Source: Sordariomycetes sp. S80-01Y (lineage: Eukaryota; Ascomycota; Sordariomycetes). From it: a stretch of 64,000 nucleotides of DNA. This document shows positions 1 to 64,000 of the stretch, piece after piece. The notes under the pieces are model-generated. The model did no database searches. It was not told the origin of the DNA and saw only the letters and a program-made list of their open reading frames with translations. The position numbers and the translations under genes were made by a program. Location of the stretch: NCBI GenBank assembly GCA_037042185.1, contig JAXQJY010000030.1, positions 558,001 through 622,000 of the forward strand, in the 5' to 3' direction. Position 1 is the stretch's first letter, and the number at the start of each line of letters is the position of its first letter.

Positions 1-500
1 AATGATGCTTCATGAAGCGCAACGCAAAACCAGCGAGCTGCAGCGCGCCCAGATCCGGGCCTCGCAACGAAAGCGCGCAGCCGCCGTCGCTTCTGGCAAG
101 CCTGAGCCCAGCGTGGACGTCGTTCGTCGTTCCATGTGCAAGTGTGATTACCCCGGCTGCACAAAGGCTTTCCGCCGAAACGAGCACCTGAAACGCCACA
201 AGCAGACGTAAGTACATGGCAGACACTGCACTCTCCGGCAATATCAACTAACACTATCATAGTTTCCACGGCGAAGGCCCCAACAGGTTCTGCTGCGAGT
301 TCTGCGGCAAGGATCAGTTCAACCGCCAGGATAACCTGAACAACCACCGCAAGCTCCACGCTCGGCCCAACAGCCGCAACAGGGGCGTGGAGTACATGCC
401 CGAGGCCGTTCCCGTCATCGAGCATGAGGAGCGCAGCCGCAAGAAGCGGGCACCTCCCAAATCCAAGTCTGTCAAGACAGAGGCGGATTACGGGCTGTGA
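1..500 (+). CDS. C2H2 zinc-finger transcription factor, C-terminal part (5' end outside window)
   Basis: This is the 3' end of a nuclear DNA-binding regulator. The reading frame enters the window open, splices at a GTAAGT donor at 208 to an acceptor ending at 262, and stops at 498-500 (exons <1..207 and 263..500). Two adjacent C2H2 fingers are visible. The first runs CxxxxxC...HLKRH and is split by the intron just after its last histidine. The second runs CEFCGKDQFNRQDNLNNHRKLH. A basic, lysine/proline-rich tail (RSRKKRAPPKSKSVK) that could be a nuclear localisation signal follows, and the protein ends about 45 residues after the second finger. Paired C-terminal fingers of this kind occur in developmental regulators such as BrlA-type proteins, but I cannot assign it to one. 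The DNA-binding role is secure; the target pathway is unknown. Confidence 0.85.
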
Positions 501-2413
501 AGCGTCTGGTCTTCGAGTATAAGCCTTGAGACAAGCAGGTCGAACCTGCATCAGGCGAGCGTGGCGGCTACTGCAGGGGACGTTTTGCTTTGCCTCTGCC
601 TCTCGGCTGGGGCGAAGTAATTTACTACTGGGTCGCTATCTTTGACTTTTGGGCGCTGTTGGTGTTATGATGTTTGTTACATTTCTTGCATTTTTCACGA
701 CATCCTTACCTTTGGATACCACTTTTTGCCGAGAACACTCTACGGAGGGAATTGGAGGAGATACCTTTCTGAATGACTGGGAAGACACGCACATTCACAC
801 TTCATCATTACATTCGCTTCATGCCATAGACCTGGGGCTGGTGACGGAAAACGGGGGCAAGGGTGGCAACCACCAAAAAGCGGGGGGGAACTTCTTGTAT
901 CAAACAATCTTTGTAATCTAGCATTTTCGAAATACTTGGGGGTGGACGGTGGAGAGATCCGGGGCCTCTTGGATGGGACGAGGTAGTGCGGAACTCAGCA
1001 GAGTGGCAAGGGGAGGAAAGGGGCGAGTGGCAGAGTAGTATGGGTCCAATACGAGACGTCGAGCCTTCCTCTGCGAAAACTTTTTGCATTAGCTCTCCAC
1101 AGTGGTGACTTCATTCGTAATGGCTGAGTTGGAAGAGACGGAAGTATGTCTAAGGTACGGATGGGGAGGTTTCAGATGCCAGGTACGTGACGCACGGAGG
1201 GTTGGGCCTCCTGCGGCGCTCGCGGAGAAGGGGAAGAGGCCTGAGCGAGCACTCCGCCGGCTTCGGGGGGAAAGTTCCTCGACGAAGCTTGATTCATGCA
1301 GGACCTCATGCAGGACTCAGTTATGCCAGGTACGACTCTCCATGGAGAGGAAGACGACGGCTCGCGAGGGTCTCGGATACCGTGCATTGCATAGGGGAAG
1401 TACGTCGGGTCGAGGTGAGGGAGTCACACTCCGCGGTTTTGGTCGCCGAAGTGACGGCACGGGGTGGCGAGACGTGCAAGACTCTGCTGAACGTGCCGAA
1501 CGTGCTATTGGCGGTATAATCTGCGGCATGGTGCAAGCGTAGTCGAACAGCTGGTAGACTACGTTGAGGCTGCCTTGAGAGCACGGCTCAGACGAGAGTG
1601 GCACGCGCACGTACTCCCACAGACTGAGCATTTATGGACCAAAAACTACTCATAGAACAATGATTGATCTATTTTCAACAGCAAGATACTTGAATTATCC
1701 CCATATGCTTGTAAAGTGGTCAACGACATCAGGCTGGGCGTCGTGTAAGTGGTTAGCGGTACGTACCTCTGTCAAGTGGCAGCGGCAGTGGCAGCGGCCT
1801 CGAAAAGCCCGAGCGCGCACACGCGGCGGGGTCTCAGCCCACGCTCACCTGGACATTGAGGTCAAGACGCCGTCGACATCACCACAAGCCAGCTCCAGCC
1901 CCAGCTCCAGCTCTCGTGCCGCGACAATCATGGCTTGATTCATCACTTTGTTCCTCGTTACGCTCGTGCAGCATCGCAAACCATCGAGTCTCCGATGATC
2001 TGCAAACGGCTGCAGCGACTGAGACCAGCCACCCCTCCCCTCCCCTCCCCTCCCCAGGACAGCCCCAGCCCCAGCCTCAGCGACGGCGTCAGCGTCAGCA
2101 CGCTGCGCATGGCCGGCGTTCGTTAGGGCCTGCACCTCGTTCGATCTGGTTCTGTCCGCACCGGGGACAAAGCGCACCGACAAAAGCAACGATATCACTG
2201 ATGCTTCTGCGCTTCGTCCTGGAGTCTTTGCATTGCTCTCGAGATCCGGTGCAGCCGACAATAGCAGCCACCTGGTCGAGTCTGGTTATTGGTCTTCCGG
2301 GCCGGCTGAATGACTGCGCCTGAGCCCACGGACCTACCCCAACAACTAATTCAAGTCCACAACCAGCAGCCCGCTAGTCCGATAGGACCTGGTCGTGGCC
2401 TGTGTCCTGCGAT
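501..2413. other. Intergenic, no gene seen
   Basis: Short overlapping frames on both strands lack domains, consistent splice structure or recognisable motifs. The stretch presumably holds the 3' UTR of the C2H2 gene and the promoter of the F-box/LRR gene. A CCCCT microsatellite lies at 2032-2055. Confidence 0.6.
2032..2055. repeat. (CCCCT)n microsatellite
   Basis: Four perfect CCCCT units followed by a partial unit. It forms a pyrimidine-rich tract about 360 bp upstream of the F-box/LRR gene. Confidence 0.9.
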
Positions 2414-4815
2414 ATGAGTGGTCTACCCTCTTACGATGAAGCTACGGCTCGGCCTGACTGGGCCAACATCGTGGCTCCGTACGTTGCCTTCAAGGATTAC
2501 CATGCTCTTTGTCTCGTCAGTCGCAGTTTCTGGCACGTGTTTGCGCCAAGGCTTTGGGGCAACTTGTTCCGCTCGGTTAGACAGGCTGGTCTGGACCCTA
2601 GTGATGGTGGGTAACCGCTCTGTCTTGGCCTGCTGTTGTGGTGCTGAACCGCTGACACCATCTCTGCACAGATCTGGCCTGGTGGTTTGACTTTGTGTTC
2701 AACAAGCTGAAGCCTGGCCGTATTAGGCTGCAGACGAGGGAGCTCATCCGTGTACTGGACGGGCGCAGTTTCGTAAAGGATGCTTATGACTTCTCATCTG
2801 ACCAGAATGAGCGGACTCTCCAGCAGAGCTTCAGACAGGCTCTCACATGGCTTCCCAACGTTGACTCACTGTTGTTCGACGAACATGCGGACTTGGATCC
2901 AAACTTCCTCGCTGGATTGGATGAAGACCTGAACCAGGACATTGTATGTCCCTCCCTGTTGAGCGTCGCTCACTGTCCGTACGCGCTGCCGAACAACTTC
3001 TTCGCTTCGCCATACTTGCAGGGGCTGGTGTACTTGGACATCTCAGGCGTCCCGGGCTCCATCACCTCTTTGTGCCGGCAGCCATCTAACACGCTGCCGG
3101 ACTTGCGTGTGCTCAAACTTCGTGGAAGGGAGCTTGGGGGAGTCGACTTCCAATTTCTGGTGCACAGATTCAGGCTTAAGCTTTGGAGCCTGGATATCAC
3201 TGACAACAATGTCAAAGACCCAGCCATCCGTGATCTCGTCCAGAAGTGCTTTCCGTCTACAACACTGCGGTCCTCAGCTCATTTTGCACGAGAAGGCAAG
3301 CTTGAGATTGACCAAGAAAGGGGCAGCACCCTCTCCGGACCGTTCGTCCGCATCGAGGAGTCTGAGCGTAGCGGGAGCTTCAGCCATCCTGAGCGCTACT
3401 TGCCAGATTCCCCCATGTACCACGCCAATCCGGATGACGGACCACAGGAGTATCACGTTTTCCGCTCCGACGGCTTGCAGTCTATCCGTCAAGACTCAGC
3501 CGACGCGGGCAGTGCGGTGCTCTCAGAGACAGACAACTTCGCCGTGATCGAGGACTACCGCTCCGCTCGGGGTCTGACGCACCTCCACCTATCCAACAAC
3601 CAGATATCGGCCGAGGGCGTTGCCGAGCTCGTCCAGACATCTAATGGTCATCTAGAGAACCTGTCATGCGATGACATGCCACTTCTACCGCCCGGCGATT
3701 ACCAAAGCCGATGGCCACCATCCGCCAGCCTCAGGGGCATCATCGGGAATGCTCACATCTTCCGACCTGTCATCTCATCCAACCTCTCTGTACTTCGCAT
3801 ACACCACTCGCTAGTCACTCACATACCCACCCTCCAGCACGAAGGTTTCTCGACTCTTGCACGCCTGCACGTTTCTGAGAACACCATCTACCCACGCATC
3901 CAAGCCGCCTTCCCACAATCCTACGTCCCAGACATGAACCCACGTCTGACGTCCTTGACCCTCACCAAGATTCCCCGGCGCTCTTCAGGTCCTCTCATCG
4001 CTCGGCTCGTCACTTTTCTCAAACTGCTCTCCGAACAAGAACGCGCAATCCAGGACTCCAGGCCCGCTGCGTCATCATGGCGGGGCCCACGTCTCTTGAA
4101 GGGTCTGAGACACCTCAGGCTCGAGTTCGAGCCCGACCCAATGCAGGAAGGATTTTCCGCGTCTGAGGACCTCGACGCGGAGGAACTGATGAACAGCGGG
4201 GAGAAGAGCTTTTCTTTCTTCGGGAATGAGTGGACGGGTGCCGCTGCGGTGCGGGCGCCTGCCGCTGCGGAGGCGGAAGAGAAGCTTGATGTGAGACAGG
4301 AGGAGAATTCCAGCGCCGACGGCGACAATGCTGTACCGCCATATTCGGACCGAAACGATGAGGAGTTTATGACATATCACGGGGAGTGGAAAGGCAAGAC
4401 GTTTGAAGTGCCGGTGTGGATTGGGAAATCCCTGGCAAGTAAAGAGGCGATCCATGACTACAGGTCGCTGGTGGACAAGCATGGTCTCACAGATAGGGTC
4501 GGACCCGTCACACCGGCACAGGCCCTAGCTGGAGCTCCGGCAAGCTCGTTCGTCGATCACAAAGCTTGGATGTTATCTGTCATGCCCAAGAAGCTGGAAG
4601 CACCGGCGGCCAAAGAGCTCCTCGGAATGCGGGATGTCCTCGCCGAGCTCAAGGCGTATCGGCACCAAGGCCGGACCAAGTTCACCGACTTGAAACAGCA
4701 GAATGGATCTCGGCCGACATTACTTGGCGAGCCGCACTTCTTCTGGACGGGAAAGCTGGAGGTCTCCATAGAGGAACCGGCGACTCATTCACGGCCGTCG
4801 CAGTACTGGCGATGA
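2414..4815 (+). CDS. F-box-like / leucine-rich repeat protein
   Basis: Two exons, 2414..2606 and 2672..4815, give about 778 residues. The first in-frame ATG is at 2414. The N-terminus (residues about 8-60) has the layout of a fungal F-box: a hydrophobic segment, then ALCLVSRSFW and HVFAPRLW, which normally bind Skp1. The rest contains scattered leucine-rich motifs such as LRVLKLRGREL, LWSLDITDNNV and LTHLHLSNNQIS, spaced as in LRR proteins of SCF ligases. A glutamate- and alanine-rich low-complexity stretch lies near residues 590-640. By family it would be a substrate-receptor subunit of an SCF ubiquitin ligase, but the F-box is divergent and the substrate is unknown. It is convergent with the GH12 gene, whose stop codon lies about 90 bp away. 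Confidence 0.8.
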
Positions 4816-4904
4816 GATAGTAACGCGCTTGTATGTACATGTTAGATTGACTACGGAGGCGGCTATATACGGCCTGCCCATCGTCTAACCGAGGTCTACC
4901 CAGC

Positions 4905-5724
4905 TTAAGCAACAGTCGCAGAGTAGCTGGTGGTAGTGAATGTAACGTCGGTACCGACAAACGGCTCCGTTCCAGCTCCCACGCTCTGCACGACCTTGGT
5001 CGCATCCACCCCTTGCTCAGCGACGAGGTAGCTCGTGAAGTCCACCAGGTCACCGCTGAAGTTCTCAACGTTGCCGCTGCTGGCGACGAAGCTGTACACC
5101 TCCATCTGGCTGTGGCTGCCGTAGAACAGATCCCAGCTCTGCCCGTTGACGTCGACGGTGGCGATGGGCGAGCCGGTGCTCGAGATGGGCCCGGCGCCGC
5201 CGAAGGCGCCCAGCCAGATCATGAACTCGTAGGCCGGGGCGGAGTCGGCCGTGTCTCCGGTGAAGATGTCGAAGGCGACGTTGGTGGTGAAGTCGCCGGC
5301 GCCGGAGTAGCTGGTTCGCGTTAACACCTTGTCCCTTCTCTGGTTGCCCCAAGGCCTTGAAGACGTGAGGCGAGAAAAAAGGGAAAACTTGCCTCCAAGC
5401 CCACTCGGCCTGAATGCTGCTGACCTCGCTCAGAGGCTTCGGGTCCGCCTCGACGACCACGTTGGGGTAGCTCTTGACGCTGCTCGGGCCGCCAACCCAG
5501 GTCCAGTCGACAGACCAGCTCAGGGTGCCGTCGGCGGAGAGGCCATTGTTGGTGGTGCACTGCTCGCCCGAATCCGCCGAGTCCTGGCCCCAGAGGTTGT
5601 TGTAGACGGTGTAGGGGCCGGAGACCTCGGAGTCCCACTGGCCGCAGAAGGTGTCGCGCTTGGAGAGGAGGGGGGAGGCGGTGGTGAGGGTCGCGAGGGT
5701 GGTGGCGAAGACGACGGACTTCAT
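4905..5724 (-). CDS. GH12 endo-beta-1,4-glucanase / xyloglucanase, secreted
   Basis: Two exons on the minus strand (5724..5393 and 5310..4905) give 245 residues, the usual size for glycoside hydrolase family 12. Residues 1-17 form a signal peptide and LLSKR may be a propeptide site. Family landmarks are FCGQWDS near the N-terminus, YEFMIWLG with the nucleophile Glu139, and GTEPF with the acid/base Glu226. The enzyme should cut internal beta-1,4-glucan or xyloglucan bonds outside the cell. The intron joint is odd. The best joint, giving the conserved W-S-Y-S-G, uses a GC donor (GCAAGT at 5392-5387) and an acceptor just before 5310. Forcing a GT donor would break the motif. Whether it prefers cellulose, mixed-linkage glucan or xyloglucan cannot be read from the sequence. 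Confidence 0.92.
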
Positions 5725-5812
5725 AGCGGCGATTTTGAGATACGGTCTTTCGGGGTGGGTAGAGCTTCTCAGTCGGGACCGGACTTAGGCTGCTTCGCAT
5801 GAACGGGGAGAG

Positions 5813-5820
5813 CTTATAAG
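5813..5820 (-). promoter_or_regulatory. TATA-like element of the GH12 gene
   Basis: The palindromic CTTATAAG sits about 90 bp upstream of the GH12 start codon, a normal distance for a fungal TATA box. It is a prediction from position and sequence only. Confidence 0.45.
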
Positions 5821-8243
5821 TGACTTCTGGCTAGGGATCTACATTGCTCCTATATCACAAATGGCGAACCCGAAAAGGAGACGCTCCGTCTCGAGACCTA
5901 TGCGCTCCAATAGTCAAACAGCAGGACGCCTTGACATCCGTAAAACCCGTCGGCATCGCCATTTCCAACCAATGACACCCGCACCGTCCAGGCTATTCGC
6001 TCTCCCGCACCCCGGGGCCACCTCCGAGTCCGCGATCGATACCCGGAGCAGAATGTGGGGAACCCCGGAGGTTGGACCACCGATTGGCGGGAAAACCGGC
6101 CGGCAGTTGGGGCGCGCGTTTCACCGGGCGGGATCCGGGGAAGCTGGTCGCGAAAAAAACAAAACACACGCTGGTGCTGGTGATTTTCAGTTACTGCGGG
6201 CTCACGGGACGTGGTTTATAGTGTGCAAGCTGATCAAGTCGCATCCGTGGACGCTGTTTGTCATGTCGCAGGTAAGTAAGCCTCGACGTCATCGCCGGAC
6301 GGAGTCGCGTCTATGGCGAAATGTATGTAAATGTTGTTCAAGAGTCCACTGCTGTTACGCACTGAAAGTCGATTAAAGTCTAAAGCTGAATATGCCCTTC
6401 CTCATGGTTGAATGATGTAACAAAATTTTAATGACACGGTAAATGAAGCTCGAAACACGTTGTGTGTCCTTCGACCGCATCAGTTTCATTAACGCGGCTT
6501 GCTCATAGCGTTGCCGCGTGGCGTACGCCGCGTGTTTAGATCTGAGGCTCAGTCCTGGCTTCAATATTCTCATAAGATTGTCGATGTTCAAATCACCAAG
6601 CTCGAAACATTTCGCCCACCTGGACGTAGCTTTGCCCGATATTGCTGTCAGTTCCGGTTCACGTCTTAAAGGTGAGGGGACGGTTAGAGCGCGACCGCAG
6701 ATCGCGTCTCTTTCTGGAGTTCGTCGCAATCAGCTTGAACTGCCGATGGTTTCTGCGCTAAATTGCCCCAACCACCTCATGCGCTCACTCTCAGGCTAGT
6801 TCTACCTCCATCTTGGACCAGTTGATCGGCACGGGCTGAATTGAACGCATGGTCTCTGAGCTTCACCGGGCTTGGCACCGCCCAATCAGCAGCCCCGCGG
6901 AGTCCACGGACTTACAAGACACACACAGCTGCCATCGCCTGTCCAGCATGCCCCGAGGGCTTGGGTACCTGATCAGTGCGGCCGATAAGAAACACGCGGG
7001 CCGATTAGATGTCTGACCTCCGTGAGACGGGGGCGTGCGGTGTAGCCTCGCTGTCTTAGAACGGCAAGCCGTTTTGGCTGCTTGCTAGATCAGGAAATAG
7101 CTTTGAGACTGTTCCAAAATCTCGAGCTGGAGCTGCACTAAGTGCTTGGGAGCATTAAGTGAGGCGACAGCTGGCAAGACCGGGATGCCCGGCGGCTTGG
7201 TTAGGATCGGTAGTTGATGAGGATGACACTGCTTGGTGACCACGCCGCCGATCACAGCGCATCACCAAATGAACGTACTTGGATAATGCGAGTTTACTCC
7301 TCTTCATATTAAATGCTCTAGTTTAGTATTGTTTTTCAATTTCGGGCATCTTTATGCATTAGCTCGGGCGATGCAATTGCCTTGTAGACTGCGTGCGCGT
7401 GATATTCTCGTAAGTGTTGAAAAGCAACCTACACGGTTGAAGCAACGGTTGTTTTAGTGGTAACAACCCATAATGTATGTTGCAAGTAAACATCAACAAT
7501 AGCAGCACTGAACTTGTTCTTCAAAACTCGCGAAATTTAGAAGTGACATGAAGGGACTTATACGCTGAGGCGTAGTGCCACCCACAATCAACGTATTCTT
7601 GAACCCTTTCGCATAGGGTAGCTCATACGGACGTCCTATCTAGGAAGCGCCCATCACCTCCGTTCCTCAAGAAAGTTGCTGTTGTTTTAAACCTGCCATC
7701 AGAAGGCTTAGGTTGATTTTGATATTATATTATGAGAAGGTGCCTCGGGTACGTGTATTTCGAGTATGCCCCTACTCCCAGAAGAAAACAGCCACTAGAC
7801 TATGAATATTCAACACCACAAGCTTGAAGGCAGGCGCCTGGCGTATTAAGGTGATGCTCAAAGAGTGCCAATGCGCTTTCTCCATACTTAGAGATCTTCT
7901 GTTCGTGTAAAGTAGCTGCATATCCTGATCTTTCAAGCCAAGCAGCCCAGAGCTCTTGTTGAGGGCTGGAGGTCAGGATGATGCCCCATACGACAGCCGA
8001 CGACCCAAACCAGCCCCTGTTCCCTATCACCACCTGTGCTTCGTTCCCTTCTCTGGATATAGTACCTGCTCGAGGAGAATGAAAGGCGAGAGAGGTCATT
8101 CACCGAAGCTGAACATGACCCATAATCACATTCTTAAAATGGCGGTTTACTGACGGCGTGACCTATATAGAGGTCTTGGAAAGCTCTGAAGACAGTGCTG
8201 AATCTTTCAGTGATCTGTATTGTCTTTTCTCTTCTTTTGCTCT
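5821..8243. other. Intergenic, no gene supported
   Basis: This is one of the longer gene-free stretches. Open frames at 5861-6376 (+), 6373-6729 (-) and 7800-8099 (-) show no recognised domain, no splice partners and no typical start context. The middle part (about 6370-7750) is richer in A and T than its surroundings but shows no terminal repeats or transposon motifs. Confidence 0.5.
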
Positions 8244-8990
8244 CTAGGACAGTGGTGTAGGCTCGCTGCTGCCGGAAGAACTGATAGTCGTATACGCTAT
8301 CTCAACATCTGAAGAATCGCCTCGCAGTACGGTGCCCAGCTCTTTGGCTGCTTCGAGCAGCCCTTCGTCAGACAAAGGCTCCAGGGCGTCTAGAATAAAC
8401 AACACCCGGCTGGAGGAATCAGTGAGCGCCGTGCGCGGGCCCTGCCTCCAGTTCCAGCGCCGACAGGTGATGCCCGCCCCATCGCACCAAATCGGCTCTC
8501 CCGGCGCGGCATTCTCGACCACGCTCTCACCACCGGAGAAGGATTCAAAGCGCTCTTCACCCGTGGCCCGGATTAGGAAGGGCGAACCATCGTATCTGTC
8601 CAGATCCTCTCCGCCCACCGGCACCTGATGCTTGACCGAGATGGCGTTGTAAATATCCGTGAGCCTGTTGACGCGGGGAAGACCGCCCTGGGCACGGCGA
8701 GTCAGCGCCTCGATGCTGCTGCGGACCTTGCCGGGCTTGGCGCCAAATGCCTTGTACGTCTGGCGCCACGCTGAGATGTGCGGCAGCTCCGTCACAGGGG
8801 TGGCGGACAGCAGGTCGGTAGCCTTTTTCTCTGCTTCGACAAGGAGCGCCTCGCTGGCGGCGTCGCTGGCGGCCGGGGTGATGCCCTCGATCACCATCAG
8901 CAGGGCCCGGTAGTCAGGCCGGAGCTGAAAGATTTCGGGGGCGATGCGCGCCTCGCGAAGGATGTTGAGAGCGGTAGATTTGGGGGCCAT
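8244..8990 (-). CDS. B3/B4 (PheRS beta-like) tRNA-editing-domain protein
   Basis: This intronless gene encodes 248 residues; the ATG at 8990 is chosen because the conserved domain begins soon after it. The protein is a stand-alone B3/B4 domain (COG3382 type), the fold that edits mischarged tRNA in the beta subunit of phenylalanyl-tRNA synthetase. Visible family landmarks are WRQTYKAFGAKPGK, RVNRLTDIYNAISV, PVGGEDLDRYDG, EPIWCDGAGITCRRWNWRQG and TRVLFILDAL. By homology it may hydrolyse a wrong aminoacyl-tRNA or bind tRNA in trans; the cognate amino acid is unknown. Such free-standing proteins are common in bacteria and patchy in fungi, and the lack of introns is compatible with ancient transfer, which only a tree could show. 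It lies next to, but is probably not part of, the carrier/aldolase block. Confidence 0.85.
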   Translation of the reverse strand: MAPKSTALNILREARIAPEIFQLRPDYRALLMVIEGITPAASDAASEALLVEAEKKATDLLSATPVTELPHISAWRQTYKAFGAKPGKVRSSIEALTRRAQGGLPRVNRLTDIYNAISVKHQVPVGGEDLDRYDGSPFLIRATGEERFESFSGGESVVENAAPGEPIWCDGAGITCRRWNWRQGPRTALTDSSSRVLFILDALEPLSDEGLLEAAKELGTVLRGDSSDVEIAYTTISSSGSSEPTPLS

Positions 8991-9614
8991 GTTTGAAAGT
9001 TGCTTGGGTAAGTTCGGATGAGGAGGGATTGAAGCTCTTATACTCGACATTGAATGCAACAAAGGAAAAAAATCGAGAAACTTCGGGATGTGGCATAGAC
9101 GGCACATACCCATATCGGAGATCTAGCCATAATAGCCCCGGACTCGGGATCGGGGCGCGCCCTTCGGGTGGGCCTGATGTCAGAGTATCCAGTCTTGTTT
9201 AGCGGGAAGTTTCCAATTTTTAGGTAAGTTTGAGCACATCAAACTCTGATACTTACTCCCATCTCAGCAGCTTCTCAGAACAGGGGAAAGAAAAAAAAAA
9301 GCTTGTCGACCAATCAGGTAACAGGGTCGGGATACATTATTGAATCATCACAAATGGTCTGCTGCTCTGAAAGACATGTAAAGCGGGGACCGTTGCTAAC
9401 GCGATTCATTGGAGCTAACTAAGACTCATGAAGGTTCGGAGGCGCTCTGTGTGGAAAATACAGTCTGCGAGATTCAATCTCCCGGCCTCGGCGGTGCCTC
9501 GCATCGAGGAACCCAGTGCACCTGGCCCTGTCCGCAGAACGCCTCGAGTACGCTCCTCCTACAACGCCTTTCTAGCTTCCAGAAGATGAGGTAGCCAGTC
9601 CTGACAAGGAGAAC
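8991..9614. other. Intergenic
   Basis: Promoter side of the B3/B4 gene and 3' flank of the MFS gene. An A-rich run lies at about 9291-9300. No gene or structured RNA seen. Confidence 0.6.
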
Positions 9615-11333
9615 TCAGGTAGCATAGCGCCAGCTGTTGACAACACCAGTCTCCTCCTGCTCCTTGTCAAGCTTCTTGTTCTTGTGGATACTCAACCAAC
9701 GAGTGACAATGCATGCAATGATGCTGGCGCCGCAGCCGAAAATGATGATACCACCGCCAGTCTCGTAGCGAGGCTCCTGGTTGCGAAGGAAGAAGTAAGG
9801 AGAGAACCAGTGAGAGACTGACGAAACACAATTGGCGATGGCAATGAGAGCGGCACGCTTGGTGCGGGGACGAGGCACGACCGTTGTTTCCCAAGGAATT
9901 TGAATCTTTGAACCAAATCAGCTTACAGAAATCAAGCATTTAATGTAGGTAACTCACGTTCAGTGCGATGAATGGTCCAGTGCAGAGCAGGAACAGACTG
10001 AAGTAGCGAGCCGCTACGTTGAGGGTGCTGATCATGATGACCGTGCCAACGAGGGCTGCGAACATGGCACCGCAAATATGCCAGCAGTGCTCCAGCATGC
10101 GACCTGATGACCACGAAACTAGAAGAGTCACGGCATAGGCGAAGATGTATGGTGGCGCTTGAATGAGGTATGTGATGGTCTCGTTGAAGCCAAGAGTGTT
10201 GACAATCTGGAAGTCATTAGTAAGAGCCCCTGAAAGGATAATAATTCGGGCTTACCGAGGGGAAGAAATCTTTGAAAGACTGCGCAATGATGAAGAAGAA
10301 ATGCATGGCCGCGAAGCACCACGTGTAAGGCTCCTTGACAGCCATCCAGAACCCGCCCCAGTAACCGCCCTCGTCGTCTTCTGCGATACCGCCAGCATTG
10401 ACAAGCTGGCGATACTGAGCCATCTGCGTCTCCTCCTCAGTGAAGTAGCCGCCACCGGTGTTGTCTGGAAAGTTGGGAAGAGCCCAGAAACCGAGGAGAG
10501 CAACGAGAATACTGACGATGCCCTCAAGTAGCAGAAACCACTGCCACGCCGAGAGGTTGGCGATGCCGTCCATGTTCGTGAGAACGCCAGCGGCGAGGAG
10601 GCCAGAGAATGCATTGGAGATGATATTACCGGCGTGCCAGATGGCCATGCGGTAGGGCGTCTCCTTCTTGACATACCATGACGAAGACATCAGAGCCACA
10701 CCGGGTAGAAAGGGGCCTTCGGTCACGCCAACTAGGAAGCGGCACAGCATAAAGCCCCACGCAGACTTGACCGCGGGCATGCAGATGGTGACGAATGACC
10801 AGCCTAACATGACGCAGGGAAGGATTATGCGAGGTCGACCTTTGGCGATGATGATATTGGCGGGAATCTGGGTGATGATGTAGCCGACGTAGAAGAGCGA
10901 GATGCCGGCGGACCATTCGACGTCAGTCATGTGAAGGTCTGATTGCATGCCGGCGAGACGGGCGTTGGCTACATTGATGCGGTCAAGGTAGCTGAAAAGA
11001 TGTTAGAAAAGGATATTCGACCACCTGACCAAATCGAACCTACTTCATCAGAAGCATGAGAGTGATGACTACGAGGAACCGCCAGTCCAGCTTCTTCAAA
11101 ACGGCCTTGTTCAACGCATAGAGCTTCTCGGGAGAGGCCTCAGCCAGAAGGGAGTATCGCTGACGGAGGTTCCAAAGTTCCTCTTCCGTGAGGCCGCCAC
11201 CGATGTCAGCGTGGACCGGCATGAGCTCTCGCTCCTCGACCATGCCATCGTGCTTCTTGGTTGAGTCCAGGCTCTGACGGGGAGCATCCTTCTTGGACTC
11301 GGAGGAGGCACGCGGTGCCTGAGGGGCAGTCAT
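9615..11333 (-). CDS. MFS transporter, Dal5/allantoate permease-like (anion:cation symporter)
   Basis: Four exons on the minus strand, 11333..11044, 10991..10256, 10206..9958 and 9905..9615, give 521 residues. The joints restore NYLDRINVANARLAG after the first intron and ETTVVPRPRTKRAAL after the third, both typical of the fungal Dal5 family. The protein has a charged cytosolic N-terminus of about 85 residues followed by some 12 membrane segments, with the family-type GVTEGPFLPGVALMSSSWY loop. Members carry anionic carboxylates such as allantoate, nicotinate, tartrate and related acids into the cell with protons or cations. It is transcribed away from the Zn2Cys6 gene at 12358 across a 1 kb gap, and next come a 2-hydroxyacid dehydrogenase and an aldolase. 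That suggests an organic acid as substrate, but this is inference. Confidence 0.9.
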
Positions 11334-12357
11334 GGTAAGATCTGAAAGTATGATTGCCGGGTTTGAGGAGAACTCGGTTGTCTGTTGAGAGCGAGGGACC
11401 AGCTTTGAACCTCGAGGCCTGAGCTCTCCTTTATCCTAGAACTTCGACAAGCGTGGAGCCCCACAAACTACCCCGGACAAGAATGCCTGCGCATGGTCCT
11501 CGTCCGAATAAGTTTGGCTATGTCGGGAGATCAATTGGGGTTGGAGTCCTCACGGTCCTTGGCCCGATGAAAACTCGCCTGAACATAAGCGTCGAAAGAG
11601 AGGGTTGTCCGGGGTGTGGAGTCAGTCATAGTCTGGCCGGAGGTGGCCCGCAGGTCATCCGCGAGGGTTTCGGTGGTCGTCCGTTGCAGCCTTTGTCATT
11701 CTTGGCACCACAAGCCCGGCATTTATGGGGCGCAGCTGAAAAAAAGAGAGACCCAAAAGACAGGGTTAGACTTGGCAATGCTTTCTCCCCACGATGCTGG
11801 GGAGTTGCAGCGTGCGGGGAGACGCTGGGGACGGAGTGAGAGCGGGCGAACCCTGCGATTCGAAGGGTCAGGTCCGATGGGTGGGAGCTTGTGCAAAGTT
11901 CGCTTCAGCTGTGGTTAGCATGACGACTTTACGAGTCAAGAATGGGATGCTTTTAGTATGCAACGTGATCGTAACAGATGTGTGGGCTTTAGCGTCGGTT
12001 GTCTCGCTCATGGCTTCGAGGAACGCCTTCACCCAAGGCACACCAGGCAGAGAGACAAGTGTCGTAGAGACGCCATACAGGCTAGAAATGAGTTAGTGAA
12101 AGAGATTGAGAAATGGGAGGCCTGAGATTGGTTTTCTCGTTGCGTGTCAAGTGGACAGCTGATGTTTTCGTTGCGTTGTCCTGTGGCTTCAAGTTTCAAG
12201 GTTGCTGACCCGCCCACAGTCGTGACTTCCACTTCCCATCATCAACGTCGACCTCAAACTCAACAGGACACGTGAGCGCGCCAAATCTTTTCAACGTTCC
12301 AGCACTGCGTCCAAAAGCCACTAAAATGCTTCCCATGGTTCCCACTGATTGTGCATC
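11334..12357. promoter_or_regulatory. Divergent promoter region between MFS carrier and Zn2Cys6 gene
   Basis: About 1 kb separates the two start codons. A CGG-N7-CCG inverted repeat lies at 11671-11683, a spacing used by some Zn2Cys6 dimers. I saw no CGG-N4-CCG site here. Open frames in the stretch have no domains. Confidence 0.4.
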
Positions 12358-14602
12358 ATGACACCCGACCCCGACCCCGACGCCGAACGAGGGAGGCTGC
12401 TGCCCGCCTGTCAACGCTGCCGCACGCGCAAGATCAAATGCGACCGCGGAGCCCCCAAATGCGCACGATGCGCCAGAGCCAAGGCCACCTGCTTGGTGGT
12501 CGATCCAGTTACTTCGGAGACCTACTCGAGGGATTTTATCAGCCGACTCGAGGGGAAAGAAAGGGAGTTGCGCGCCGCAATCGAAGCTTCAGCGACTCCA
12601 AATCTCACTGAGGGCGAAATCAACGGGAGCCATATTGAGAGCCTCACATCACCCGCTTCCATCTCCAGGGTCAATGCCTTCGTTGGAGACGGCAGTGGTC
12701 TCGGCCTCATGCGTGCCATTTTCTCAGACCAGAGATGGCAAGCCTACGAGCCGCAGCTGCTCGAGCAACTGGCTGAAAGGCCCCAAATCCCCGAGATGGA
12801 GGTGGTGCAAAACCAGCAGCCGTCCGTTGCCGAAGCTTCAAGCCTCTTGGATAACTAGTGATAACCCCCTTCAGCTTTTATGATTCTTCTTTGAAGCTAA
12901 TCTATAGATAGTTTTGGACGATTCCATATCAACCATACGTTTCTTTTGCGCCGCGACATCATGGGCACATTCAACCGCGTCTATCAGCCAGGCGGATTCT
13001 CGCCTACTGCGCAGGACTACTTTCGACTCTTCATGGTATTCGCGGTCAGTAGCGTGACCCGTTACCGGGCTTCGGAGAGCGGCGAACATCCGTATGGATA
13101 CTATTTAGCGGCACAAAACCATCTTTCTCGTACACCTCTTGTTGGGAGTCTGGACGCGATCCAGAACCTTCTTTTAGTGGCTCGATTCGGGATGTATCAT
13201 CACATCGGTAAGGAGAAGTTCCCAGGAGGAGTTAAGGTGGCTAATCTGCGTCACAGGCATGTCCCTTTGGGATATTTCTCGCTTTTGCATGCGCCAGTGC
13301 ATTGAGCAAGGCCTGCACCTCCCAAACCACGGTGGCGATGACTTTCTTCAACAGCAGCACAAAAGGAGGATCTTCTGGGAATGCTACATATTGGACCGCT
13401 ACAGCTCCGGCGTTCTCGGTCGACCTTTCGCTATTGCCGACGAAGATATAAGGACCGGGCTGCCTATCAGTGCGTCGGACGAGATGATCGAGTCCGAGCA
13501 TCAGGCAAGCTCTATTGACGACATTATGGTCACCGGTCCTTCCACGGAGATGGCGGTCTTCATCTTCGTCATCGAACTTCGGCGCATCACTTCTAGAATA
13601 CACACAGACTTTTACGACATACGAGACTTGGGGTCATCGGCCAGCGGCAGCAACACACCGCATCAGAGGCTCTCCTCCGGCGACGTGTATGTCAAGTTAC
13701 ATCGGATGATGGATGAATTGGATGACTGGCGTCGACGAGCGCCGATTTTCGCCGAACAAACATCGCTTTACGAGAAGCCTGAGTGGTATGACTTTATGCT
13801 AGCCAAAGACAAGTTGCTGCTGGTCAGGGCTGCAATGCATCTCGCTCCTCGCCGCAATGGCCATCCTCCCGTAGATCTTTTGCAGCTGTCTCTGAGACAC
13901 GCAGTCGAGATCGTCCTTCTGTACGACAGCATGCTCCAAAGCAAGAGTATTACCTGGACGCGCAGCTACTTCCAGGTCATATTCACCGCAGGTCTATCAA
14001 TCATTCACTGTGTGTCTCTTGGGGTCCTCCGCGACGTCGAGAGCTCGACGAATGCTGGCTCGAATACTGGTATCCCACCTAGTTCGGCACTAGAGACGTG
14101 CAGTCGGATACTGCAAATATTCAAAAAGGAAATGCCTGATGCGGGGCGCTTTGCCATCGTCTTTGAAATGCTCAAAAGTAACGTCAACAGAGACTTGAGC
14201 ATGGGGCCAATATCTACTTACGGCCATCGGGAGACTATCAACTCCCATCTTGAGGAGGAGACTATCGGCGCCATGGATCGTCTACAAGAGCACTCTGCGG
14301 TTGAGAAAGGCATGAGTGGCATAGACCTGCTCGCAGATGTTGCTAACTGGCCGGGTGGAATGGATGCATTGGCAGCAATGAACCAACAAGCCCCCAACCA
14401 GATGATCCTGCAGCATACATACCTCGGAGGCATGCCAGAAATGAACCAAGCATCACTGAACAGTGACTCCTCAATGCTGGATTGGCCGGCTTTGACCGAT
14501 GAGATGATGGTCCAGCTAGAGACTGACTTGGGCGAATACGCTTGGGACACAATCGGCCATGCTTCCAATCCTTGGGATGCCATGGGGTGGGGCTCTTCAT
14601 GA
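12358..14602 (+). CDS. Zn2Cys6 transcription factor with fungal-specific regulatory domain
   Basis: Three exons, 12358..12857, 12912..13207 and 13257..14602, give 713 residues. The binuclear zinc cluster has six cysteines at residues 18, 21, 28, 35, 38 and 45. A linker of about 120 residues is followed by the middle homology domain, with YFGRFHINHTFLLRR restored across intron 1, GMSLWDISRFCMRQCIEQGLHL across intron 2 and RRIFWECYILDRYSSGVLGRPF. The C-terminus is acidic and methionine-rich, as in activation regions. By family it is a nuclear regulator binding CGG-containing sites as a dimer. It is convergent with the dehydrogenase (85 bp between the stops) and divergent from the MFS carrier, which makes it a plausible local regulator. 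Confidence 0.9.
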
Positions 14603-14687
14603 GAGCTGCGCTACGGTCATTGGAGAAATCGCGTATCTTCAATTCGACGTCAATGCTAAGAGTGAATTGTAGCGCGACTACGCCTTA

Positions 14688-15659
14688 CTACAGCTGCGTG
14701 GCGAATTCATGGAGCCTTTGGACCGCTGCGATCGCCGTTTCCTTCTGCGTCTGCGCAGTAGCAGCCCCAACATGGGGCGTGCTCACTACTCTCTGCGACC
14801 AAAGCGCTTCATACCTCGCCTTGCTCGGTGGCTCCTCCTCATGGCAGTCTAACCCTGCGCCCCATATCAAGCCTTCTGCTAAGGCTCTGCACAGATCCTC
14901 CTCATTTACGATCCCTCCGCGAGCTGCGTTGATAACGATAGCCGTAGGCTTCATCAGAGACAGCTCCCGGTAGGACAACATGTTCCTAGTCTCGGGCGTC
15001 AACGGAACGTGGACACTCAGAACATCAGACGCCTCCAAAACCTCATCAACGGTCGTGACCCGGCGGTGAGGGATGTCTGACCATGCGTCCAAAGGCATGA
15101 AAGGATCGTATGCAATCACTTCTGCTTGGAAAGCGCCGCGGAAAATACGAGCCACTGCTTGCCCAATATTCCCCATCCCGAGAAGACCAATAGTTTTCTT
15201 GTTCATGATGAGCCCAGAGCAGCTTTCCTTGGGCACGAGGTTCCCCTGCATCTGCCTTGTGTGGATTTGCGGTATCTCGCGAGCTAAGCTCATTGTCAAG
15301 GCGAGCACGATCTCTGCCACCGCTTGTGCGTTGACCCCCGGGGTGTTGAAGATTTTGATGTCCCTGTCGGCGCACGCTTTGGCGTCAATCTTATCGATCC
15401 CAACACCCTGCTTTCCGATAGCCCTCAGCCTAGGACATGCCGCCACGTCCTCGGCTGTGAGGTAGGAGGACCGTATGAGTAGATATTCTGCATTCTGGCG
15501 CCAGCTCGAGTGTCCCTTATCTCCAGGAAGGATCGTCCGAAATCGCTCTTGACAATATGTGATTGCATCGGGATGAAACTTGTCGAGGACGTATACAGTT
15601 GGAAGAGCGTCGGCAACGGGGCTAGTCTCGCGACTGTCCTCGAGTCTGGAAGGCGCCAT
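14688..15659 (-). CDS. D-isomer-specific 2-hydroxyacid dehydrogenase
   Basis: A single exon encodes 323 residues with the full family layout. The N-terminal substrate-binding lobe is followed by the Rossmann motif GMGNIG at residues 161-166 and the catalytic triad Arg247 (NAARGG), Glu276 (HEEEP) and His296 (TPHVG). The enzyme should reduce a 2-keto acid to a D-2-hydroxy acid, or run in reverse, with NAD(P)H. An aspartate near residue 185 (AYDP) after the Rossmann fold favours NAD(H). Substrates in this family include hydroxypyruvate, glyoxylate, phosphoglycerate and larger keto acids; the sequence does not say which. It lies 0.7 kb downstream of an HpcH/HpaI aldolase on the same strand, so its substrate may be a keto acid linked to that aldolase. 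No targeting signal is apparent, so it is probably cytosolic. Confidence 0.93.
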   Translation of the reverse strand: MAPSRLEDSRETSPVADALPTVYVLDKFHPDAITYCQERFRTILPGDKGHSSWRQNAEYLLIRSSYLTAEDVAACPRLRAIGKQGVGIDKIDAKACADRDIKIFNTPGVNAQAVAEIVLALTMSLAREIPQIHTRQMQGNLVPKESCSGLIMNKKTIGLLGMGNIGQAVARIFRGAFQAEVIAYDPFMPLDAWSDIPHRRVTTVDEVLEASDVLSVHVPLTPETRNMLSYRELSLMKPTAIVINAARGGIVNEEDLCRALAEGLIWGAGLDCHEEEPPSKARYEALWSQRVVSTPHVGAATAQTQKETAIAAVQRLHEFATQL

Positions 15660-16352
15660 GATGGAACAACGAACAATCTGTTGAGGATTATGTGTATGTT
15701 CAAGATGTGGGCATTTCCTTCAGAAGTACAAGACTGTGTTTACATATCGAACTTTAGCCATTATCCGACTACTCCACCTAACTCGGCTGATGTCTCACGA
15801 CCGTGTTATCTTTCGGCGGACTGCCGACGTCCTGTGACCGAGAAGCATTCGCCTAAACTTTCAGGGGATAGGAAACGGATCGAAAAAGGCTAGGATTTGA
15901 GAAGCCCATGGAAGTGGTATCCGGTTTGACCTTGGACGGAAACGACGGGGAGGGTCCGATGACCCACGTGGGTAAGCTCAGATCACATCTCCTCCTCACC
16001 ATGAAAATGGAAGTCAATAACTAATGAAGCGCTGATCTTCTCCAAGACCCACTGGTATATCAAGAAACACAATATGGCTAACCGACTCCGGTTCCAATCA
16101 TCTCCGTGATGCACGAGGTACGTCAGGGGCAGAGTCCGATGCTCGGGAAGTAGATTCTACCAAGACCTTCGGACATCCTCCGCGGAGCATTGCACAAAGA
16201 ACCGCCTGCAGACTTAGGAAAGTCTTACTGTGATCTCGCCAGGCCATTGGGCAATGCTCCGAGGTCGTGTCAAATATAGCTGAGCGGAACAAGACATGAC
16301 GAGCAACAGTCAGCTGCCAATGGTATTTTATTTACAAATCTTTAAATCATGC
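15660..16352. other. Intergenic between dehydrogenase and aldolase genes
   Basis: Holds the dehydrogenase promoter and the 3' flank of the aldolase gene. A CGG-N4-CCG inverted repeat is listed separately. No gene seen. Confidence 0.6.
15817..15826. promoter_or_regulatory. CGG-N4-CCG inverted repeat, candidate Zn2Cys6 operator
   Basis: The half-sites CGG and CCG flank ACTG about 160 bp upstream of the dehydrogenase start codon. An additional CGG lies directly before it at 15814. The same spacing recurs in the aldolase promoter at 17432-17441. Zn2Cys6 dimers typically read such inverted CGG triplets. Confidence 0.4.
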
Positions 16353-17174
16353 TTAACTACTGCCGTTTACGGTCGACGAAACACGCTTGTTTAGCTCAGC
16401 CATCTCTGCTCCCCTCTTAGAGGCACTTCCCACCAAGAGAGGTCCGTCGGTTGCTGCCATGACCCAACGGGCCCCCATTCCGCAGAACTTCTCTACGAGA
16501 TCAAGGCGTGAATGAAGACCACCCACGCCAACCCACTTGCCCACCTTGTTGCAAGCGTTGATTGTTCTTTGGTACGCCTCGGTGACCTTGGGGTTCTCGT
16601 AGTCTCCTGGGATTCCTAGCTCTGCGCACAGGTCGTTGGTGCCTATGAGGAGGGAGTCAACTCCGTCAACGGCAGCAATTTCATCCACAAGCTCTAGCGC
16701 CTCCACAGTCTCGATCATAGGGATTACCAGAGTTCCTTCGTTGCAGACGGGGTTGGCCACCTTGGCGGGGTGAGATCGGAATTGAAAGTGCGGCAGACCG
16801 TTCGTCGATGAGCGGCAACCGATGGGTTGGAACTTGGAAGCAGCAACGACGTCGCGTGCGTCCTGGACGCTGCGGATATGGGGCACGATGACCCCCAACG
16901 CTCCGCCGTCCAGGATGCGGGAGACGAAGAAAGGGTCCTTGCTGGGAGCCCGCACGATGGGGGCAATGCCCGCGTACAAAGCCGACATGCAGATCTGGCC
17001 GGTCGTGTCGAGGTCGAAGGAGGAGTGTTCCATGTCGATGAGAATGCCGTCGAAGCCGGCTGTTTTGGCAATCATGGAGATCTCGACGGAGCGCACGAGC
17101 TTGACGCTGAGGGTGTAGGCCACTTCATCGCGGACGAGCTTCTCCTTGATGGAGTTGTGAAGGGTGAGAGCCAT
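16353..17174 (-). CDS. HpcH/HpaI-family class II aldolase
   Basis: A single exon encodes 273 residues, matching the HpcH/HpaI aldolase/citrate lyase family. Positions matching known active-site residues are visible: IDMEHSSFD with His50, PIVRAP with Arg75, PMIETVEAL with metal-binding Glu155 and IGTNDLCAELG with metal-binding Asp181. The barrel signature of a divalent-metal, pyruvate-forming aldolase is therefore complete. Members split 2-keto-3-deoxy or 4-hydroxy-2-keto acids into pyruvate and an aldehyde. The well-known fungal galacturonate route uses a different aldolase family (DapA-like), so an HpcH-type enzyme next to a Dal5-type carrier and a 2-hydroxyacid dehydrogenase points to another acid route. 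It is divergent from a Zn2Cys6 gene over a 480 bp shared promoter that holds CGG/CCG inverted repeats. The exact substrate is unknown. Confidence 0.92.
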   Translation of the reverse strand: MALTLHNSIKEKLVRDEVAYTLSVKLVRSVEISMIAKTAGFDGILIDMEHSSFDLDTTGQICMSALYAGIAPIVRAPSKDPFFVSRILDGGALGVIVPHIRSVQDARDVVAASKFQPIGCRSSTNGLPHFQFRSHPAKVANPVCNEGTLVIPMIETVEALELVDEIAAVDGVDSLLIGTNDLCAELGIPGDYENPKVTEAYQRTINACNKVGKWVGVGGLHSRLDLVEKFCGMGARWVMAATDGPLLVGSASKRGAEMAELNKRVSSTVNGSS

Positions 17175-17431
17175 TGTGTAGGATCAAAGGCAATCACACT
17201 TTTGCGATACAGTTGAGAGCGAAGGACGGATAGATGTTGCGCGCAAGTGAGAGCTGTTTCCGCCACAAAAGAGGCAGCCCTCTTAATTAAGTCCCATCAT
17301 CCAATTCCGAACAACAGCTTCTGTGCCGAGTATCGGATTTGCAACCTCCTCAATCCAGCCTCCGAGGGCTCCAAAGGTTCTCACGAGCCCACAAAAGTAT
17401 CGCGAATTCACAAGGAGGGTGTTAGCCGCGG

Positions 17432-17481
17432 CGGAGGTCCGACGAGAGACGCCGCGCGAGTCATGCCAGGGGCGGCATCCG
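17432..17481. promoter_or_regulatory. Pair of CGG/CCG inverted repeats in divergent promoter
   Basis: CGG-N4-CCG lies at 17432-17441 and CGG-N3-CCG at 17473-17481. Both sit near the middle of the 17175-17655 promoter shared by the aldolase and the second Zn2Cys6 gene. The N4 form matches the site upstream of the dehydrogenase. They are candidate binding sites for one of the two local Zn2Cys6 factors, on sequence grounds alone. Confidence 0.45.
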
Positions 17482-17655
17482 AAGCGGGGTGTGTCTTGGT
17501 ACCCCAAGATTCCCCACGCGTGATCGACAGTCCATCCTCCTCGCATCGACGGGCCCAGTCCGAAGACCTGCCAATGCTGTCTGGGAGGTGTATATGCACC
17601 CGGATAGTGTGTAAAGACAACACAGGGTTGTTGGTACCCGAGCCTCGCCGCCAAT

Positions 17656-19698
17656 ATGCCCAGCCGAAAGCGAAGTATGGATGACTTGATGCCTCAGGCC
17701 TGTGAGCGCTGCTGGATGAGGAAACAGAAGGCAAGTGAGGACGGTTTGGCGGGCGGCAACACCAGGTTCTGAGCTTCATGGGAAATTTCCAAGCAATTGA
17801 GAGTGCTGACTCTGGTATTTAGTGTGATCGTGTCAAGCCTAGCTGCCAACAGTGCCGGTCAGCGTCGGCAGAATGCATTGAAAGACTGCACGGCACTGTG
17901 TTGAACCCAGATGATCCCGAGGCGCATCATAGGTACGAGAATGCAAAATGTCTTCTGAATCCGACTATTCTTCATTTTCTGACCCGGCTGCAGCTATATA
18001 GAAGCTCTGAAACGCAGGGTCGCAAACTTGGAAGCTCGAGTGAAGTCCTCTCCAGCAGGCGATACATCAAGAACCAGCCATGTGGGAACGGCCCCAACTT
18101 ACACACCAGCGTCAACTGCACAGTCCCAGCCTGGTCTGCCTCAGAGGGACAATCTTCAAGCCGAAATGGGATATCTCTCGCTAAGTGCCATGGCTGAGCT
18201 CTCGGGGGACCTGCCATCCCAGAGTCCCGCCGTGTCTTTCCCGTCCTTGGTTCAAGCTACCACCTGCGTGTCAGGCGCGAGCCCTCTTGAATCAATAGGA
18301 GAGAATGAAGGCATAACTGGATCTTTGGGCGAGGTTCATCGAGCCATGTTGAAGCAGGGAAATACATTCAATATTGCCGTCAAGTCAAAGCCGTTCGACA
18401 ACTTCATCATGCTCAATGAGGCCAGCCTTGGCTTCATGGACACGAGCCAGCTCTCGGCCGAGAATGACGCGGCGGCTCAATTACACGAGATAGGGTCGGT
18501 CGATAGCCATGCCACGCAGTCTTTGTGCAAAATGATGAGGGTTTATATCGGCGTGGCAACTGGGCTCTTGCTGGGAAACGATTATCGGTACACGGAAACT
18601 TACTCAACAGCTCTCGCACTTCAAGCTTTCCAAGTCATGCCGCGGGCCTTCGCCTGTGCCAGTGACATTGATGCCGTCCAGTCTTTGACGGCCATGACCA
18701 TCTTCTCTACGCTCAGTCCCTTCGGCGGCTCGCCTTGGCAGATGTTAGGCTTGGCTATCACAAGGTGTATATCCGGCGGGATGCACACCGCGAGGATGTC
18801 GGACCCGGTCTCGGACGACGCCGACAAAAGGAGAAACAGTTTGGCATTTTGGTCGCTCTATACCCTCGATGCGTAAGTTACCACCATGTCACATGGGCGC
18901 AGATTGGCTGACAGTCTCAGCATCTTCAGCGTGGTCCTTGGCAGGCCGTTCTGCTTGAGGAAACAAGATATCAGCGTCTTGTCCCCATCGAGAACATGCA
19001 CACTGGGCGACCTCGTCGGCGAATTTCGCGCGTGGAACGTCCAGCACGCCATGCTTCTTCATGACATACGCGACCACCCGGCCAAAGGTATGCTCTTTCA
19101 CTGGAGCAACTATAAGCATTGGCGAGAAACAGCGCCCCTGGTCCCGGGAGACAATAACTCCAGCGCTAGGTGGTTCAAGGAACACCAGTATCCGCGATCC
19201 TGCTGTCGCGGACTGCTGGCGATGCTTCAAATCCCCGCGAATTCACAGAACGCGAGCGAGCTATCGATGATCTTAGAGCCAGCAGTATCCATAATCTCGT
19301 CCTACTTTGCCGCCCTAGATAGGCAGTCCAAGTCCCAGAAAGGAGCCTTCTCGAGCTTAGACGGGGTGGAAATCTTGTCGGCAGCAGTTGGGCTCATCTA
19401 TGTTACGCAGCTCCGCGTTTCTTCACAGCCAGTCCCGTCAGACGCGTCGTGGCATTTCTTTGCGTCGGTGCAGAGGCCGCTTCAGCTGCTGACGCAGATA
19501 TCGGACCGTTTCAAGGCGCTCCGTGGGCTCAGCGACGTGCTCCAGAGCTTTGTGTTGACAATGTGCAACGGGTCCACGTCCAGTTCCCCTTCCTCGAATC
19601 TGAGTTCCATTTTGACCTCAGCTGAAGTCGAGATTCCGCAGTATATCTCATCTCTCATGCTCCAGTGTCTGGAGGCCCGCTGCCAACGAGGACCCTGA
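17656..19698 (+). CDS. Zn2Cys6 transcription factor divergent from the aldolase
   Basis: Four exons, 17656..17730, 17823..17932, 17994..18872 and 18921..19698, give 613 residues. The zinc cluster has six cysteines at residues 16, 19, 26, 33, 36 and 43. It is assembled across the first intron, whose donor reads GCAAGT, so this is a GC-AG intron placed just before the third cysteine. The joint of exons 2 and 3 restores SYIEALKRRVANLEARV, the usual linker and coiled-coil dimer element. The fungal-specific middle domain follows, with FWSLYTLDA-IFSVVLGRPF rebuilt across intron 3. A second in-frame ATG at 17677 is an alternative start. Head-to-head position with the aldolase makes it a likely direct regulator of that gene and perhaps of itself. 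Confidence 0.87.
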
Positions 19699-20420
19699 GC
19701 ACACTGACGAGGATGTCGGGAGTATACGTCGACCGGTGCTCGCTTCTGCCAAATACTTGGACGTGTTTTCTGAGACCAGCCTAACCCGGCGGTGAAGTAC
19801 AATCTACACTGGTTAGAATTCACTGCGAGCGACCCCGGGGTTCGTATAAAGCAATTGAAAGCTCGAGTTCAACTCCTACTCAGGCCTTCGAGGAGCGACT
19901 CCCAGAACCAGAACCGGCTCAGCGTCTCAAATTCAGCAATCAAGCATGACGGCTCCGCCTCAGGCTAGAACCTTAGCGGCGCAAATAGCCAACGCGGGGC
20001 TGCGCTGAGCTGACCCAAACCGTGCGAAACACAAGCTCTAGACGTTTTGGTGGTTTCGCACGGACGTTCCTGGGGCTGTGCTCAAACTCTATATGGTTTT
20101 GCCGCCTTTCCGTGCCCCCGCGGCTGAACTGCAGTGGGGAACCCTCATCCGGCCTGGCGTTTAGTAGGCAATGGCATAAAAGACTACGCGCGTCTCTACG
20201 CAACAGCAAAAGAATGCACAGCATTGACTGTGAGTCACGAAACATCTGCTGCCGACCGTCTCAAAGACTCCGTTCCAGCTGTGATCATATATAGGGCCCG
20301 TATATGGGCGTAAACACTGAACAGATTCAGAGACCACCGAAGCCTCCTCTTTCTCTTCCACTTTTGTTTTCATCCACGAAACGTTTTTCTCTCCGTATCT
20401 GACCCCGAGATCTGGTCTTC
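19699..20420. other. Intergenic; promoter of BPL_N gene
   Basis: No gene seen. A TATA-like CATATATAGG lies at 20286-20295, about 126 bp before the start codon at 20421. Confidence 0.55.
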
Positions 20421-21258
20421 ATGCGATCGTCATTCCCCTTACGCATCATCATGGCCTTGTTAGCACTGGAGCCCAAAACCACTTTCGGTTCTTGTGCGCG
20501 GCCCAAGGCGGTTGTGTATCGCGGTCCAGCGTCTTCCCCTGGCTGTCCGGAGTCCGTGGCGGAACTGCTCGAGTCCTCGCCGTATCATTTCGAAGTCGTT
20601 TTTGCTGGGCCCGACGAAGCTCTTGAAATACCGGAAGCCCTCCGCGACGCAAAGCTGTACGCTCATGGCGGGGGGCCGGACTTGGATGAGGCCTACAGGC
20701 TGACAAAGAAGTACAAGAATGCCATTAGAAAATTCGTGGACTCTGGAGGTCATTATTTAGGCTTCTGCCTGGGAGCGTATCTTGCCGGCCCCGAACACGG
20801 GTACGGGCTGCTGCCCGAAGGCGCAGACACAAGCCAGGAGATCGAGCAGGATGGGGCGCAAGTCAAGACAGAGGCTGACACCGTCATTCAAGTCGACTGG
20901 ACGTTCAAATCGGGTCGTACCGAGAAGAATCGCTGGGCTTACTTCCAGGACGGAGTTGTGGTCCAGGGACTCAGCGCGGGCGGTCCTGGCCGTATTATCG
21001 GGCGCTACTCTGCGAATGGTGATGTCGCTGCTTCGATTACCCCCTACGGTAAAGGCTGGGTCGGACTCGTCGGCCCTCACCCTGAAGCGGATGAGGAGTG
21101 GTGTTTGTTCCCCTTTTCTATCCTTTTAGGTCCACTTGGCTAACACCACTTGATATCCAGACTCAGATGAGAACATCACAAATCCAGAGGGGATTCGATT
21201 TGATATTGGGCATGACTTTATTGAAGCAACATTGAACGGCGGTGTGTTGGATAATTAA
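20421..21258 (+). CDS. BPL_N-domain (glutamine amidotransferase-like) protein, probably secreted
   Basis: Two exons, 20421..21102 and 21161..21258, give 259 residues. The joint uses a GTTTGT donor and restores EEWYSDENITNPEGIRFDIGHDF, as expected for the end of the family. The protein matches the biotin-protein-ligase N-terminal-like domain, a class I glutamine-amidotransferase fold: KAVVYRGPASSPGCP at the start, an HGGGPDLDEAY loop, and GFCLGAY with a nucleophile-type Cys116. The first 24 residues carry a short hydrophobic core and end at a possible cleavage site, suggesting export. No ligase domain follows, so this is the stand-alone fungal form, whose reaction is not established. A second in-frame ATG at codon 11 is an alternative start. 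Confidence 0.85.
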
Positions 21259-22548
21259 ATTGAAGGGCCCTAACGATTTGTGACGGGAGGTTGCAAACAA
21301 GTGAGCTTTCACGGCTATGGTCTGATACCCCAGCAGTGGCTATTTTGTATTCCATTCAATTTTAGCCTTCATTCCAACGGTCGTATTCGCATGACAGTGT
21401 GTGTTACAGGTCAAGCTTTGATGTAACATGGAAGACGAACATTCTTCATCAACATTTACCATATATCTGAGCATGTCTCCTCACAGCTTGTGATGAATGG
21501 AAAGTCTTCTCGTGCTCTCTGCTCGATGTCTGTAGCAAGCCTACCCCAGGATTGAAATTGATGGCCCAGGTACTAGTGATACAGTACTGGTGAGATCCTT
21601 CCGTGTCGAGACAGTAGAGGTAAACCTCGTGGGTGAGGTTGACAAACAGCGCTGCATGGACGAGAACCCAGATAAGGGTCGCGTTGATGTTGAATAGGGT
21701 CCCAAACACTGACATACAATTACCTCTGGTTTGCATGTGATCTAAGCTCTTCACATTGGTTTCACGTCCAGAAAATTCCGGGACCTGCAAGCGTCCAATG
21801 CTGTTTTGGAGCAGGGATATACGAGCTGGCACCCAGTGGCTCGAGCTTTTTACCATCAGGCTTGCAACAGGTGTTCAAATGTCGTTACAAAGGGGAGACA
21901 TCACCACAACCTCATTGCGTAGCCAGGGTAGCATGTGTGACATCTTCACACGTGTAGTAGAGAGCCTTGATACTGTGGCTCGCCTGAAAGAGCACCGCTT
22001 AGTGACCCCTTTGTGAGTCAAGCATGCGAATTGAATCCCAACTCTGACCGCTTCTTTGCGAACATCACTTCTCAGGAAGTTGAGACGACAGCCGTATATC
22101 AAGTTGACATCCGGGTGCACTGCAGCAAGGTCATCTGGTCTGACCAATGGCAGGCTTCAAGCCGATGACAGCGCATCGCGGCCGGCCTCCCGCAGATGCA
22201 AGGCGCCCAACCACAGCTACTACACAGCTGATGAGGGGACAGATGCATCAATTGTATGCGTATCTGCACCCTTCAGAACACAGCCCGGCTCTGGTTTTCG
22301 AGCTTGTTTCGCATGTGATGTGCTGTGCCTCGTTTAACGACAAACACCCTGACCCCTTTTCTTCTTTCCGTCACCTCGACCATCATGAAAGACCTGGCAT
22401 CATCTTACGATCTCAAAAAAGCACAACAGTATTTTAATTTGATCATTTTATCAGGTCATTATCCTTGGTTTAGGTCGATCAGCTGAACGGCTTTGCACCG
22501 GTCTGTACAAGCGCACTGACTTAGCCTCTGCAACTTCTCCTCCACACG
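21259..22548. other. Intergenic, no gene supported
   Basis: A minus-strand frame at 21449-21856 contains one hydrophobic stretch, but I could not build a convincing gene around it. The right part is the RdRP promoter. Confidence 0.5.
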
Positions 22549-25500
22549 ATGGAAGTATTTCTCCATAATGTGCCCCAAGATCTGTCTGATCAGAGCTTGC
22601 GGAAAGAGCTGGAGCCTTTCATGCGCGCTCTGAAGATCATCGACTGGCAATGTGACAAGCCACGGCGAAAGACCCAGGCTTGGGTTGCCTTCCTCAACGC
22701 CGAGGAGGGTGTTAAATTCTTACAGAAGCACGGGACCATAACCAGAACGACTCCTCGCCAATTTTCTGCTTCTGTCCTTGCTGTATCATCCACAGCCAGT
22801 ACCATGCCACATACGAGGCTGCGGGACAGAGACGTTGGTCAGTCGGGCGTGCAAGATTCAGTGCCCAAGCCACGGAACATTGATCGGCTTCGCATTGCCA
22901 ACAAGCCGGTTTCCGCTAAGAAGAGCACTCGCACGCTTAAAGACCACATGTTGGGCCATCTTAAGCACGAGCAACAGGAGCGGCTTCGTGTACCTCGGAG
23001 GAACCCAATGGCGCCAACTATCGAGGTTGCTGCAACAGCTGTCTTCTGCGGCGGCAACACGTTCAGTCAAGAGGACGAACAGCTGGTCTTCACCAGGCAG
23101 ACCTCACATCGTACACATATGACTATAAGTCTGACTGAGCGATCGATGAGCATTGTTGCAGAGAACAAGTTCCGCATGGACGTCAGGTCGGAATCGATCG
23201 TGGATTTCATCGCTCACAGCGCAAGCTGGACCCTTGTCCTCAGCGAGCCGCCCCGCTTCTTTGGTTTCATTAATCAAGGTATTGATAACTACACCAAGTG
23301 GGAGCGGCGCGGATCCTGCCCTTTGTGGGCAAACCATGAGAAATACGCCGGGGGGTGTCTCGTCTACCAATTCTGGATTCAGCATAAGGACATGGGTAAA
23401 CTGATGCAAACAATCAAAGATCGAGACCTCATCTCTGTTACGCAGGATCAACTACGGGTCGACCGAAGTCCCAAGCCAAACGTTGATGACTACTCGACTA
23501 GCATGGACGCTTTCGAGGCCAAGATTCACGCCAACCAGAAGATTGGCTTCCAACTGCCTTTCCCCACACTTTTCCAGATCCAAGCCTTAGTATGGAACAA
23601 CTACATCCAGCCGTCGAAGGCGATGATGATGATCGATCTGATGAGATTGGTAGCGAAAGAGCTGAAGAACAAGGGGGATCCTTTCCCCTTTACGGTTGAT
23701 GCGATGAAGAAGCTCTTTCAGGAAATCCCCTATCCGTTACCAGAAACTGTTCCTGTCAGCCTCGATCTGCGCACATTGGTGGAGAGAGTCATAAATGTAG
23801 ACCGAACCCTTCGTCGAGAGGATCCTACTCGCGACAAGCTGTACGGCGCGCCTCTTCCCGGTCACCAGGCGTGGGTGATGAAGGCCAACGTGACGCCCAC
23901 CCGGATCACGCTTAGCGGTCCGGAAGCTGAGAGCAAAAACCGCATCTTGCGAATGTTTCCAGGACACACTGACTACTTCCTGCGCGTGCTCTTCTGCGAC
24001 GATGACGGACAAGACCTGCCCCTCAACCCAAAGATATCGAATGAGAGGGTGTACGAACGATATAGACAGGTCTTAAGGGACGGGATCAAGGTCGCGGGCA
24101 GGCAATTCTCTTTTCTGGGCTTCTCGCACTCCTCCCTCCGATCACATTCAGCGTGGTTCATGGCGCCCTTCACCGATCACAACTACGAAAAGCAGAACTA
24201 CGACACCATCATACGATCACTAGGTGACTTTGCGCACATCAGGATCCCGGCAAAGTGCGCGGCGAGGATCGGCCAGGCTTTCAGCGAAACAGCGTACGCG
24301 GTTCCAATCTTCGCCAGGGACGTCCGCCACCGCTACATCCCCGACGTGAAGAGTGCTGACAGCGAACGCGTGTTCAGTGACGGCTGCGGCACGCTGTCCC
24401 TCGAAGCCATGAAGGAATTTTGGAGCCATCTGCCGGAGAGGTACAAGGCTGCCACATGCTTCCAGATCCGATGGGGCGGGACGAAGGGCATGCTGTCTCT
24501 TGACACCAGACTCAGAGGCAAAGAATTCTGCGTCCGCAAAGGATCGATGCTCAAGTTTCAGAGCGATGACTTGAAGGAGATTGGCATCTGCGACGGGGCA
24601 TCGCAGCCTCTGCGATTGATGCTGAACCGACAAATGATCAAGATTCTAGAGGACATGGGAACCACTGATGGGTGGTTCTTCAAGCTGCAGAATCGGGAGC
24701 TGGATATCTTGCGTGCAGTGACGGATCAGGCCATCAACACGAGCACTTTTATGCGACACCAGCTGATCGGCGCAAGCATGGGGTTTCCGCAATTCATCAA
24801 GCAGGTTTACCGCATGGGGATTGACTATCGTCGGGATACCTTCCTCAAGACCGTGGTCGAGCATGTTGTGTTGAGGGAGGTACGGCTGCTCAAGCACAAA
24901 GCCCGGATTCCTGTCTACAAAGGCGTAACACTGTTCGGCATCATGGACGAAACCGGTTTCATCGGCGAAGATGAGATATACATTACCTTTGACAAGTCTA
25001 ACAGGCAAATTAACCAGCCACCGCAGGAAGGGCCTGCAATCATCACCCGATCACCCGCCCTCCACCCGGGAGACATCAGGGTCGTCAAAATGGTGTCGCC
25101 ACCAGCGGATAGCCCGCTACGGCATTTGACAAACTGTGTGGTGTTCAGCCAGAAAGGGGACCGCGACCTCCCAAGTCAGCTCAGTGGAGGTGATCTAGAT
25201 GGCGACCTATATAACATCATTTGGGATACCGAGGCCTTGCCCTCAAGGATGTTCCAGCCAGCAGACTATCCCAGAGTTTCACCTCGGCCTCTAAGCAGAG
25301 AAGTAACTCGAGAGGATATTGCCGACTTCTTCATCAACTTCATGAAGACGGACGTCCTCGGGATGATCGCCACTCGGCACGTCATCCTGTCCGACGAACG
25401 AAAGGCTGGTACGTGCGATCCGGATTGCATTCGCCTGGCAAGCTTGCACTCAACAGCCGTCGATTCGTCCAAGACTGGCATCCCTGTGAACATCCGCGAC

Positions 25501-26360
25501 TTGCCTAGAGCACCCTTCACGCGTCCCGACTTGTAAGTTTCAAGTCTGATCTTCCCGCGTCGCACTTTTGACACCATTCTAGCCTGGCTCCTGTGCCGCC
25601 ATTGAAGACCTATGACACCGGTCAGATCGCGCATCTTGAGAGCCCAGAGCAGCACGACGAGGAAGACGCTTTCGCACCCGCCAAACACCGGTATCATCGC
25701 TCCAAGAAGATTCTCGGGAAGCTGTACCGCGCCGTGGACGAGAAGGAGATCTGGACGAAGCATATCTTCAAGACGGTGGACACCACCGGTCCCTCTATTT
25801 GGGACCAGCTCCTCGACCTGGTGCAACGCGAGATCTCCGACCTTGGCTTCGCCCTGCGTCCCGAGACCAGACACGAGAAAGCCTGGCACATCCGCAGCCT
25901 CTACGACACAACCGTCGCCGATAAGATGTGGGACTTCTCCGACAACCCGCGCAAGCCCCTGCGAGAGGTTGAAGTGTTCTGCGGCTTCGTCTTAAATAAC
26001 CGCGGCAGCCAAACACGCCGCCAGCGTGACACCTCGGCCAAGCTCAAGGACGAGACGGATCGAATCATGGCATGGATTGTTGGCATGATTCGCGAAGGGG
26101 GCGAGTCTGGGGGTAAGGAAGATGCCGTCGAGCTCTGCCTTGCCTGCGTGCAAGTAGGCTGTGTTGAGAACACAGAGGGCGTGGAAGCGTATTTTGGGTC
26201 TGGAGGCGTGCGCAGCTTCAAGGTTCTGGCCGCATGCTGTTTGCTAAAGGAGATGATGGGGCTGGCGAGTGCTACAGGGGGGGATAGTGGTGGAGGCTAC
26301 GTCGGCGTGGGTGGCAGGGCTCAGAGGAAGAGCTATTCGCTGCCGCTCCGAACACACTGA
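22549..26360 (+). CDS. RNA-dependent RNA polymerase of RNA silencing (Rdp1/SAD-1-like)
   Basis: Two exons, 22549..25532 and 25583..26360, give 1253 residues. The joint restores RPDFLAPVPP within the conserved C-terminal part. The N-terminus (about residues 1-80, MEVFLHNVPQDLSDQSLRKEL onward) looks like an RRM fold. The cellular RdRP domain follows, and its catalytic loop LSGGDLDGD carries the three metal-binding aspartates at residues 882, 884 and 886. Upstream landmarks include RIGQAFSET, CFQIRWGGTKGMLSLD and GVTLFGIMDETGFIGEDEIYI. The enzyme makes double-stranded RNA from single-stranded templates to feed Dicer. A DLDGD core with an N-terminal RRM is more typical of the Rdp1/SAD-1 branch than of QDE-1. 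It is intact by all motifs I can see. Confidence 0.95.
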
Positions 26361-26951
26361 GGCAAAGCCTAGGAAGAGAATCGTGATCCTCTTCGAGCAG
26401 ACCATCGCGGCTTGAGTGTTTTCCCAACAGAAGTCCGAATCGCAATGGTCACGGTAAAAAGAAATCCAAGGATGGGCTTGCGAGGTTGAGGGCCTGAAGG
26501 TGAATTTGAAACCGTGGCTTCCATGTCATGTAGTTCTAGTGAGGGCTGAAGGTGTGCAACCTTTGGTGCTGAGTATCTCCTTTCAACACAAATTGCAATT
26601 CAACTTTGTAACTATGACGAACGTTTCTGTTTCTTCAAAGACTCGAGTCGATGACGAGTAGTAAGATAACAGTCGGCGTAGCATGGGCTCATCCGTCTCC
26701 TGACGTGTTTCTTTTTCAATTTGCTGTATGTGGTTCAACAGCAATCGGCAATTAAGGCACAATCACGAGCCCAACAAACTATGCAACTGATGTTCACCAG
26801 CAAATAGGGCCAAGCATTTTCTCGAGACAGGTTGTGAGAATGATGTATTAAAACAGAAGAAATTGTGCGATATCAAAACAGTGCTGAGCAGGTAACTTTT
26901 AGCTCTGATCCGCCAATGCTTTTGCCCCTCCATAAGCTCCCCCACAGGCAC
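26361..26951. other. Intergenic between convergent genes
   Basis: 3' flanks of the RdRP gene and of the minus-strand gene at 26952. Nothing else seen. Confidence 0.65.
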
Positions 26952-27761
26952 CTAGGAATCGCTCCTCATCTGATGCCTCTTAGTCGGCGTGTCAGCATGG
27001 TTGCTGTGAATCCTCGTATCGCCAAACTTCTTCTCCTCGTTGGCCACCTGCCCACTTGCTTTCCCGCCCTGTCCAAACGCCCCTTGCAGTCGCTGGCTCA
27101 AGCTCGTTCCCTGCGTAGCCGTGGTGTCGCTGTTGGGACGGTAGTCATCCTGCGAGGTAGGATAGGTTCGGCTGCGGACTTTGTAGTCGCTGGATTCGAA
27201 GCCAGGAGATTCTTTGCTGGTCGATCCGCTCGAGCGGGATGGAGAGTCGGCAGATGCAGACGAAGACGAGGCACCGTTCGGATTCTCGCCAGCAGCCGAT
27301 GAGGATCCTGAGTCAGACTTTGCGGAAAGCTTGTCAGATCCGCCCGAGCCAGCTGAGCTCATTGCGCCGTTGACATCACCCTTCGTCTCCTGCTTCGCCG
27401 ACATATCCACCGCCCTGACGTTGGAGTTACCGCCGCCATATCCTCCTCCAACACCGCCAGCGGGCAGCTTGTCCTTGGGAGCAGTGGTCTGAGTGTCGCG
27501 CTCAACATCGCCGGTGCCGGGCTGGATACCAGAACCGGGCTGGCCCGTTTCGTGGCCGCCGGACATGGCATTGCCACCGACGCCGGCGCCGCTGAGGGCT
27601 TCCTTGTCGCGCTTCTGACGAGTGCGCTCTGCTTGACCTCCTTTCGAAGGGTTCGCGGAGGGCTCGCGGTAGTAGAAGTAGCCTCCTACGAGGCTGGTGG
27701 CTGCAATCGTAGGGATGGTGAGTCGGGCGAACGACTTGTTGGCGTATCTGGGCTTGAACAT
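26952..27761 (-). CDS. Uncharacterised low-complexity protein with N-terminal membrane anchor
   Basis: An intronless frame of 269 residues starts MFKPRYANKSFARL. A basic N-terminus and one hydrophobic segment (about residues 15-31, ending GGYFYYRE) resemble a mitochondrial or membrane anchor. The rest is hydrophilic and rich in Gly, Ser, Asp and Lys, with a glycine cluster (GGVGGGYGGG) near residue 105 and serine tracts near 150-180. It has no catalytic motif. I do not recognise a named family, although proteins of this general make-up are common in filamentous fungi. The even coding quality and long single frame support a real gene. Function unknown. Confidence 0.72.
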   Translation of the reverse strand: MFKPRYANKSFARLTIPTIAATSLVGGYFYYREPSANPSKGGQAERTRQKRDKEALSGAGVGGNAMSGGHETGQPGSGIQPGTGDVERDTQTTAPKDKLPAGGVGGGYGGGNSNVRAVDMSAKQETKGDVNGAMSSAGSGGSDKLSAKSDSGSSSAAGENPNGASSSSASADSPSRSSGSTSKESPGFESSDYKVRSRTYPTSQDDYRPNSDTTATQGTSLSQRLQGAFGQGGKASGQVANEEKKFGDTRIHSNHADTPTKRHQMRSDS

Positions 27762-29326
27762 GATGGCGGTAGTCCTGGTGTGTTGTGCTGTGTTGTGCTG
27801 TCTGGTGCTCTTGCTTTCTGTGTAATTATTGTAAGGTGGTTCAGATGCAGAAAGCCAACATTATCTTGAGCAAAAGCAAATGACCGATATGAGCCCCTGG
27901 CGATTTTGTTCGCCGTGCATCGATGATGGCCGACTGGTCTCTCATCATGACATGTCGATGATGACATTGACTCTGACAGCGGTCCACAAGTTACCCCTAC
28001 GGAAGCTATTTTCAGGGGACGAGACCAATTGACGCCTGTAGCATGCGCCACGGGCTCTGGAATAAGAAGAGTGCCCCCAGATATTGAGTATCGATGATGG
28101 CATTCTGTCGATAGGGTCTGCGTCTAGCGTTGATGCGGTGCCGCTCATCGTTCGCCGCGATCGAGACACGGGTGGTTGGTGGACGTTCGATCGCCGCCTT
28201 CTGAGACAGCCTGGCAGGTTCCTGGATTGGAAGACAAAGGAATTCGAGAAGTTGATAGATGCCTCGACTTGTTTGGAAATCCTCCCAATTTCTGTTGTCC
28301 TGCAGATGGGTGGTCGAGGCACCCTGATCATCTCGGCCATGCGGATGCGGCTCGCGCTGTCAACCGCCGCAACGGAAGTATGCGAGGGCGATGCCCAACT
28401 TTGCGGAGTTTAGCGCCAACTTCAGAAGACCCTTGCATCTTCGCATCTTGAGTCGCGGATCACGTTTCCTTACCGTCATCCCGCTTAGAGTCCTTGTAAG
28501 GTCCCGGTTGTCGGACGTTGGCGGCGCCAGCGGGGTCGCGATGCCACTAACAAACGCGGGCAATGAGAATAGTAGCGTCGCCAAACCGCTGTCGCGTGAC
28601 TTGAGCTCACGTATGGCACGACTCTTCGGCTCTAGTTCCGGGAATAATGACATGCTGCGCTGTCAGTGTTGTCTCGCTAGAGTGACGAGCCAATACATTC
28701 GGCTGGTCCTACATCCGCGAATCATGTTGTTATGTCCGGGGTAACCCTCAATCCAGAGCCATCGGGGCATGCAACGCACCTCCGGCACTTGTTGCATTAA
28801 TCCCAATTCAGACTCCCGCGTGCCTAGCTAGCAGCCATATTTTCTTAGTGGTTCGGTCTGATGGAGGGCTCCGGGCTTCGGGGTGCTGCGTCTCGCCGTG
28901 CCCACGGAGTCGAGACCTCAGTCTCGTGAGACAAAACGCGGGGAAGCTCTCAAAGCTGAACAAAGTAAGGCGCAGAGCCATTGGGCTGTTCGATTGGGCG
29001 ATCTATCGACGGCTCGTCGTAGATCCGGCTAGCGTTGACAATAGAAATCGGATATACGGGAGATGATCCTCTCATCAAGCCTCGGATGCTGTTCACAGCG
29101 TAGCATCCCCAAGCATGATGGTGTTGTCCCGCCTTCTAGTCGAGCGCGTCCGGACCAAGGGATGGAGAGGTTGCTCTTTTGAAAGACCGGTTCAAGCGGA
29201 ACTGGACTGGTCCGCGCGGTCAGGTTATAATGAGGTTACCCCCGTTCGCATGGGAGGCGGTGTCTCTCTTCCATAGGTCTAGGTGAAAGTCCTCTCATAC
29301 CAACACTGATCGTTCAAAAACCAAAA
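27762..29326. other. Intergenic; promoters of two divergent genes
   Basis: No gene supported. A GTGTTGTGCT near-repeat lies at about 27778-27800. A TATA-like TTATAAT at 29225-29231 is about 100 bp before the acetate-carrier start. Confidence 0.55.
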
Positions 29327-30454
29327 ATGGCGACCTACGAACCAACCCACAACCACTCAGCTGAGAAGATGGAGGAAGCCCACAGCTCAGGTACCAATGG
29401 CGTTAATGGAGCCTACAACCCGGGCCGCGCGGGCTCGGGTCTGGGCTCAGAAGACGAGGCATTGGCGACCATGAACCGGCTCCGTTCGGCGCAAAGCGTG
29501 TCGATGAGCCCCGAAATGTTCGAAAAGCTGTACCTGTCTCCTCCCAGTAACGTCAAGGGGCAGCTGCGCAAGACCTTTGGTAATCCAACCCCAATGTAAG
29601 AGTCCAATGCCCCCGAGGTGTGGGAGCTCGTGCTAATCAGGGTGTAGTGCACTCGTCGGTTTCCTCCTGGCCTTGACGCCGTTGTCTTGCGATTTAATGG
29701 GGTGGCGAGGATCCGGCGGAACCGGTGCTGCTACTGTGTAGGTCTATAACGTTCCCGAAACTTCCTAGTTGCTGGGCTGACAGTGTGGAAGGGGCACATA
29801 CTTCTTCATGGGTGGCTTGCTTATGTTTACTGGCGGTGTCCTCGAATGGGTTCTCGGCAACACTTTTGCATCCGTGGTATTCTCAACTTTCGGTAGCTTC
29901 TGGCTTTCATTCGGTGGGACACTTGTCCCTTCTTTCAATGCTTACGGGGCATATGCGTCGCCAAACGAGGCCGCCGCCACTGGTCTGGCCGCCCAGGGGT
30001 TCAATGCCAGTCTTGGTAGGTACAATCATGACTCGATCGCGACCGACGAGGGCTAACAGTCTAAGGCTTCTGGTTGCTTTTCATGGGCCTCATCTGCCTC
30101 ATCTTCCTCGTCTGCGCCACCAGGACGAACGCAGTCTTCGTACTCATCTTCTTCAGTCTCGTGCTCACCTTCTCCCTGCTCACGGGTACGTACTGGGCTC
30201 TGGCCGATGACTATGTGGGCAACGCAGCTATTGCCAAACGTTGCCGAGTGGTGAGCATTATTATCTTTCTGGCACGTCTATCTCGCTGACCACAATAGGG
30301 CGCGGGTGCATGCGCCTTCGTAACGTCCATGGCGGGCTGGTACCTTCTGACGTCCATCATGCTCGCCGTCGTCGACTTTCCTATCCAGCTTCCCGTCGGC
30401 GACTTGACTGGAATTGTCAAGGGTCACAGCGAGAGGGCCGCGGCCCGTAAATAG
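29327..30454 (+). CDS. Gpr1/Fun34/YaaH-family acetate transporter
   Basis: Five exons, 29327..29595, 29648..29735, 29784..30015, 30066..30250 and 30299..30454, give 309 residues. The first joint restores NPTPIALVGFLL, the family signature (NPxPLGL type) at the start of the first membrane span. Next come MGGLLMFTGGVLEWVLGNTF, FGSFWLSFGG and four more hydrophobic spans, for about six in total, typical of the family. The hydrophilic N-terminus has about 85 residues and the C-terminus is short and basic. Members move acetate or related small carboxylates across the plasma membrane, and some also act in ammonia or acetate signalling. The second intron uses a GTGTAG donor, the only choice I found that keeps frame. 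Family assignment is firm; the cargo is inferred. Confidence 0.9.
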
Positions 30455-32794
30455 AACAAGGTGTAATACGGCTCATTGTGGGGTAACGTTGGCACTGGTG
30501 ACGGAGAGGGGCTGAATTGCCTATGGCGGTTGCCAAATGATAATATTGCGAAAGAATTCGAAATAGGTTGATGCCCTTTTACAATAATAGTATTATCTGT
30601 TTTCAATGCTCAACTAGACTCTGGTTGCCGAAATGGGCATTTGGCTCAGAGCAATTGCATATACGTCGGGCTAATTGGTTCTTATCCAAAGATAGCTGCG
30701 CATCCAGACTAAGGAATGTCGAACTATAATAGCTGGTTATCTGGGGAAAAAGCCAAGCTGTGCCCAAGTCGAGTTCTGTCAGAGTTAATCTCGCTTGAGT
30801 TGCATCTTCGATGTCATGACGACATTGAATCAATAGTTTTCGAAGGATCCGAAGACTTTCATGGTGCCCTGACAGCCAAGCGACCCCAGCACGCTTTCAG
30901 CTTGAATCGTGGGAGAACCAGGGTGCTGGAACAGGCACCGCCCGTGCGCCTGTGCTGAACCAGAGCCACGGTCGTGGAATTCAACCTTGCCAATTATCTT
31001 GGCTGTTGACGTTGAACATTTTCCAACAGACTTCGCTGTAGTTCTGTTCCTCCCAGGCGACGATCGTGGATTCAGTCTAGCAACAATGGGATGCGGCGAC
31101 ACCGTGGACACCACGAGGTTTCTCGAGGAAACTCGGTAAATACCTCGCCACAGTTGCAGACCCTTTACAGGTCATTGAGCCCCAGCCGTGGCTGATCAGC
31201 ATCGAAAGCTTAGCCCTGTTAGAGATGGTGAAGTCGACGAGTATCTCGGGCTACCCCCGCTTCCCGTACTTCACAGCCGTTGCTAAGCCGCCATCTTGCC
31301 TTCTTCATTGGGGATCTTCACCCGCTCTCGTGAGATGCCGCATTTTGCGCTGCAACTGCGAGAGACCATACCAAAAATGCTCCTCGCGGTCTTCTAGCGG
31401 ATGGCAAAGATCAGCGGGGTCGGAGGAGTCGACGGCGTGCTTTGCCACCGGCAAAGGATTCCGCCTCGCTGGTCTCACCGAAGCGCGTAGGATCCCTCGG
31501 TTGTCCAAACCATAATGACCTGTAAATGACAAGGAACAGAAGTCTCTTTTCGTAGACGTTGGCATGTTTTTTTGCGTCTGCCGGAACGTGATTCATGCAT
31601 CATCGGCAATGGGTGTAAGGCTATTGGGGGCGCTTCGGAACGGAAGCTTGAGATCTAACCCTGCGAATAATCAGCCACCGGCAGAGTGAGCCGTGATAGG
31701 GGGGGGAAAGGGGGCGACGTGGGCGTTTTCAGGCGCTGGCCGGCCAATGGCTCGTGGCTTCGAGTTCGGCGCCGAGGGGACGGATGACAGGGGTTGCAAC
31801 GGCCGAGATGCCCGGCCCTTGGTGGACTTGGCGTGTCCTCGGCTCAAAACGCTGCTGTTGTAGCTTTGAATTCGATCTTTAAGGGACAAAGGAACACAGG
31901 CGCGATAGACATGTGGCAGCAGCTCAAGTTTGGGGCGGAGTGGTGGACATGGAACGGCTGCTCAAGCTGCTGTAAGTGCCAGTGATACTTGGCCCAGGAA
32001 CTCCCATGCGCTGCGTCATCAAACAAATCTAGGGCCTTGAAACCTTGAAAAGGAAACATCGTCGTCATTGTTCCGCTCGACTGCCGCCAGCACAGATCAT
32101 TTCGAGTTCTGTACGGCCGCAACGTCGAAAGGGCTGCGTAACTCGACACGCAAAGCTCGATGCTGCGACTCATTCGCAGCCTAGGATCGGCGCTGTCCCT
32201 TTGCAGGTGCACCACCCGCCAGAGCCAGAGCCGGCGCAAGACCCCGCGTTGCCCAGCAGATCTCTTGCTATTTGGGAGACGTTATCGCTCGGTCGGACAA
32301 GCACCCGCTTCGCCTCGACAATTGACGTGTTGATGCGCCAGATCTTCGACCGACCCCTCAGGCAATGCATCGCACTGTGATACCAGCTTGCAAATGGTCC
32401 AGAGACTGGATGATGGGAGCCATAACCCTCTCCTTCGCGGTTGCCCTCAATGATCGGGAGCAGGAATCTCAAAGTTGAAGAGAACGCCCAGGCAAGAAAC
32501 AAGCTCTGTGGATGGGACCCTCGTGCCGCAAACCCCTGCAACTCCATCGATAGGGCCGCCCCCCTGGTCCGCTTGGCTGTGCCGCTTGGGACGCGACAGG
32601 GGCACTCGTCCGGGAATTGGTCAGTTCTAAAGATGGAGGCGAACGAGGAACTTCCTCCTTCGCGGTTCCTGGCATAAATATCATGGCATCCCCCTAAATA
32701 AACGTTTGCCCCGAGAGAAGTCAGTGGCGACTGTAACTTTTCCTTCCTTGCATCTGACTTTTCTCAACATCATCTGCTAGCGAGGCCCTACAGG
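30455..32794. other. Intergenic, no gene seen
   Basis: Only short domain-free frames on both strands. A TATA-like CATAAATA at 32673-32680 is about 115 bp before the S28 peptidase start. Confidence 0.55.
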
Positions 32795-34590
32795 ATGAAG
32801 CTGGGTCTCTTGTCAGCTGGGTTGGCTTTTGCCACCTCGGCTGCTGGGTTGGCACCTAGCCAGCTTCAGCATCTTGGACGCGTGTCGAGGAATCTTGACA
32901 GGCGACAGCTTGATGGCGGTGCTACTGATGAGTCCCTGAGCACTTTTGAGAAGCTCGAGCAGAAGGCTCTTGCTGGCGAAGGTGTCTTCCAGCAGCTCAT
33001 TGACCACAGTGACCCTGACAGGGGCACCTTTGGCATGCGTTACTGGTGGAATGCCGAGCATTGGTCTGAGGGCGGTCCTGTCGTCATCTTCACTCCGGGA
33101 GAGCAGCATGCCGATGGCTTTAACGCCTGGTTGAGCAACGCTACGATCATCGGGTTGTTGGCCGAAGCGGTCGGCGGTGCCTCCATCGTCTACGAGCACC
33201 GCTACTACGGAGAGTCTTCTCCCTACGAAAACCAGACCATCGAAAATCTCATGCCTCTTACCATCGAGAACGTTCTCAAAGATGGTACGCACTTCGCCAA
33301 AGAGGTTGAGCTCCCCTTCGACCCCAAGGACACTTCCGATCCCAGCAAAGCCCCCTGGGTCTACAGCGGCGGCTCCTACTCCGGTGCCATCGTATCGTGG
33401 ACTGCCACTGTTGAGCCGGGTACCTTCTGGGCTTACCACGCCTCAAGTGCCATTGTCGAGGCCATCGAGAACTTCTGGTTCTACTGGAAACCCACCGCCG
33501 CGGGACTGCAGCCCAACTGCACCACCGACATCGAGAAGACCATTGCCTACATGGACAACATTCTGTTCAATGGCTCTGACGAAGAGAAGCTTGAGCTCAA
33601 GACACGGTTCGGTCTGGAGGACGTCAAGCGCGACGATGACTTCATGATCGCCCTCTACCTTGGTCCCGTCCTCTGGTTGACGCACACTTTCTACTCCGGC
33701 TACGCCCCCGTCTTTGAGTTCTGTGATTTTGTCGAGGTAAGCATCGTCTCCTGCACGACCCATGTTGTCTTGCTCCCGGGCTACTTCGGCCTTGACCTTT
33801 CAGTGCTAACAAACGTCCCCGCAGAACCGCTGGCCTAACGCCACTGAGCCTCAGCCCGGAGCCGAAGGTGTCGGCACCGAGAAGGCTGTTGCTGGCTATG
33901 CGAAGTGGGTCAGGGAGCGCGCTACTCCCGGATGTAAGTCTATGCCTTCAAACTATTATCTTCATACAATACTGACCACGGGCAGATTGTGCCTCTTTCG
34001 GGTACCCTGAGTGGAGCGCGCTCAATGAGACAGCCTGCTTCCGCAGCGACCTCCCCGATTCTCCTCACTGGCAGGATACTTCCGTCCGCAACCCCTCGCT
34101 CCGTCAGTACATGTGGTCGCTCTGCCGCGAGCCCCTGAAGTGGTGGTTCGCCGGGCCTCCGGAGGGGGAAGAGCCCCTCCTCATCTCGCGCAAGGTCGGC
34201 TGGGACACCTACTGGGAGAACCAATGCTCGCTCTTCTTCCCAGATGAGCCAGGCTTCACCATCATGACCAACAAGACCGTCGAAGACTTCAACGAGTGGA
34301 CGGGCGGCTGGTCGACCACCGATACGCCCCGCATTGTCCGCTCGGATGGTGAATTCGACCCCTGGCGCCAGGCCTCTCTCGCGAGCACCCATCGCCCTGG
34401 TGGTCCGTGGGAAGGCACGGATGAGCTGCCGCACTACATCATCAAGGATGGTATTCACACAAATGACTTCATCGTTGCGAACGCAAGGGCCAGCGAGGAC
34501 GTCAAGAGAGTCATGGATGCCGAGATCAAGAAGCTCAGCGAGTGGGTCGAGGAGTTCTATGATCAGAATGGCGGCAGGCCCAAGGTTTAG
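32795..34590 (+). CDS. Secreted serine peptidase, family S28 (prolyl carboxypeptidase-like)
   Basis: Three exons, 32795..33736, 33825..33933 and 33986..34590, give 551 residues. A signal peptide (about residues 1-18) and a probable propeptide precede the peptidase domain, which starts near GVFQQLIDHSDPDRGTFGMR. The nucleophile motif GGSYSG contains Ser194; the Asp is in DGEFDPW and the His in GIHTNDF near the C-terminus, so the triad looks complete. The HRYYGES loop is also typical. Enzymes of this family cleave residues next to proline and work outside the cell or in the vacuole, mostly at acid pH. Several N-glycosylation sequons (NAT, NQT, NCT, NGS) agree with secretion. The neighbouring genes also code for hydrolases or uptake carriers. 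Confidence 0.93.
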
Positions 34591-34978
34591 GATTGCGGAG
34601 CCGGCTGGCTGGCTATGGCGTTGTAGGCGTTCTGGTAGAAGCTGTCGTTGATTATGGTCTATTTTACTACCTCGTCCGTAAACCCATTATGACACCACTC
34701 TTTATGACACCATATAATGCACTTCCTATTAACCCATGAGTGTGGCGCCTGCGGCCTCGAAGACCGAGCCGCTTGAGGGGCATGATGTGAGAAAGTCATT
34801 CCTCTTTTGTCCTACTGCCGTCCACAACGTTGTCACATGTCGATCGCTGCCCCCTAATGCTTTCCCATCTGATTCTCATTTTCAGCCAACGCAGTCCGCA
34901 TGGTACTTGGCATGTGTTATCACAGGCCGTCAATCCAATGCCTCTAGATCCTGCAATTTCAAACCACACAAGCATGAT
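34591..34978. other. Intergenic between convergent genes
   Basis: 3' flanks of the S28 gene and the minus-strand MFS gene; nothing else seen. Confidence 0.65.
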
Positions 34979-36886
34979 TCAATTCCCATTCGCGGTACCG
35001 TATCCAGGCTGTTCACCGTCCCTCAGCGGCTGCTCCTCAAGCTCCTCCTTCTCTTGGACGAACGCCCGGCCCTTGACCGACACGAAACCTGTGAGGATGA
35101 TGCCGATCACGGCGCCGAGGGTCCCCAGGAATATGTTAACGGGCAGCGAGTTGCCGTGGAATTCATGGTAGACTAGAGAGTCCAGGCCTGTCTGGGCGAG
35201 GTTGGTGATTCCGGAAATGCAGACCACTGTCCCGTAGATGCGTCCAAAGGTCGCGAACCCAAAGACCTTAGCGGCGTAGTCGCTATCTAGGTTAGCCTAG
35301 CGCAGGAGAATATAGAGAACTAGAAGGGTTACTCACGAGATGGCGGAGTAGTAGAGGGGCCGGAAGAGCACAAAGACGAGGACCGTCGCATAACCAGCCC
35401 ACAAAGCGGGAATGCAGTTCAGCACACCAATAGTGATAATGAACAATGTCAGCAAGCCGGCAATCATGGCCACGCTAAGATTGTTCAGAAGAAGCCCAAT
35501 GAATGGTGTAGCGATGATGCCGCCGATTGGCAATGCAGCGTCGAAGAAGTGGTTGATGTCCTCTGCTTGGTCCTCCGATCCAAGCATGTACTTGTACTGG
35601 GACCTAATGGTCGCAATGAAGTAATTCATCCTGAACATCTGGGTGGCCGTCAGGGCCAGGATTAGGATATACCAAGGCGTACGCATCTGTTTGTGGAACG
35701 GCATGCCGTGAAGAACGCCCCAGACACCACTGGCCTGCTGGATTCCTTCTTCGGCCTTGACTCGCTCTTCCCGCTGCTCAGCATCGCCGAAGAATTCCTC
35801 GATCTGCTCCAATCTTTCTTGCCGCCTCCCGGCGCGAGCGCTCTGGACACGCGCCAGCTCTTCGTCGTCGGATATCTCGTGGTCCGATGAATGGACATCT
35901 CCGGAAGGATCCTGTGCTATTTCGATCTTCTTCTCCAGCTCAGGGACTGTGTCGTAGGCGTTCGTGGGCATGAGCAGCAGCTCCGTGGTGAGGATGAAGA
36001 ACGGCACGATCAGATACAGGAAGAAAAAGCGTGCCGGCGAGAAGCTTCCCTCGGACTTTTCGTATGCCACCCGATAGAACAAGAAGACAGCTGCCGATGC
36101 ATCGAAGGCGCCGGTGACAAGAGCGACGATGAGACCAGAATGCTTCGGAAATGAGTTGGCCAGCTCAAAACTCGGCACAAACAGGTATGTACCGCCCAAG
36201 GCAAATAGGATGTTGCCAGCAATCAAGCCTGGGAAATCGGGAATCGTGAATGAAAGTGCCATGAGGAGCGTCGCTATGGCCAGGAGGCCGCTGGAGATGA
36301 TCCAGCAGAACCGTCGCCCATATCGGTCGAGAGTGGCCCCAGCGAGTAGGGAACCCATGTTCGCAGTTATGGAAGCCACGACGAAGAACAGATTAAGGCG
36401 TATATTCTGCGCTTCACATGGCTCGGTTGCGTCGTACCTGGAAAAGGCGGACCCGACTCGCGAAGTTTCCTCGCATAGATCCTGATACACGCCCTCTGCT
36501 ATTAAAACTGGCTTCAATGCAGCGAAGCCAAAAACAATACCCGAGGCTAGCCAATTGGCTACGATAGCAGCAAAGACCTGCGCTGCGAATCAGTCAGTGG
36601 ATTGCCTGCGACGTTAGGACGTATTCCCTGTCTTACCTGCTCGCTTCAGGTTGGAAACCTTGTAGCCAGCATCGCGCTGCTGGGGTTCATCCGTCAGTAG
36701 ATCGACGGGAGCATAATTCAACCGTCGCCATTCGGAAAGCTTGTTGTCTTCTGGGACTTCGTTCGTGCTTTGCTGCGGTGACCACAGCAGGGAAGCGCGC
36801 TCCTCATCGCCCTGGGGATCCTTCACTCCGGCAGGACCCTCATAATCATGGCCATCGGTCTGCGTCACATGCTGTGCGAGAGACAT
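34979..36886 (-). CDS. MFS transporter (SLC43/Fmp42-like)
   Basis: Three exons on the minus strand, 36886..36637, 36582..35337 and 35282..34979, give 599 residues. The joints restore AAQVFAAIVANWLASGIVFGF at the first span and AISDYAAKVFGFATFG in a late loop, both typical of the LAT3/SLC43-like branch with yeast Fmp42. About 12 membrane segments are visible, with the MFS motif LDRYGRRF after span 2. A long, highly charged cytosolic loop between spans 6 and 7 contains many Glu, Asp and Arg residues (about 65 residues). The N-terminal 80 residues are hydrophilic. Animal members carry large neutral amino acids; the fungal cargo is not known. The start at 36886 is the first in-frame ATG. Confidence 0.87.
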
Positions 36887-37882
36887 CAAGGCCACGAGTC
36901 AAAGACGCCGCTGGACGTCTTCAATGCCGATGAGTATTCAACAGGACTCGCCCAACGACTCGACGGCAGGCTTGGCGATTGGGGTGACCACAGCTTGCCC
37001 ACACAATAAATAATCGAGAGCGGGAGAAAAGAGCTGGCCGAGACGAAAGCAAGAGAACTTCAAGGAAGAGGCACGATAAGACTCTTATCAAGGCTCCGGA
37101 GACAGCACCATGAACACGCAGTCGTGTGACCGAGGGAGCTGCAAAAGCTGCATCAGGTTGCATTGGTCGTGCTTCTGTCGACGCAGTTTTGGCAGGAAAA
37201 TCGGAACATCACATGATATTGACAGCGACTATGATGTAAATGAAGCATCACAGAGTCTGGACCTGGATATTGTGGGTACTTGCGCGCGTTAACAAGCTGC
37301 CAACGCAGTGCCTCTCTGTACCAATGCAGCGCATTTGGCTGTGGAGAAAACATCGGTGAAGGAGGTGGGAATCTTCGAGAAGGGTCGAAGTTGACTCCAT
37401 CACCACCACACACGTAGACTTGCATTTCAATTCCAACGGCCAAGCAAAACATGCGCGAGCACCAAGCTTTTATCTTGGCCAACGACAGAAACATAGTCCC
37501 GCGCTAGTGGCTTGACTGCTTTGCTTCGCCCCGCACGCATCGTGATGTCCCGAGATTGGCTATCGCGGGGAAACGGACTCCCGTTGACAGGACCGAGTCG
37601 CGGTCGTCAAGTCGTCCTCCTCGGTGCTTCCACTACCGAACTCTGGACCCCAACCATGCACCACCTCCGCTTCTTCTCCAAATGTCGCGAGCCTAAAGTC
37701 AATTGATGTTCCTTATTGGAGGGGCTATACAACCCCCGAGCTTCCAAGACTCTGGATCAGGGTCAGGTCCACGTTGTCGTGGGCGTGGCAGGGCCGGGAT
37801 GTGGATTAAATAGATCGTTATCCGTTCTCCTGGACGGTTGGTTCGCCTTGTACCACCGTCTTTGAGTTTTCAAGCAGAGAAA
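36887..37882. other. Divergent promoter region, MFS carrier / GH35
   Basis: No gene seen. A GCGGGG motif at about 37565 fits the CreA/Cre1 carbon-repression consensus (SYGGRG), and an AT-rich ATTAAATA at 37805-37812 is about 70 bp before the GH35 start. Confidence 0.45.
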
Positions 37883-40800
37883 ATGCGCTTCTCCAAGTCT
37901 GTGCTGGCCGCCGCCAGCCTGGTGTCCTTGGCTGCTCCAGTAGCTGCGCAAGGGGACGACGGCGAGTGGCCTGTCCTCGACAATGGTCTTACCGACATTG
38001 TCCAATGGTATGAGAGAGATGCCGCGAGTGTCGAGAAAGGCTGACGATGATGCCCAGGGACCACTACAGTTATTATGTCAATGGCGAGCGTCTCTTCATC
38101 TTCTCTGGCGAGGTATGCGGTATGCTATTTGGGCCCCCACGATGCTAATAAGTGCTAGTTCCATCCTTGGAGGTATCCTGTGCCTGAGCTGTGGAGAGAC
38201 TTGCTCGAGAAGGTCAAGGCTGCGGGGTGAGTGACTAGTCCCAGGATATTTGGCCATCCTAACCTGCCTAGCTTCAACACTTTCTCCATTTACAACTCAT
38301 GGGGTTACCACAGTGCATCTCCCGATGCCCTTGACTTCGAGAATGGAGGCCACGACTTCTCCTCGATCTTGACGCTGGCTAAGGAGCTTGGCATGTATGT
38401 CATCATACGTCCTGGCCCGTACGTCAATGCCGAAGCGAATGCTGGTGGTTTCCCACTGTGGCTCACGACCGGCGAGTACGGCTCGCTTCGAAACGATGAC
38501 GAACGCTACACCGAGGCTTGGACTCCGTACTGGGAGAAGATATCCAGCATCGTCGAGCCTCACCTCATCACCAACGGGGGCAACGTCTTGATGTTCCAGA
38601 TCGAGAACGAGCTTAACGGCCAGTGGAAGGACATTGAAGATCGCGTGCTCAACCCCACCATCGCCAATTACATGCAACTTCTTCAGGACAGTGCGCGCGA
38701 AAGCGGCATTGACGTGCCCCTGGCTCACAACGCACCCAACATGAACGGATTTTCCTGGTCGAGGGACTTCTCCAATGCTACTGGAAACGTCGATGTTGTC
38801 GGTCTCGACAGCTACCCGTCCTGCTGGAGTTGCAATCTCAGCGAGTGTACGGGCACAAACGGCGAATATGTGCCGTACCAGACCATCGAGTACTTTACGT
38901 ACTTCACAATCCAGTCCCCTTCGCAACCCAACTTCATGCCCGAGTTCCAAGGAGGGTCTTACAATCCTTGGGGCGGACCTCAGGGTGGCTGCCCGACGGA
39001 CATCGGCGCAGACTTCGCTAATCTCTTCTACCGCGACCTGATCTACCAGCAAGTCACCGCGATATCACTTTACATGCTGTTTGGTGGTACCAACTGGGGC
39101 CACTCAGCCTGCCCGGTCGTTGCCACCAGCTACGACTACTCTTCACCCGTGTCGGAGAACCGCCAGCTGTGGAGCAAGTTCTACGAGACCAAGCTTATCG
39201 TCCTCTTCACCAAGGTGGCGCACGATCTGGCCTACACCGAGCGTGTCGGCAACGGCACCATGTACACGGACAACAAGAAGATCAGGACGGCCGAACTTCG
39301 CAACCCCGACACGGACTCCGCATTCTACGTCGTGTTGCACGCGACGTCCAGCTCTGGCTCGACCGAGCGTTTCAAGCTTGATGTTACTACGTCAGAGGGC
39401 AATATGACGATTCCTCAATTCGGCAACGCAATCACCATAGATGGCCATCAGTCCAAGATTCTCGTCACAGACTTCAAATTTGGCGACAAGAAGCTGATCT
39501 ATTCGACCGCCGAGGTGCTCAGCTACGCTATCATTGACGGCAAGGAGGTGCTGGCGCTCTGGCTCCCCGAGGGTGAGGCCGGTGAGTTCAAGGTCAAGGC
39601 GGATACCGCCGCCGAGCTCTTCAGTGCTGCGGAGGAAGATACCGTCGCTCTGTACGAAGATGATACCGGCTTCACTGTCTCCTATGTTCAATCGAAGGGC
39701 ACAAACATTGTCGAGCTAGATGATGGCGCTCGCATCCTCATGCTCGATCGCGAGGCTGCTTACCGCTTCTGGGCTCCGAACCTGGACATTCAGGATCCGT
39801 TTGCTCCAGTCGACAACAACAGTAATTAAACCCGCATGTTGGCTTGGATAGCCGTGCTAATCATGACAGTCTTTGTTCAGGGGCCATACCTCGTCCGCTC
39901 TGCCAAGTACGAGAAGGAGAAGAAGGCACTCCATCTCACTGGTGATGAAGAAAAGGCCAGGGAGATCACAATTTTCGCTCCCAAGCACCTATGTTCGATC
40001 ACCTGGAATGGCGACAAGGTCCCTATCGAGTCCCACAACGGCAATATGTACACTGTGTCGATCAAGGGTCCGTCCGACTTCGAACTCCCAGCCCTCGGTG
40101 GCTGGAAATGGACCGACAGCCTTCCAGAGCTTGCGCCTAATTACACCACAAGCAAGGATGTCTGGGTAGTTGCGGATAACGACGAGACTCCTAACCCCGT
40201 GAAGCCGGCTGACAATAACCCCGTCCTCTATGTGGACGACTACAAGATCCACTACGGCAACCACCTTTACCACGCCACCTTCCCCTCCACCAACGAGGCA
40301 CCGACTGGTGTGTTCTTGAACCTGACGGGTGGGTTTGCCTTTGGGTACTCTGTATGGGTAAACTCGGACTACATCGGCTCATACTACGGTCTTTCGTACG
40401 AAAAGTCCCACTGGGGCACCTTCTCCTTCGACAACGCCACGCTAAAGGAGGACGGCGACAACATTCTCCTTGTGCTGATGGATCAGTCTGGTCACGAGCT
40501 CCGTGAGGCGGCTACTGAGCCCCGTGGCATCAGCAACGCGACTCTTGTTGGTCCTGGCAGCGAGTACAGCTTCAAGGAGTGGAAGATTGCCGGCAACGCT
40601 GGACGTGAGGAGAACATAGACCCCATGCGCGGTCCTATGAATGAGGGCGGCCTCTACGCCGAGCGTGTCGGCATGCACCTCCCAGGCTACCCCGATGAGA
40701 ACTGGGATGAGCTGGACTCCGAGACTCTCATCGTGCCCTCCTCCGGCGTCCGAGCTTTCCGCACCACGGTGGATCTGGACGTCCCTTCAGACCTCGACGT

Positions 40801-41143
40801 GTCGATCTCGTTCCGCCTCACTTCCACGGCCGACGACTCCTTCGAGCCCACAGACCCAGCCTACAGCAACCAGCTCCGCGCCCTTCTATTCGTCAACGGA
40901 TACCAATATGGTCGCTTCAGTCCCTACATTGGTCACCAGATTGACTTCCCCGTGCCCCCTGGGATTCTTGACTACCACGGCGAGAACACCATTGCCGTCA
41001 CGGTCTGGAGTCAGTCGAACGAGGGCGTGGAGATGAAGGTTGAGTGGAACCTGGATTATGTTCACACAAGTAGCTTCGACATGGGCTTTGACAGTGCCGA
41101 GCTAAGGCCAGGGTGGACTGAGGAGCGATTGAAGTATGCGTAG
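37883..41143 (+). CDS. GH35 beta-galactosidase, secreted
   Basis: Five exons, 37883..38007, 38058..38112, 38159..38226, 38272..39821 and 39870..41143, give 1023 residues, the usual size of fungal GH35 enzymes. A signal peptide covers about residues 1-21 (ending APVAAQ). The small 5' exons rebuild [32 protein letters not shown], the conserved start of the barrel. The acid/base is Glu196 in [10 protein letters not shown] and the nucleophile is Glu307 in MPEFQGGS. Downstream beta domains follow, with several N-glycosylation sequons. The fourth intron has a GTAATT donor and an acceptor just before 39870, giving [14 protein letters not shown]. The enzyme removes terminal beta-galactose from plant galactans or xyloglucan side chains and fits functionally with the GH12 gene elsewhere in the window. 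Confidence 0.95.
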
Positions 41144-41572
41144 AGTTTGAGCGTTAGCAGGGCGCCAAAAGAAAAGTTTCCGCAGAGCCGTTTCCAAAAC
41201 AAAGTCCAATCCGTGCCTGCTACAAATTTTTGACAAATCTGCCCGATTTTTAAGCCGAAGATGATGGATCCTTTCAGGGCATTAAAAGTGACGAGCGAGG
41301 CATGTACCTAGAACACGCCAATTTATAGAAGTCTGATGTAGGGTAGCAGGAGGAGAGGGATAAAGATTTAAACACTTGCCGAAACTGCGCTCCGAACTTC
41401 TCCTCACCATCGACAGCAACGGACTCCACCCGCCATGACGTGAAGCAGCTTTCATCCGGCGGGCTTTCGCCGCGGGGCTTCCATCGCAAAGTGTCTTTTT
41501 ACAACCTCTTCAAACCGACAGGGCGATTCTCCTGCAATCTGACTCAGGCGCGCGCACACGACGACCGCGAAA
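41144..41572. other. Intergenic; promoter of the fusion gene
   Basis: GH35 3' flank and upstream region of the next gene on the same strand. Nothing else seen. Confidence 0.65.
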
Positions 41573-43186
41573 ATGTCCACCCCCGGCATCCTCTACGTCT
41601 CAATGCAGCCCAAGCCCGGGCTGTCCATCGACCAGTTCCACGAGTGGTACAACAACGAGCACGGACCGACCCGCCTGCGCCTCCCGGACATCTTCGGCAA
41701 CGGCCTGCGATACCGCGCGATTGACGGCGAGAAGCCCGAGTACATGGCCGTCTACGACGTGAAGTCTATGCACGATCTGGAGACGGAGCGCTACTTGTCG
41801 CTGAGAGCCAATCGATCTGACAGGGAGGCCCGCACCATTGCCGAAGTTGACGTTGTGAGATACTTCTGGGATCTGGTACATACCAAGGCCGTTGAGGGCT
41901 TTAAGGGTCCTGAAGAACTGTCGGATGCTGAAACGCTGGGGCGCACCTGTGTTGCAGTGACAATTACGCCCACCGAAGCCGAGGGCGCGAGTGAGGAATA
42001 CCAGAAGTGGTACGTCGAGGAACACGCTGAGATGCTGTCCAAGGTGCCCGGCTGGCTGCGGTCACGCCTCTTCGTGACATCCAAGGTCGAGAGCGGCCAG
42101 ACAAAGAGAACGTACTTTGCTCTGCACGATTACGCCAAGCAGAATGGACTGGGAGGCCCTGAACACAAAGCTTCCATGGACACGCCCTGGAGGACGAAGG
42201 TGTTCGATAAATGCGTCGCGTCAAAGGGGCGCAGAACCTTTGCCCTGTTCTACGTCTTTGGACCCGCGCCTAGAGACTTGTCACACTTGGCGCAACTGCC
42301 TGCCTCGGCTGACTTCAGGCCTCCGGACAGGAAGACGCACACCCAGCCAGGCGTCATCCCATGTATCGACTCCTACATCACCACACCTGATGGCTTGTCG
42401 ATACCGTACCGTTTGGAGGGCAACCCATCGGATGATGCGCCAACGGTGGCTCTCTGCAACTCCTTGCTCACATCTCTTGACATGTGGGACCCCTTCGTTG
42501 CGATCTTGAAGAAGCAGCGGTCCGATCTGCGAATCCTGCGATACGACCACCGCGGGCGGAATGAGATTCCGCAACCACCAGTGGCAGCAACGTTGAGTGC
42601 CGTGACAGCCGACGTCGCCACGATCCTGGACGCGTTGAGAATCCCGAAGCTTGAGGCGCTGATTGGCGTTTCGATGGGCGGCGCGACAACGCTAAACTTT
42701 GCTCTTCAGCATCCAGACCGTTTGAAGAAGTTCATCGCTTGCGACTTCAACACCTCGTCCAGCGACGCCAACACGCAGACCTGGAAGGACCGGATCGCGG
42801 TTGCGGAAGGGGACGGCGGCAAAGGCATCGGCAAGCTTGCAGAGCAGACCGTGTCGCGCTGGTTCCATCCCTCATCGATGGAAGACCCGCAGGTCGTGGA
42901 GTGGATGACGGATATGGTTGCGGCGAACAACGTTCAGGGCTTTGCCAACGGTTGCACCGTGCTTTGGAACTACGACCTCAAGCCCCAGATGGGCAGCTGC
43001 AAAGTGCCTGGGCTCTTCGTAGTAGGGGAGGGAGACGGAAAGGGGGCCCTCGTCAAGGCTATGGACGGGTTCAAGGACAAGCTCGGCGAGGGAGGGGCTG
43101 AGCTGAAGATTGTCCCTAATGCTGGGCATCTTCCAATGTGTGAGGAGCCTCAGGGCTTTTGGGAAGCTATCAAGGGCTTTTTGTGA
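41573..43186 (+). CDS. Fusion: tandem dimeric alpha/beta-barrel (EthD-like) plus alpha/beta hydrolase
   Basis: A single intronless frame of 537 residues. The first part (about residues 1-230) contains two ferredoxin-like dimeric alpha/beta-barrel halves: MSTPGILYVSMQPKPG...FHEWYNNEHGPTR at the start and GRTCVAVTITPTEA...YQKWYVEEHAEMLSKVPGW near residues 125-165, both with the E-H motif typical of EthD-like proteins. The second part (about 265-537) is an alpha/beta hydrolase resembling 3-oxoadipate enol-lactonases: ILRYDHRGR, nucleophile Ser367 in GVSMGG, an Asp near residue 487 (GEGDG) and His519 in NAGHLP. The triad therefore looks complete. The likely role is an oxidation or isomerisation step coupled to lactone or ester hydrolysis in breakdown of an aromatic or polyketide-like compound. 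That is inference; no substrate is known. A Zn2Cys6 gene follows 435 bp downstream. Confidence 0.88.
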   Translation: MSTPGILYVSMQPKPGLSIDQFHEWYNNEHGPTRLRLPDIFGNGLRYRAIDGEKPEYMAVYDVKSMHDLETERYLSLRANRSDREARTIAEVDVVRYFWDLVHTKAVEGFKGPEELSDAETLGRTCVAVTITPTEAEGASEEYQKWYVEEHAEMLSKVPGWLRSRLFVTSKVESGQTKRTYFALHDYAKQNGLGGPEHKASMDTPWRTKVFDKCVASKGRRTFALFYVFGPAPRDLSHLAQLPASADFRPPDRKTHTQPGVIPCIDSYITTPDGLSIPYRLEGNPSDDAPTVALCNSLLTSLDMWDPFVAILKKQRSDLRILRYDHRGRNEIPQPPVAATLSAVTADVATILDALRIPKLEALIGVSMGGATTLNFALQHPDRLKKFIACDFNTSSSDANTQTWKDRIAVAEGDGGKGIGKLAEQTVSRWFHPSSMEDPQVVEWMTDMVAANNVQGFANGCTVLWNYDLKPQMGSCKVPGLFVVGEGDGKGALVKAMDGFKDKLGEGGAELKIVPNAGHLPMCEEPQGFWEAIKGFL

Positions 43187-43621
43187 TTACCCAGGAACAG
43201 ATAGATAATTAAATATCGAAACAAGCTTATCAAAGACACCTCTAGCACGCTCTGTTCACTTCGCAAGCGGACTAAGACCTCAGTGCCGGAGCGGGATCCG
43301 GAGTTGCAGACTGAACGGCCCCGCTTTTGCGGGCTTCAGTGTGGAATCTGCCCAAGCTGACTCTCCCACCCCTATGTAACCTCTATTACCTGCTCCAAGT
43401 CTTCAAGGTTATCTGTAAAAAAGCTCAGCATCTTTCATTCCTCCCGCCTGCAGGAGTGGAAAGGTCGCCCGGACCTTTGCCAACGAACAAGCCACCCCCC
43501 CGGCTCCGGAGTAAGCTTACACAAAGCCTCCGACCGAAAGCCTCCGGTCTTCCCTCAACAGAAACCTCTCGTCTCACTTTCGCTCGCCTCCCTTATCCCC
43601 TCATGATCAGAAGCAGCCAGA
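43187..43621. promoter_or_regulatory. Spacer/promoter with CGG triplets upstream of Zn2Cys6 gene
   Basis: A CGG-N3-CCG inverted repeat is at 43292-43300, and two closer CGG/CCG pairs lie at about 43316-43323 and 43501-43508. These could serve the downstream regulator's own control. No gene in the stretch. Confidence 0.35.
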
Positions 43622-44785
43622 ATGCCTCCGACCGCGCGTCTGCACCCTTCCCAGGTGCGCTCATCGTGCGAGCGCTGCCGGCGACACAAGCTGCGCTGTA
43701 AACGCGAGCCGGCCACCGCGGTCCAGTGCAGCACCTGTCTGCGCCTCGGCCACGAGTGCGTCTCGGGCCAGCAGCGCAAGGTCGGGAGGCCGATGAAGAG
43801 AGGCAAGGATCTGGTGGCGGTGCGAGGCTCTTCGCTCGCGCAGCTGGATCGAGAGATACAGCTGCTGGTGCCCCAGACGGAGCCGCAGCACTTCGACTGG
43901 ATGTTCGACGAGGGCGCGCATCTCTTCCCTAACCCGACCTGGGACCAGGCGCTGGCCTCTTTCAATGACGCTTCCCTGCTGCCGGAGCTCTCACTGCCCG
44001 GAAAGGATGACTTCCTTACGATTCGGACGCCGGATGTGCATTTTGCGACTTTGTCGAGGCTGAACTGCCGACTTAACGCTGCATCCAACGTCTTCGACAA
44101 AGCCTCTGCCAACGGTGTCACCCTGGACGGCCTTGTCTGGGGGATGTGCATCGACGAGGGAGACATGAAAACACCGCTTGGGAGACATGGCCTCAAGGTT
44201 CTTCTCGAAACAGCCCAGGAGTTCTTGAAAGCCATCCGTGCTATCCACCAGAAGGTCGGCATCCACCTGCGCCCGTCCACCTCCGAGGACCCCTTCGCCG
44301 ACCCGAGCCCTTCCGTGGAGTTGCAGAAGGTCGACTCACCGACGGCCTTTCTCGTCATATCGTGCTTCTCGCAGGTTCTCAAGATCCTTGAGCTAGTCTA
44401 CGTGATCATAACGACGCGCTTCTACCAACCCTCGGTGCTCAACCCGGGTCCGCCGCAGTATGTCATCCCCTCAACCATCTCCTTCGCCGACGTCAACATC
44501 CCGGACTTCACTACGCAGATGTCCGTGTTCAGTGAGATGAGCCGCCACCTGTTGGTTCAGATGATGCTGGTGCTCGGTCTCCCTGGGACGAGGTGGCCCG
44601 GTGGCACGGCCTGGAACGGGCTGCTGCAAGATGACAAGTACAGAAATATGCTCAACGACGAGCTCGGCTGTGCTTCTGATGGCTTGTGGACGAGACGACC
44701 GGCGAACGTGTTGGCCATGATGAACACAGCACGAGAGATGATCTTGGTACAATCTATGTCAGGCTACACCTTTCCACCCGTCTAG
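43622..44785 (+). CDS. Short Zn2Cys6 transcription factor
   Basis: A single exon encodes 387 residues. The zinc cluster has cysteines at residues 16, 19, 26, 36, 39 and 46, with a longer gap between the third and fourth (REPATAVQ) than in most members. A basic stretch follows (KVGRPMKRGK). The large fungal-specific middle domain is not recognisable. The C-terminal half instead carries a hydrophobic helical stretch (FLVISCFSQVLKILELVYVIIT) like that in compact pathway-specific regulators of the AflR kind. It lies directly downstream of the fusion hydrolase on the same strand and is convergent with the cytochrome gene (about 70 bp between the stops). Local control of the fusion gene is plausible but unproven. 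Confidence 0.88.
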   Translation: MPPTARLHPSQVRSSCERCRRHKLRCKREPATAVQCSTCLRLGHECVSGQQRKVGRPMKRGKDLVAVRGSSLAQLDREIQLLVPQTEPQHFDWMFDEGAHLFPNPTWDQALASFNDASLLPELSLPGKDDFLTIRTPDVHFATLSRLNCRLNAASNVFDKASANGVTLDGLVWGMCIDEGDMKTPLGRHGLKVLLETAQEFLKAIRAIHQKVGIHLRPSTSEDPFADPSPSVELQKVDSPTAFLVISCFSQVLKILELVYVIITTRFYQPSVLNPGPPQYVIPSTISFADVNIPDFTTQMSVFSEMSRHLLVQMMLVLGLPGTRWPGGTAWNGLLQDDKYRNMLNDELGCASDGLWTRRPANVLAMMNTAREMILVQSMSGYTFPPV

Positions 44786-44854
44786 TGAGGGATGCCATTC
44801 TCTTCGCAGACGTAATTTCCTCCTCTCAACCCCTGGGTACCACCATTCCTACAT

Positions 44855-45576
44855 TTAGTGCCTGAAAGTCACATTACCCGGCCCGGATGGGAAAACCTCG
44901 TCGAACCTCTCCTCCTGCGCGTCCAGCAAGCTCCAGCTCCAGAAGCCGAACAGATCGTGGATCATCACCGGGCTGGCCTCATCATCCGGCGTGGTCGGCG
45001 GCTCGCTCGAGTACGCAAACGCAAACGGCACCGACTCGGCAGCGGGATCGAGGGCGACTTCCGTGCCCCCCTTGACCCAGGTGCTGCAGCCTTCGCAAAC
45101 CGTGGTGGTCTTCCAGTGGGTTTCGTTGGCCACGGTTCCAGAAAGGATGGGCGTAAAGGTTGCGTCGGGGTTTTCCAAGGGGGATGCGTATTCCCTGTTT
45201 CGCTCCGAGTCAGCATGGAATTCCTACACCATCTGAAAGAGAAGCAGAAGAACAAGATCATGATGGAGACGTGCTCTGTAATCCTGGAAGATGCGATGAC
45301 CTCCCCGGCGTTCTGCCACGTAACAGCGAGCGGCACCTCGATCATGTTGCCGCCGTAGGAGAAGCCAGCCCATCCGATCTCGACGGGGGCGACGACCTGC
45401 AAGGCGGTGCGAAAGCCCTCCTCAGCGCCCGCGGGGATGGCGAGCCGGTATACAATGCCTGACTCTTCCTCTACGTGCTCGACGAAGCAGATGTCAGACA
45501 CGTCTGGGTCGCAGTATTTGGCCGCCTGACCGGCCACCAGGGGCGCGAGGGTGAGGGCAAGAGCTGAAGTGCGCAT
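44855..45576 (-). CDS. Secreted CDH-type cytochrome (DOMON) domain protein
   Basis: Two exons on the minus strand, proposed as 45576..45275 and 45194..44855, give 213 residues. A signal peptide ends near GQA at about residue 17. The body matches the cytochrome domain of cellobiose dehydrogenase: CDPDVSDICF, TALQVVAPVEIGWAGFSYGGNM with the likely Met haem ligand, then CEGCSTW and a late MIHDLFGFW with the likely His ligand. No flavin domain or cellulose-binding module follows, so this is a stand-alone extracellular haem b protein, possibly an electron carrier for lytic polysaccharide monooxygenases or iron reduction. The splice joint is uncertain. The best reading needs a GC donor at 45274-45273; a GT donor at 45270 with an acceptor ending at 45203 keeps frame but is weaker. 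Confidence 0.82.
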
Positions 45577-46388
45577 CACGACGGTAATTCTGAAGATGTG
45601 GATATTTGGTAGGAAGTTAGAGCTTGCCAGCTAGTAGTGTATAGAGGGAGGCTTGTTCGGACTTTATACGTTTAAACACAGTCACTCGATGGTGCAAGAT
45701 GTTACTGGAACGAGCTACGATCTGCCCTCGGCATCAGCCCTTTGGCTTCGGAAGACGACCATCCTTCGCTTACCATTAATATGACCCCTGACTGTGGGGT
45801 GGAATATCGAAAACAAGCTCACTGGGACTCAAGGATCATCGTCATTGAACTCGATAGCACTCTAACGGCACAGAGCTCCGCCGCGCTGAGTGGTCCTACG
45901 ACTTTGTTAAGTAATGTTTGAGGTCGTGTCGGTGTGAAGGATTGGTGCACCCAGCTCCTGCTTTGGACCTCGCCAGTATGGGCCTTTCACGCATACTGAC
46001 ACATATAGTCAACAAAGCTCGCCGGCCACCAAACCAGGTATCAAACCGCTTCAGAAGCTCGCTGATCGACATCACGATGGACTCGGAGCTCTGTCCTTCC
46101 TCGGCGCTACTTTCATGATGCTTGGTTTGAATTATACTACGTGCGTTAATAGGGTACTCCGTCATCTATGCCCGTCGTCGTCGATCTGATGACGATCCCT
46201 TTGATCCCATGGCCTCGCAAACCAATGGCGTGCGCTGTATTGTAAATTGACAGCAGTCTACGGCCAGCCGTCCCGTCGCCTCCGTGTTCCTGGATTGAAC
46301 TCCCCCACAGCGGCGGCTTATTTCTCCCCTGATCTCGTCTCCACGCGGCGTGACGATCCCTACCCAAACTACCGACGGAAGCAAGATG
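45577..46388. other. Intergenic, no gene seen
   Basis: Promoter of the cytochrome gene and 3' flank of the 2EXR gene. Short frames here have no domains. Confidence 0.6.
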
Positions 46389-47783
46389 CTAGTCACCCAG
46401 CGTGAGCTTGCCTATTTCGAAGCCAAACTTGAATCCGCTCAACGTGCCACTTCCAAAGATGTGCATCTGCTCGGGGGAGGACTCCGGATTCTCGTAGGCG
46501 TGGTTGAAGGAGAAGATGCTCTGGTCGGCGCTCAAAGAGAGCTTCCGTCTCGTCTTGCGCATAGTCGCAGGGTCCGCGTCTGCTTCTCGCTTCTTCATCC
46601 GAATGCGTTTCGCTGTCATTTCAGCTGTCGTACGTGTCGTCTGATCGTGTCGGCAACCCAGGATGCCGAACTTGACCTTCTCCGGGCTCTTGTGGCAGGC
46701 GTACATGCTGTGTCTGGAGTAGCGCAGATAGGCATCCTGCAGCCAATCTCGAAGCGATGTGACGCGCTCTTTGACGAACCAGGACCGATCTGTTGCTTCA
46801 CAGAACGTTCGATCGATCGCTCGAAAGTACTGCGGGTGTTTTGTCATCGCGGATGTTGACAATGCACCTGAGCCGATCTTCGTTTCGACAGTGAGGTGTT
46901 GTCTGGCATGACAAGACTTCCCGCGCCAGTAGCTACGGTCGTAGGTGTGGTCAGCTTTTGGGCCTATTTGCTTTTCCACCATCATGTAGTCAACGAGCCA
47001 TACAGTCTCGAGGTTCGGAAAAGTCCTCGCGAGGAAGTGGTAGAGGTGCCGTGGAGTGACAGCGCGAGTTGATCCGTGAAAGCGCCCGCACTGGGAGCAA
47101 ACTGCCGCGGGATCGAGGTTGACCTGCCAATCCACGTGGTACCGCACAGCCACATTCCGGAACTTGGCGAGGCATTCGGTGTCAAATAGAACGTTGAGAC
47201 TGCAGTCGGAGGCATATAGATGGGCCGGTAGGTATTCGATGAAGGCGAGATCCCGAGAACCGTCGAGCATGACAAAATGACGCGAACCGTGATGTTGTCT
47301 CCAGCTGAAAGCTTCAATGTCGGCCTTTCTAATCATCCTGACGGCATGATTCTGGGAACGCTGCGTTGTAGCCATCAATGTAGCCATTTGCTTTTCGACG
47401 TAGACGTGCCATGATTTGTCGGCAAGGGGGTTTTCCGGGTGCGAGATGTGTGCTCTGGTGCTGAGAGGGGTGCTCTCAAACCGGCACTCGAGCTTGATGG
47501 GATCCTCTTCTGTCTCTTGGAGGGACTTCACACTGTCGTTGTGCGTTAGTGGTGGAGCGGACAGGCCATGAACGCCCCAGATGTTCCGCCCGGATGGATG
47601 GTCTAGCCTTAGCCATTGAACTCCTGGATCGTCGACCGTAGCCTCCCATATTTGGTCTTGTAGCTCTAGAGGGAGACGAGAAAAGTAGGTGAATTGTCTC
47701 AATGCGGGGGGTATTTCGAACTTGATGCCAGCACCTGGGTCAGGCTCAGGCGGGCCGCGGGAAGGTGATGATGATGCTGCCAT
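46389..47783 (-). CDS. 2EXR-domain protein
   Basis: A single exon encodes 464 residues from the ATG at 47783. The frame stays open for another 98 codons upstream, but that extension looks non-conserved and I left it out. The N-terminus carries the 2EXR signature FTYFSRLPLELQDQIWEATVDDPGVQWL (residues about 30-57), followed by a mixed alpha/beta body and a basic C-terminal segment (AKRIRMKKREADAD...KTRRKL). 2EXR proteins form large expanded families in Pezizomycotina; their function is not established, although the domain start resembles an F-box-like helix pair. There are no obvious membrane segments or signal peptide. Confidence 0.83.
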   Translation of the reverse strand: MAASSSPSRGPPEPDPGAGIKFEIPPALRQFTYFSRLPLELQDQIWEATVDDPGVQWLRLDHPSGRNIWGVHGLSAPPLTHNDSVKSLQETEEDPIKLECRFESTPLSTRAHISHPENPLADKSWHVYVEKQMATLMATTQRSQNHAVRMIRKADIEAFSWRQHHGSRHFVMLDGSRDLAFIEYLPAHLYASDCSLNVLFDTECLAKFRNVAVRYHVDWQVNLDPAAVCSQCGRFHGSTRAVTPRHLYHFLARTFPNLETVWLVDYMMVEKQIGPKADHTYDRSYWRGKSCHARQHLTVETKIGSGALSTSAMTKHPQYFRAIDRTFCEATDRSWFVKERVTSLRDWLQDAYLRYSRHSMYACHKSPEKVKFGILGCRHDQTTRTTAEMTAKRIRMKKREADADPATMRKTRRKLSLSADQSIFSFNHAYENPESSPEQMHIFGSGTLSGFKFGFEIGKLTLGD

Positions 47784-49048
47784 CGTTATATTTGCACCAG
47801 AGCTTGAGGCGTAGGAGGATACTGCTATACGGACAGGAGAGGAAGCTGAAGAGATTGTGGAATGGTGCGCAGTAACCAATAGATAGATACTGGTACAGGA
47901 CGTGAAAGTCGAAAGGCAAAGAGCCACAATGGTGGGAGTCAATCTCGAAACGAATGTGACACGGTCGCCGTGGTCAGCGCTGGCTAGAGCGCCGCAATGC
48001 TTGGTTAGGCGTAGAGAGAACAAATTCCAATGAGCATGCAGAGAGGTGGTTGAGATTGGCAGATGTGTAGCGGTCAAGAAGGGGTCTTTGTTTACTTCTC
48101 CGAGAAGGTTGCTGGCAGCTGCTCCTTACCCTCGCCGGCTCATTGCCCAGCGTGGAAGGCGCGCAGCCTGGATTCACACGCTCTCCGCAAGCCAGTTGTT
48201 CGCGTAGCTTCCCTGATGCTCTGACTATGAAAGCTCTAGAAAGATCATTAAGTAGGAAGACTGAACATGCGAAATGGCGACTTGAGCAGTTTCATTGCCA
48301 CATACAGGTTGTCACTCAGCTCCCAACACCACATCAACGGGCGGCAAGGTTCTAATTTGCTTCCACAGATATAATTGTAGATACATCTAATTCAGGGGAG
48401 CTCTTTTGCTTCTTGAAGGTCGTAGGTGACTGGTACTGGATGTGGAAGCCCACGACATCGTCCAGGCTTTATAAACGACCGCCAACGACAGTCAGAACCC
48501 AGCGGAAAGGAACCCTCTACGTTCTTTGCTTTTCGCTTTTTAAAGATTTCCGTAACCTAGTTGAATGTTATTATCTTTGTACAGGCTTGATGTAGATCAC
48601 CGTGTGTCTGGTACCCGTCGTAGAGGAGCAAGACTCCCGTTTCCCGCTGTAAACCCATGGCATTTCCGATCTCCACGATGCTGAGACAATCAAACTCACG
48701 AAACACACGCTTCATGATCTTAGGTTCATGTAAATCCTGGCAAAATCTTATGTATAGCCGTGGCTTGGTCCAGCCAGAAACCGGAGCCTGTTCGACGCGC
48801 GTTCAAGCAGGCGTTAAAGAGACACTAGGCGAACAGATACAGACACGTCCCATCAGTGCGGATCACCCAGGCTCGCTCAGCATTTGTGACTGTTTGCCCA
48901 AGTGAATAGGGGCTGGACATTTTACCCCTGAACAACAACGCTGCCTGTCCAAGCAAGACCTGCCATCCTTTTTTCTTCCATCCAATTCTCAGACGTCTCC
49001 TCACCCCCTGATTCTCTACGAAACAACATTCAGCCTGCCATCATCAAC
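47784..49048. other. Intergenic, no gene seen
   Basis: Promoters of the divergent 2EXR gene and small membrane-protein gene. A pyrimidine-rich leader (about 48960-49015) directly precedes the latter. Confidence 0.6.
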
Positions 49049-49480
49049 ATGCTTGCCGCAATGAGCACCTTCGATGCCCGCGACTCCGAGTCCGACGACA
49101 TCTACAACCCCGATAAACCCTTCGGAATCGGCCTGATCGTCATCTTCGTTGTTCTCTGCATAGTCCCCTCCGTCATGATCCTCGGCGCAGTTGCCAAGCG
49201 CATCCTCCTCCACCTCGAGCGCGGCTATCCTCAGCTTCAGGAGCCACTCCACCGCTACACGATCCACGCGCTTCTCCTCATGCATATGGAAACGGAGTGT
49301 CCTCGCTGCACCATCTGGCGTCTTCGCAACGCTAAGGGCGAGCACGAAGAACCCGACAGCGGCTCCGAACCCAGCATCGACCACGGCCCCGTCCAGGAGC
49401 CAGCCTACGAGGGGCAGAATGACATCGAGATGCCACGTCTCCCGCCCCGTGAGCCCGACCAGGCGCATGTTCGCAACTGA
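49049..49480 (+). CDS. Small single-pass membrane protein, unknown function
   Basis: An intronless frame of 143 residues. An acidic N-terminus (about 27 residues) is followed by one strongly hydrophobic span (GIGLIVIFVVLCIVPSVMILGAV) and a cytosolic-type tail with ECPRC near residue 84 and a proline/acid-rich end. A nearby in-frame Met at codon 5 is an alternative start. The CxxC in the tail could bind metal but stands alone. I do not recognise the family. Support comes from the clean frame, the membrane span and the pyrimidine-rich leader typical of fungal transcripts. Confidence 0.6.
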   Translation: MLAAMSTFDARDSESDDIYNPDKPFGIGLIVIFVVLCIVPSVMILGAVAKRILLHLERGYPQLQEPLHRYTIHALLLMHMETECPRCTIWRLRNAKGEHEEPDSGSEPSIDHGPVQEPAYEGQNDIEMPRLPPREPDQAHVRN

Positions 49481-49886
49481 ACTTGATACCACGCAAGTAT
49501 TGGTCGGTCAATCTGCTTGAGACGCGAGCACGACCGATGCTTGTAGGCCCGACAAACCCAGGGCGCTCTTCTAGCTATGGGGCTTTTGTACGACACCGGA
49601 TTTGGATACGGAAGAGCAAGCATGGCGTTCTCTGATCTTCAGGACCGATTTTGTGAGATTGGGTTAGTTTGTACTGGCGCGTGTCGAGTGAGATGAATGT
49701 TAGAAGGTAGTCGCCTTGGCAAGATGACAGAGGCTGTGATGGGAATGCGCGAGCAGAGATGGGTTTCCTCAATATATTGCCTCAATCAGTGTGTTCCCAT
49801 AGCCTATGTCCAACTGATTTTCACTTCCTTGCTTACTGCTGACAGTTTGCGACAAGCTCAATAAGGCTTTTGACCGCTTGCAAACC
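49481..49886. other. Intergenic between convergent genes
   Basis: 3' flanks only; nothing else seen. Confidence 0.65.
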
Positions 49887-51800
49887 TTAAGCCAGCCCCA
49901 GCTCCCTTATAAAGATGTCCGCTGCCTTCTCGCCCACAGCCAGAGCCGCGTTGTTCGTATTCGCACCAATGTTCCCAGGCGTGATGCTCAAATCAGCCAC
50001 TTTGAGGCCCTCCACACCGTACACGCCCAAACTGGCATCGACGACGCCCCCCTTCTCACGCGCCATCATCTTGCAGGTCCCCTGCGAGTGCCAACAGGTA
50101 TCGGCCTTGTTCCTGGCGTGCTCTTCGATGACAGCATCATCTTCCGCCGTGTACTGGATGTCTTGCACATCATCGGGCAGCGGTTTATCGAGTGTCGTAG
50201 CGGCCGCCGCAGAATTGGCGGGAAACGGCGGGTGCCAGTTCGGTACCTCGCCGCGGTAGCAAGGCATCCGCCTCATGAGCTCGCGCTGCTTCTTGTACGC
50301 CCAGAGATGCTTCTTCACATCGAGTCCACTGGGATCAGCCAGGAATCCCGTTTCGAAGTCGACCGGGTCGTCCACGCTGGGACCCGTGATGTTAACGTGG
50401 CCGCGCGAGTAAGGGTAGAGGGTAAATGCCGTGATGCCGAGGTAGCCTGCGGGGGGATTGCCTTCTCCAGGTATACCGGGGATGCTAGTAGAGTCAGCCA
50501 GTGTTCCTTGTGGGCTCATATCCGATGTGCTCCTACCCCGAGAGTAAAGACATCTGTAACAGAGCTTTGTTTGGCTCGTTCTTGTAGTGCTTGTCCCATG
50601 ACGCCTTAAACTCAGGTCCCAGCGCTTCAGCCTCCTCGTCCGTAGGTCTCACTTTCGCCGAAGCATCCTGCGCATTGTAACCCAATTTGGGATCTTTGTT
50701 AGCTAACATCTCCTCTGGGGTTTCCGGAGACTGCTGGAAGATGTGACGGTTGAATGTGTCCTCAATATTGAGGTTGGTCTTGTACGCATAGCTGAGCAGG
50801 CCGTGGTCCTCGTAGCCCAGCCCGACGCCCTTGTTCTCTACCAGAACCGGGACGTTCGCGGCAGTCAAAACGCTCTGGGGACCAACGCCCGATCGCTGGA
50901 GTACAGGGGGCGTACCCAAAGCACCACAAGAAACAACAACCATCTTCTTGGCGCGCACGGTTCGCTCGGTCGTGTCGCCATCCTTGAACTTCGGGTTCGC
51001 CCTGAAAGTTACACCTGTTGCTCTCCCGTCTTCAATGATGACCTTGACGACTTGTGACTCGCAGACGACATGAAGCTCCGGGTGCTTGCCATCCGCAAGG
51101 CGTGGGTGCAGATACATGTGAGCGGTGTCCTGCCGCTGTCCATCTGGTGAGACATAGCGATTGGATCTAGACACCACATTGACACTGTCAAAGTTCTGGA
51201 GATCGTCGACTTCCCCCAGGCCAATTCTTTTGGCCCCAGCGATGAAGTTGTCCTGAGCGGGCTCGCTCTTCCAGGTGCCCTCGGACACATGAATGGGGCC
51301 ATCGTATCCATGCACGCTCTTGTCGCCCTTGCCGTGATACGTCTCGAACTTCTTCATGTAGGGGATCATGTCCTCCGTAGACCATCCCTTCACGCCCCAA
51401 GCATCAAAGTCGCATCTCTGGGCTCGACTGTACATACCCATGTTGATAGACGAGCCGCCGCCGAGCGTGCCACCGGAGGGCACGGCCGGAGCACGGCCGT
51501 TGATGTGCTTTGATGCATTGGCCTGGTAGAAGAGGGTGTGCCGACTTGTTGGGAAGATGAAGCCGAAAAAGAGTCCGGGATGAAGGACTAAAGGATCGTT
51601 GTAGTTGTTGGGACCGCCCTCAATGACGAGGACGCTGAGGGAGGGGTCAGCCGAAGAGAGGCGCGAGGCGACAATGCAGCCAGCGGTGCCACCTGGGGTG
51701 GTTAGTGAGCGCGATTTGGCTGGAGTTTGTTGAGCTTACCACCGGCAATTATAACGTCGAACTCATCAAGGTCGTCTGGCAGCTTCTCGTGTAATGGCAT
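49887..51800 (-). CDS. GMC oxidoreductase, alcohol oxidase-like
   Basis: Three exons on the minus strand, 51800..51740, 51692..50537 and 50484..49887, give 604 residues. The short first exon supplies MPLHEKLPDDLDEFDVIIAG and joins to GGTAGCIVASRL, the ADP-binding motif for FAD. The GMC signature GGTLGGGSSINMGMYSR follows, and the C-terminal part has CWHSQGTCKM with the catalytic His and GNIGANTNNAALAVGEKAAD with the catalytic Asn. Overall it resembles fungal alcohol (methanol-type) oxidases more than glucose oxidases, including VYGVEGLKVADLS. No signal peptide is present. The C-terminus (ELGLA) is not a canonical PTS1, so peroxisomal location is not shown. It would oxidise a primary alcohol to the aldehyde, releasing hydrogen peroxide. 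Confidence 0.92.
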
Positions 51801-53120
51801 GGCGGGCAAATGATGATGAAATGGACTTAGATAGTTAAACAGGAGAGAGGCGTAAGCACATCGCGCTCACAGGGTGAGAAAGTGGTGTATATACGTTGCC
51901 AGACATTGCGGGGCTTGTGCGCGCGCTTGAGATGCTATCAGTGAGCGAAGACGCAGTACGAACGGTCCAATCGAGTCGTCCCAAGCAAAGGTGATTTTTG
52001 GGGGCTACCTCCCCAGTGAGGCACAGCTCGAGGCTCGCAGCTCATAAGCACTGAGTGGGCTACAACTTCACGGCGCCAAATATGAGCCGCCTGTGTCTTG
52101 GCACCACCTAGAAGTTGTGCGTCGTAAAGTTGATATCCAGACTCTGATCAGTGGGAACACTCAAATGTCGTCTTAAGAGGCGCCATTTGATTCCCAGCTA
52201 CATTCCTCTGGACATTTCCTGGAACTAATCCCTGACAACGGCATTCAGCATCAACCCCGTTGCTCCAGAGCGAGCTTCAGGATGCTCAACCCCAGCCCAA
52301 TGAAAAGACTCCCCCGCGACTCACATCTAGTGGCCTCGAGGTACGATGTGCGTCAAGTTGACTCGCTTGCTAGCGAGTCGGCCCCACGCCTTTGACGTAT
52401 GCACCTCCCCGTAAGCGAGGTGTGAGGAGCTTAGCGAGGGGGATAAAATCATAGCATCACATTCTTGGCCAAGCTAATCGCAGCAGAACACCAATCAAGC
52501 GTCACTCCATTCGCTTGTATAAGCTGTGCTGTTGTCGTTGTGCGCAGGCGTCTGCCACAGTGAGGCAGCCCACCCCTACCTTACTTCCCACGCGGTCAAA
52601 CAAAATGGCCACCTAGACGTCTGCTTTGATTGTCTTACGGCTGAAGCCTCGCGCGTGAATTACACACTCGGGTGAAAAGATCCCTGTCGCTTTCCGAGGC
52701 ACGATATTCAAGAACCTAGTAAAGGCGCATCGTCCGGCAAGGGCCCGAGTTCTCAAACCCGCGGACCATGGCTGACGCCAGCCAACACCACCAATAGAAG
52801 CACACGGTTCGACGTCGAGGTCCACTGTACACTGCCAGGCTGACGTTTCGGTTGCTTTATGTCTTCAAAATGTTGACTTCAAAGTTCCTCCGGCTTAAAG
52901 ATGCTCGAAGGCGGTGGATATCGACACTGGACTCCTACCGGACTTCAAGAAGGCTAGAATCCGGCGGAGGATCTTCGACGATGTATAAAGAGAGCAGTGT
53001 GACGGACGGTAAAGAGCGCCATTCAGAAGGACATCATCCCCAGTCTACCAAGAATACCACAATCACGAATTGATTCTACAACTTCCGCGAGATTTCGCAA
53101 GAACTCACCGTCCCGACACC
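51801..53120. promoter_or_regulatory. Divergent promoter region, alcohol oxidase / SDR
   Basis: TATA-like elements lie at 51887-51894 (GTATATAC, about 87 bp before the alcohol oxidase start) and 52984-52989 (TATAAA, about 130 bp before the SDR start). A small ACCTC...GAGGT hairpin lies near 52408-52426. No gene seen. Confidence 0.45.
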
Positions 53121-54239
53121 ATGCTCACCTTCGCCCCAGAGACGGATGCCTCAGAGGTCATCTCCCACTACACATCCAGTGTCGTCGGCAAGACCATCCT
53201 CGCTACGGGCGTCACTTCTGGGTCCATCGGCGCAGGCTACGTTGAGGCCGTGGCCAGAGGCTCGCCCGCCTGCCTGATTCTCGCCGGACGGAGCGTAGAC
53301 AAGCTTGCGGCCGAAGCTAAGACACTGACAGAGATCGATGCCAGCATCAACATCAAGCATCTCTTGGTGGACTTGAGCGACCTCGCCAGTGTTCGGAAGG
53401 CCGCTGAGCAGGTCATTTCCTGGGAGGACGTCCCCAACGTGGATGTCGTGATGAACTGTGCTGGCATCATGGCCTGGCCCTTTGAACTGACCAAGGACGG
53501 CCATGAGATGCACTTTGCCGCGAACCATCTTGGTCACTTCCTTCTGACCAACCTGATCATGGACAAGATCTTGAAAAGTGCCGATCCGAGGGTTCTCAAT
53601 GTGACGAGCGCCGGTCATCGCCTGGGCTACGTCCGCTGGGGCGATCTCACCTTCGAGGTAAGTTTCCGACTTGCTCCAGCAAGCCCGAACCGTGATTGAC
53701 CGAGAGCAGAGCGGCAAGACTTACAAGAAGTGGGCGGCCTACGGCCAGTCCAAGTCTGCCAACATGCTGATGGCCGTATCTCTGGCTCGGAAGCTCGGGA
53801 AGAAGGGTCTGCATGCCTTCAGCATCCACCCAGGTCTTGTCCTCGGAAGCGGACTGGTCAGCCATCTCGACATGACGGACCCTACCGCCGGAGACTTCTC
53901 CGGTCTGAGTACGTTCATCTCCAAAATCTCACCGCTCTTCAATACGAAAGACTGACCTGTTTAGCCCAGGCTTGGAGGGATGCGGGAGACCCGATTGGCT
54001 TCGCTGATGCCTTCGCGAGCGGCAAGCTCCTGGCCAAAACCCCCAGTCAGGGTGCTGCGACCGCTGTCTGGGCTAGCTTTGCACCCGAGGTCAGGGAGCA
54101 CAATGGAGGCTACCTACAGGACTGCCATGTTACCGACCCGATGGAGGACATTGTTCGTCCTTGGGCTACGGACCCGGTTGAGGCAGAGCGCCTCTGGCAA
54201 TTGTCCCAGGAGTTGGTGGGACAGAAGTTCGAGTACTAA
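53121..54239 (+). CDS. Short-chain dehydrogenase/reductase
   Basis: Three exons, 53121..53657, 53710..53908 and 53965..54239, give 336 residues. The cofactor motif TGVTSGSIGAG lies near residues 29-39, NCAG is near residue 113, the Ser is in NVTSAGHR, and the catalytic pair is Tyr190 and Lys194 in YGQSKSA, just after the first intron. This is the layout of classical SDRs related to retinol dehydrogenase / WW-domain oxidoreductase-type enzymes. The joint at intron 1 restores FESGKTYKKWAAYGQSK. An NAD(P)-dependent carbonyl/alcohol conversion is likely; the substrate is unknown. It is head-to-head with the alcohol oxidase and followed on the same strand by a zinc ADH. Confidence 0.9.
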
Positions 54240-55183
54240 GTATATATTCTGGAAGTAACTCGGTGGAAGATAGGACCTGTAGAATTAAAAGTCTACGTGT
54301 CGCGTCCACTAGACTCAGAATAGTCCTGAATGCGGTTATCACGGCTCGAGGTCTATGTCAGGCGGCGGCGCTGATACGCAAGTGCTAGATAGTCTAGCGC
54401 AGAAATACTACTGCGGAGATAACAGTAAATGCTCACCTATTAGAATACGCCAAATATGCCACGCAGCTTATCTCAAAACTCATGCCTACAGCTTACAGAG
54501 CGAGTGCTGCCACGGAGCGAGGCGCTTGGACCACGCCTCCGAAAGTCCGCCCTTGGACATCGCCACGAATGCCGTTCCACGGCGACGGCAGCTTAATAAC
54601 CTTTGACAGCTCTTCTAAACCCCGAAATCTTCCAAGGCCGAAATCTCATCGGAGTTAGAGAATCTGAAAACGCTCCCAGATTGCCGGAACGGGCAACGAG
54701 CTCCACGGGGATGACGTCTTGCAGACCCTCGAATTGAAACTTGTGGAGCCCTGACATCAACCATTTGAGCTCCCGAGGCTTCAAATTTTCCTCTGAGCTG
54801 CGAGACATTCTGGACGGCCCGGGACTGCTGTCTGCGTCTCCACGAAACCCGTCGGCAGGCCGAATTATTTCGCTCTGTCTGGGCTTTGTCATTCGCCCAC
54901 TGCGCCCGGCTCCAGCGCGACTCCGTGAAACAATGGGCCGCTCCGACACTCCGGAAGGTCTGCCAGGCAGCTAGGGGTTCGATAGCTCGCGGACGGAGAA
55001 GCTTGAGGAATGTGAGCCCAAGAGGCTATGATGCCATCATGAGGTCCCAGGTAGACGAGGTATAAGAAAGGGTTATCCTCGTCTCCATCGGCCTGATATC
55101 CATAGTTCCTCACGATACCCAAATTATCAACCCACTACCACCACACACTTACACCAACCTTACATCCTACAAATCGGTCCATA
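54240..55183. other. Intergenic; promoter of ADH gene
   Basis: No gene seen. A TATA-like TATAAG at 55062-55067 is about 120 bp before the ADH start, with a C-rich leader between. Confidence 0.6.
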
Positions 55184-56254
55184 ATGTCGAACGACTACAA
55201 ATTTGAGGGCTGGGTCGGCGAGGACGCCTCCGCCGCCGATGGCAAGATGCAATGGAAGGAGTACACCCCCAAGCCCTGGGAGGAGACCGACGTCGACATC
55301 AAGATCACCCACTCCGGCATCTGCGGCTCAGACATCCACACCCTGCGCGCCGGCTGGGGCCCTACAAACTACCCTTGCGTCGTCGGCCACGAGATTGTCG
55401 GCACCGCCGTGCGTGTTGGCTCCAAGGCTGAGGGCGGCATCAAGGTCGGCGACGTCGTTGGCGTAGGCGCCCAGGGAGACTCGTGCCAGAGCCGGGACGG
55501 ACCCTGCAGCGCTTGTGAGAACGGCGAGGAGCAGTACTGCGGTCACGTCGTCAACACCTACGCCTCGGTTCACCGCAATGGAGGAAAGGGCTTCGGTGGA
55601 TATGCGCTCTACCATCGCGCGCCGTCTCACTTCGTCATCAAGATCCCCGACGGTCTTGCTCCGGAAGCTGCGGCCCCTATGCTATGTGGCGGTGTCACCA
55701 CCTACTCGCCCTTGAAGCACTTCGGCGCCGGACCTGGCAAGAAGGTTGGCGTTGTCGGCGTCGGCGGTCTAGGACACTTCGCGGTCCTCTTCGCGAAGGC
55801 GCTCGGCGTCGAGGAGGTTGTCGGCATCTCGCGGAAGGCGGACAAGCGCAAGGACGCTTTGGCCATCGGCTGCGATGACTACATCGCTACCGACGACGAC
55901 AAGGACTGGGACAAGAAGAACGCCGGACGCTTCGACATCATCATCTCGACCGTCTCCTCGCAGAAGGCGCCCTTCCAGGGCTACATCGGCATGTTGAACT
56001 TCAACGGCACCATGGTGCAGGTCGGCGCCCCCGAGGAGCCCATTGCCTTGCACTGCTTCGCCCTCATCCCCAAGCGGAAGAGCCTTGCAGGCTCCCTGAT
56101 CGGCAGCCCCTCTGACATCAGGGAAATGTTCAAGCTCGCCGTGGAGAAGAATGTCAAGCCCTGGGTTGAGCAGCGTCCGATGAAGGATGCCAACCAGGCT
56201 ATCATCGACTTCCAGGACGGCAAGCCCAGGTTCCGCTACGTGTTGGTTAACTAG
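55184..56254 (+). CDS. Zinc-dependent NADP alcohol dehydrogenase (ADH6/CAD-like)
   Basis: A single exon encodes 356 residues, the normal size for medium-chain dehydrogenases of the cinnamyl-alcohol/ADH6 group. The catalytic zinc site is visible as Cys47 (GICGSD) and His69-Glu70 (GHE). The structural zinc site has four cysteines at residues 101, 108, 111 and 119. The Rossmann motif GVVGVGGLGHFAV follows near 187-200, with basic residues after the second strand (SRKADKRK) favouring NADP. These enzymes reduce a broad range of aliphatic and aromatic aldehydes to alcohols. The frame shows no break and codon use like its neighbours. Confidence 0.95.
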   Translation: MSNDYKFEGWVGEDASAADGKMQWKEYTPKPWEETDVDIKITHSGICGSDIHTLRAGWGPTNYPCVVGHEIVGTAVRVGSKAEGGIKVGDVVGVGAQGDSCQSRDGPCSACENGEEQYCGHVVNTYASVHRNGGKGFGGYALYHRAPSHFVIKIPDGLAPEAAAPMLCGGVTTYSPLKHFGAGPGKKVGVVGVGGLGHFAVLFAKALGVEEVVGISRKADKRKDALAIGCDDYIATDDDKDWDKKNAGRFDIIISTVSSQKAPFQGYIGMLNFNGTMVQVGAPEEPIALHCFALIPKRKSLAGSLIGSPSDIREMFKLAVEKNVKPWVEQRPMKDANQAIIDFQDGKPRFRYVLVN

Positions 56255-59068
56255 AGGGGATGTATAGAGCGGCGTTTTTTTTTTTGGATTATTGGATAGA
56301 TAATGAATGACAATACGATGTTTACGACGACTAGTGTCTGACTATGCATGAAGTACGAGAGTGTGAGTTTGCAAACGATGCGCGTGTGCTGGCCACGAGA
56401 CCGCAACTCGGGCTCCCTTGACTGGTGCGAAGTTGAGTGATTTCAGAATTAACTGCCCCTCATACACGCCCCTCTCCTCAACGATTGATCGTATTGCTCC
56501 CATGACGTTGAGTCAATTCTTCCAACACGAGGCATCCACCACAATGCTGTAGGGTATCTGCACGCTGGCCAAGAGGTTGGACACTTGCACGGGCGGAAGC
56601 CGGGTCAGCGACAACCAATGTGCAAGCTCAGTAGAATGCCGCAGATCTCCAGAGCTAATAATATCCTGGCAGTGGACTTCGTCTAGGTGGGCATGTCGCC
56701 GCTGCCATGGTAGAACTACCGCGTCACTTCTCAACTACGGTCCATCGGCACGGTGCTCTGGGGATAACAGTACGCAGAAGCCGAGTAAACGAGCCCTGAA
56801 TGAACATCGCCAAGCCATCTCGAAGCTTCTGAACGCCGCACGCTCGGCGCCGTGAAATGACCAATCTCCTCCAGATTGCACCCTCCCGGTCACACATCAC
56901 TCCATCGGCTCGCGGCCAGATCCCCACCGCACGAACGCTGAAGTTGATGATATTCGCACAGCAAGACAACTCACGGGCACATTTACGAAGTCTTGATCGT
57001 GCATGAAAATGCATCATTTTCCGCTTCATTGGTCGCAGAGACCGTCCGGTCGGGCCAATCGAGCGCTGCCGAGCCAACACTGCCAACGTACTCCCGGCAA
57101 CGCACATGTACGGATCCTTGGGCCTACCTCGTATTTCCGCACAGGAGCCCACCCTTATTGCAGCGCGTTAAGACGGGCAGGCTCGAATGCTCCAACGGTC
57201 CCCGTTGCGCAAACCTGATTTCCGTAGTGGAAATTGAATTCGGGCTGCTGCAGCACAGCGACGGCCGTTGAGAATGATGCGGGCGGCGTGCGTGGGTGGC
57301 TGTCGTGAGACCTCGTCCGAATTCTCTTAGGAAACGGACTGAAGTTTGTTTGTACGACGTCGTACGCACTTGGACCCCTGACAGGCGATTCACCGACTGG
57401 AATGCGGGAAGCTCCAGATCTAAGCACCGTGTAAGTGACCCCAATTTGTGGCCCGCCGAGGTGGATTCCGGCTGGATTTCTAGAAGACAAAACAAAGATA
57501 GACATTCCCAGACGTGAGAAGTTTAACAGGAAGCATGTCTGGATCTGACACTCGGCAGGGCGAACCGGATCGTCATCGTTTCCCATCGCGGAGAAGCATC
57601 CCCGACACTAAACACGCGATTCAAGACGCCCAGATCCGTTGGGCCTTCATCCCTGCGTGCACCCACCTCTGCAGAGCACCAGAGTTTCACAAACCTGCTT
57701 CATCCCAGATCTTCCCTCCATCCACCACGCTCGGGCTGCGTGCGCGAGACGTAATTGCTTCTCATCCTTCGATCGATCCTGGGAACCTTTTTTGCATCCA
57801 TCCGAGGGCCGCGCAGGAGGGAGAGGCCACAGCTCGATTCGATTCTTGAGGCTCTCCCGCGCGCATGCAACGTCCCACCACCCCTGCGCTGCGGTGCGGT
57901 GCACATGTTAGCCCTGCCTGTGCTGCGATACACAAGGGGGCAGAGATGAGTGCAACACGAGGCGGTGCATGATCAGGTCCAGCCCGTCGCCTCGGCGATG
58001 CCAGCCCCGTCGCGCTTCTTTGTCGGCCTGCAAGGGAGCTGAAGCCCTCGAACGTCGGTGACGATGATCAGGCACGCGCGCTTCGAGCTCCAGCCGCCGA
58101 GAGAGCAAAGTTCCCTCTAGTGGCGGCTGTCTGCGCAGGCAGAAAATAGCAATGCCAGCGCCCAGGACTGCCGAAAGAGGAACGTGCCCTGAACATCAAT
58201 ACCTTAGTATTGGCCGCGGTGCGACAGACAATACCGCCGCCCCGTCCACGCGGGTATCCGAGCGGACCTGTCAACCACTCAGCCACGCAGAGGGAGGAAA
58301 AGCCTCAACCGCTGCGCGCCCAAAGAAACCCCCGCGGGCGCCAATCGCCCTCGTCGTCTGATGCCAGCGTCGAACTCGGGACGATCAACGACAGCGCGTG
58401 GCGCGATTGGATTTGCAACGGAGAGTTAAGTCTATTCGTCTCGCCGGGGGCGCGTGTTAGTAACTGTAAACGCCACAGGGGTGCGGTCAATTTCCATCCA
58501 GGGGTGCCGAGCCGCCAACGCTCCCCAGCCAATGGCCGCCCGCATCCACCGCCTGAGCGAAACGCCGGGGCCTATTTACGGCCGCGGTGGTCGTATCAGA
58601 GAAACTGCGACTGGGGGTGACCGCCGAGCGAAGACTGGGGGTCCGATGGGGTCGTCGGGCGCTTGGCTGCGTGGAACGAGTGAGTGAATGTACCGGCAAG
58701 ACTGGGCAGCGTCAAGGATGGATGCATCAATGGATGGATGGGTGGCCCGTGGAGCGGCGGGTGGTTACGCGCGGAAAGCAAGGAGGGAAGGTCGCTCGCT
58801 CTTTGGCTCTTTGGCTCTTTGGCTCTTTGTTCGGCCAGACGAGCATCGAGGACCAGAGTTATAAAGACGATGGCCGGCCGAGCAACCGACCCTCGTGCGA
58901 CTTGTTGCGTTTTACAAACTGTTCCTTTTCTTGGTCTTTGACATTCGCTCGAAACACTTTCGCTTCTCCTAGACAGAACCTTGTTTCCTTCTTTGCTTGT
59001 ATACTTACACTTCATACCTTTGAGTGTCACCACAATCGTTAGCTTCGAATCCCCGGACGTTTCACACC
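56255..59068. other. Intergenic, no gene supported
   Basis: This is the longest gene-free stretch. It contains many overlapping domain-free frames caused by high GC, a T-run at about 56276-56286 in the ADH 3' flank and an 8-bp tandem repeat listed separately. A TATA-like TTATAAAG at about 58859-58866 is about 205 bp before the mucin-like gene. Confidence 0.5.
58798..58829 (+). repeat. (GCTCTTTG)x4 tandem repeat
   Basis: Four perfect 8-bp units in the promoter of the mucin-like gene, about 240 bp before its start codon. Confidence 0.92.
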
Positions 59069-61140
59069 ATGAAGTCCTTCGTCGTCCTCGCCGCGGCGGC
59101 AGGCCTGGCCACGGCTACCGAATGGCCTGACTGCGAGCAAAAGTATGTGTCCTCCCCCTTGAAAGACTTCTTCCCGGGGCTTTTCACTGACAAGCCATCA
59201 GCAACTGCTACCGCAACCTCATCGACGACCGCTTTGCCGAGCTGGGCGTCGAGTTCTGCTTCGACTTCCTCTCCGGCACCACCACTGCCCCTGCTGCCGT
59301 CCCTACCGAGTTCGAGAACTGTGGTGAGGGCGAGCACAAGGTCTCCGCCGTCTCCTCTGCCTGCTCGTGCATCACCTACACGGCCACCCAGGAGCCTGAG
59401 CCCACCACCTCGCCTTGCACCACCGAGGAGGAGCAGACTCCTACCCCTACCAGCGAGCCTTGCACCACCGAGGAGGAGCAAACTCCCACCCCTACCAGCG
59501 AGCCTTGCACCACCGAGGAGGAGCAAACTCCCACCCCTACCAGCAGCCCTTGCACTACTTCAGAGGAGGAGGAGTGCACCACTTGCACTCCCACCGAGAC
59601 CCCCACCGAGACTCCCACCATCACCACCTCTGAGCAGCACACTCCTACCGGGCCTCCTGAATGCACCGACTGCACCGAGACCGAGTACACGACCATCACC
59701 GAGACGGACTGCACCGAGTACGAGTGCACCAAGACTCACCCTACGGAGACTCCTACCACCACTGCTGAGTGCACCACTTGCACTGAGGAGTGCACCACCT
59801 GCTCCCCCACCGAGACTCCCACCGAGACTCCCACCACCACCCCTGAGGAGACTCCTACCAGCAAGACTCACACTCCTCCCCCGGAGACGCCTACCAGCGA
59901 GACTCACACTCCTCCCCCAGAGACTCCCACTACCACTCCCGAGGAGACTCCTACCAGCAAGACTCACACTCCTCCTCCCGAGACGCCTACCAGCGAGACT
60001 CACACTCCTCCCCCGGAGACTCCCACCACCACTCCTTCCTCCACCATCACCGTCACTCCTCCTCCGGAGACCGACACTGATGTCCTCCCCACCACCACTG
60101 CTCCTCCTGACACCACTGAGTGGACGACCTCCACCATCTACACCACAACCTGCATCACGCAGACCGAGTGCCCTCCCGACACTCCTGACTGCCCCAACGG
60201 CGGCACCACCACCATCACTTCCACCATTCCTGTGACCACCACTGTCTGCCCGGTGACCTCTACCGAGGACTGCACCGACTGCGAGCCCACCAGCACCAAG
60301 ACCAAGAACACCTCTGAGGAGCTGCCCACCGAGGAGCCTGAGCCATCCACCACCGCTCCTCCCGAGGCGACGACCACCGAGTGGACTACCTCGACCATCT
60401 ACACCACCACTTGCATCACGCAGACCGAGTGCCCTCCTGACACTCCCGACTGCCCCAATGGCGGCACCACGACCATCACCAAGTCCATTCCTTTGACCAC
60501 CACGGTCTGCCCTGTTACCCCCACCGAGGATGTCCCTACCCCGCCTGAGGAGACGCACCCGGTTCCTCCCCCTGAGGAGACCCCTGAGGTCCCCGAAGAG
60601 CCTGAGACCCCCGAGGAACCTGAGCAGCCAGAGACTCCCGAGAACCCTGAAGAGCCTGAGCAGCCAGAGACTCCCGAGAACCCGGAAGAGCCTGAGCAGC
60701 CAGAGACCCCCGAGACTCCCGAAGAGCCTGAGACTCCTGAGACCCCCGAAGAGCCCGAGCAGCCTGAGGAGCCTTGCACCCCTGGCGAGCCTGGCTGCCC
60801 CGAGGAGCCTGAGACTCCTGAGCAGCCCGAGACTCCTGAGGAGCCTGACACACCCGAGCCGGTCGAGCCTCCCACTCCCACTGGTGAGGTTCCCGAGACT
60901 CCCGAGGAGCCCTGCACCCCGGGCGAGCCAGGCTGCCCCGGCGAGGACACTCCCCCTCCTGCCTCTCCTTCCACCTGGACCACCTCCATCCACGTCCCTC
61001 AGCCTACTCCCACAGGTACTGGAGGCCTTCCCATCCCCACCAACACAGACGTTCCTCCTGTGCCCACGGCTGGCGCTGGACGTGTTGGCGGTGCTGGCGT
61101 TGCTGTCGCTGCCGGTGCCTTCGCAGCTTTCCTTCTCTAA
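59069..61140 (+). CDS. GPI-anchored Thr/Pro-rich mucin-like cell-wall protein
   Basis: Two exons, 59069..59142 and 59202..61140, give 670 residues. A signal peptide covers about residues 1-17. The N-terminal unit (about 18-105) holds spaced cysteines and is the only globular-looking part. Next come three units of TPTPTSEPCTTEEEQ type, a long Thr/Pro/Glu-rich stretch with THTPPPETPTS-like repeats, two near-identical cysteine-bearing modules (starting EWTTSTIYTTTC; about 60118 and 60379), and a Pro/Glu block (PEEPEQPETPE repeats). The C-terminus ends in a hydrophobic tail after small residues (GAGVAVAAGAFAAFLL), a GPI-anchor signal. This is a heavily O-glycosylated surface protein, probably in the wall. 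Its role (adhesion, spore coat, shielding) is not shown by the sequence. Confidence 0.88.
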
Positions 61141-63302
61141 ACTCGCTGACGACGGGGCTTCCCTTCTTTCAAAAAAAACTGGGCAACGGTTATAAATGGA
61201 ATTGTGATTCGCGTTTGGAGTTCTTATGATTGGGTTGGCCATGTCTAAGGACTGGCATAGTTAATATTTAGTATTGCATGTTGATAGAAGAAAACAATCC
61301 TTCATCACTACCTGTTGCTCTTGCTAAATGTCTTCGTCATGTGTACCTTTGATGCTTGATGAACGGACCTCAGACCGTGAGCAACGACGCACCGCAGGAT
61401 CGATTGACAGAATGAGATAAAAAGAGGCAACACATACCACCAAGACCCGGATGTGTAGCCGCTTGGCTACCTTTCAAAAGTCCATCGCTCAATCTAACAT
61501 GGACATCAGAAGCACAAGCGCGTCTCAACTGCCGAGGGACAGCCAGTCTGGCGCTTCAATGTTGCCGCCATGATGGGGTCGGCGGCTATTCCCAAGCGCT
61601 GTTGCGACGTTAATGGCGGAGGCCTCAATCCTTCTCTGGTGCACCTCTCCTCTGACAACAGGTAAGCGCAAGCGAAGTATTGAGAGAATCCGCCTTCCGG
61701 CAAAGAAAAAATAGGACAAAGACGCCGCCAAGCACAGACTTCGGGCTCGCCGACGAAGCGGTCATGATGATGGGAAGGGAGAGCTTCTTGGAGTTGTGGC
61801 GGGTTCCGGACGGTTTATTGGGGACAAAGCTGGAGGGGCGGAGCAGCTTGTGGCTGATCCCAGCGAGAAAGGGGGCGGTGCTGGAGGGTGAGACAGTGAG
61901 ACAGGGGAGCTTGCTGACGGGGACAGGCCCAAGACGCAATGCAAGAGCAGAGCCGCTTGGGACGGTGATGTCAATATGCAGAAGCGAGCTTGGTTACGTA
62001 CGTGATCAGGATGGAAGTTTTGACAAAGCCATGTTTGGCGTGGTTGTACGTAGTTCGGAGTCGAGTCAACGGCGAAGAAGGCCAACAACAGGTAGCCGTG
62101 GCTGATCACGGGCGAGTCTGAAGAGGAAAAAGGCACATCTCGAGGCAGTCAAACGAATGACGCGTGACCCATCGTCGTATGGAAGCAATTGCCTATTTTG
62201 CATCGTAACGACCGCTTCCAAGGCCAAGGACCCGTTCAACTCTCCCCTTTCCTCGCTTTTCCCAGAGCAAGCGACCTGTCCGGCGCACTGAACATGAATT
62301 GAAGCTCTTCCGTTTCGGGGTCAGCTCTGTGAGGCTGTGGTGGCGATGCCCCACACCTACTGTCGCAACGCCACACCGCCGGTTGGACCCTGAATATCCG
62401 GTGACGGGAGTTGGCGAGAGCTTCGTTGTTGGCTTTCGGGAGCCGGATTTTACGGACAACTGTTTTGTTGGGACCAAATCATGTTGTGGCGTGTTTGGTC
62501 GCTGTGTTGCGTGTTGGAAGTCAAGGCTTCGGAGTGGGAGTAGGTACGCTGTGATTGCAGCGATGTTAGTGGAGTGCAGTGCCCCGCTGACGGACTTTCA
62601 GTTGGGTCCTCCTGGCCTGGCCGTTGATGCTCGCGCAAGCTTCAACCCAATTCTTCAACATCACCACCGACCACAAACCTCCCGCATCTCCAAATACGCG
62701 GGTCTGCAATCCGGCATCACTTGCATTCTCTCGTACAGAAAAGGGTTTTCTTGGCATCCGCAGCTCAGGCCTCCTGCTGCCCCCAACCAAGAAATCTCCC
62801 GATCGCAGACGTGGGATGTCGTGGCGCAGTGCTGCTAATCCGGCCACAATTGGACAGCCTCGACAGGGCACTCAGGAACCCTGGCATGAGGCGCACTCGC
62901 GCTGTGCTGTCGCTGCCCCGCGCCAACTATAGCGTCATGCCGGGCCGCAGTGGGTGAGGGTCGCTAGTTCAGGGCCTGGTCACCAATCTGAGCCTCCTCC
63001 TAACCCCGGTCCGCAGCGTCCCTCCAACATCATCGTCGGCCAGCGCCGAACTGTCGTCACGATTGTTCCAAACACCACCAGAGTATATATCTCGATACCT
63101 TTGCGCCTTGACCATGGAGGTTCTCGGGATTTTGGTTCCACATCATCAGTTGGTGCTGGGGCCTCGAGCTCAAGATACCAGTACAAGAAGCAACTCGCGA
63201 TACCCTCGTCACCTACTACCGATTACGACTCCGAGAACGATCCAACACCAACTCGCGCGACCTTCTCGACACTTGGGCCGATTCTTGCGCTGAGCGACTA
63301 CA
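61141..63302. other. Intergenic / upstream of partial gene
   Basis: No gene supported with confidence. A frame at 62954-63418 (+) overlaps the start of the next gene in another frame. Further 5' exons of that gene could lie here but cannot be placed. Confidence 0.45.
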
Positions 63303-64000
63303 ATGAACCAACCTTCGCCTTCGCGACTGGTAATCCCAACGAACCATTCGTCGCCTGGCTCCGTCAACAACATGCAAACCGGCCGACCGCCGCTATGGAC
63401 CAATTCGACACAGCGTAAGATGTGCAGGCTCTACCTGTACACGACGCTTCAGATCAATAAGATCCTCGAGGTCGTCCATCACCCTATGCCTCACGAGTCT
63501 ATGCCTGGGTGAGTACCTGCGGTCATTTCAGCTGCAACGGGTGCTGACGGCTTCTAGCAAGGACTCGGCGAACAAGAAGCTCAATGCGCTCCTCGACAAG
63601 GAGCCGCGATGGCTGAAGCCGAAGAACGAGGAAGACATGTTTCGGCGCTGTGCTCAGCTTGACCGATCCTCGATACGCCGGAGTCCGATTTCGCATTGGG
63701 CTTATTCGCCATTTACCCGCACACACTCGTCTTCGGCGCCGCCGCCCTTTTCGCACGACAATACGACCCCGATCAAGCAGGAACAAGAAATTGCGTCTGC
63801 GACCCTCGAGGTGCCGCCGTGGAAACATTCGCCCGTTGGAAAATACCCTTCAGCGCCTTACGGTCATCTTCAGGTGGAGCACAGGCGCTCCGTATCCGAC
63901 GATGTGACCAATGGCCTGGCTCGCGTCAACACGGGCTGGTCAACATCGACCGACCAGACCACTGGCTCTTTCCACCGCATCCTCCAAGGCTACTCGGATG
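63303..64000 (+). CDS. Unrecognised fungal protein, N-terminal part (3' end outside window)
   Basis: Two exons are visible, 63303..63508 and 63558..>64000, joined by a GTGAGT donor and a TCTAG acceptor with the frame open to the window edge. The joint rebuilds PGKDSANKKLNALLDKEPRWLKPK. Residues about 40-115 look like a compact helical region (RKMCRLYLYTTLQINKILEVVH, then NALLDKEPRWLKPKNEEDMFRR). The remainder is Ser/Pro-rich and low in complexity, as in fungal regulators. I think a small DNA- or protein-binding domain near the start is likely but cannot name it. The ATG at 63303 is the first in this frame, and upstream exons remain possible. Confidence 0.6.

What the first reader, a model, noticed from the sequence alone, without database searches (positions are those of the whole stretch)
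9615..19698. Possible undescribed organic-acid uptake and breakdown cluster
In about 10 kb a Dal5-type anion carrier, a Zn2Cys6 factor, a D-2-hydroxyacid dehydrogenase, an HpcH/HpaI aldolase and a second Zn2Cys6 factor are arranged divergently and convergently with no unrelated gene between. The known fungal galacturonate route uses a DapA-type aldolase, so an HpcH-type aldolase with a 2-hydroxyacid dehydrogenase suggests a different acid route (sugar diacid, hydroxy acid or aromatic-derived keto acid). All catalytic residues that I can identify are present.
Basis: partly seen in the sequence, partly recalled or inferred. Interest (0 to 1): 0.75.

Follow-up and report, generated by a model that had tools for sequence, protein, structure and literature searches.

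The report
Fungal hydroxy-acid breakdown gene cluster
Five neighbouring genes in a fungus (a carrier, two control genes and two enzymes) look like a kit for taking up and splitting an organic acid that is still unknown, and similar kits lie at other places in the same genome, which makes the grouping unlikely to be chance.

Summary
All five genes are intact at the stated coordinates and no other gene was recognised between them. The grouping is not chance. Locus C7 of the same genome carries all five families; C11 carries aldolase, dehydrogenase, MFS carrier and a Zn2Cys6 factor, in other orders. 3 of 9 HpcH loci have a D-2-hydroxyacid dehydrogenase within 3 kb, 0.05 expected; without the window 2 of 8, 0.04 expected. 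The three dehydrogenases form one clade. Among 80 bacterial loci of aldolase relatives, 26 also hold such a dehydrogenase, about 2 expected; the 24 long enough for the tree fall outside the fungal clade, so the pairing probably arose more than once. Most likely a 2-hydroxy acid is imported, oxidised to a 4-hydroxy-2-oxo acid and cleaved to pyruvate plus an aldehyde; no enolase-superfamily dehydratase lies nearby. The substrate is not identified and the order of the two steps is inferred. New variant of a known kind.

The parts
9615..11333 (-). MFS carrier of the Dal5 / anion:cation symporter kind, 4 exons (11333-11044, 10991-10256, 10206-9958, 9905-9615), 521 aa
11334..12357 (.). divergent promoter region of carrier and factor 1 (1024 bases); holds 2 GTCCGA hexamers (weak)
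12358..14602 (+). Zn2Cys6 transcription factor 1, 3 exons (12358-12857, 12912-13207, 13257-14602), 713 aa; mutual best match in the genome with the factor at C7 near 316-318 kb
   Evidence: (Zn_clus 1.3e-8, Fungal_trans 2.8e-18)
14688..15659 (-). D-2-hydroxyacid dehydrogenase, intronless, 323 aa, NAD-type motif
   Evidence: (2-Hacid_dh_C 1.8e-50)
15660..16352 (.). region upstream of the dehydrogenase (693 bases); holds 3 GTCCGA hexamers (weak)
16353..17174 (-). HpcH/HpaI class II aldolase, intronless, 273 aa
   Evidence: (HpcH_HpaI 3.4e-28)
17175..17655 (.). divergent promoter region of aldolase and factor 2 (481 bases); holds 2 GTCCGA hexamers (weak)
17656..19698 (+). Zn2Cys6 transcription factor 2, 4 exons (17656-17730, 17823-17932, 17994-18872, 18921-19698), 613 aa; first intron has GC-AG borders; best match in the genome is the factor beside the C7 aldolase
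   Evidence: (Zn_clus 4.4e-6, Fungal_trans 8e-11); in the reverse search it is third of three near-tied factors

Best explanation
The five genes are one inducible catabolic cluster for an organic acid. Shown here: the genes are intact, the set recurs elsewhere in the genome, and the enzymes keep the fold and the residues taken as catalytic. Inferred: (1) the Dal5-type carrier brings in the anion with protons; (2) the NAD-dependent D-2-hydroxyacid dehydrogenase oxidises the (R)-2-hydroxy group to a 2-oxo group; (3) the divalent-metal HpcH/HpaI aldolase cleaves the resulting 4-hydroxy-2-oxo acid into pyruvate and an aldehyde; (4) one or both Zn2Cys6 factors sense the acid or the 2-oxo intermediate and switch the genes on. 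The chemistry therefore fits 2,4-dihydroxy acids (3-deoxy sugar acids, 2,4-dihydroxybutanoate-like or pantoate-like acids; examples from general chemistry, none tested). The dehydrogenase takes the place that a dehydratase has in the known fungal galacturonate and rhamnose routes. The paralogous clusters would be versions for other acids.
Against: No expression or enzyme data. Substrate unknown, so the order of the two steps is an inference. The distance cut-offs of the counts were chosen after seeing the loci. The carrier's nearest paralogues (53-63% identical in their main segments, C3 and C11:0.20 Mb) sit elsewhere, and the C7 carrier is only 35% identical. The window aldolase does not group with the C7/C11 aldolases in the best tree, although a common clade is not rejected (p 0.27). 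Factor 2 and its C7 counterpart are not mutual best matches. One of three close aldolase paralogues (C15, L039) has a Zn2Cys6 motif nearby but no D-2-HDH match in the fetched 10 kb. The two partner dehydrogenase fragments left out of the tree as too short (L063, L084) are 42-43% identical to the window's over 92-100 residues, so they do not speak for separate origins. The shared promoter hexamer GTCCGA is the top of 2080 hexamers but not significant after correction (0.12) and hardly enriched in the paralogous clusters (3 seen, 1.0 expected).
Confidence: 0.5

Rival explanations
1. Same cluster, opposite order: a dehydratase coded elsewhere makes a 2-keto-3-deoxy acid, the aldolase cleaves it to pyruvate plus an oxidised fragment (glyoxylate, hydroxypyruvate or tartronate semialdehyde), and the dehydrogenase then reduces the 2-oxo fragment, for example to glycolate or D-glycerate, or pyruvate to D-lactate.
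For: After phosphoglycerate dehydrogenase, the dehydrogenase's best NCBIfam matches include glyoxylate and hydroxypyruvate reductases, and the aldolase matches GarL of the glucarate/galactarate route, all below cut-off. Solved relatives include glyoxylate/hydroxypyruvate reductases and a class II pyruvate aldolase bound to hydroxypyruvate. Six MR_MLE rows above cut-off lie elsewhere in the genome.
Against: No MR_MLE dehydratase is linked to any of the three clusters (no other dehydratase family was searched), whereas both enzymes stay linked. The fungal enzyme that shares the family, GluC, works in both directions, so family alone does not give the direction (PMC4870679, passages).
Confidence: 0.27
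2. A small biosynthetic or tailoring cluster: the aldolase condenses pyruvate (or acts like macrophomate synthase) and the dehydrogenase makes a D-2-hydroxy acid, with the carrier as exporter.
Against: I saw no NRPS, PKS or terpene synthase by eye among the listed frames of the window (Pfam was run on 18 distinct genes or frames of it, plus six intergenic ones). The carrier is of an uptake-type anion family. Several bacterial pairs sit beside uptake receptors (judged by eye).
Confidence: 0.12
3. The window cluster is a known L-rhamnose-type route: the aldolase is the LraD/LRA4 L-2-keto-3-deoxyrhamnonate aldolase.
For: LraD is HpcH family PF03328 in A. nidulans, and fungal LRA genes can be clustered or lie beside a regulator gene (PMC7532622, passages).
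Against: No MR_MLE (rhamnonate dehydratase-type) gene near, no rhamnose dehydrogenase or lactonase recognised in the cluster, and a D-2-hydroxyacid dehydrogenase has no step in the four-reaction route described. The genome holds nine HpcH loci, so LraD may be another. The LraD sequence was not at hand to compare.
Confidence: 0.05
4. Five unrelated neighbours by chance.
For: The genome is rich in MFS and Zn2Cys6 genes: 61 rows match factor 1 and 89 the carrier, self and separate exons included.
Against: Recurrence at C7 and C11 and the co-location counts.
Confidence: 0.03

Closest known systems
Fungal L-rhamnose route (LRA; LraD/LRA4 aldolase)
   Same: HpcH/HpaI-family aldolase giving pyruvate plus an aldehyde, a dedicated activator (RhaR), non-phosphorylated
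   Different: Uses sugar dehydrogenase, lactonase and dehydratase; here no MR_MLE dehydratase is linked and a D-2-hydroxyacid dehydrogenase is
Fungal D-glucuronate route, GluC (2-keto-L-gulonate reductase)
   Different: No aldolase step named in the passages seen; GluC sequence not compared
Fungal D-galacturonate route (GaaA-D)
   Same: Sugar acid to pyruvate plus a small aldehyde by an aldolase (abstract listing, passages)
Bacterial glucarate/galactarate route (GarL) and 4-hydroxyphenylacetate route (HpaI)
   Same: Aldolase superfamily, fold and catalytic residues
   Different: Scores far below the equivalog cut-offs; the partner reductase GarR is of another family (recalled)
Bacterial HpcH aldolase plus D-2-HDH operon pairs (for example L089, L090, L117, L133)
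   Same: Same two enzyme families side by side, sometimes overlapping
   Different: Their dehydrogenases fall in another clade and these four aldolases are only about 28-34% identical to the window's; function of those pairs unknown to me

Membership tests
HpcH/HpaI class II pyruvate aldolase | Domain over the curated cut-off and fold | tested here: met
HpcH/HpaI class II pyruvate aldolase | Catalytic His and Arg, metal-binding Glu and Asp | tested here: met
   H50, R75, E155, D181 invariant in 12 rows; roles recalled; D42 and R70 of HpaI and H44 of SwHKA appear as mutated residues in the titles
HpaI, GarL or RhmA equivalog | Score over NCBIfam equivalog cut-off | tested here: not met
   125.8 of 368.8, 113.5 of 406.75, 90.1 of 441 bits; these cut-offs are set for prokaryotic proteins
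D-2-hydroxyacid dehydrogenase | Both domains, Rossmann GxGxxG, Arg-Glu-His | tested here: met
   PF00389 and PF02826; G161, G163, G166, R247, E276, H296 invariant in 5 rows of this genome
D-2-hydroxyacid dehydrogenase | Named substrate class (PGDH, GhrB, D-lactate and others) | tested here: not met
   all 21 NCBIfam models listed are below their cut-offs
Dal5 / anion:cation symporter family | MFS fold and family-level similarity | tested here: inconclusive
   MFS_1 2.8e-29; TIGR00893 1.5e-47 but below cut-off; no characterised Dal5 protein at hand to compare
Fungal L-rhamnose (LRA) cluster | Linked rhamnonate dehydratase of the MR_MLE type | tested here: not met
   8 MR_MLE rows, 6 over the cut-off, none near the window cluster, C7 or C11; LRA genes are not clustered in every fungus
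Fungal L-rhamnose (LRA) cluster | Aldolase orthologous to LraD | not tested
   LraD sequence not on hand
Fungal metabolic gene cluster | Co-expression | not testable with these tools
   no expression data
Fungal metabolic gene cluster | Conserved linkage across species | not testable with these tools
   no fungal collection; linkage between paralogous loci in one genome tested instead and met

The most novel reading that the evidence does not exclude
A dehydratase-free fungal route for 2,4-dihydroxy (3-deoxy) acids, in which a D-2-hydroxyacid dehydrogenase feeds an HpcH aldolase. It would exist as several substrate-specific paralogous clusters in one genome, be paralleled by separately assembled bacterial operons, and in the window's copy use an aldolase acquired from proteobacteria.
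Probability: 0.25. Interest if true: 0.7.

Novelty: new variant of a known kind. Interest (0 to 1): 0.5.

Why it matters
If true, fungi have a second general way to feed acids into a pyruvate aldolase, by oxidising carbon 2 of a 3-deoxy acid instead of dehydrating an aldonate. It would give a function to three clusters at once and bear on a recurrent bacterial gene pair whose function is unknown to me. Each step can be assayed with two soluble enzymes, and the carrier and factors give a ready growth and induction test. Even without the substrate, the recurrence turns five separate annotations into one testable unit.

Tried and rejected
Chance grouping: rejected on recurrence and co-location. 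Cluster copied as one intact block: not supported; dehydrogenases are one clade, but aldolases and carriers do not follow the same pattern and gene order differs. Horizontal transfer of the window aldolase: 50-58% identical over most of its length to the first ten loci listed, all proteobacterial, against 37-40% to its three close paralogues, and placed with bacteria in the best tree (83/92, not starred), but one clade with the paralogues is not rejected (p 0.27) and no other fungi could be added, so it is not claimed. Shared regulator site: GTCCGA is top of 2080 hexamers, not significant after correction, hardly repeated in the paralogous clusters. Substrate from bacterial neighbours: the nearest aldolases looked at have mixed surroundings by eye, no consistent pathway. 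L-fucose route of Trichoderma reesei: the passages propose the galacturonate dehydratase and aldolase (PMC12370193). Sulfonate idea from Soa1 of the Dal5 family (PMC5303821, passages): nothing specific to this carrier found. Other passages seen without use for the verdict: PMC13158570, PMC4855365. A search on metasaccharinic acid listed nothing with that word among the six shown; one on macrophomate synthase gave a listing only. Literature searches for this combination; no title or abstract start in the listings shown, and no passage opened, described a D-2-HDH plus HpcH plus carrier plus factor cluster. The library is open-access only.
Full report
What is there. The window lies at 558001-622000 of contig C13 of a 30.87 Mb genome in 16 contigs. 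Order and strand: carrier (-), factor 1 (+), dehydrogenase (-), aldolase (-), factor 2 (+). The first intron of factor 2 has GC-AG borders, and using it gives a regular six-cysteine cluster. Pfam confirms all five above cut-off. Six longer frames in or overlapping the gaps have no Pfam match. NCBIfam names no function above cut-off for the two enzymes or the carrier.

Is it more than chance. I searched the whole genome for the HpcH family (11 rows, merged to 9 loci) and the D-2-hydroxyacid dehydrogenase family (25 rows, merged to 22). Three of nine HpcH loci have such a dehydrogenase within 3 kb: the window, C11 near 1.351 Mb and C7 near 0.320 Mb. Expected 0.048, Poisson P 1.8e-5. Leaving out the window, because it was the reason for looking, 2 of 8 remain, P 8e-4. 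Dal5-like carriers also lie near HpcH genes: 4 of 9 within 5 kb, expected 0.25, P 1.3e-4; 5 of 9 within 5.5 kb, a cut-off widened to take in the window; without the window and without one carrier added by hand, 3 of 8, P 0.002. Dehydrogenases and carriers are linked too: 7 of 22 within 5 kb, expected 0.61, and 5 of 21 after the same exclusions, P 3e-4. The cut-offs were chosen after seeing the loci, and the null places genes uniformly, so the P values are rough.

The repeated sets. Locus L038 (C7) holds a factor like factor 1, a dehydrogenase, an aldolase, a factor like factor 2 and an MFS carrier: all five families in another order and orientation. Locus L037 (C11) holds a Zn2Cys6 factor, aldolase, dehydrogenase and MFS carrier. 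Factor 1 and its C7 counterpart are each other's best match in the genome by a wide margin. Factor 2 finds its C7 counterpart first by a wide margin (84 against 37.5 bits for the next gene), but in the reverse search three factors are near-tied (45, 43 and 41 bits), the window's being third. The C7 carrier is only 35% identical to the window carrier; closer ones (53-63% in their main segments) lie at C11:0.20 Mb and C3:0.62 Mb. So the set is kept together while its members turn over, which I take as a sign of selection on the linkage.

Bacterial parallels. Of those 80 loci, 26 hold a D-2-HDH, 28 frames in all, 21 of them within 1 kb of the aldolase, measured between stop-to-stop frames, which makes gaps look a little smaller. 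From 206 first-look candidates in 73.0 Mb of 11 of those genomes, about 2.2 would be expected in the 785 kb of flanks. The loci are not independent, since many are relatives. In L089 and L090 the two frames overlap. The 24 partner dehydrogenases in the tree lie outside the fungal clade, so the pairing seems to have formed more than once; the two fragments left out (L063, L084) are 42-43% identical to the window's over 92-100 residues, more than most of the others, and stay open. In the window aldolase's own group, 3 of 11 bacterial loci carry a D-2-HDH (L063, L064 about 5 kb off, L072), about the same share as in the whole set.

Mechanism. In the known fungal galacturonate and rhamnose routes an aldonate is dehydrated to a 2-keto-3-deoxy acid before the aldolase (passages). 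Here no MR_MLE dehydratase lies near any of the three clusters; other dehydratase families were not searched. What is linked instead is an enzyme that makes or removes a 2-oxo group. The simplest reading is oxidation of an (R)-2-hydroxy acid carrying a 4-hydroxyl, then cleavage to pyruvate and an aldehyde. The reverse order, with the dehydrogenase reducing glyoxylate, hydroxypyruvate or pyruvate, stays open and is the main rival.

Comparison with what is known. GluC of A. niger is a D-2-HDH in sugar-acid catabolism and works in both directions (PMC4870679, passages). In the A. niger galactarate study a D-2-HDH is induced and its deletion does not block consumption; no HpcH aldolase is among the seven chosen genes (PMC5153877, parts 1-3 of 4). 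The Dal5 family is described as carrying various organic anions and vitamins (PMC5303821, passages). I found no description of the present combination in the searches listed under Tried and rejected, within an open-access library.

Regulation. The hexamer GTCCGA occurs 2, 3 and 2 times in the three upstream regions, 7 in all against 0.94 expected, the most enriched of 2080 hexamers; after correction this is 0.12, and the paralogous clusters show 3 against 1.0 expected. This is not evidence for a shared site.

Verdict. I file it as a new variant of a known kind (a fungal catabolic gene cluster), interest 0.5.

Noticed in passing
L036 (C15:2710000-2719990), 188-5454: Another acid-type neighbourhood: a zinc alcohol/polyol dehydrogenase, a Dal5-like carrier and an HpcH aldolase side by side, with no D-2-HDH match in the fetched 10 kb.
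   Followed up: partly
L035 (C16:1935000-1944990), 4576-9991: HpcH aldolase beside a Dal5-like carrier and a protein that looks by eye like a C2H2 zinc-finger regulator.
   Followed up: partly
L016 (C15 near 1.536 Mb) and L013 (C16 near 2.015 Mb): The two closest D-2-HDH relatives outside the clusters also have Dal5-like carriers within 1.4 and 3.3 kb, and L016 also a neighbouring frame that looks by eye like a Zn2Cys6 factor; they may be further acid clusters without an aldolase.
   Followed up: partly
C2 near 435-439 kb of the genome: An enolase-superfamily (MR_MLE) gene lies about 1.4 kb from a Dal5-like carrier, a possible sugar-acid dehydratase cluster.
   Followed up: no
window 41543-43186: One reading frame joins a weak EthD-like N-terminal part to an alpha/beta hydrolase, next to a short Zn2Cys6 protein at 43607-44785.
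   Followed up: no
window 59024-61140: A long Thr/Pro/Glu-rich repetitive frame (59191-61140) with no Pfam match, preceded in an overlapping frame by what looks by eye like a signal peptide; perhaps a mucin-like cell-wall protein.
   Followed up: no
window 22525-25536: RNA-dependent RNA polymerase of the cellular fungal kind (PF05183, 2.4e-182, with a fungal RdRP PH-like domain).
   Followed up: no
L089, L090, L092, L107, L116, L117, L133 (bacterial loci): A recurrent HpcH aldolase plus D-2-HDH pair in bacteria, sometimes with overlapping frames, beside frames that look by eye like tripartite tricarboxylate receptors, RraA-like or short-chain dehydrogenase genes; function unknown to me.
   Followed up: partly
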